This document shows, in pieces, positions 1-32,609 of a stretch of DNA of 32,609 nucleotides (its first letter is position 1; the number at the start of each line of letters is the position of its first letter). The notes under the pieces were generated by a model. The model did not search any database and was not told the DNA's origin. It saw nothing but the letters and a program-made list of their open reading frames with translations. The stretch comes from Calothrix sp. HK-06 (GTDB taxonomy: Bacteria; Cyanobacteriota; Cyanobacteriia; Cyanobacteriales; Nostocaceae). A program made the position numbers and the translations under genes. The stretch is from assembly GCF_001904745.1 (NCBI RefSeq), contig NZ_MRCD01000100.1, forward strand, positions 1-32,609, in the 5' to 3' direction.

Positions 1-89
1 GGAATATACGTTGAGAGCATGTAATAAAAATGACGATTTGTCTGCGACAATGAATGCGTAGAAACCAAGTTTATGCAGCGTAAGTCCTA
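1..89. repeat. Partial copy of a small inverted-repeat (MITE-like) element
   Basis: Positions 19-89 match 26066-26135 almost base for base, with a few substitutions and a small difference near 70-77. The copy ends in gcgtaagtccta (78-89), which is the right terminal arm of the complete element at 26018-26135. The left arm is either outside the window or has diverged. No reading frame is present, so this looks like a non-autonomous mobile or dispersed element. Confidence 0.7.
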
Positions 90-201
90 AATATAAGTCG
101 GTGCGTGACGCTACAAGTATTATAATTACATTGAAATTTTTTGATGGCATCACACACCCTACGATTTGTTTAAATATAATTATGTCTCTTAATATTCATT
201 G

Positions 202-230
202 TTGACAAAATAAAGTAAAATAAATAACAC
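202..230 (+). promoter_or_regulatory. Possible promoter upstream of the DUF3616 gene
   Basis: A perfect TTGACA lies at 202-207 in very AT-rich DNA, 58 bases before the preferred ATG. The -10 hexamer is poor: only AT-rich sequence such as taaata or aataac occurs at roughly suitable spacing. This is a weak sequence-only call. Confidence 0.3.
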
Positions 231-264
231 GTTTTTTGTTTTTATACTTTTGAATTTATACGCG

Positions 265-1326
265 ATGTTTAATAACCGATCAATCCAAACAATTCTACTA
301 AGCTTTAACGAAAGTTTTAAAGAACACCGAGAAGATACTTCGGCAGTTTTATTACAAACTGAAAAATATTTGTGGCTAGGTTCTGACGAAACATCTACTA
401 TTGAGCGTTTAAGGATAATTGATACCAGTAATTTTGGTGAACACAAGCAGTATCAAATTACAGATTTTATCGATTTACCAGCAGCATCTGATAAAGAAAT
501 TGACATCGAAGGGCTAGCATATAGCAATTATTATCTGTGGTTCGTTGGTTCTCATAGCTACAAACGCAAAAAACCAAAACCCAACAAATCTGATATTAAA
601 AATGTACAAAGATTAGCAACTATCGAAACAGAACCAAACCGTTACATCCTTGGACGTATACCTCTCGTAAATGGAGAGTTATTTGCTTCATGCTCACATC
701 CTGAAGATTCAACTCAACAATTAAGTGCAGCTAAATTAGAATTAACGCCAACAGGCAATGTGTTAATTGATGCTTTAGCTCAAGACTCTCATCTCGGCGC
801 CTTTATCAAAGCACAAATTCCAGGCAAAGACAACGGTTTTGATATTGAAGGTATCGAAGTTGAAGGGAATCGAGTTTTTCTTGGTTTGCGTGGGCCAGTT
901 TTACGCGGTTGGGCAGTCATGTTAGAACTAGAATTAGAAGTATTGAGTACAGAAGTATTCAAATTAGTACAAATAGAAGATAGTTTCTATAAGAAGCATT
1001 TTTTATATTTAAACGGTTTAGGAATTCGTGATATATGTCGTGATGGCAGTGATTTATTAATTTTAGCTGGGCCGACAATGGATTTAGATGGGCCAGTACA
1101 AGTTTATAGATTGTGCGATAGTTTTAATTTACAAGAAAATGTTTTACACCGTCCTGAAGTTGTACTTGATATTCCTTATGGAAACCGAGATGACCATGCG
1201 GAAGGGATGACATTATTTAAACAAGTACTAGGAAAGCCTTCATTATTGGTAGTATATGACTCACCATCGAAAACGAAGAGAGTTGTTGGAGATGCGGGTG
1301 TATTAGCAGATGTATTTGAGTTGTAA
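265..1326 (+). CDS. DUF3616 domain-containing protein
   Basis: Protein of 353 residues from ATG 265; an in-frame TTG at 250 is an alternative start, and neither has a clear ribosome-binding site. The sequence has the marks of the DUF3616 family as I know it: a WLGSDE stretch near the N terminus, DIEGLAYS followed by a WFVGSHS-like block, a second DIEGIEVEG with FLGLRGPVLRG, and a late DDHAEGMTLF. The repeated acidic DIEG blocks suggest a beta-propeller-like fold, which is inference. There is no signal peptide or membrane segment, so it is probably cytoplasmic. Biochemical function is unknown. It converges with the hybrid kinase, with only about 40 bases between the two stop codons. Confidence 0.85.
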   Translation: MFNNRSIQTILLSFNESFKEHREDTSAVLLQTEKYLWLGSDETSTIERLRIIDTSNFGEHKQYQITDFIDLPAASDKEIDIEGLAYSNYYLWFVGSHSYKRKKPKPNKSDIKNVQRLATIETEPNRYILGRIPLVNGELFASCSHPEDSTQQLSAAKLELTPTGNVLIDALAQDSHLGAFIKAQIPGKDNGFDIEGIEVEGNRVFLGLRGPVLRGWAVMLELELEVLSTEVFKLVQIEDSFYKKHFLYLNGLGIRDICRDGSDLLILAGPTMDLDGPVQVYRLCDSFNLQENVLHRPEVVLDIPYGNRDDHAEGMTLFKQVLGKPSLLVVYDSPSKTKRVVGDAGVLADVFEL

Positions 1327-1368
1327 GGGACGGGTTTACAATATTCTTCATCATAAATAGGATATAGG

Positions 1369-4300
1369 TTAACCCGCCCGTACAGGAGTTATAATTAAAT
1401 CTTTAATAGCTTTTAATAGATTTATGGGTTCGATTGGTTTGGCGATATGTCCTTGGAATCCTGCTGCTATCGCTTGCTGTTTATTATAATCTCCTGCGTA
1501 TGCTGTTAAAGCTATTGCTGGTATTTGTCCTCCTTGTTGCGGCGCCAATGTTCTGACTTGTTGTAGTAACATATAACCATTCATTTCTGGCATTCCAATA
1601 TCACTAATTAGTATATTTGGCAACCACTGCGTTAATGTTGTTAATGCTTGTTTTGCTCCATCTGCTGCAATGACTTCGGCGCCTGCTTGTTCTACTATAA
1701 ATTTTACTAGTTCTCGTGAATCGGTATCATCATCGACTACTAAAATTTTAATACCGTTTAAATTTAGCGATGACTCGGATGTTTTTGATATTACTTCTTC
1801 AATTGACTCTGTTTTTACTAACGGTAATTTTATCGTAAAAGTTGCACCCATTCCTTCACCTGGACTATCTGCACGAACCGTACCACCATGTAATTCTACA
1901 AGGTGACGCACGATAGCAAGTCCTAATCCTAATCCCCCAAACATGCGTGTTGTTGTACTATCTGCTTGCCGAAAGTAGTCGAACACATGGGGTAGAAATT
2001 CAGGAGAAATACCTTTTCCTGTATCGCTAACTGTAATTTGAGCAAATTTGGGAGCATTCGGAGCAAATGATAACTCCACTTGCAGGCGCCCACCCACGGG
2101 TGCAAACTTAACTCCATTAGAAAGTAAATTCCACACAACTTGCTGTAAACGTGCGGCATCTCCTAACACTTGTCCAACATTTGAGTCAAATTTTACTTCT
2201 ACCTGAATTGATTTAGCTTCTGCTGCTAGTCGGACTGTTTCAATCGCGGCTTCAATTGTTGCTGCTAAATTAATTGGATATATATTTAAATTTAACTTAC
2301 CTTGCAATATTCGCGAAACATCAAGCAAATCTTCGATGAGTTCAGATTGCAATTTTGCATTGCGCTCAATAATTTTTACAGCTTCTTTTGTTTTTGCTTC
2401 GTTTAACTTGCCACTTTGCAAAAGTTTAGACCAACCAAGGATAGGGTTAAGCGGTGTGCGTAACTCGTGCGATAAAACAGCTAAAAATTCATCTTTAATA
2501 CGGTTAGCTTTTTCGGCTTCAAGTCTAGCTGTTTGCTCTAATTGTAAAAGACGTGCGCGCTCGGCTTCGGCTTGCTTTCGTTCGGAAATATCAATTACTG
2601 AACCAATATAACCTTGATATTCACCATCTATCCCAAACCAAGGACTAGCTGCGTCCATTACCCAAAAATACTGACCGTCGTGGCGCCGCAAACGGTATTC
2701 TGTCTGGAAAGCTTCACACCGTGCGTTAGCTGCTTTAAATCTTTCTTCAGTGTATTCACGGTCTTCTGGGTGTGTAGCATCTAACCAACCATATCCTAAA
2801 CCAGTTGCTTCGGTTTGACCCGAAAAATCGTACCAGCTTTGACTAAGATATGTACAGTAGCCAGTGGAGTCAGTAACCCAAACCATGAAAGGGGCATTAT
2901 CAGCCATATTGCGGAAACGTTTCTCGCTTTCACGCAGTGTTTTTTCTGCTAGCTTAAGCTCGGTAATATCAGTTAAAGTGCCGTACCATTGTATAATTTG
3001 CCCTGTCGTATCATGAATTGGTATTGCCCGACACAAAAACCAACGATATTGTTCTTCTAATGATGCAATATTTTTAAGGCGAAATTCTGTTTGATAAAAA
3101 CTCCCTATTGCCAGACTTGTATTCCAAACTTCATACGTTGGCTCCAAATCATCTGGATGAATAACTTGTGCAATAAAGCCTTGGTCTAAAGTTTGCTCTA
3201 ATGTTAACCCTGTATAATCAATCCATCGCTGATTAACATATGTTGGTGTACCATCTACTGTAGCAGTCCATGCTATTTGTGGCATTGCGTCAGCTAGTTT
3301 ACGAAACTGTGCTTCACTTTGCCGCAGTGCTTCTTCAGTTTTTTTACGCTCTGTAATGTCTCGATAATAGGATGATAGTCCAGTTGCTCCGGGAAAAAGG
3401 CGCCCTTCAACCCAAATATCATATGTTGCGTAATATTCCTCAAATTCAACTACACTCTGTTCTTGCATCGCGCTTAGGTACGCTTGCTCAAATGGAGTAC
3501 CAATAATATCAGGAAAAACTTCCCACAACGTTTTACCAATAATTTCTTCGGGTGCTTTTCGCATCATTTGTGCTGCTGCTGTATTTGAGTAGGTAAAGCG
3601 CAAGTCGTTATCATAAGCAGAAAATGCATCGGTAACACGCTCAAGAATTACTTGCTCACGATGCGCGGACTCTTGCCGCAGTCGTGTTAACTTTAAACTT
3701 GCCTCTACTCGTGCTACAAGTTCCCGTGCTGAAAATGGTTTAATTAAATAATCATCGGCACCTGTAGAAAGTCCTTCTATGCGCGATTCTTCTCCCGCGC
3801 GGGCAGATAGTAGAATAATAGGAATTTCTCTTGTAGTTGGATTTGTCCGTAGTTGTTGCAATAACCCTAAACCATCTAGCTTGGGCATCATAATATCTGT
3901 TAATACTAAATCAGGTTTTTGTTGTTTAATTTTTTCTAGGGCACCAATACCGTCTTCAACTGCTTCTACACTATATCCATGCTCCTCTAATAATCGCTTG
4001 ACATATTCACGCATATCTGTATTGTCATCAGCAAGAAGAATTTTTGAAGAGTGTAGAGTGCTGAGTGTGGAGTTGGGGAAAGTAGTGTTAGTTTCAATAT
4101 TTAATTCATTACTCGGCACTTGTACGGACGCGATTAATCGCGTCTGTACACTTTCTAATCTTTGAGGTATCCAACTTGATGCTTCTTCTACGTATGCTGT
4201 TGTTTTTGTTGCAGTGGAACTGAGCGCGCGTTCAGCACCAATACGTTCTGGCGCCAAATGTTTACACCCAAGTGGAATTAATACAGTAAAACTTGTGCCT

Positions 4301-5976
4301 TGGTCAACAACGCTTGTTACATTAATTGTTCCACTGTGCAAAAGTACTAACTCATTCACTAATGATAGACCAATACCTGAACCCTCGAACGAACGACCTC
4401 TAGCGCCATTAACTCGATGAAACCGTTCAAATATATGTGTTAACTCAGATTCTGGTATACCTGTTCCTGTATCTCGTACTTGTAACTCAACGTGGTCATT
4501 TAATTGACGTAATACAACAGCTATTTCTCCTTCAAAAGTGAATTTAAAGGCATTGGAAAGCAGGTTAAGGACAATTTTTTCCCACATTTCCCGGTCTACA
4601 TACACGGGTTCTGTTAATTTTTGACAATCTATAATTAAATGCATACCAACCCGTTCAACCGTAGACCGAAACATGCTTGCTAAATCTGCGGTGAAGGTTG
4701 CCAGGTCGGTTGGTTCGTATACTACCTGAATACGTCCTGCTTCAATACGAGAAAAATCAAGTAAAGTGTTTACTAATTTCAACAAGCGCAGACTATTACG
4801 CTGCACTACCTCAATTCGTTCTTGCTGTCGTGGAGGCAAAGGTACATCTGTATCCCTGAGTGCATCTTCCACTGGACTCAACATTAAAGTGAGTGGAGTT
4901 CTAAATTCATGACTAACATTGCTAAAGAAAACGGTTTTAGCACGGTCAATTTCTGCTAATGCTTCCGCGCGCTTGCGTTCGTCTTCATAAGCTTGTGCGC
5001 TGGCAATGCTAGCAGCAATAGTATTTGAAACAAGCTCGAAAAATCTTTTATAATTACTATCTAAGAGTCTAAATGGATTTAAGCCAGCAATTAATATTCC
5101 GGCTTTACCTGTTTTTCCAGATGGTAATATTGGTACAACAACTGCTTGTGATGGTTCTTTATTCCAGGCGCCGTGGGGTAAATTATTATAGTGTGCTTCT
5201 AAATTAGAGATTAAATTGATTTGCTGCGATTCGATTACTTCAGCAAACGACCATATAGAGTCTTCATCAAGAGCTATTGTCTGTAAAGCTATTGAATGCC
5301 CAGTAATATTACTACTAGTTCCAGCTAAAATAAGGCGCCTAGTATCCGCGTCAACGAGATAAATTAGCGCGAACGGAATATCATAAGGATTAGTTTCTAA
5401 AGATTGTATACTCAGTTTACAAGCTGCCTCAAACGTGCGCGCATTTGCTGTACTAGCCGCTAACGAACGCAATAACGCTAACTGACGCTCACCAATGATG
5501 CTCTGCGTATTGTCAGTATTCGCACAAAAAATACCACCCGTGCCACCTTGGTCATTAGGAACAGGGCTATAAGAAAATGTATAATAAGTTTCCTCTGGAT
5601 AACCGTTGCGCTCCATAATCAGTAGCAACGATTCATCATAAGTCCCCTCATTATTAAGCATCGCCGATGCCGCTCTTAGACCAACTTGTTCCCAAATTTC
5701 GCGCCACACATGCGATGCAGGTTGTCCCAGAGCTTTTGGATGCTTACCACCTACAATACTTATGTAGGCATCATTATAAAGGTTAATAAGTTCATCACCC
5801 CACCAAATAAACATTGGTTGACGCGAAGTCAACACTATCCGTACCGAGGTTTTAAGACTTTGGGGCCAACTCTCAACGGCGCCTAACGGTGTTTGTGACC
5901 AATCATACGCGCGCATGAGTTGACACATCTCACCATTGCCAGCAAATAAGCTTTCAGAATCACTCGGTGCGGACAT
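1369..5976 (-). CDS. Hybrid sensor histidine kinase with two kinase modules and two receiver domains
   Basis: Cytoplasmic signalling protein of 1535 residues with no membrane segment. Domains in order: PAS-like sensor 20-150; GAF 165-325; HisKA with phospho-acceptor H356 (SHEFRTP); HATPase with N-box N471, DTGTGIP 502-508 and GSGIGLS; receiver 645-765 with Asp694 and Lys746; three PAS domains near 770-875, 885-1005 and 1015-1135; second HisKA with H1170 (SHELRTP); second HATPase with N1287 and DTGKGI 1318-1323; C-terminal receiver 1408-1530 with Asp1459 and Lys1513. All key residues of both modules are present, so it may run an internal phosphorelay. No output domain or adjacent regulator gene is present. 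The linker at residues 575-645 is partly made of dispersed repeats (see findings). A weak aaagag precedes the ATG. Confidence 0.93.
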   Translation of the reverse strand: MSAPSDSESLFAGNGEMCQLMRAYDWSQTPLGAVESWPQSLKTSVRIVLTSRQPMFIWWGDELINLYNDAYISIVGGKHPKALGQPASHVWREIWEQVGLRAASAMLNNEGTYDESLLLIMERNGYPEETYYTFSYSPVPNDQGGTGGIFCANTDNTQSIIGERQLALLRSLAASTANARTFEAACKLSIQSLETNPYDIPFALIYLVDADTRRLILAGTSSNITGHSIALQTIALDEDSIWSFAEVIESQQINLISNLEAHYNNLPHGAWNKEPSQAVVVPILPSGKTGKAGILIAGLNPFRLLDSNYKRFFELVSNTIAASIASAQAYEDERKRAEALAEIDRAKTVFFSNVSHEFRTPLTLMLSPVEDALRDTDVPLPPRQQERIEVVQRNSLRLLKLVNTLLDFSRIEAGRIQVVYEPTDLATFTADLASMFRSTVERVGMHLIIDCQKLTEPVYVDREMWEKIVLNLLSNAFKFTFEGEIAVVLRQLNDHVELQVRDTGTGIPESELTHIFERFHRVNGARGRSFEGSGIGLSLVNELVLLHSGTINVTSVVDQGTSFTVLIPLGCKHLAPERIGAERALSSTATKTTAYVEEASSWIPQRLESVQTRLIASVQVPSNELNIETNTTFPNSTLSTLHSSKILLADDNTDMREYVKRLLEEHGYSVEAVEDGIGALEKIKQQKPDLVLTDIMMPKLDGLGLLQQLRTNPTTREIPIILLSARAGEESRIEGLSTGADDYLIKPFSARELVARVEASLKLTRLRQESAHREQVILERVTDAFSAYDNDLRFTYSNTAAAQMMRKAPEEIIGKTLWEVFPDIIGTPFEQAYLSAMQEQSVVEFEEYYATYDIWVEGRLFPGATGLSSYYRDITERKKTEEALRQSEAQFRKLADAMPQIAWTATVDGTPTYVNQRWIDYTGLTLEQTLDQGFIAQVIHPDDLEPTYEVWNTSLAIGSFYQTEFRLKNIASLEEQYRWFLCRAIPIHDTTGQIIQWYGTLTDITELKLAEKTLRESEKRFRNMADNAPFMVWVTDSTGYCTYLSQSWYDFSGQTEATGLGYGWLDATHPEDREYTEERFKAANARCEAFQTEYRLRRHDGQYFWVMDAASPWFGIDGEYQGYIGSVIDISERKQAEAERARLLQLEQTARLEAEKANRIKDEFLAVLSHELRTPLNPILGWSKLLQSGKLNEAKTKEAVKIIERNAKLQSELIEDLLDVSRILQGKLNLNIYPINLAATIEAAIETVRLAAEAKSIQVEVKFDSNVGQVLGDAARLQQVVWNLLSNGVKFAPVGGRLQVELSFAPNAPKFAQITVSDTGKGISPEFLPHVFDYFRQADSTTTRMFGGLGLGLAIVRHLVELHGGTVRADSPGEGMGATFTIKLPLVKTESIEEVISKTSESSLNLNGIKILVVDDDTDSRELVKFIVEQAGAEVIAADGAKQALTTLTQWLPNILISDIGMPEMNGYMLLQQVRTLAPQQGGQIPAIALTAYAGDYNKQQAIAAGFQGHIAKPIEPINLLKAIKDLIITPVRAG
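4049..4077. repeat. Short tandem repeat inside the hybrid kinase gene
   Basis: On the minus strand this reads as units of about seven bases of the type actcagc/actccac, resembling the short tandem repeats found between genes in filamentous cyanobacteria. Here it is in frame and encodes a Ser/Thr/Leu-rich stretch around residues 634-643, just before the first receiver domain. Confidence 0.6.
4121..4150. repeat. 30-bp palindrome inside the hybrid kinase gene
   Basis: The perfect core gacgcgattaatcgcgtc is flanked by tgtac and gtaca arms with one mismatched pair. As I recall, palindromes of this type are common dispersed intergenic elements in Nostocales. Here it is read through in frame as part of the linker between the first HATPase and the first receiver (about residues 609-619, QTRLIASVQ). 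Confidence 0.75.
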
Positions 5977-6285
5977 TTCAACTCTTTGCTTATAAACTCA
6001 ATTATATGTATAACATGTAATTATATAAATAAAATCCTTAAAACCCACATCTATCGTTGGATATGTGGTGCCATAAACAGTGAGGAAGGTAAACGCAGTT
6101 TTCCCAAAGGGTAGCATCTGCAATATTTTTAGATTATCGCAGATTATTAATATACTCAAAACGGGTGATAAGTTTACTTTAAATAAATGTTAAAATATTT
6201 AATATCCTATCCTACAGGAAAACTACGTTTACGTTTACGTTCCTCAGCATGACAAAAGTTTACATTTTACCTGTTTGGAATATAG
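5977..6285. other. Intergenic region between the hybrid kinase and the Tn3 fragment
   Basis: AT-rich region of about 300 bp containing no recognisable gene. It should hold the promoter of the minus-strand hybrid kinase. A short inverted repeat (ccacat ... atgtgg) lies near 6044-6070. I see no clear promoter hexamers or RNA gene. Confidence 0.4.
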
Positions 6286-6465
6286 TATTCTCAGCAACTT
6301 ATACTACGTAACGACCCAATTGAACAAGAAAAACGACTTAAATACCTCGATTTGATTGCCAGCGCTGTAATCTTGCAGAACACCGTCGATATGTCGCTAG
6401 CAATTGAGGCGTTAATTACGGAAGGCTACCTAGTAAATCATCGACTGGTGGCAGTCCTGAGTCCT
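6286..6465 (+). pseudogene. Remnant of a Tn3-family transposase (TnpA C-terminal part)
   Basis: The open frame from 6286 reads through NDPIEQEKRLKYLDLIASAV, then an ILQNTVDM block, an ALITEGYLVN block and finally VAVLSP. This matches the C-terminal catalytic region of Tn3-family transposases as I know it (NDxxEQEKRxKY, hydrophobic xNxVDM, L..EGY, ALSPY). A stop codon sits at 6283-6285 upstream, and the similarity ends at LSP, where the family normally continues with YLT..HI.RFG. About 55 of nearly 1000 residues survive, so it cannot be functional. The frame runs on without similarity to 6582, overlapping the next start. I saw no terminal inverted repeats or resolvase. Confidence 0.75.
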
Positions 6466-6578
6466 TTAATATACTTTTGTCTTGAAATTGTTACCAACAC
6501 CCCTGTTTTTGCTCTTGATGTAAATTACTTTCCGTATCTGGGAATACTAAATGTAACAACTTCAAGAATGAACACACT

Positions 6579-9500
6579 ATGATTAGCACTCCTGTCAGTA
6601 TTCCCGGATATCAAATTAGCGAACAACTCTACGATGGTTCTAGAACCCTAGTTTATCGGGGTTTCCGAGAAATTGACTCAGTACCAGTGGTAATTAAATT
6701 ACTGAAAAATCCTTACCCCAGCTTCTCGGAATTATTGCAATTTCGCAATCAGTACACCATTGCTAAAAATCTCAGTTTTCCCGGAATAATCCAAACCTAT
6801 AGTCTAGAACCGTTCCAAAATGGTTATGTGTTAGTCATGGAAGACTTTGGGGGAATTTCCCTCAAAGATTACTTCACCAACAATAATATCCCATCTCTAG
6901 AAGAATTTTTACAAATAGCAATTTATCTATGTGACACTTTAGATATTCTCTATCGTCATCGAACTATTCATAAAGATATCAAACCCAGCAATATTTTAAT
7001 TAACCCTGAAACCAAACAAGTTAAATTAATCGACTTTAGCATTGCATCTTTACTTCCTAGAGAATCCCAAGAAATCAAAAGTCCCAACGTCTTAGAAGGA
7101 ACACTCACGTACATTTCTCCTGAACAAACAGGAAGGATGAATCGAGGAATCGACTACCGTAGTGATTTTTATTCTTTGGGTGTCACATTTTACGAATTAC
7201 TCACAGGCAAATTGCCATTTATCTGTGACGATGCAATGGAATTAGTGCATTGTCATATTGCAAAAATGCCCCCTTCAATTAACAGTGATAAAATTCCTGA
7301 AGTTTTGAATAATATTATTCATAAGTTAATGGCAAAAAATGCCGAAGATAGATATCAAAGCACTTTGGGCTTAAAGCATGATTTAGAAAAATGTTTGGCT
7401 CAACTTGAAAAAAATGGCAAAATTTTATTTTTTGAAATTGCTCAACGAGATATTTGTGATAGGTTTATTATTCCCGAAAAGCTCTATGGACGTGAAAAAG
7501 AAGTACAGAAGTTGCTAGATACTTTCGAGCGAGTGTCAAACGGAAAAACTGAAATAATGGTGGTAGAGGGTTTTTCTGGTATTGGCAAAACTGCGGTGGT
7601 TAATGAGGTTCATAAACCCATCATTAAACAACGTGGTTATTTTATCAAAGGAAAATTTGACCAATTTAAACGTAATATTCCCTTTTCAGCATTTGTGCAA
7701 GCATTCCGCAGTTTCATAGAACAATTATTAACAGAAAGCGATACACAAAATCAGTTATGGAGAACCAAAATATTAGATGCTTTAGGGGAAAATGGACAGG
7801 TAATTATTGAAGTCATCCCAGAGTTAGAAAGAATAATTGGTCAGCAGCCAGCAGTAGGAGAACTATCAGGAACTGCGGCACAGAATCGCTTTAACTTATT
7901 ATTTCAAAACTTTCTGCAAGTATTTACAACTCCAGAACATCCCTTAGTTATTTTCTTGGATGATTTACAGTGGGCTGATTCTGCATCTTTGAAACTGATG
8001 CAATTATTAACAGATAAATCATCATCACAAGGATATTTATTATTAATTGGTGCTTACCGAAATAATGAAGTGTTTCCAGCACATCCTTTGATGATAACTT
8101 TGGATGAGATTACTAAAGTTGGTACGGTAATTAATACAATTACTTTAGAACCCTTGAGCCAAAATAGCTTAAATCAACTCGCCACAGATACTTTAAATTG
8201 TACTGCTGATGTCACCCAGCCATTAACTGAGTTGATTTATCAAAAAACTCAAGGAAATCCCTTTTTTAGTAGCCAATTCCTCAAGGCTTTGTATGAAGAT
8301 GGATTAATTAGTTTTAATTTAGATGCTGGTTACTGGCAGTGTGATATTACCAAGGTAAGAGAAACAGCATTAACTGATGATGTCGTGGAATTTATGGCAT
8401 TGCAGTTGCAAAAGTTACCAGAAGCAACTCGGAATGCTTTAAAATTAGCGGCTTGTGTTGGTAATCAATTTGATTTAGCTACTTTAGCGATTGTTTCCGA
8501 ACAATCAGAAATGGAAACTGCTACTGCTTTGTGGAAAGCTTTGCAGGAGGGATTGATATTACCGCAAAGTGAGGTTTATAAGTTTTATCTAGGAATCCAA
8601 GAACAAGCTAATCAGCAAGGAGTACATCAAATTGTTAATTATAAATTTTTACATGATCGAGTACAGCAAGCTGCTTATTCCCTAATTCCAGAAGAGAAGA
8701 AACAGGCAACCCATCTCAAAATCGGTCAACTGCTCCAAGACAACTTATCAGACATAGAAAGAGAAGAAAAGCTATTTGATATTATCGGGCATTTGAATTT
8801 AGGAATTGAGTTAATTACTCAACCAAGGCAAAAGGAAGACTTAGCTCAACTTAACTTAGCAGCGGGACAGAAAGCTAGGAATTCTACAGCATATTCAGCG
8901 GCGAGAACTTTTGTGCAAACAGGACTGGAGTTGCTGACGGCTAACTGTTGGGAAAGTCAATATGAATTAACCCTGAACCTTCATGTGCTTGCAACTGAAA
9001 CTGCCTACTTAAATGGTGACCTTGAAGGCATGGAAAAAATGGCGTTAAAGGTGTTGCAAGAAGCTCAGATGGTTTTAGATAAAGTTAAAGTCTACGAAAT
9101 TCAAATTGGAGCGCAAACTTTACAAAGTAATGTATTGGAAGCGGTCACTATTGGCAGAAAAGCACTAGGTCAATTAGGGATTCAACTGCCGGATGAACCT
9201 GACGAAACCGAAATTGACAAAGCACTACAAACTCTTGCTAATCAACTCAAAAATATAGAAGTTGAAGAATTAATTGATCTGCCACTAACAACTGATGCCA
9301 CCATTCAAGCAGCGATGCAATTGATGGGGATGTTGTTTGCACCAATCATCCAGGGAATGCCTCGTTTATTACCGTGGCTCAGTTCAACTATGGTGAGCCT
9401 ATCTCTCCAATCTGGCAACAGTGTGGCATCAACAATTGGCTATGCTATTCATGGTATGGTAATGTCTGCTTTTTTGGGAGATGCAGTTGCTGGCTATGCT

Positions 9501-11987
9501 TTTGGTAAACTCGCTATAAATTTACTTGAAAAATTTAATATACAAGATAACAAGGCCATCGTCATGTTTCTGTTTGGCTCTTTTATTCAACACCGCCAAG
9601 AGCGATTGAATGCTACAATTCCTATTCTGAAAATAGCCTACCATACAGGTATAGAAACTGGAAATTTCTCATATGCTGGTTATTCTCTGGCTACCCATAG
9701 TAATGCCAAGTTTTTTGGTGGTGCGGAACTGGGCAGTTTTGTCAAAAATATGGCTGACTATAGTATGGCTTTGGCTCAGGTGAAACAATATTCTGCTCAA
9801 GTATATGTGGATTTGGCAAAACAAGTGGCAGAAAACTTGATTGAATCAGTCAGTCAACCCCATTGCCTAATCGGCAATGGCTACGATGAAACAGTGATGA
9901 TCCCCAAACACCACCAGGATAACGATTTCACAGCGCTCGCAGAGGTTTATCTTTACAAACTTCTGCTTGCCTACTCTTTTGATGATTACACTGTTGCAAT
10001 CAACTACGTTGCCGAATTTAAGCTGTATTTTATGGCATTATCGGGAACGCTTTATGTTCCCATTTTTCATCTTTATGCAGCATTAACTTACCTAGCACTC
10101 TTCCCCACACAGCCAGAACATCAACAAGCCGAAATTTTGGCTCAATTGGAAACCCATCAAACTATGCTGCACCAGTGGGCGCAAAATGCTCCTATGAATT
10201 ATTTACATAAATGGTATTTAGTCGAAGCAGAAAAACAACGAGTTTTAGAGAATAAAGTCGGGGCATTTGAAATGTACGAGCGCGCTATCCAAGGAGCAAA
10301 AGAAAACGGTTTTATTCAAGAAGAAGCCTTAGCTAACGAACTCACAGCTAAATTCTACCTGAATTGGGGCAAAGAGAAAGTCGCGGCAGGCTATATGCAA
10401 GAAGCCTACTATTGCTATGCCAAATGGGGAGCGAAAGGCAAAATCGATGACTTAGAAAAACGCTATCCCCAACTACTCAAACTTATCCTGCAACAGCGAC
10501 AGTTTACCCTCAATCCCTGGGAAACTATCGCTAACATTCCCTTTCCTCGGACATCTTCATCTGCTAATACCTCCACTGCTAGTAGCACCAGTATTTCCGA
10601 TGCCCTAGATTTTACCTCCATCCTCAAAGCTGCTCAAACTATTTCTAGCAGCATTGAATTAGATCAACTTGTCACTAGTCTCACCAAAATTATCCTGGAA
10701 AATTCCGGTGCGAAAAAATCTGTCTTAATTCTCCCTCAAGAAAATACTTGGCAAATACGAGCAATTACCTCGGTTAATTATCAAGATAGTTCCCAAGGCG
10801 AAATAGAAACTATCTTTAACCCACAATTACTAGATATATGCCAAGATATTCCCAGAAAGGTCATTAATTATGTAAAGAATACTCAAAAATACCTTGTTAT
10901 AAATAATTGTCAAACAGATATTCCTGGGGTGATTGGGAGATACATTTTAGACTATCAACCCAAGAGTATTTTATGTACTCCAATTATTAATCAAGGGCAT
11001 TTAGTTGGAATTTTATACTTAGAGAATAAACTCACAAGCGGGGTATTTACTCAGGAACGTCTGCAAGTAATTAATCTAATTTCCTCCCAAGCTGCCATCT
11101 CCTTAGAAAATGCTCGACTTTATCAACAATCACAACAAGCATTACAGAATTTACAACAAGCCCAATTACAAATAGTTCAAAGTGAGAAAATGTCAGCATT
11201 AGGTAATTTAGTTGCTGGGGTTGCTCATGAAATGAATAATCCTCTCGGCTTTATTTCTGCGAGTCTCAAACAAGCTAAACCCATCCTTACAGATATTGTT
11301 GACCATTTAAAACTCTATCAAAAAAGCTTAAAAAATCCAGATGAAGAAATTCTTGCTCATGCAGAAAAAATTGACTTGGATTATGGCTTAGAAGATTTAC
11401 CCAAGATTATAGATGCAATGGTAATGGCATGTGATAGATTAAAAAACATCAGTACCAGTTTAAGAACTTTCTCCCGTGCTGATAAAGATTACAAAGTTAC
11501 TTTTAACGTCCACGATGGTATTGATAGCACAATTTTAATTCTCAAACATCGCCTAAAAGCTAACGAACTACGCCCCGCAATTGAAGTTGTTAAAGAGTAT
11601 GGTAATTTACCACAAGTTCAATGCTTTCCTGGGCAATTAAATCAGGTGTTTATAAATATTTTGGCTAATGCAATTGATGCTTTAGAGGAGTCAAATATAG
11701 GGCATAGTTTTGATGATATTAAGGCAAATCCAAACAGAATCACAATTTCAACCTTAATCGAAAATGACAGGGTAAAAATTTCAATTGCTGATAATGGTAA
11801 GGGGATCAGTGAATCAATCAAATCAAAAATATTTGACCACTTATTTACTACAAAGGATATCGGTAAAGGTACGGGTTTAGGGTTGGCTATAGCTAAACAA
11901 ATTATTGAAGAAACACATGGCGGAAAATTGAATTGTAATTCTGTTCTGGGTCAGGGTACGGAATTTATTATTGAGATGTCAATGTAA
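6579..11987 (+). CDS. Ser/Thr kinase-AAA ATPase-GAF-histidine kinase (HstK-type)
   Basis: Protein of 1802 residues with the architecture of the large cyanobacterial dual-specificity kinases (HstK type). Domains: Ser/Thr kinase 1-270, with Lys40, HKDIKPSN at 131-138, DFS at 152-154 in place of DFG, and a SPEQTGRMNR activation segment; AAA/NACHT-like ATPase about 300-650, with Walker A GFSGIGKT ending at Thr338 and Walker B FLDDLQWAD around Asp461; a long helical, TPR-like middle; GAF about 1344-1512; HisKA with His1550 (AHEMNNPLGF); HATPase with Asn1697, DNGKGIS and GTGLGLA. There is no signal peptide or membrane helix. The ATG at 6579 lacks a clear ribosome-binding site. The gene contains no GGCGCC, unlike nearly all others here, and sits beside a Tn3 remnant, so separate acquisition is plausible. 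Its signal and targets are unknown. Confidence 0.92.
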   Translation: MISTPVSIPGYQISEQLYDGSRTLVYRGFREIDSVPVVIKLLKNPYPSFSELLQFRNQYTIAKNLSFPGIIQTYSLEPFQNGYVLVMEDFGGISLKDYFTNNNIPSLEEFLQIAIYLCDTLDILYRHRTIHKDIKPSNILINPETKQVKLIDFSIASLLPRESQEIKSPNVLEGTLTYISPEQTGRMNRGIDYRSDFYSLGVTFYELLTGKLPFICDDAMELVHCHIAKMPPSINSDKIPEVLNNIIHKLMAKNAEDRYQSTLGLKHDLEKCLAQLEKNGKILFFEIAQRDICDRFIIPEKLYGREKEVQKLLDTFERVSNGKTEIMVVEGFSGIGKTAVVNEVHKPIIKQRGYFIKGKFDQFKRNIPFSAFVQAFRSFIEQLLTESDTQNQLWRTKILDALGENGQVIIEVIPELERIIGQQPAVGELSGTAAQNRFNLLFQNFLQVFTTPEHPLVIFLDDLQWADSASLKLMQLLTDKSSSQGYLLLIGAYRNNEVFPAHPLMITLDEITKVGTVINTITLEPLSQNSLNQLATDTLNCTADVTQPLTELIYQKTQGNPFFSSQFLKALYEDGLISFNLDAGYWQCDITKVRETALTDDVVEFMALQLQKLPEATRNALKLAACVGNQFDLATLAIVSEQSEMETATALWKALQEGLILPQSEVYKFYLGIQEQANQQGVHQIVNYKFLHDRVQQAAYSLIPEEKKQATHLKIGQLLQDNLSDIEREEKLFDIIGHLNLGIELITQPRQKEDLAQLNLAAGQKARNSTAYSAARTFVQTGLELLTANCWESQYELTLNLHVLATETAYLNGDLEGMEKMALKVLQEAQMVLDKVKVYEIQIGAQTLQSNVLEAVTIGRKALGQLGIQLPDEPDETEIDKALQTLANQLKNIEVEELIDLPLTTDATIQAAMQLMGMLFAPIIQGMPRLLPWLSSTMVSLSLQSGNSVASTIGYAIHGMVMSAFLGDAVAGYAFGKLAINLLEKFNIQDNKAIVMFLFGSFIQHRQERLNATIPILKIAYHTGIETGNFSYAGYSLATHSNAKFFGGAELGSFVKNMADYSMALAQVKQYSAQVYVDLAKQVAENLIESVSQPHCLIGNGYDETVMIPKHHQDNDFTALAEVYLYKLLLAYSFDDYTVAINYVAEFKLYFMALSGTLYVPIFHLYAALTYLALFPTQPEHQQAEILAQLETHQTMLHQWAQNAPMNYLHKWYLVEAEKQRVLENKVGAFEMYERAIQGAKENGFIQEEALANELTAKFYLNWGKEKVAAGYMQEAYYCYAKWGAKGKIDDLEKRYPQLLKLILQQRQFTLNPWETIANIPFPRTSSSANTSTASSTSISDALDFTSILKAAQTISSSIELDQLVTSLTKIILENSGAKKSVLILPQENTWQIRAITSVNYQDSSQGEIETIFNPQLLDICQDIPRKVINYVKNTQKYLVINNCQTDIPGVIGRYILDYQPKSILCTPIINQGHLVGILYLENKLTSGVFTQERLQVINLISSQAAISLENARLYQQSQQALQNLQQAQLQIVQSEKMSALGNLVAGVAHEMNNPLGFISASLKQAKPILTDIVDHLKLYQKSLKNPDEEILAHAEKIDLDYGLEDLPKIIDAMVMACDRLKNISTSLRTFSRADKDYKVTFNVHDGIDSTILILKHRLKANELRPAIEVVKEYGNLPQVQCFPGQLNQVFINILANAIDALEESNIGHSFDDIKANPNRITISTLIENDRVKISIADNGKGISESIKSKIFDHLFTTKDIGKGTGLGLAIAKQIIEETHGGKLNCNSVLGQGTEFIIEMSM

Positions 11988-12084
11988 ATATCTTTGCTCT
12001 TGATATAATTTAACTTTCTTAATAATTAGAAGATTGTTGCGATAAATTTGTGGAGAAAGTGTTTGAGGAGTGATGAATCATTGG

Positions 12085-12113
12085 ATAGGGCAGGCAAGGA
12101 TGTCTACCCTACA
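12085..12113. repeat. Dispersed intergenic repeat (gggcaggcaaggatg type)
   Basis: The core agggcaggcaaggatg is followed by a partly complementary tctaccct. It matches the core of the repeat at 16815-16862 after pth. Similar sequences are, to my recollection, common between genes in Nostocales. It lies between the converging kinase and ABC exporter genes and may help end transcription, though there is no T-tract. Confidence 0.5.
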
Positions 12114-12121
12114 CTCATAAC

Positions 12122-12153
12122 TCATCCGTTACATCCGTTATATCCGTTGCCAG
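12122..12153. repeat. 9-bp tandem repeat abutting the ABC exporter stop codon
   Basis: Read on the minus strand, the TAA stop of the ABC exporter is followed at once by ctggc and then three 9-mers: aacggatat, aacggatgt, aacggatga. The same ctggc plus three aacggatgt units follow the stop codon of the DUF948 gene at 19915-19947. Confidence 0.8.
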
Positions 12154-14016
12154 TTAGCTCCCCAACATTTGTAAGTTGTGCAGAGTCGCATATAACCCTC
12201 CTTGCTCTATCAACTGTTCATGACTACCTTGTTCTATAAGCTCACCACGCTTCAATACAAAAATCCTATCTACATTACGTATGGTAGATAGACGGTGGGC
12301 AATAATTATGGCAGTACGGTCAATTAATAGTTCGTCTAACGCTTTCTGAACTAATGCTTCTGTACCTACATCTAAACTTGCTGTAGCTTCGTCCAACACC
12401 AATACTTGGGGGTCACGTATCGCAGCACGTGCAAATGCTAAAAGCTGCTTTTGCCCACTCGAAAGGTTTGTTCCTCTTTCTCGTAGTTGTGTGTGGTAGT
12501 TTTGCGGTAGCTGTTCAATAAATTCTGCGACGTTGGTTTTTTCTGCTGCTCGTTGCACTTCTCCTATTGTGTACCCATCTCCCAAGGATATGTTTCCTTT
12601 TACGTCTCCTGCAAATATAAACCCGTCTTGCAGTATTACTGCCATGTATCGTCGCAGTTCGGCTTGTGGTACATCACGGATGTCGATACCATCTATTAGT
12701 ATTCGCCCTTGTGTTGGTTCGTAAAGACGACACAGTAATCTTATTATCGTACTTTTCCCGGCGCCTGTTGGTCCAACTAATGCTATTTTCTCACCTGGCT
12801 GAATCACAAAGTCCAGGTCTTTAATTACATAATCATTATCTTTGTATGCAAACCAGACATGCTCAAATCTTATTTCTCCAAGTTTGGCTGTAACCTCATG
12901 TTCATCCAGATTATTAACAATTTCGTCGATATAGCCAAATTCAAACCCCGATAAATGTCTTGAACCTTTATCGCGTATTTCTATTGGCTCATCTAAAATA
13001 TCACTGACTCGCTCTATTGCTGTAAACCCTGCCTGAATAACTGTAAACTTTTCGGCAAATTGCTGTAATGGGTCAAATAGTCTTTGTGCGTACAATATAA
13101 ATGTTGAAAGAATAGCAAACGTTAATTGCTGTTTGAGTAGTAACCATCCTCCTAGCCACAGTACCCCAGAAATAGCTATTAATGATATCCATTCGAGCGT
13201 CGCTGATACTGATGAATCAAAAAATATCGTTCGGTCTACTTCTTTTACATAACTATTATTTGATTGTCTATATAATTTCGCGTTAAATTTCTCGCGTCGA
13301 AATAGCTGGACAACGTTTATACCCGTGATATTTTCCTGTAGCTGCGAGTTCAGTACCGAAAGTTCTTCCCTTGCTTTATAATTGGCTTTCCGGTATTGCT
13401 GCTGAAAGTAAATAATTAACGCTCCTATTGGTATTAGTGTCAGAATTAACATCAATGCTAGCTGCCACTGAACCGTAAACATAAAGCTAGCTATTACTAG
13501 CATTGATAATACATCTGCTAGTATACCTATGGCGCCTGTTGAAAATACATCTCCTAGTGCTTCAACATCGCTTGTTAACCGAGTAATCAATTTTCCTACA
13601 GGTGTACGGTCAAAGAACCTTACAGCTAAAGATGTGACGTGATGAAATAAGTCTTGACGTATTTCTGCTGTAATATTCTGTCCAACTTTCTGAACCAGAT
13701 ATCCTTGAAACCCTCTTAATAACAACTGAATAAGTACTGTTACTAAAAATGCACCTTCGATGATTTGTAACCCTTCCATTAACGTACCCCGTTTAAAAAA
13801 CGCATACGTACTTGGTTCGTTACGAATTAATGAAATTGCTTGACCTATCAACAATGGTTGTGCTGCATTGCCTATTGCTATTGGCACTAGCAATAACATC
13901 GATACTGTTAATAACTTGTAATGCCGACGCGCGTATGGCGCCAACCGCAAAAATAACCGCCAGTCTGTTTCTCGACGGCGTTCGGTAGATTTTGGTAGCG
14001 TATTGGTGATGCTCAT
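12154..14016 (-). CDS. ABC exporter half-transporter (fused permease and ATPase)
   Basis: Protein of 620 residues in the MsbA/MdlB-like exporter layout. The N-terminal membrane domain (about 35-330) has some six hydrophobic segments, and the nucleotide-binding domain covers about 380-615. Visible motifs: Walker A GPTGAGKS 415-422, Q-loop around LQDGF 462-466, signature LSSGQ 518-522, Walker B VLVLDEA with catalytic Glu543, and switch His574 in AHRLSTI. It should work as a homo- or heterodimer in the cytoplasmic membrane. No partner half-transporter is adjacent, so a homodimer or a distant partner is likely. The substrate cannot be read from the sequence; lipid, peptide or drug export are all possible. 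No clear ribosome-binding site precedes the ATG. Confidence 0.93.
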   Translation of the reverse strand: MSITNTLPKSTERRRETDWRLFLRLAPYARRHYKLLTVSMLLLVPIAIGNAAQPLLIGQAISLIRNEPSTYAFFKRGTLMEGLQIIEGAFLVTVLIQLLLRGFQGYLVQKVGQNITAEIRQDLFHHVTSLAVRFFDRTPVGKLITRLTSDVEALGDVFSTGAIGILADVLSMLVIASFMFTVQWQLALMLILTLIPIGALIIYFQQQYRKANYKAREELSVLNSQLQENITGINVVQLFRREKFNAKLYRQSNNSYVKEVDRTIFFDSSVSATLEWISLIAISGVLWLGGWLLLKQQLTFAILSTFILYAQRLFDPLQQFAEKFTVIQAGFTAIERVSDILDEPIEIRDKGSRHLSGFEFGYIDEIVNNLDEHEVTAKLGEIRFEHVWFAYKDNDYVIKDLDFVIQPGEKIALVGPTGAGKSTIIRLLCRLYEPTQGRILIDGIDIRDVPQAELRRYMAVILQDGFIFAGDVKGNISLGDGYTIGEVQRAAEKTNVAEFIEQLPQNYHTQLRERGTNLSSGQKQLLAFARAAIRDPQVLVLDEATASLDVGTEALVQKALDELLIDRTAIIIAHRLSTIRNVDRIFVLKRGELIEQGSHEQLIEQGGLYATLHNLQMLGS

Positions 14017-14221
14017 TTCAGTATTATATTAATTTTTGCTGGCGCCTCTAACATTTACTGAATATTGGGAAAAACAAAAAGATTAGTCAAAAACGCTGAA
14101 ATTTAAACTCGCTTCACCTTTTCTTACATTAAGTTTATAGAAGATAGATTGTTTTCCTCGTAGTATGTAAAGCATAACATGGCTTTTCTATACATATACT
14201 GGGTTTTTACTGAGATAACTT

Positions 14222-14947
14222 ATGGCAAGTAAGACTATTGCATGGCTCATTCCCACTGTGGCAATGACAGTTTTTGGCTGGAATATTAGCGCACAAGCAC
14301 AAACAACCAACAATTTTGATATTGAATATGAAACCTTGACTGATATTCGACCATTCCTACCTAATACTGGAAATGACCTATTCCCTCAGTTTGTCAGAGC
14401 AACTATTACTGGTACAAGTACTGCTCCTGCGGCCTTTGGGTTAGATAAATTCGTTAGTAACACCTATGGTCGGCGTCAAGAGACAAACGACCCCACCTTG
14501 GTTAGATACGAATTTAATTCTAATCCTACTGCTTTTGGTCTATCTAGTGATCTCGAAGCTTTCAACGATAGATACTTCGGTGGAGAAAACGAGTTGTTTG
14601 GTAAAGCTAATGACCGCGCGGAAATTAATCTAGCTGCTGGCACTATTCAAGGTGGTGGTACTATTACTATCTTCGATGGTACTGGGGTATTTGATAATGC
14701 TACCGGTCAAGTTACCTTTACTCAGCAAGATAGGTTAGGCCCAATTGGTCAACCCGCTCCTGGTAGGGCTACACTTAAATTTCAGATACAAACACCCGCG
14801 CGTCAAATTCCTGAATATACGCCTGCTACCACTTTACTTGCTGCGGGCTTAACTGGCGCCGTATATTTACGATTTAAAAACGCAAAAACGTTAAAAGCAA
14901 AAGGGAAAAATAATCCCCTTTCACCTTTAGCCTCTACTACCGTGTAA
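14222..14947 (+). CDS. Secreted protein with a PEP-CTERM-like C-terminal segment
   Basis: Protein of 241 residues. Residues 1-26 form a signal peptide: Lys4, a hydrophobic core, and AQA before QTT as the likely cleavage site. The middle (30-190) is rich in Gly, Thr, Asn and Phe and looks like an extracellular beta-sheet protein; I do not recognise the domain. Near the C terminus IPEYTP (196-201) is followed by a hydrophobic stretch and basic residues (YLRFKNAK), which resembles the exosortase-sorted PEP-CTERM tail but with PEY in place of PEP and about 20 extra residues afterwards. It is transcribed alone and followed directly by a strong hairpin. Exosortase-dependent surface attachment is inference. 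Confidence 0.6.
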   Translation: MASKTIAWLIPTVAMTVFGWNISAQAQTTNNFDIEYETLTDIRPFLPNTGNDLFPQFVRATITGTSTAPAAFGLDKFVSNTYGRRQETNDPTLVRYEFNSNPTAFGLSSDLEAFNDRYFGGENELFGKANDRAEINLAAGTIQGGGTITIFDGTGVFDNATGQVTFTQQDRLGPIGQPAPGRATLKFQIQTPARQIPEYTPATTLLAAGLTGAVYLRFKNAKTLKAKGKNNPLSPLASTTV

Positions 14948-14978
14948 TTTTTCAGAATTTGCCAAATTCTGAAAAATT
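14948..14978 (+). terminator. Hairpin terminator after the PEP-CTERM-like gene
   Basis: A perfect 13-bp stem (14948-14960 with 14964-14976) encloses a 3-base gcc loop and begins directly after the TAA stop. Because both arms carry runs of T or A, it could end transcription from either side, which suits its place between this gene and the converging psbN. Confidence 0.75.
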
Positions 14979-14997
14979 AAGTTTTGTTATACGCCTT

Positions 14998-15156
14998 TTA
15001 GTCCTCGTGGTCGTCGAATGGGTCAGCTAGTTGCTTCGATGGAGGACCGAAAGAAGTGTAAATTGATGCTCCAGTAATGACCACGACAATAGCACTGACC
15101 GCTATTATCATGACCGTTGCTGGTTCTAAATTGCTAAGAGATGTTGCAAAATCCAT
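14998..15156 (-). CDS. psbN: Photosystem II protein PsbN
   Basis: The C-terminal half is typical PsbN: EPATV, one hydrophobic membrane segment (about 13-33), then ASIYTSFGPPS and the acidic end DPFDDHED. PsbN is a thylakoid protein needed for assembly or repair of photosystem II rather than a stable subunit. The usual protein is about 43 residues and begins MEPAT; here the matching position is LEPAT, with TTA as the Leu codon, so the start must lie upstream. I chose ATG 15156 (52 residues, MDFATSLSN before LEPAT). A further in-frame ATG at 15183 would give 61 residues. It is divergent from psbH, as is usual in cyanobacteria and chloroplasts. Confidence 0.92.
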   Translation of the reverse strand: MDFATSLSNLEPATVMIIAVSAIVVVITGASIYTSFGPPSKQLADPFDDHED

Positions 15157-15507
15157 ATATTTGAGGTGAATTATGAGTGCCATTATTATAAAATATTACA
15201 AAAAGATAAGTTAAAAGCATAGCCGCTTTGGACTTATCTTGCAGGAAAATGCTTAGTATGCTTTTTCTCTCGTCAAAACATAACCTAACTATTTTGGTTA
15301 AAGTGTTTGCGATTTGTGTCATACTAAGCATTTGATGTTCCTCAAAAACCTAAAGTAGAAGCAATGTAATATTTGTTTGTATTTTATGGAACAATAAAAC
15401 TAAGTCTGAAAAGGCGAGTTTAACCCAGATTATTCTGCGGGTTTTTCCCGTAGCAGTCTCAAAAAAAGATAAATATTGGGTTTAGCAAATAATATTAATG
15501 GTGAATT
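15157..15507. other. psbN-psbH divergent intergenic region
   Basis: About 350 bp with no other gene. It must carry the promoters of both psbN (-) and psbH (+). A weak bulged hairpin (ctgcggg ... cccgtagcag, near 15435-15456) lies in the probable psbH leader. An open frame on the minus strand here has no features of a real gene. Confidence 0.5.
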
Positions 15508-15711
15508 ATGGCACAACGGACACGATTAGGAGATATCCTCAGACCTTTAAATTCTGAATACGGTAAAGTTGCTCCTGGTTGGGGAACCACTCCCCTTATG
15601 GCTGTTTTTATGGGACTCTTTTTCGTTTTCTTGCTGATTATTCTGCAACTTTACAACAGGTCTATCACAATTCAAGATGTGATGGTTGATTGGCGTACTG
15701 TCGGTAAGTAA
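15508..15711 (+). CDS. psbH: Photosystem II reaction center protein PsbH
   Basis: Protein of 67 residues. It has the PsbH N terminus ([20 protein letters not shown]), the [11 protein letters not shown] lead-in, one transmembrane helix (about 29-48) and the C-terminal [10 protein letters not shown] segment. PsbH is a small intrinsic thylakoid subunit of photosystem II next to CP47, important for stability and quinone exchange. The length is normal for cyanobacteria, which lack the phosphorylated N-terminal extension of plants. A terminator hairpin follows closely, separating it at least partly from tatA downstream. Confidence 0.97.
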
Positions 15712-15737
15712 TTCTTTTGTATTACTTTAATTGATTG

Positions 15738-15763
15738 AAGCCCGGTCTTTGCCGGGTTTTTTT
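15738..15763 (+). terminator. Rho-independent terminator after psbH
   Basis: GC-rich stem cccgg (15741-15745) with ccggg (15752-15756), extended by flanking aag/ttt pairs, a 6-base loop and a run of eight T residues. It lies about 30 bases after the psbH stop and is textbook in form. Confidence 0.9.
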
Positions 15764-15849
15764 ATGCTATCGTAACTTTGCTTGCAAGGCGCCTACGTTT
15801 AAGTCAAATTATCCTATATATAGAAGCTCAGGTAGACGGGAGAAGGAAT

Positions 15850-16098
15850 ATGAATTTTTTTGGTATTGGTTTGCCAGAAATGGCTGTAATTATGGTAGTA
15901 GCGCTTTTAGTGTTTGGTCCTAAGAAGTTGCCTGAAATTGGACGCAGCATGGGTAAAGCTATTCGTGGTTTTCAAGATGCGTCACGTGATTTCCAAGACG
16001 AGTTTCAAAAGGAAGCGACGCAGCTACAGGAAGCTGTACAGACCAAAGCGGAAATTGAACCTAAGCAACTTGAAGCAACACAGAAAGAAGAAGTTTAA
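15850..16098 (+). CDS. tatA: Twin-arginine translocase subunit TatA
   Basis: Protein of 82 residues: a short N-terminal membrane helix (MNFFGIGLPEMAVIMVVALL), the FGPKKLPEIGRSMG hinge that marks TatA/B/E proteins, an amphipathic helix and a charged Gln/Glu/Lys-rich tail. TatA forms the channel of the Tat system, which exports folded proteins across the thylakoid and cytoplasmic membranes. ATG 15850 is chosen because gagaagga lies just upstream and the family begins here; the frame is open back to 15778 but that part has no similarity. Placement between psbH and pth is, as I recall, usual in filamentous cyanobacteria. The PotD protein in this window carries a Tat-like signal. Confidence 0.93.
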   Translation: MNFFGIGLPEMAVIMVVALLVFGPKKLPEIGRSMGKAIRGFQDASRDFQDEFQKEATQLQEAVQTKAEIEPKQLEATQKEEV

Positions 16099-16180
16099 AT
16101 TATTCTGGGGAAGAATTTACAATGTAGTACAGGTAATATAACTTCCCCCTTATTTGATTCTTCTATTATTTTGACTTTTT

Positions 16181-16813
16181 ATGGACAAAACTATAGTAAT
16201 TCCTCAATTAGTTGTTGGTTTGGGTAATCCGGAACCAAAGTATGACCAGACACGGCATAACATAGGCTTTGCTGCGATTGATGCTTTGTGTCGAACTCTG
16301 AAAATATCTGTATCAGAAAATAAAAAGTTTCAGGGAGAATACGGTGAAGGCTCAATCGGTGGCGATAAAATTCGTTTACTAAAGCCGCTTACGTACATGA
16401 ATCGTTCTGGTCAGTCTATCCAAGCAGTTTTGAACTGGTATAAACTGAGTCCAGAATCTGTACTTATTATTTATGATGATATGGATTTGCCATTGGGCAA
16501 AACTCGATTACGGTTATCGGGGTCTGCTGGTGGGCATAATGGCATGAAAAGTGCTATCGCGCATTTGGGTACAGATAATTTTCCTCGCTTGCGTATTGGT
16601 ATTGGTAGACCAAAAAATGAACAAGTTGAGGATACTAAAACGATTTCTCACGTTTTAGGTAAGTTTAATGCTTCCGAAAACCAGTTAATGACGGATGTTC
16701 TTGATTTTGTTGTTGAAATTGTAGAACTTTCTGTCAAACAAGGTGTAGAGAAAGCAATGAACCGATGTAATAGTAAAACTTTTACGGCGCTTTCTTTGGA
16801 TAAACCTGATTAA
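16181..16813 (+). CDS. pth: Peptidyl-tRNA hydrolase
   Basis: Protein of 210 residues of the bacterial Pth family, which frees tRNA from prematurely released peptidyl-tRNA in the cytoplasm. Visible family motifs: VVGLGNPEPKYDQTRHNIGF with catalytic His26, LLKPLTYMNRSG with Asn74, IIYDDMDLPLG with Asp99, and SGSAGGHNGMKS with Asn120. These correspond to the active-site His20, Asn68, Asp93 and Asn114 of the E. coli enzyme. It is about 15 residues longer than E. coli Pth, mainly at the N and C termini. It follows tatA with an 82-base gap and may share its transcript. A dispersed repeat hairpin follows the stop. Confidence 0.97.
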   Translation: MDKTIVIPQLVVGLGNPEPKYDQTRHNIGFAAIDALCRTLKISVSENKKFQGEYGEGSIGGDKIRLLKPLTYMNRSGQSIQAVLNWYKLSPESVLIIYDDMDLPLGKTRLRLSGSAGGHNGMKSAIAHLGTDNFPRLRIGIGRPKNEQVEDTKTISHVLGKFNASENQLMTDVLDFVVEIVELSVKQGVEKAMNRCNSKTFTALSLDKPD

Positions 16814-16814
16814 A

Positions 16815-16862
16815 TGTAGGGGCGGGCAAGGATGCCCACTCCACAAGAAACCCACTCCACAA
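16815..16862. repeat. Dispersed intergenic repeat after pth
   Basis: Sequence of the ggggcgggcaaggatgccc type, with a 5-bp hairpin gggca/tgccc at 16824-16837, followed by cactccacaagaaac and a second cccactccac. It shares its core with 12085-12113. It lies between the convergent pth and pentapeptide genes. Confidence 0.55.
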
Positions 16863-16873
16863 TATATTTATTC

Positions 16874-17926
16874 TCAAGCTCCGCTATCTACCAACGCGCA
16901 AAACTCTTTAGTATACATAGCTTTATTCCAATTCTTTGCTGCTCGTACTTGAATTGGGGTCATATATTTGGCATCTCGCATATCAGTCCCTTGAAGGTCT
17001 GCACCCGAAAGGTCTGCACCACTTAAATTGGCGCCACTGAGGTTTGCGAACTGAAGTTTTGTTCCAACAAGATTGGCGCCTTGGAGGTCTGCATTCTGTA
17101 AATTGGCACTTTGAAAATTAGCACGCTGGAGATTTGCATTCTGTAAGTTTGCTCCTTTCAAATTCGCAAATTGTAATTTGGTTTGATAAAGGTCAGCACC
17201 CTGTAAATCTGCTCCTCTTAAGTCAGCACTCACTAATGTCGCTTGCTGTAAGTTCGCCATTTGTAGGTTAGCTTCTACAAGTTTGGTCCTTTGCAGGTCT
17301 GCTTGTAAAAGATTCACCTGCTGTAAGTTAGCTTTCTCGAAATTTGCTTGCTGTAAATTTGCTTGCTGTAAGTTAGCTTGCTGCAAGTTCGCTTTGTAAA
17401 ACAATGCTTCTTGAAGATTCGCTTGCTGTAAATTAGCTTGCTGAAGGTTTGCTTCCTTTAGCTTGGCTTTTTGAAGATTCGCTTGACTTAAGTCCGCACG
17501 CTGCAACTTTGCCTCTTGAAGATTAACTTGCTGTAAGTCCGCACGTTGAAGTGATGCTTCCTGAAGTGTTGCGTAACTCATGTTAGAAAACGAAAGCTTT
17601 GCTCTGTAAAGGTCTGCTTTTTGTAGGTCTGCTTTTTGCAGGTTTGCACTTTGAAGTAAAGCTTCCCGAAGTACTGCTTCTTGGAGATTCGCCTGCTGAA
17701 AATTGGCAAACTGGAGTTTTGCTTGTTCTAGGTTTGCCATTTGCAGGTCAGCAAACTGAAGGTCTGCTTGTTCTAGTGTCGCTCCTTGAAAATTAGCATC
17801 TTTTAATACAGCGCTGCGAAAGTCAGCCATCCGAATCACAGCGTTGCAAAAGTCAGCGTTCCGAAGGTTTTGACCGCGAAATAGTTGACCGAGAACATTT
17901 TGACCGGAGAAGTCCTGTGCAGCCAT
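16874..17926 (-). CDS. Pentapeptide-repeat protein
   Basis: Protein of 350 residues, almost all of it A(N/D)LXX pentapeptides (about residues 15-320), predicted to form a right-handed quadrilateral beta-helix. There is no signal peptide or membrane segment. Many repeats are nearly identical NLQQA units in the middle (about 130-220), and Gln is very frequent. The C terminus leaves the repeat with AKYMTPIQVRAAKNW and KEFCALVD, an ending seen in other cyanobacterial pentapeptide proteins. Function is unknown; members of the family serve in gyrase protection, carbon metabolism and heterocyst envelope formation, and nothing here decides between them. The gene stands alone, with a terminator-like hairpin 130-155 bases upstream of its start. 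Confidence 0.93.
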   Translation of the reverse strand: MAAQDFSGQNVLGQLFRGQNLRNADFCNAVIRMADFRSAVLKDANFQGATLEQADLQFADLQMANLEQAKLQFANFQQANLQEAVLREALLQSANLQKADLQKADLYRAKLSFSNMSYATLQEASLQRADLQQVNLQEAKLQRADLSQANLQKAKLKEANLQQANLQQANLQEALFYKANLQQANLQQANLQQANFEKANLQQVNLLQADLQRTKLVEANLQMANLQQATLVSADLRGADLQGADLYQTKLQFANLKGANLQNANLQRANFQSANLQNADLQGANLVGTKLQFANLSGANLSGADLSGADLQGTDMRDAKYMTPIQVRAAKNWNKAMYTKEFCALVDSGA

Positions 17927-18580
17927 AACAACATAAAAAAATTACATACCTTGAGATTGTCTGGTATATTCCAGATAAAGTCTTGCAAGCACTATACATT
18001 TCATATTCATTTTGGAGATACTAGTGATTGGAAAGATACAGAAAATTCAAGAAAAAAGCGAACTTCCGCAAAAGAAGTTCGCCTATACGCTGAGGGAAAA
18101 CTGTAATTTCATGCTCCATAGCAGAGTTAAACTATAACGAAACAGTCTATGTATATTTTTTTTATTAAAGTTTTAAAATATACGTTTATTGTCTTGAGTA
18201 AGACGTAAATCACACTCGGACTTTTAACCTTTTTCTTTCTTTCACTTAATTAAAATATCAAACGCCCTAATACTTACATTTCGGTTTCGACTATGCAAGC
18301 TTTTATACTTTCGCTTTATTGAAAAAACACAATTTTACAATCTTTATATTTTTTTCCAAGAAAAAAATATGTAGTTTATAATACATTGTATTCAGTATTG
18401 AGCAAGTGTCAATGAAGCTCAAATCGTAAATATTTACGTGCAAACCGTTATTTATCATTAATAGTTCATGATTTCTTTATAATACTTCTAGGCATATTTA
18501 TGTATAAGTTCGTTTAAGGAATTGTAAAGCAGGTCTTAATCAGTATTGTAAAATGTAACTATATGGGTCTTTATTGAAAG
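17927..18580. other. Long AT-rich intergenic region
   Basis: About 650 bp with no convincing protein gene on either strand. It must hold the promoter of the pentapeptide gene (-) and that of the three-gene membrane/stress operon (+). It contains a small hairpin (tctgg/ccaga, 17960-17975) and the minus-strand terminator at 18058-18082. The rest, 18100-18560, is very AT-rich and I see nothing recognisable in it. Confidence 0.5.
18052..18082 (-). terminator. Minus-strand terminator with no annotated gene upstream
   Basis: Stem gcgaacttc (18058-18066) and gaagttcgc (18074-18082), 9 perfect pairs with a 7-base loop. Read on the minus strand it is followed by six T residues (18057-18052), the form of a rho-independent terminator. 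On the plus strand there is no T-tract. No minus-strand gene lies in the 480 bases that would feed it, so it may end a small RNA or attenuate the pentapeptide gene downstream. Confidence 0.7.
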
Positions 18581-18877
18581 ATGATTACAGTTGTAGTAAC
18601 TATAAATATTCTGATTTCCCTAATATTGCTGTATATAGCTTGGAGAGTTTGGTTGTTAAAGCGGTCGTTTACGAATTTGAAGAATGCTTTCAATGCAGCT
18701 TCGCGTAATTCTTACGCAGTTCTTTCGACTCTTCCTAACTTTCTTTACGCTCGACAGACAGTCATTAAAAATTTACGTCAACGGAACCAAGGTTTAGAAT
18801 CACAGTTTCAAAAATCCACTCAGGCATTAAGTATACTGCTCATAGTCTCACGATTCTGGCGCCGTCGTGGTCAATAA
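18581..18877 (+). CDS. Small membrane protein, function unknown
   Basis: Protein of 98 residues with one N-terminal transmembrane helix (about 3-26), a basic middle and a hydrophobic stretch before RFWRRRGQ at the C terminus. I do not recognise a domain. It begins a run of three same-strand genes with the YtxH-like and DUF948 proteins, with gaps of 98 and 27 bases, which suggests a shared operon and a role in the same envelope or stress process. That association is inference. The ATG at 18581 has no strong ribosome-binding site. Confidence 0.65.
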   Translation: MITVVVTINILISLILLYIAWRVWLLKRSFTNLKNAFNAASRNSYAVLSTLPNFLYARQTVIKNLRQRNQGLESQFQKSTQALSILLIVSRFWRRRGQ

Positions 18878-18975
18878 TTTAACTTTTGGTTAAATTTTTT
18901 GATGATTATTTGTTTTTAATGCCAGATGAGGTTCTTTGGCGCATAGAATGGTTAAAAGGGGAGAGGAAGCATAAA

Positions 18976-19323
18976 ATGTCTAATAAAGGTTCTGGAAAAT
19001 TTTTTGGTGGTTTAATGCTAGGAGCTACGATTGGCACCTTAACTGGTTTACTCGTGGCGCCACGTACTGGTAAACAAACCCGTCAATTATTGAAAAAATC
19101 TGCTGATGCTTTACCAGAATTAGCAGAAGACTTATCCACCAGCGTTCAAATTCAAGCTGACCGCATATCAAGTAGCGCTTTGCGAAACTGGGATGATACA
19201 TTAGTACGATTAAAAGAAGCTTTAGCAGCAGGTATTGATGCCAGTTTTAGAGAAGCAAATGCCATTAGACAGAGAGATCAAGACCTTGACTCAGATACAA
19301 TGAACCAGCAGTTAGATAACTAG
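18976..19323 (+). CDS. YtxH domain-containing protein
   Basis: Protein of 115 residues. The N terminus has the YtxH pattern: a glycine-rich hydrophobic helix (FFGGLMLGATIGTLTGLLVA, 9-28) followed by PRTGKQTRQLLKK, then a long amphipathic helical region. Such proteins are small membrane-associated proteins linked to general stress in Bacillus and widespread in cyanobacteria; the molecular role is unknown. ATG 18976 is chosen because gagaggaag lies just upstream and the family motif begins directly after it; the frame stays open upstream to about 18886. It lies 27 bases before the DUF948 gene. Confidence 0.85.
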   Translation: MSNKGSGKFFGGLMLGATIGTLTGLLVAPRTGKQTRQLLKKSADALPELAEDLSTSVQIQADRISSSALRNWDDTLVRLKEALAAGIDASFREANAIRQRDQDLDSDTMNQQLDN

Positions 19324-19350
19324 ATAATTATATTTGGTAATTATATCATC

Positions 19351-19914
19351 GTGGCAGAACCTTTGTTTTGGCTAGGTTTATCTCTTCTTTTAGTCGCTGC
19401 TAGTTTAGCTGCCGTATTAGTTGCCGCTATTCCAGCATTGCAGGAATTAGCGCGTGCAGCTCGCAGTGCAGAAAAATTATTTGATACGCTGTCGCGAGAA
19501 CTACCTCCTACTCTCGATGCTATTCGCACCACAGGTTTAGAAATTACCGACTTAACTGACGACGTTAGCGAAGGAGTTAAAAGTGCCGGTCAAGTCGTCA
19601 AGCAAGTTGACCAAAGTCTTGAAGGTGCCCGAAAACAAGCGCAAAATGTACAAGTAGGCACTCGTAGTCTTTTGACTGGCATCAAAACAGCCTGGAAAAC
19701 TTTTACACGTCCAAAAGCTTCGCGTAGAACTTCCGAGCGGCAACCATTACGCGACTGGGAATATCAACAAGAAAATCGGCGCCAGAAAGAGGAAATTTAC
19801 CCAGGTGACGATATATATGAAGGATCAGTAAGTTGGGTAAATGGCTACGATAAGAAAAAAATAAATAATGACATATATCCAAAAACCGTAAAACCCGCTG
19901 ATACAGAAGATTGA
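19351..19914 (+). CDS. DUF948 domain-containing protein
   Basis: Protein of 187 residues starting at GTG 19351. One N-terminal membrane helix (about 4-27) is followed by a helical, methyl-accepting-protein-like region (about 30-115: LARAARSAEKLFDTL, TTGLEITDLTDDVSEGVKSAG, VVKQVDQSLEGARKQAQ), typical of DUF948. The C-terminal 60 residues are polar and probably disordered. DUF948 genes commonly lie next to YtxH genes, as here. Function is unknown; a membrane-linked stress or envelope role is inferred from context. The stop codon is followed at once by a 9-bp tandem repeat. Confidence 0.85.
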   Translation: MAEPLFWLGLSLLLVAASLAAVLVAAIPALQELARAARSAEKLFDTLSRELPPTLDAIRTTGLEITDLTDDVSEGVKSAGQVVKQVDQSLEGARKQAQNVQVGTRSLLTGIKTAWKTFTRPKASRRTSERQPLRDWEYQQENRRQKEEIYPGDDIYEGSVSWVNGYDKKKINNDIYPKTVKPADTED

Positions 19915-19947
19915 CCTGGCAACGGATGTAACGGATGTAACGGATGT
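19915..19947. repeat. 9-bp tandem repeat abutting the DUF948 stop codon
   Basis: After TGA come cctggc and three perfect copies of aacggatgt (19921-19947). The same ctggc plus three-unit repeat follows the ABC exporter stop at 12122-12153, in the same orientation relative to the gene. Confidence 0.85.
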
Positions 19948-20059
19948 AATCGCTAATCACACGTTACAAGAGCGTTACCGTTGCTAAAATATCTGCTTTT
20001 AGTGGGAAAATAATCAGTTAAATCAACCAGAGTATAAATTATTCAATGTAGGATTTTTC

Positions 20060-20260
20060 ATGATTACTCAAGATTGTATACATACAAACTCAGTGGAGAC
20101 AGACGAAAGCTTACGGCGCCAAATTGAAATCAAGAAAGCCCAACTTCAAATAGCACGCCATTCCAACATGCATCTTGTTGCTAAAACCCTACAGCAGCAA
20201 TTAGAAGAACTTGATAATAACCGTAACTTCAACGCATTAATGACCTTATTCGATGATTAA
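20060..20260 (+). CDS. Hypothetical protein, 66 residues
   Basis: Small polar protein that I do not recognise. Residues 17-52 form a probable amphipathic helix or coiled coil (ESLRRQIEIKKAQLQIARH and KTLQQQLEELDN), and it ends in an acidic LFDD. A taggat motif lies 11 bases before the ATG, which gives modest support for translation. It contains one GGCGCC like its neighbours. A strong hairpin lies just after its stop (20269-20289). It could be a small regulatory or adaptor protein, but nothing shows this. Confidence 0.5.
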   Translation: MITQDCIHTNSVETDESLRRQIEIKKAQLQIARHSNMHLVAKTLQQQLEELDNNRNFNALMTLFDD

Positions 20261-20268
20261 CTCATGTG

Positions 20269-20289
20269 GCACAGGCATCCTGCCTGTGC
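20269..20289. repeat. Dispersed hairpin (acaggcatcctgcctgt type)
   Basis: A perfect 9-bp stem gcacaggca/tgcctgtgc with a tcc loop lies 8 bases after the stop of the 66-residue ORF. It shares its core with 25910-25929 after the PBP2 gene. It lacks a T-run, so termination is uncertain. Confidence 0.7.
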
Positions 20290-20394
20290 ATTAAATTATG
20301 CAAGATATCGGAAATATTAAGTTGTCATTATTGCAAGAGCGATGCAAAACATGAAAAGATAATCAATGAGGTTGCGACAGGTTTGAATCAATTC

Positions 20395-20559
20395 ATGGAT
20401 AGGTTTCTTAAGATAACTGAGAGATTTAATACATCTCAAAAGAAAGTGATAAGAGAGTTTATAAAATTATATGTAACAACAGAAACATCTTACCAAGACT
20501 CGAACATAGAACGAGTAACCAAATTTTGGAATGAGTGTGATCATCCACACATTTCTTAG
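20395..20559 (+). CDS. Doubtful small ORF, 54 residues or a gene remnant
   Basis: The open frame extends from 20266, but its first part is the dispersed hairpin and so is unlikely to be coding. From ATG 20395 the product would be 54 polar residues, including a ITERFNTSQKKVIREFIKLY helix. I do not recognise it and there is no convincing ribosome-binding site. It might be the end of a decayed gene, since the frame upstream (about 20310-20394) also reads as plausible protein. It converges with potB, where a second permease gene would often be found. Confidence 0.25.
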   Translation: MDRFLKITERFNTSQKKVIREFIKLYVTTETSYQDSNIERVTKFWNECDHPHIS

Positions 20560-20599
20560 TGTGTTCGCATAGTGTACCATAGGCAATCACCGATTTTTA

Positions 20600-21577
20600 T
20601 TAACGTTTCGGCGCCGCTTCCCCAAATTTTATCAGTAATGCGATGGCGATACTTACTATCATTATTAATGCCATACTTAAGGCTGACCCAAAACCCCAAT
20701 TTTGTGTTGCTCCCAAGAATTGATTGTATATCAAACGGGCGCCTGTCATGCTAGAGGCACCACCTAGTAGTTCAGGGTTGACGAAATCTCCTAGTGTGGT
20801 GATAAATACTAAAAATGAACTTGCTGCTACTCCGGTTATCACTTGTGGTAATGTTGCTTTATAGAACACTTGTACGGGATTAGCACCGAGGTCTGCTGCT
20901 GCTTCGAGTTGACGTTTGTCTAATTTTTCGAGTGAGGCATATAAAATTAACACCATATAAGGTAAAGCACTATAAGTCATGCCAATATAGACGGCAGTAT
21001 TTTGGTTAAGGATATTTAGTGTGGGTAAGCCGAAGCTATTTAATATAGTGTTGAGTAAACCTGTAGGACGCAAAATTGTTATCCAGGCATAACTACGAAG
21101 TAACGAAGAAGTCCATAATGGTAGTACAAATCCGATTAAGAAAAGATTTCGCCATCGTTGCGGCACTAGTTGAGCTATCCAGTAAGCGACAGGAAAGGCT
21201 AAAATCAAGCAAATTGCTGTTGTGCCAAGGGCAAATGAGAATGAGCGTCTAATTACTTGTAGATAAATTGGGTCAAGTATACGAGTGTAGTTTGTTACTA
21301 ATGCTTTCCAAATGAAACCGTTTGGGGGGCGCCAGTTTTGAAAGTCTAGAAACTGGTTGTAGTTTGTGATGCCACCTGGGTTGACTATATCTCCTGGTCG
21401 TATACCTGGTACTAAACTTAGCTCGAATATAATTAATGTTGGCAGTACTAATAGTAATATGAGCCAAACACCTGCTGGCACCAGTAGTAAAAATGGTTCT
21501 AACCATTTTATTTTTGGTTTCGTGCGCTGTATTTTTCCGACTTCGACAGTTTGAGGTAATGGATATTGTGTTGACAT
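20600..21577 (-). CDS. potB: Polyamine-type ABC transporter permease (PotB family)
   Basis: Inner-membrane permease of 325 residues with about six membrane segments, the first at 28-52. The binding-protein-dependent permease (EAA) motif is clear at about 224-245 (LEAAADLGANPVQVFYKATLPQ) and should contact the PotA ATPase. Together with potA and potD upstream it forms a spermidine/putrescine-type importer. The start is 33 bases after the potD stop, with taggag in the gap. The N terminus carries a polar extension of about 25 residues. No second permease (PotC) follows; the next ORF downstream is on the other strand. The family assignment is firm; the substrate is inferred. Confidence 0.9.
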   Translation of the reverse strand: MSTQYPLPQTVEVGKIQRTKPKIKWLEPFLLLVPAGVWLILLLVLPTLIIFELSLVPGIRPGDIVNPGGITNYNQFLDFQNWRPPNGFIWKALVTNYTRILDPIYLQVIRRSFSFALGTTAICLILAFPVAYWIAQLVPQRWRNLFLIGFVLPLWTSSLLRSYAWITILRPTGLLNTILNSFGLPTLNILNQNTAVYIGMTYSALPYMVLILYASLEKLDKRQLEAAADLGANPVQVFYKATLPQVITGVAASSFLVFITTLGDFVNPELLGGASSMTGARLIYNQFLGATQNWGFGSALSMALIMIVSIAIALLIKFGEAAPKR

Positions 21578-21610
21578 AATTTTATTCTTAACTCCTAACT
21601 TCTTACTTTC

Positions 21611-22696
21611 TTACGCGCTGGTGAGTTGAGTCCAATAGCGTTCGTACATTTCTTCTGCTTCACCTATGGGAGAGAGACGTTCGCATTTTGCGAGTACTTC
21701 TTCTTTGGGGAATAGGGTGGGTTTGGTTTGTATTTGTTTCGGTAGTTGTTCAAATGCTGCACGGTTGGGAGTTGCTAGACTTTGACGTAGGGAAAGCTGT
21801 GCTGATACTTCTGGTTGTAATAAGTAGTTTATCCATGCATAGGCGCCTGTTGGGTTTGGTGCGCTTTTTAATATGGCAAGTGTGTCTGTCCACAAGGAGG
21901 TTCCGCTTTTGGGTATTGCGTATTGTAGTTTGGGATTTTCTTTGGTGAGTTTTATGGCATCGCTGGAGTAACACATTGCCAAAAGTAAGTCTCCAGCTAA
22001 GATTTTGTTTCGCCAAGCATCTGTATCAAAGCCAGAAAGTGATGGTTTCAGTTCTTTCAGTTTTTCGTATGCTTGTTTCAATTCGCTTTCGTTCTTTGAG
22101 TTATAAGAATAACCCAACATTTTTAACGTTCCTCCAAAGACTTCGCGGGTGTCGTTGAGTAAAGTCATTTTTTGATTGAGTTTTTCACGGTTTTTCCACA
22201 AGTATTCCCAGTCATCTGGAGGTGTTGTGATGATTTCTGAGTTATAGATAAAACCTGTTGTTCCCCATGTGAAGGGTATGCTGTAACGGTTGTTGGGGTC
22301 GTAAGGAGGATTTTGAAATTGTGGAAATAAATTATCGAACCCTATTAGTAAATTATGTTTGATTTCGTTTAGTAATCCTTTTTCTACCATCTTCTGTACT
22401 ACGTAGTCAGATGGATAGATTACACTATAGGCGCCTCCTCCTCCTGCTTGGATTTTTGCCTGCATGATATCGTTAGATTCGTACAGGTCTGCAAATAATT
22501 TAATCCCTGTTTGAGCAGTAAAGGTTTTGAGTAATTCTTTATCGTCGGCGTATTGTGTCCATGTATATAAATATAGTTGGTCACGCTGTTCGGATGTTGC
22601 CGCATTGGCTCGAACATTGCCAAGTTTCCAACCACAACCAGCTAACGATAAACCCGATAAGCTTAATAAGGCTTTTATTAAATTTCTTCTATTCAT
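21611..22696 (-). CDS. potD: Polyamine-type ABC substrate-binding lipoprotein (PotD family)
   Basis: Protein of 361 residues from ATG 22696, preferred over an upstream in-frame start at 22738 because the signal peptide begins here and gggga lies just upstream. The N terminus MNRRNLIKALLSLSGLSLAGC combines a Tat-like twin-arginine motif with a lipobox ending in Cys21, so it should be a lipid-anchored periplasmic protein, possibly exported folded. The rest follows PotD/PotF binding proteins: LYLYTWTQYADDKELLKTF, DLYESNDIMQAKIQAG, IYPSDYVVQKM, IPFTWGTTGFIYN, and a C-terminal ERYWTQL. The start lies two bases after the potA stop, which implies a shared transcript. Polyamine binding is inferred from the family. 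Confidence 0.9.
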   Translation of the reverse strand: MNRRNLIKALLSLSGLSLAGCGWKLGNVRANAATSEQRDQLYLYTWTQYADDKELLKTFTAQTGIKLFADLYESNDIMQAKIQAGGGGAYSVIYPSDYVVQKMVEKGLLNEIKHNLLIGFDNLFPQFQNPPYDPNNRYSIPFTWGTTGFIYNSEIITTPPDDWEYLWKNREKLNQKMTLLNDTREVFGGTLKMLGYSYNSKNESELKQAYEKLKELKPSLSGFDTDAWRNKILAGDLLLAMCYSSDAIKLTKENPKLQYAIPKSGTSLWTDTLAILKSAPNPTGAYAWINYLLQPEVSAQLSLRQSLATPNRAAFEQLPKQIQTKPTLFPKEEVLAKCERLSPIGEAEEMYERYWTQLTSA

Positions 22697-22698
22697 TT

Positions 22699-23790
22699 TT
22701 ATTCCCCAATAGCTATACAATCGGTTTCTGACCACCATGCGTATATAGGGGTGTTTGGGTCAGGAATTATGCCTGCTGTATTTGGTTGCATGACGGTAAT
22801 GTGAATTGTTGGTGCAATTTCAACTACGTAGTTAACTCTAGTTCCCAAATACATGACATTGATGAGTCGTCCTTCAAAGCAATTCTTTTGTACGCTGGGT
22901 TTATATAGCGATAGCTGAATTTTCTCTGGACGCACGCTAACTGTTACTGACTGCATCTCTTGGGGTGAGTGTTCTGTACGACTAACGATTATCTTTAGCT
23001 GTTGTTTTGTTAAAACTTGTAAATTATTAGCGTTGATGTCAACGATTTGACCAGCGAATAGGTTAGTATCACCGATAAAATCAGCAACAAATGCTGTTCG
23101 GGGTTGTTCGTAAATTTCTGCTGGGGTGCCTATCTGCTCGACTTTGCCTTTATTCATGACGGCAATACGATTACTGAGTGAGAGTGCTTCTTCTTGGTCA
23201 TGTGTCACCATAATGAAGGTTAACCCTAGCTCTCTGTGCAGGTTAGATAATTCTAACTGCATTTCTTTACGTAACTTTAAATCAAGGGCGCCGAGTGGTT
23301 CATCGAGTAATATAACAGCTGGACGATTCACTAATGCACGTGCTAAAGCAACTCGTTGTTGCTGTCCACCCGATAGTTGGGCAGGATGACGAGCTTGAAA
23401 CCCCTCCATTTTGACTTGCGCTAATGCGTCTTTAACACGAGTTTGGATTTCTGAAGAAGGTAGTTTTTTCAAACGTAAACCAAATGCGATGTTATCCCAA
23501 ACGTTTAAATGATTAAATAAAGCATAACTTTGAAAGACAGTGTTAACAGGTCTTTTGTAAGGTGGAACGTTTGCCATTGACTCTCCACGAATGAACAATT
23601 TACCTGCGTCAACAGTTTCAAATCCTGCTATCATTCGCAATGTCGTTGTTTTTCCACAACCAGAGGGACCCAATATACTAAAAAACTCGCCCTGTTTTAC
23701 GTCTAAATCTATGCCGTGTACTGCTGGTTCTTGGTTAAAAAACTTGAAAGCTCCTTGCAGTTCCACATCTACTAACCTAGTTTTTGTCAT
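22699..23790 (-). CDS. potA: Polyamine-type ABC transporter ATPase (PotA family)
   Basis: Protein of 363 residues from ATG 23790, with cagggt upstream; an in-frame start at 23823 would add 11 residues. It has Walker A GPSGCGKT (41-48), Q-loop Gln87, signature LSGGQ (139-143), Walker B VILLDE (159-164), D-loop and switch His197 (VTHDQEEA). The C-terminal part (about 230-363) is the TOBE-type regulatory domain of PotA/MalK ATPases, with SVRPEKIQL near 285. First gene of the potA-potD-potB operon, divergent from the PBP2 gene across some 225 bases. It powers uptake of the PotD ligand through PotB and a second permease that is not encoded here. Confidence 0.92.
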
Positions 23791-23823
23791 ATTACCCTGA
23801 TTATCCCTGACAGCTTGCCACAT

Positions 23824-24016
23824 AACCCCTAATTCAGTATTAATACTTAATTTGAACCTATTTTATGTAGCCTATTAGGCAGACAAGAAATAGCTCTTTG
23901 GTTTATTGTACCCATCAATAATAAAAACACCCATTTCAATCTTATTGATTAAATCCCCGATGAAACTGACCTCAGTCGTATATAAATAACAATATTATTA
24001 AAATTACAGTACTTAT
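23824..24016. promoter_or_regulatory. Divergent promoter region between potA and the PBP2 gene
   Basis: AT-rich region that should hold promoters for both directions. A short palindrome gcctattaggc (near 23870-23880) might be an operator. I looked for an NtcA-type GTA-N8-TAC site and saw none. Confidence 0.35.
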
Positions 24017-25870
24017 ATGGCTTTACTCGAAAACAACCAGCTAGGCAAGAAACAAGAAGGACGGACGGTCGGACGCGGTGCCCAGTCCATAGCTCTAATT
24101 ATATTTACATTGGCTGCTTCAGTAGGTATTGAGGCACGTTTAGCATATTTACAGGTTATACAAGGACATTCCTTTAGCGACCGAGCTAAAGCCAACCGAG
24201 TTCGCGTTATATCCAAGCAGCCGGAACGCGGTAATATTTTTGACAGGAATGGAAAATTATTAGCGACAACACGTTATCCACGTTCGGTGTATTTGTGGCC
24301 AATGGCACATGAAAAGGCTGGATGGGATGAAAAAATTGGTCCACGTTTATCAAAAATTCTTGGTATCCCACAGGAAGAAATTGAACAGAAGCTTGAAGAG
24401 GCTGGTTCAAACTCAACTTCTTTAGTACGTGTAGCGCGCGACCTCAGCGAAGCGCAGGTAACAGCACTTAAGGAATACGAAAGTGAACTTAAAGGTGTAG
24501 AAATTCATACTGAGGCAGTACGTTATTATCCACATGGTTCATTAATGGCTCATGTGATTGGTTATACTCGTGAGTTAACTCCCGAACAGTTGAAAAAGCG
24601 CAAAGACGAAGGTTATCGTTTGGGCGATGTTATTGGTCAAATGGGAGTAGAAAAGTCTTATGAGAAGATGTTGCGCGGTGAGTGGGGTGGTCAAGAAGTT
24701 GAAGTAGACGGTGCCGGAAGACCACAGAAAGTGTTAGGTGAGAAACAAGCTAAAGCTGGTAACGATTTACACCTAACTATTGATTTAGATGTACAAATGG
24801 CAGCAGCAAAGGTGTTAGCTGCAACAGGAAAAAGAGGTGCCATTGTAGCACTTGACCCAAATAACGGGGCAGTGTTAGCAATGGTATCCAATCCCAGTTT
24901 TGACCCAAATATATTCTCTAAGCAAAAAGTAAGTCAAAAAGACTGGGAAGTATTACAAGGTAAAGAGCATCCACTTGTAAATCGTGCGTTAAGTGCGTTC
25001 CCACCAGCGAGTACATTTAAAATTATCACAACCACAGCAGGGTTAGAGTCGGGTAAATTTAGCCCAAATACAGTACTACAAACCTTTGGTTCATTGACCG
25101 TAGGTGGAGTAACATTTGGAGAATGGAACCATTCAGGATTTGGACCATTAGGATTTCCTGGTGCGATGGCAATGAGTAGCGACACATTCTTTTATCAGGT
25201 TGGACGTGGGGTTGGTGGACCAAAGTTAATTGAATGGACGCGGAAATACGGGTTTGGGGAGAGAACAGGATTTGAATTTAGCTCGGAAGAGTCCAAAGGA
25301 TTAGTGCCTGATGAAACTTGGAAGCAAAAAGTATTTAGAATACCCTGGACAGTTGGAGACACCATTAACATGTCAATAGGTCAAGGCGCCTTACAAGTAA
25401 CACCCTTACAATCGGCTATTATGTTCGCGATACCAGCCAACGGTGGTTATCGTATCAAACCACATTTACTCAAAGACCACGAAGAAGCTCAAAACTGGCG
25501 CACATCGATAGGCATGAAAAATTCTACCGTCAAAGTGCTACGCGACGGTTTACGCAAAGTTATCACCGAAGGAACAGGTAAGCGCTTAAACCTACCAACA
25601 ATTGCACCCGCAGCAGGAAAAAGTGGTACTGCTGAAGCAGGTGTTGGGCGCCCGAACCACACATGGTTTGGTGCATATGCACCATTCGATAAACCAGAAA
25701 TAGTTGTAGTTGCCTTCGGTGAAAACTCAGGTCAACACGGAGGAGACTTCTGTGGACCAATGGCGTTAAGAGTACTTGAAGAATACTTCCAGAAAAAATA
25801 CCCAGGTAAATACACAAAACCCGAAGTAGAAGGCGCCGACAAATCAGCAACAGGAGACTCCAGCAGATAA
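24017..25870 (+). CDS. mrdA: Penicillin-binding protein 2 (peptidoglycan transpeptidase)
   Basis: Class B penicillin-binding protein of 617 residues. One N-terminal membrane anchor (about 22-45), a dimerisation domain beginning with RGNIFDRNGKLLA (71-83), and a periplasmic transpeptidase domain from about 250. Active-site motifs: Ser332-x-x-Lys335 in PPASTFKI, SSD (387-389) in place of SxN, and KSGT (535-538). PBP2 crosslinks peptidoglycan during lateral growth, normally with the RodA glycosyltransferase; rodA is not in the window. The C terminus after 590 is polar and family-specific. The gene stands alone and is followed by a hairpin with a T-run. Confidence 0.92.
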   Translation: MALLENNQLGKKQEGRTVGRGAQSIALIIFTLAASVGIEARLAYLQVIQGHSFSDRAKANRVRVISKQPERGNIFDRNGKLLATTRYPRSVYLWPMAHEKAGWDEKIGPRLSKILGIPQEEIEQKLEEAGSNSTSLVRVARDLSEAQVTALKEYESELKGVEIHTEAVRYYPHGSLMAHVIGYTRELTPEQLKKRKDEGYRLGDVIGQMGVEKSYEKMLRGEWGGQEVEVDGAGRPQKVLGEKQAKAGNDLHLTIDLDVQMAAAKVLAATGKRGAIVALDPNNGAVLAMVSNPSFDPNIFSKQKVSQKDWEVLQGKEHPLVNRALSAFPPASTFKIITTTAGLESGKFSPNTVLQTFGSLTVGGVTFGEWNHSGFGPLGFPGAMAMSSDTFFYQVGRGVGGPKLIEWTRKYGFGERTGFEFSSEESKGLVPDETWKQKVFRIPWTVGDTINMSIGQGALQVTPLQSAIMFAIPANGGYRIKPHLLKDHEEAQNWRTSIGMKNSTVKVLRDGLRKVITEGTGKRLNLPTIAPAAGKSGTAEAGVGRPNHTWFGAYAPFDKPEIVVVAFGENSGQHGGDFCGPMALRVLEEYFQKKYPGKYTKPEVEGADKSATGDSSR

Positions 25871-25909
25871 CCCACAAAAATTAAATATTGAATTTTGTTA
25901 ATCTTGTGG

Positions 25910-25935
25910 AACAGGCATCCCTGCCTGTTTTATTC
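25910..25935 (+). terminator. Hairpin after the PBP2 gene (dispersed acaggcatccctgcctgt type)
   Basis: Stem aacaggca/tgcctgtt (8 bp) with a short loop, then tttatt, about 40 bases after the PBP2 stop. The core and the preceding tgtgg match the hairpin at 20269-20289, so a repeat family may be serving as terminator. Confidence 0.65.
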
Positions 25936-26017
25936 TTCAAACAGTTCTTGAAAAATCTGTAATTCTTTCATCGAATGAAATTCTTCTCACAAACGACACG
26001 CTCGTACACAAAAGAAA

Positions 26018-26135
26018 TAGGACTTACGCATGAAAACCTAGAAACCTGGTTTCTTCGTTGATAAGATGTAATAAAAATGACGGTTTGTCTGCGACAATGA
26101 ATGCGTAGAAACCAGGTTTCTTAGCGTAAGTCCTA
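26018..26135. mobile_element. Complete MITE-like element, 118 bp
   Basis: Perfect 12-bp terminal inverted repeats: taggacttacgc (26018-26029) and gcgtaagtccta (26124-26135). Inside each end lies a second pair of arms, agaaacctggtttct and agaaaccaggtttct, which are exact reverse complements, so the ends can fold into a long hairpin around a unique centre. The right half recurs at 1-89. No ORF is present, so mobilisation would need a transposase elsewhere in the genome. Confidence 0.75.
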
Positions 26136-26145
26136 AGAAAAAAAG

Positions 26146-26745
26146 TTATATGTCTACTGCGCTACTCGCGAATTTTTTAGTTACAAAATTCATAAACCTC
26201 TTCCAATTCGCGCGCAACACTTTCCAGTATGCGAGCATGTGTACAACAACAAAAGCCAAAAAAGTATAAGATAGCCAGAAATGCATACTACGTCCGACAT
26301 CAACCATCGCTCTATTTTGAGGAAAAATGTCGGGTAAAAGAATTCCAAAGAACTTAACGTTATTGCTTCTAAATGAATTTGATAATAAAAATCCTGTAAC
26401 AGGTACAGCCCACATAAACAAATATAAACTTGTGTGCAGTATAAAAATTCTCCACCATTCTAACGTCAACTTCGGCGCCTTTTTAGTATATTTGCGAAAC
26501 CAGACGCGCAGCAAAGTTAAAATCCGCCAAGTCAATAAAGCCATTGTTAGCACACCAATGGACTTGTGAAAATCATAAAGTGGTGAGCGTATTGGTAGCT
26601 CACGCTCTAACGTTGCCATGAAAGAACCTGTAGCAAACAGCACTAAATAGCAAGCTGCCATCCACCAATGCACAGACATTAAATCTTTAAAAGCAGAATT
26701 TAACCTTGGTTTTATGTTTTTTTTAACCGACTGTACCGCACTCAT
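26146..26745 (-). CDS. Cytochrome b561-like membrane protein
   Basis: Integral membrane protein of 199 residues with about four helices, in the prokaryotic cytochrome b561 / Ni-hydrogenase b-type cytochrome family. Candidate haem-ligand histidines lie in or near the helices: His26 (VHWWMA), His60 (FHKSIG), His104, His155 (MHFWLSY) and His169 (VVVHML). It would carry electrons across or within the membrane, probably from quinol; the partner is unknown and no redox partner gene is adjacent. The basic C-terminal tail lies in the cytoplasm by the positive-inside rule. Its stop lies 10 bases from the inverted-repeat element, which therefore may act as its 3' end. Confidence 0.85.
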   Translation of the reverse strand: MSAVQSVKKNIKPRLNSAFKDLMSVHWWMAACYLVLFATGSFMATLERELPIRSPLYDFHKSIGVLTMALLTWRILTLLRVWFRKYTKKAPKLTLEWWRIFILHTSLYLFMWAVPVTGFLLSNSFRSNNVKFFGILLPDIFPQNRAMVDVGRSMHFWLSYTFLAFVVVHMLAYWKVLRANWKRFMNFVTKKFASSAVDI

Positions 26746-26882
26746 ACGTTATTCACACTATTTACGCAACATCCTCTACACTACCCAGTATCGGTATGTT
26801 ACATAAAATCCCCGTGAAAATAACATGAAAGATTTTTAATATAACTTAATTTAAGTTAATTTAGTTTAATATAGAAATAAAT

Positions 26883-26919
26883 AAGTGGATACCAACGCTT
26901 CAGCACGTAATATCCACTT
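26883..26919 (-). terminator. Inverted repeat after the small disordered protein gene
   Basis: Stem aagtggata (26883-26891) and tatccactt (26911-26919), 9 perfect pairs with a 19-base loop, followed on the minus strand by a T-rich tatttatttc. It may end transcription of the 65-residue gene. The long loop makes this uncertain. Confidence 0.4.
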
Positions 26920-26956
26920 CGCTAAAATGTGAGTTGAATTCAGATTACGGAAAAAA

Positions 26957-27154
26957 CTAACGAGACTCGGTACCTTGGTTAGGGCTACCAACAACAGTAT
27001 CGTTTTCTGGTGCCTCTGGCTTTGCACTAGGTTTAGCATCGCTCTTGGAAGCTACACCTGTTCTGCGGGTTTCTTCATCGATGGTTGACTGATATCCACC
27101 ACCTGCTTCGGTGCTACTTTCGCTTGCTTTCTTGTTTTTATCTTCTTCGCTCAT
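26957..27154 (-). CDS. Small hydrophilic, probably disordered protein
   Basis: Protein of 65 residues that I do not recognise. It is almost free of hydrophobic residues and rich in Glu, Ser, Lys, Thr and Gly (start MSEEDKNKKASESSTEAGGG, later KSDAKPSAKPEAPE), so it is likely unstructured. A strong ribosome-binding site (aggaagagag) lies just before the ATG, which supports real expression. Its composition resembles small stress or desiccation-related hydrophilic proteins; that is only a resemblance. It is transcribed alone. Confidence 0.65.
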   Translation of the reverse strand: MSEEDKNKKASESSTEAGGGYQSTIDEETRRTGVASKSDAKPSAKPEAPENDTVVGSPNQGTESR

Positions 27155-27738
27155 AGCTCTCTTCCTGGGTGTACTTTGTTTAGTTCTTGAGCCTATACTA
27201 CGAACTCACAACGCGCATCCACATCTATCAAAAATCTAGTCATGAATGATTTTTTATCTATCTAAAGGTTAGTTCTATACCATCAAAAAGCATAACGAAT
27301 GTTGCAATAAGGCAGTTTCTCTTGCAATAAGTCACAAAACTGTTTGACTAACTTACCCTTAAACCCGCGTGCGTAGCGAACATTATCGCCACCTGTTTGC
27401 GAAACTTTATCTTCTTATAACTTCGGTTGCCACAAAAATGTTAAGCAACTTTGCAATTGCTTCGGGTTTGGTATTACCCAGCTGTTGAGTAATCAAAGCA
27501 CCAATCCTTACTGAACACACTTTAGTATACTCACCTAGCATTTACAAGGTTGTTAGGATAACCGAAAATTAAAAAGGTCGGTTAATACCAATACCACAAA
27601 CTGTCACAAACGAACCCGAAAACTAATCTTAAGCCAGCGAAGATTTCAGATAATAGATGCAAAAATTGTTCAGAGGGTTTTTATCTGTCTGGATAAGTTT
27701 TATGTATCTTATTATATCTTTATTGTGGTAGCATTTAT
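27155..27738. other. Long intergenic region before the 1278-residue membrane protein
   Basis: About 580 bp without a convincing gene. It has two copies of ttgcaataag (near 27303 and 27331) and two related caaactg/gtcacaaa segments, which could be regulatory half-sites. It must hold promoters for the small disordered protein (-) and the large membrane protein (+). No RNA gene was recognised. Confidence 0.4.
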
Positions 27739-30700
27739 ATGGCTTTGTCCGACCGTTCGTTTTTACTTCACGTTAGACTTGCATCTGACCACCCGGAGTT
27801 GTTGAAAGGGTTAGATGTTTGGTTAGAATTAGGTCTAATTTCTGACTCTCAAGTTAAGTTAATATGCCGAGAGTATTGTGTTTGTACTTTGCCATTACAG
27901 ACAGCGCACAAGCCTGTAGAGGTAACTAATAATATACAGCAAAGGTTAGTTAAGGTAACTTCGGCGCCTTCAACGTCTCCGCAACCAGAACCGCTGCCTA
28001 AAAAAGAACCAGGTTTTGTCACTAGTATGGTTCAGTCTTTGATGGCTGAACTTAGTGTGCGCTGGTTATTGTTTTTGGGGATGTTTTTGGTTGTTGTTTC
28101 ATCGGGGTTACTTGCTGGTAGTCAGTGGGATAGGTTTCCTGCTGCTGGACAATATGGAGTTTTGTTTGCTTATACACTTAGCTTTTTCGGAGCCAGTTTT
28201 TGGGCAGGCAAGCAGTCTAGTTTAAGCTTAACTGCAACTGCGTTGTTAGTTGTCACACAGTTATTAATACCCGTTAATTTTTGGACAATAGATGGGTTTA
28301 AACTGTGGCAATCTGGAACTGATGTTATTTTTGCTGTGATTGCGTCAGTTATTTTGACGATGATTACTATATTAATTGGTAACAGCCGTTTATTTGCTGC
28401 CAATTTGCCAAATCCTTTCTTTAGGCACCTTCAAATATTAGGATTATCATATTTACATTCAGGGTGGAGTATACCAGGGTTTTCTTTGGTAGCAGTTTAT
28501 ATCGGAATGATTGGGACTAGTCTTTTAACTGTATATCAAACGCTATATAAAACACACGAGAATAGTAAACAAACGACTACGCAAATTAATCTACCTGTAT
28601 CTGTAATTATTTACTCATTATTATTACTGTTATTTAGAGCTATATTTGTCGTTGGTATTGATATTACCTTATTAGGGTTGGCAATTGGAATTTGCGGATG
28701 GCTAGCTGTTTGGTTATCGATGCGAGACTCAGATAATGTTCAAAGTACTGGCTGGCAATTCGCAGGTGCCACGTTATTATTTATAGGTTGGGCAGTTTCG
28801 GTAATAACACATCCTATACAAGCACTCGCTGTAAGTTGTTTAAGTGTATGGTATTTTTGGCGCCGCTTAGAGTTGTATAATTATAATTTTGATTACGCTG
28901 CTGTCTTTACGATTGGATTACAAGCTAATTGGTTGTTATGGAAAGTTATTCCAGTTGGTGTTAGAAGTAATATTATTGTGTTCGTAACTGAAGTTACTAA
29001 TTACAATGATGCATGGGCACTGTTAAGCTTAGGATTATTCCCTTATTTGGTGGGGATGGTAGGTTTAACTGAGTATTTGCGGAAAAGTAATAAGTTGCAA
29101 GTCGCGAAGTTTGGAGAAGCTATTAATTTGTGCTTTGGAGTCATGTTAGCTTCTATTAGCTTTCATTATCCAGTAATACGTTCTTTAAACCTGTTGTTAA
29201 ACACCCTTACTCTTGCAGTTATCACAAAACGACGTTCTACTGTTGCTGCATCATTTATATATTTAACCCATATTAGCGCCATTTTAACATTATGCTCGTT
29301 CATCAACTGGCGCCTGCCAACGTTACAAACAGAATACTGGGCAGTAATATTATTAGTTTTGATGGTGGCAGAATGGCTGTATAGTGTAGGTGAGGGAATA
29401 TGGCGCCGTAGTGCATTACATATTGGTTATGCATTAGCTATCGTTAGCTTTGCTCTACTATGGTCAGATACATCATATATATATAGTAGTTATCCACAAC
29501 AAGATAAATGGGGACTAACATGGCTGAGTGTACCTATAACTTTAACAGCAATTAGTAGCCGCACAGAAGCAACACGGCGCCCCATAATAACCGTATCTAG
29601 CGTATTAGCTATTGGACTTTCCCAATTTTTAACTTTAGTTGTACCTCAAGTTCGCGTCATTAGTTTGGCTGTTGCAACAGTTTTAATGATTGTTAATACA
29701 AATTTATTATTAAGACAAGTAGAGTTTGCGATAGTCACCGTCGGTTTTGCGCTGATGTTTGAAAGTGCTTTATTATGGGATGTTGCGAGATTTAATTTGC
29801 ACGGGTTAGATGCTTGGCTTTTGGTTGGGGCAATTAATGTTTTGAGTTTATGGTTAATACGTGCAGCACTCAGCACTCAGAACTCAGCACTCAAGACTTT
29901 ATACGCTGCTGCGTTTCAAAAATGGGCATTATTACTGTGTGGCACCGAATTATTAATGCTAACGCTTCACTCGGTGTTAGTATACTCTGGTGTTGCTCAA
30001 GCTGGAATTTTGTATTTAGCTGCGACTGCTATTACAACTGCTGCGATATTATTTAGGACTTGGCGCCAACATACTAACCGAGGGTTCTATGGTATTGGTT
30101 TAGGGTTAGAATTAATAGTGGCGGAGGCTTTAGCTTTTAGCGGTAAAACCACAATAAAGATAGCTGTCGCAAATATTGCCCTTGGTTTAACTGCTCAATT
30201 ATTTGGTGAATGGTGGAAACGGCGCCATCGTTTAGAGCAACTTCCTAATAGTTTCCACGTTTTACCTATTATATATGCTGCGTTCAGCGTTATATTACGC
30301 TTCAACACATTTAGTAGTTGGACAGGTTTATTTACGTTTGGAGTGGCAGTAATTGTAATTGGTGTTGGTAGAAGGTATAACAGCTTAAAACCATTACTGT
30401 ACGTAGGTTTGATTGGAGTTTCAATTTCTCTCTACGAAATGCTATTTTACCAAATGCTGCAACAAAAGGGAGGATATTATGGAGATGGGTTGATAGCGAT
30501 GTCAGCATTGGGTGCAATAATACTATATATATATCGTATTCTCTCGCCTTGGTTGAGTAAGCTTTTACACCTAACGCAGTTAGAAGTGACGGCAATAGCA
30601 AATTTTCATTGGGTGTGGAGTAGCAGTTTATTGGTAATGGCAATTGTTTCTCCTTTAAATATAAACCGCTTTATTGGGTTAGCAACGGGTACATTTTTAG

Positions 30701-31575
30701 CTAGGTATGCTATTTTTCAAGGTCGGGGTGCTACTTCCACACGTGAGGAAGAAGTAGCAAAAGAAGTTTGGGTTTACCTGGGTTTAATACAAGCAATCAC
30801 ATTAGTAATATTACTACGAGACTTCCCAGTCGCGCGCTTATTCACTCAAGAGTTAGTAGCTTGGAACGCTGCTATATGTTGTATTGGCGCCTATTTTATC
30901 TATATATTACCGTGGAAGAGTTTGGGTTGGTCACGAAAACCTTGGAGAAATGCTGCTTATGTCTTGCCGTTACTAGTACTATCACTCACTTGGTCACAAG
31001 TTTACCCAGTAACTATATTAATTACAGCATGTTTTTATATATTTCTAGCCAAGTTAGGAAACACCTTCCGGTTAACTTATCTTAGTCTTATCCTGGTAAA
31101 CTGGGCATTAATGCGTTGGTTTTATGATTGGCGCCTAACTGATGGACTATGGTATGTAACAGTATTTGGTTTATCTTTATTATATATAGCCCAATTCGAC
31201 CCAGAGATAAAATTACCTCAATCAAAAACAGGGCGCCATACCTTAAGAATGATAGGTAGCGGTATAATATCTGGGTATACCTTGATATTCCATCAAGACA
31301 CTACAATTATTCCAGCTATATTAAGCTTAGTAGCAATTTTTGCTGGGTTAGCTTTGCGAATACGGGCATTTCTTTACGTTGGTACAGCTACATTCTTGAT
31401 GACAGGAATTTATCAGCTTGTAATTCTCAGCTTACGGTACGCATTTGTTAAGTGGATAATAGGGTTATGCGTAGGTATTATTTTAATATCTATTGCGGCC
31501 AACTTTGAAACGCGACGCGAACAGTTAAATGCAGTAGTGCGTTCCACAAGCGATGCCTTTGAAAATTGGGATTAA
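27739..31575 (+). CDS. Large polytopic membrane protein (DUF2157-like N-terminal part)
   Basis: Protein of 1278 residues. A soluble N-terminal part (about 1-105, ending in a Pro-rich linker) is followed by some thirty or more predicted membrane helices to the end. The first pair, around ELSVRWLLFLGMFLVVVSSG and SQWDRFPAAGQYGVLF, resembles the start of DUF2157 proteins. No catalytic motif is visible; Trp-Arg-Arg turns recur between helices. It could be a transporter, a polysaccharide-related membrane protein or a scaffold, and the sequence does not decide. Thirteen GGCGCC sites mark it as native to this genome. A short tandem repeat has entered the coding sequence at 29863-29897. It has no operon partners. 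Confidence 0.8.
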   Translation: MALSDRSFLLHVRLASDHPELLKGLDVWLELGLISDSQVKLICREYCVCTLPLQTAHKPVEVTNNIQQRLVKVTSAPSTSPQPEPLPKKEPGFVTSMVQSLMAELSVRWLLFLGMFLVVVSSGLLAGSQWDRFPAAGQYGVLFAYTLSFFGASFWAGKQSSLSLTATALLVVTQLLIPVNFWTIDGFKLWQSGTDVIFAVIASVILTMITILIGNSRLFAANLPNPFFRHLQILGLSYLHSGWSIPGFSLVAVYIGMIGTSLLTVYQTLYKTHENSKQTTTQINLPVSVIIYSLLLLLFRAIFVVGIDITLLGLAIGICGWLAVWLSMRDSDNVQSTGWQFAGATLLFIGWAVSVITHPIQALAVSCLSVWYFWRRLELYNYNFDYAAVFTIGLQANWLLWKVIPVGVRSNIIVFVTEVTNYNDAWALLSLGLFPYLVGMVGLTEYLRKSNKLQVAKFGEAINLCFGVMLASISFHYPVIRSLNLLLNTLTLAVITKRRSTVAASFIYLTHISAILTLCSFINWRLPTLQTEYWAVILLVLMVAEWLYSVGEGIWRRSALHIGYALAIVSFALLWSDTSYIYSSYPQQDKWGLTWLSVPITLTAISSRTEATRRPIITVSSVLAIGLSQFLTLVVPQVRVISLAVATVLMIVNTNLLLRQVEFAIVTVGFALMFESALLWDVARFNLHGLDAWLLVGAINVLSLWLIRAALSTQNSALKTLYAAAFQKWALLLCGTELLMLTLHSVLVYSGVAQAGILYLAATAITTAAILFRTWRQHTNRGFYGIGLGLELIVAEALAFSGKTTIKIAVANIALGLTAQLFGEWWKRRHRLEQLPNSFHVLPIIYAAFSVILRFNTFSSWTGLFTFGVAVIVIGVGRRYNSLKPLLYVGLIGVSISLYEMLFYQMLQQKGGYYGDGLIAMSALGAIILYIYRILSPWLSKLLHLTQLEVTAIANFHWVWSSSLLVMAIVSPLNINRFIGLATGTFLARYAIFQGRGATSTREEEVAKEVWVYLGLIQAITLVILLRDFPVARLFTQELVAWNAAICCIGAYFIYILPWKSLGWSRKPWRNAAYVLPLLVLSLTWSQVYPVTILITACFYIFLAKLGNTFRLTYLSLILVNWALMRWFYDWRLTDGLWYVTVFGLSLLYIAQFDPEIKLPQSKTGRHTLRMIGSGIISGYTLIFHQDTTIIPAILSLVAIFAGLALRIRAFLYVGTATFLMTGIYQLVILSLRYAFVKWIIGLCVGIILISIAANFETRREQLNAVVRSTSDAFENWD
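29863..29897. repeat. Short tandem repeat inside the 1278-residue protein gene
   Basis: Units of actcagc/actcaga repeat about four times. The same type occurs at 4049-4077. Here it encodes AALSTQNSALKT at about residues 709-720, between predicted membrane segments. Confidence 0.65.
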
Positions 31576-31585
31576 TAAACCTGAA

Positions 31586-32347
31586 TTATTCTTCATAAAT
31601 CATCTTTTTTGTCATTCCACCATCAATTATAAAATTCTGTCCCGTAATAAACGATGCTGCACTACTAACTAAATATTCAATCATCAAAGCAATATCCTCT
31701 GGTTTTCCGACTCTACCAGCAGGATGTTGCAGATTATCAATTTCTCGAATGTTAGATTCTTGTTTTCGACTAGCTTTACTCCACTGAGTAACATCTATCC
31801 AACCTGGACTAATGCAATTAACTCTAACATCTGAACCAAGACTTATAGCCAAAGCATGAGTAAGTGCGACTATTCCTCCTTTGGAAGCAGCGTAAGCTTC
31901 TGTATTTGGCTCAGATTGTAATGCACGAGTTGATGCTATATTGATGATGGCGCCTTTTGATTGACGTAAATGAGGAATAGCATACTTTGACATTAAAAAG
32001 TAGCCAGTCAAATTAGTTTCGATAACTTTGTGCCAATCTTCTAATAATAAATGTTCTACGGGTGCATTATTTGGATTAGAAATACCAGCATTATTAACTA
32101 GTGCATGAATGTCTTCAAATTTATTTATTGTATTTTTAACACATTTTTTTACAGATTCTTCGTGAGAAGTATCAGTTTCAATAACTAGCAAATGTTCTTG
32201 AAACTGATTAAACTCATCTAAACATTCTTTAATAGCTTCAACATCAACATCGGCAATTACAACATTATAACCCTTTTTCAAGAAATATTGACTAGTGCAT
32301 CTGCCAATACCTTGGGCGCCACCCGTAACGATAATTGTTTGGCTCAT
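31586..32347 (-). CDS. Short-chain dehydrogenase/reductase
   Basis: Classical SDR of 253 residues, an NAD(P)-dependent oxidoreductase with a Rossmann fold. Cofactor motif TGGAQGIG (8-15), Asp33 and Asp35 after the second strand (IADVDV), which favours NAD over NADP, NNAG (85-88), and catalytic Asn112, Ser139, Tyr152 and Lys156 (YAASK). The C-terminal GQNFIIDGG block is also typical. The substrate cannot be told from the sequence. It converges with the large membrane protein gene with 10 bases between stops, and lies just downstream of the lmo0937-like gene on the same strand, 26 bases away. Confidence 0.93.
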   Translation of the reverse strand: MSQTIIVTGGAQGIGRCTSQYFLKKGYNVVIADVDVEAIKECLDEFNQFQEHLLVIETDTSHEESVKKCVKNTINKFEDIHALVNNAGISNPNNAPVEHLLLEDWHKVIETNLTGYFLMSKYAIPHLRQSKGAIINIASTRALQSEPNTEAYAASKGGIVALTHALAISLGSDVRVNCISPGWIDVTQWSKASRKQESNIREIDNLQHPAGRVGKPEDIALMIEYLVSSAASFITGQNFIIDGGMTKKMIYEE

Positions 32348-32373
32348 GTTAATAACTTAAAATTTGCTTTATC

Positions 32374-32526
32374 TTATACATCGCGCGCTTTAAAAAAGTT
32401 ATAAACAGCAATAGCAATAGCTAAAACCAATACTATGTGAATTAAATTCCCTACAATATTAAGCGCTAAACCTATAGCCCAAAAAGCCAATAAAACTACA
32501 ACAACGCCCCAAAGAATACCTATCAT
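32374..32526 (-). CDS. lmo0937-like small membrane protein
   Basis: Protein of 50 residues, reading MIGILWGVVVVLLAFWAIGL followed by ALNIVGNLIH, a second hydrophobic stretch (IVLVLAIAIAV) and YNFFKARDV. Two short membrane helices around a GNLIH turn match the lmo0937/DUF5670 family as I know it, whose function is unknown but which is often linked to stress. The ATG has a near-perfect ribosome-binding site (aaggag, 8 bases before), which makes the call firm despite the size. It lies 26 bases upstream of the SDR gene on the same strand, so the two may be co-transcribed. Confidence 0.85.
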   Translation of the reverse strand: MIGILWGVVVVLLAFWAIGLALNIVGNLIHIVLVLAIAIAVYNFFKARDV

Positions 32527-32609
32527 AATTATTGCTCCTTATAATATAATTTTGTTACTTAAATATTCTAAAGTTTATCGCAACTTATTCATATAAGTCA
32601 AAATACGTA

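Follow-up and report, generated by a model that had tools for sequence, protein, structure and literature searches.

The stretch of DNA analysed here (the window, 32,609 bp) carries the gene of an 1802-residue dual kinase, flanked by two genes native to the locus that encode a hybrid histidine kinase on the left and an ABC exporter on the right (Table 1). Upstream of the dual kinase lie a scrap of a Tn3-family transposase and a dispersed MITE-like repeat. This repeat is matched by 58 stretches of the host genome, a number that includes the window's own copy and both arms of some copies, and it may serve as a recombination site. The window has 44 copies of the hexamer GGCGCC, compared to a mean of 2.6 and a maximum of 6 in dinucleotide shuffles, but none in a gap that spans the kinase gene. 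This gap had been noticed in an earlier, sequence-only reading, and a count of the motif confirmed its description: the sites bounding the gap are at 5878 and 12760, the latter within the ABC exporter, spacing outside the gap is about 0.58 kb (0.6 kb had been stated), and the second-largest gap measures 2.1 kb (23287-25385). The positions it gave for the kinase reading frame, the Tn3 remnant and the exporter were correct as well.

Table 1. Features of the locus in window coordinates.
Feature	Position	Strand	Basis or remark
Hybrid histidine kinase, native left neighbour	1369..5976	-	9 GGCGCC copies
GGCGCC-free gap	5884..12759	.	motif count
Putatively replaced block, no homology to the equivalent site in G004/G006	6067..12087	.	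blastn breakpoints
Dispersed MITE-like repeat, internal inverted repeat	6081..6284	.	arms ~6086-6135, 6186-6235
Tn3-family transposase remnant, 59 residues	6298..6474	+	PF01526 positions 322-380 of 389
1802-aa dual kinase, cbSTKIII type	6579..11987	+	domain content
Ser/Thr kinase domain	6609..7382	+	PF00069
AAA_16 ATPase domain	7479..8048	+	domain match
Central TPR-like superhelix segment, mosaic piece	8730..10196	+	ancestry unlike flanking domains
GAF domain	10659..11105	+	domain match
Histidine-kinase ATPase domain	11634..11978	+	PF02518
ABC exporter, native right neighbour	12154..14016	-	GGCGCC again from 12760

The abundance of GGCGCC is a property of the whole genus. The genome that contains the window (G000, 9.99 Mb) has 15,449 copies and only 6 of the control hexamer CCGCGG, the strong over-representation expected of an exceptional highly iterated palindrome. 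All seven genus genomes are rich in the motif (7,475-20,380 copies, 1.1-1.7/kb), whereas no comparable level is reached by any of the 210 remaining genomes of the family; the highest count there is 1,053, beside 1,270 control sites. Of 16 genomes from elsewhere in the order, one from another family (G032, 6.2 Mb) has 2,493 GGCGCC and 38 control sites and is a possible second, weaker case of enrichment. GGCGCC has been described as the exceptional palindrome of Calothrix PCC 7103, where it replaces HIP1 (GCGATCGC), and biased mismatch repair was proposed as its maker (Elhai 2015, PMC4390886); a literature search for GGCGCC and Calothrix found nothing beyond that paper. The hexamer, the genus and the lack of HIP1 are all the same here. 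HIP1 is missing from 18 of the 22 kinase loci of the own genome, with 1-4 copies in the other four, and from three congener loci (L139, L143, L291), so that it is absent or rare as judged from the loci counted rather than genome-wide. Exceptional palindromes were said in the same source to be sporadic and non-persisting. The presence of GGCGCC in 7/7 genus genomes, still seen where the ABC gene has diverged to 81% DNA identity, does not fit this remark. m5C methyltransferases, which may or may not cover GGCGCC (GRCGYC), are encoded in all seven genomes, one of them common to all; the common enzyme also occurs more broadly, in 18 of 31 genomes. A 370-aa methyltransferase was considered as the cause of the palindrome and rejected because it is widespread.

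The expectation of some twelve GGCGCC copies in the gap, which followed from simple Poisson spacing, did not survive a count of the positions where the protein sequence allows the motif. The only synonymous contexts that permit it are Gly-Ala, X-Ala-Pro and [W/R/G]-Arg-[L/P/H/Q/R]. Such contexts number 3.19 per kb in 299 sampled open reading frames of at least 300 aa from the own genome, where the number of sites divided by that of contexts (fill) is 0.52, but 1.83 per kb in 100 kinase genes of the genus, with a fill of 0.44. A G004 gene interrupted by stop codons (C7:317199-320936) is left out of the 100-gene set, in which L021 and L022, belonging to a single gene, count once. The scarcity belongs to the protein family: kinases from outside the genus have 1.79 contexts per kb and other genes in those genomes 2.79-2.84. 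The window kinase has just 7. Because sequences of this family seldom permit GGCGCC, about five copies rather than twelve are expected; with the fill of 0.52 and the intergenic DNA included the figure is 5.2 and P(0) is about 0.001, to be read in the light of the gap being a post hoc pick of the largest among some 45 gaps. When the kinase gene is taken by itself, P(0) is 0.006-0.017, the higher value applying at family fill, and such a value would hold even for a native gene, which argues against reading the empty gene as an import.

Six of the 100 kinase-family genes are free of GGCGCC, compared to 1.0 expected, which indicates that the variation exceeds chance. In 800 kb sampled from the own genome there are four gaps of at least 5 kb, where an exponential distribution predicts 0.46, and one of at least 6.9 kb (8.9 kb long), where 0.02 are predicted. 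The gap of the window is thus unusual but not unique in its genome. Seven gaps in this sample are at least 4.5 kb long; two hold other hybrid kinases, three hold other genes, and two hold or adjoin an open reading frame that by eye resembles a serine recombinase. The longest desert, larger than that of the window (G000:C167:160897-169793), contains three inner reading frames of 363-1114 aa, and a similar stretch in PCC 7103 (G005:C7:134574-141844) runs for 7.3 kb with 1.5 GATC/kb.

The kinase itself is of an already known type (STK-AAA-TPR-GAF-histidine kinase). A Ser/Thr kinase, a GAF domain and a histidine kinase occur in one chain, as in the cbSTKIII proteins HstK/Alr2258, Alr0709 and Alr0710 of Anabaena (PMC2176072), which likewise have the Ser/Thr kinase at the N-terminus and the histidine kinase at the C-terminus. 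At the histidine kinase end HATPase_c scores 76.6 bits, and HisKA 22.2 bits, under the cut-off of 26.9. The centre of the protein (window 8676-10478) is predicted to be an all-helical repeat superhelix (pLDDT 95), and the predicted fold matches TPR proteins, six of them at E 0.001 or better, and domain III of MalT at 0.0046. From this model we infer a sensor of STAND-like type that is connected to a kinase at either end. The MalT-like superhelix would sense a ligand, the AAA module would act as a switch, and the Ser/Thr and histidine kinase ends would signal.

Residues 1-717 are 81% identical to both L211, a gene of PCC 7103, and L299, a gene from another genus. Over residues 718-1206 identity to these two is only 29-30%, but 65% to a Tolypothrix kinase (L040); the histidine kinase end is again 80% identical to L299. 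By these values the kinase is a mosaic whose central part has an ancestry separate from that of the flanking domains. Large paralogous families and domain shuffling were reported earlier for the Anabaena cbSTKIII proteins (PMC2176072), as is the case for the window kinase. Unlike in the cbSTKIII description of that source, the TPR part between AAA and GAF is of separate ancestry too. Among 176 rows of the kinase family, 242 of the 493 pairs with at least 75% identity in the AAA domain have a centre below 45%. However, the class of the centre agrees for the most part with the N-terminal tree, with 31 class changes for 26 classes (142 rows), and rampant swapping of central domains was rejected since only about six extra switches occur on that tree. 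The central TPR-like parts of L059 and L070 are about 33% identical and the other domains 85-91%; such parts seemingly are interchangeable sensor modules.

Comparison with congeners shows an empty site. Homology to G004 and G006 in blastn stops at 6066-6067 and restarts at 12088, and in both genomes the hybrid histidine kinase and the ABC exporter adjoin without the window kinase, the interval being occupied by a different filler of 3.0-3.2 kb with small open reading frames. The left flank (1-6066) is 94% identical in DNA to that of G006 and has 9 of 12 GGCGCC sites in common with it. A filler reading frame of 134 aa is common to G002, G004 and G006, and in G002 it is adjacent to the exporter gene. 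With tblastn (E <= 1e-8, pieces above 35% identity kept) no kinase-family gene was found beside the ABC exporter in any of six congeners or in six genomes of other genera, one of these 12 loci (L150) ending early at a contig end. The block is most simply read as a replacement in the lineage of the own genome, because homology breaks at both edges, other filler lies between, and the kinase is absent there from all six congeners. Absence from the orthologous site in close relatives is a mark of horizontal acquisition, and the synteny comparison proposed in the sequence-only reading thus gave the result it predicted. Other changes were seen around the locus. In G004 and G006 the filler ends on its right side with pieces of the MITE family, and G002 has such pieces close to the ABC exporter. 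The hybrid histidine kinase of G004 (L142:9258-11737) lacks about 2.1 kb internally. The gene at 14222-14947, next to the exporter, has only 60-65% identity to its counterparts in five congeners, in which the exporter is 93-99% identical, and by these identities it appears to be fast-changing.

The opposite polarity would have the kinase as the ancestral occupant, lost and replaced by filler in six congeners, with GGCGCC absent through few contexts and chance. The seven contexts of the gene (P(0)=0.017 at family fill), the low context density of the family (1.8 per kb, against 2.8-3.2 for other genes) and the native codon use would agree with this. Yet it requires loss in all six lineages, the same filler reading frame sits between the neighbours in three congeners, and one of the two nearest relatives of the kinase belongs to another genus. 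We consider this scenario improbable.

A transposase remnant in the gap had also been pointed out, and the scrap of 59 residues is indeed present, but a part for it in the event found no support. Transposition by a Tn3-family element with the kinase as cargo could be imagined from its position 104 bp upstream of the kinase gene. Only those 59 residues of tnpA are left, however, inspection of the flanks by eye recognised neither terminal repeats nor a target duplication, and the sequence preceding 6520 is not found next to L211, L299 or L002. Transport by Tn3 is therefore very improbable, the least probable of the alternatives considered.

The own genome has 21 kinases of this family including the window kinase, and the closest paralogue is 62% identical. 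The closest homologue in 217 genomes of the bacterial family, with two candidates scored per genome, reaches 69% and is from another genus; within the genus the best is 65%. This lack of a close ortholog speaks for import. A tree of the first 1560 residues groups the window kinase with L211 and L299, which are mutual sisters (SH-aLRT values 98 and 100, that of the group with the window kinase being 98). A larger tree without L299 places it with L211 at 93, within a clade mostly from outside the genus. The gene tree thus conflicts with the species tree, L211 and L299 being sisters across genera, which is a second mark of horizontal acquisition and agrees with what the earlier reading had expected of a kinase tree. 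Both trees are quick ones (SH-aLRT and no bootstrap), the N-terminal tree of the family is a FastTree one, and the outside kinases were collected with the window kinase as query, so that its subfamily is over-represented. That L211, one of the two nearest relatives, is a congener gene counts against import. No plasmid source was found: the best near-full-length match is 58% among the 15 matches listed of 165 plasmid records, and in two of the 165, outside those 15, the best place has 60-80% identity.

The block could instead have moved within the genome or the genus from a GGCGCC-poor locus, without recent import from outside. Genes of this family seem to relocate inside the genus, as near-identical copies have different flanks: L002, L212 and L217, from three genus genomes, are 96% identical in DNA, but of the flanks, compared over 1.1-1.5 kb, only 51-65 bp are common to them. 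An intermediate GATC density and normal codon use would also fit residence in genus DNA. On the other hand, neither the own genome, with its paralogues at 62% or less, nor the six congeners contain a near-identical source, and the donor may already have been low in GATC, as L299 is. A move of this kind is unlikely, though better placed than the two preceding alternatives; it overlaps with the preferred replacement reading through the shared gene pool of the genus, so that the odds of the two do not sum to one.

Composition gives mixed signals. Scarcity of a palindrome has been used before: in Synechococcus elongatus PCC 7942 a low number of HIP1 sites together with odd codon use marked foreign genes, with the warning that HIP1 may be missing for other reasons (PMC3025956). 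The logic that a palindrome-poor gene is a suspected newcomer is the same here, but the motif is GGCGCC and not HIP1, codon usage disagrees, and, compared to that work, the test draws on the empty site, the contexts that the protein allows, GATC density and the turnover of sites. The codon comparison proposed in the sequence-only reading showed the kinase to be ordinary (32nd percentile of 299 open reading frames), and codon usage gave no signal of foreign origin. In tetranucleotide use the block is an outlier among mixed 6-kb windows (0-1 of 132), and the kinase has the highest deviation of the 21 own kinases, yet it stays within the range of single long genes, which leaves the proposed k-mer check with an answer that depends on the reference. 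HIP1 is absent from the gene, where kinases from outside the genus average 0.69/kb. The native-like codons, the lack of HIP1 and the unexceptional tetranucleotides for a long gene all argue against import.

The GATC density of the window kinase is 0.92/kb. It is 0.16-0.50/kb in GGCGCC-filled own paralogues with congener orthologs (L007, L013-L018), and the median of 66 kinases from outside the genus is 2.6/kb, three of them being at or below 0.92. The window kinase lies between the two groups, which counts in favour of the acquisition reading. L299, the nearest relative in another genus, has 0.74/kb, and the ABC locus of its genome 2.5/kb. Because L299 is itself poor in GATC, the low value of the window kinase may be older than its arrival and inherited from the donor. 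In the 800-kb sample (L171-L210) GATC is strongly avoided, with an observed/expected ratio of 0.09, as is GGCC (0.19), and CGCG is enriched (1.66). Another hybrid kinase of the own genome (L006/L023, G000:C75:1283-7114) has no GGCGCC, four HIP1 sites and 2.2 GATC/kb; in the large tree L006 is surrounded by kinases from other Nostoc and Calothrix genomes, and it has the look of a more recent import whose source was a HIP1 cyanobacterium.

The use of GGCGCC as a sharp clock of nativeness, as the earlier reading had it, could not be upheld; the clock is slow and noisy. Over 100 genes GGCGCC fill and GATC density are inversely related (rho -0.58, and -0.57 over 53 ortholog groups). Ortholog groups with a fill of 0.2 or less are confined to a single genome in 10 of 11 cases, and the other groups in 20 of 42 (Fisher p = 0.015; over four thresholds 0.014-0.039, with correlation p 0.013-0.065). 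This relation is seen only after grouping of orthologs, as per gene fill does not follow the number of congeners that have the gene (rho 0.07). L002, a paralogue free of GGCGCC, is 95% identical to genes of two congeners that contain one site each and lie in other surroundings, a shared-flank kinase group in four species has 3, 3, 1 and 1 sites, and L019, with 8 GGCGCC yet 3.88 GATC/kb, contradicts a reading based on the two markers. A comparison of shared and unshared DNA (200 kb each of G002 and G005) gave a weak trend, with synteny too broken for use. Turnover of sites is slow: kinase orthologs share 86% of GGCGCC sites at 92-95% DNA identity and 54% at 80-85%, so that a gene may stay empty about as long as the species have been apart. 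It is possible, though we hold it with reserve, that GGCGCC is a stably inherited, slowly accruing, genus-wide replacement of HIP1 which together with GATC loss forms a two-hand residence clock, on which the window kinase would be intermediate, with most GATC lost and GGCGCC not yet gained. The odds of this proposal are lowered by L299, which shows that low GATC may come from the donor.

In view of the above, we favour, with a probability of about 0.75, that a segment of about 6 kb was swapped in after the own lineage had split from G004 and G006. The dual kinase, the MITE-like repeat and the Tn3 scrap (6067-12087) would have replaced ancestral filler between two native genes, and the kinase would stem from DNA without accumulated GGCGCC, either directly or via the shared accessory pool of the genus. 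After arrival, slow site formation and few codon contexts would have kept the kinase from being refilled; few sites are expected to have formed since the split because site turnover is slow. Of the proposed recent acquisition from a genome without the motif, the lineage-specific arrival stands, given the empty site, but the word recent is without support.

The block as such is an ordinary replacement of an accessory kinase, and the genus in which it occurs is more useful. Motif-free deserts need correction for protein sequence before they are read as foreign DNA. A genus of seven genomes with a switched palindrome allows direct study of how palindromes arise and how fast, and permits a test of Elhai's view that exceptional palindromes are short-lived.
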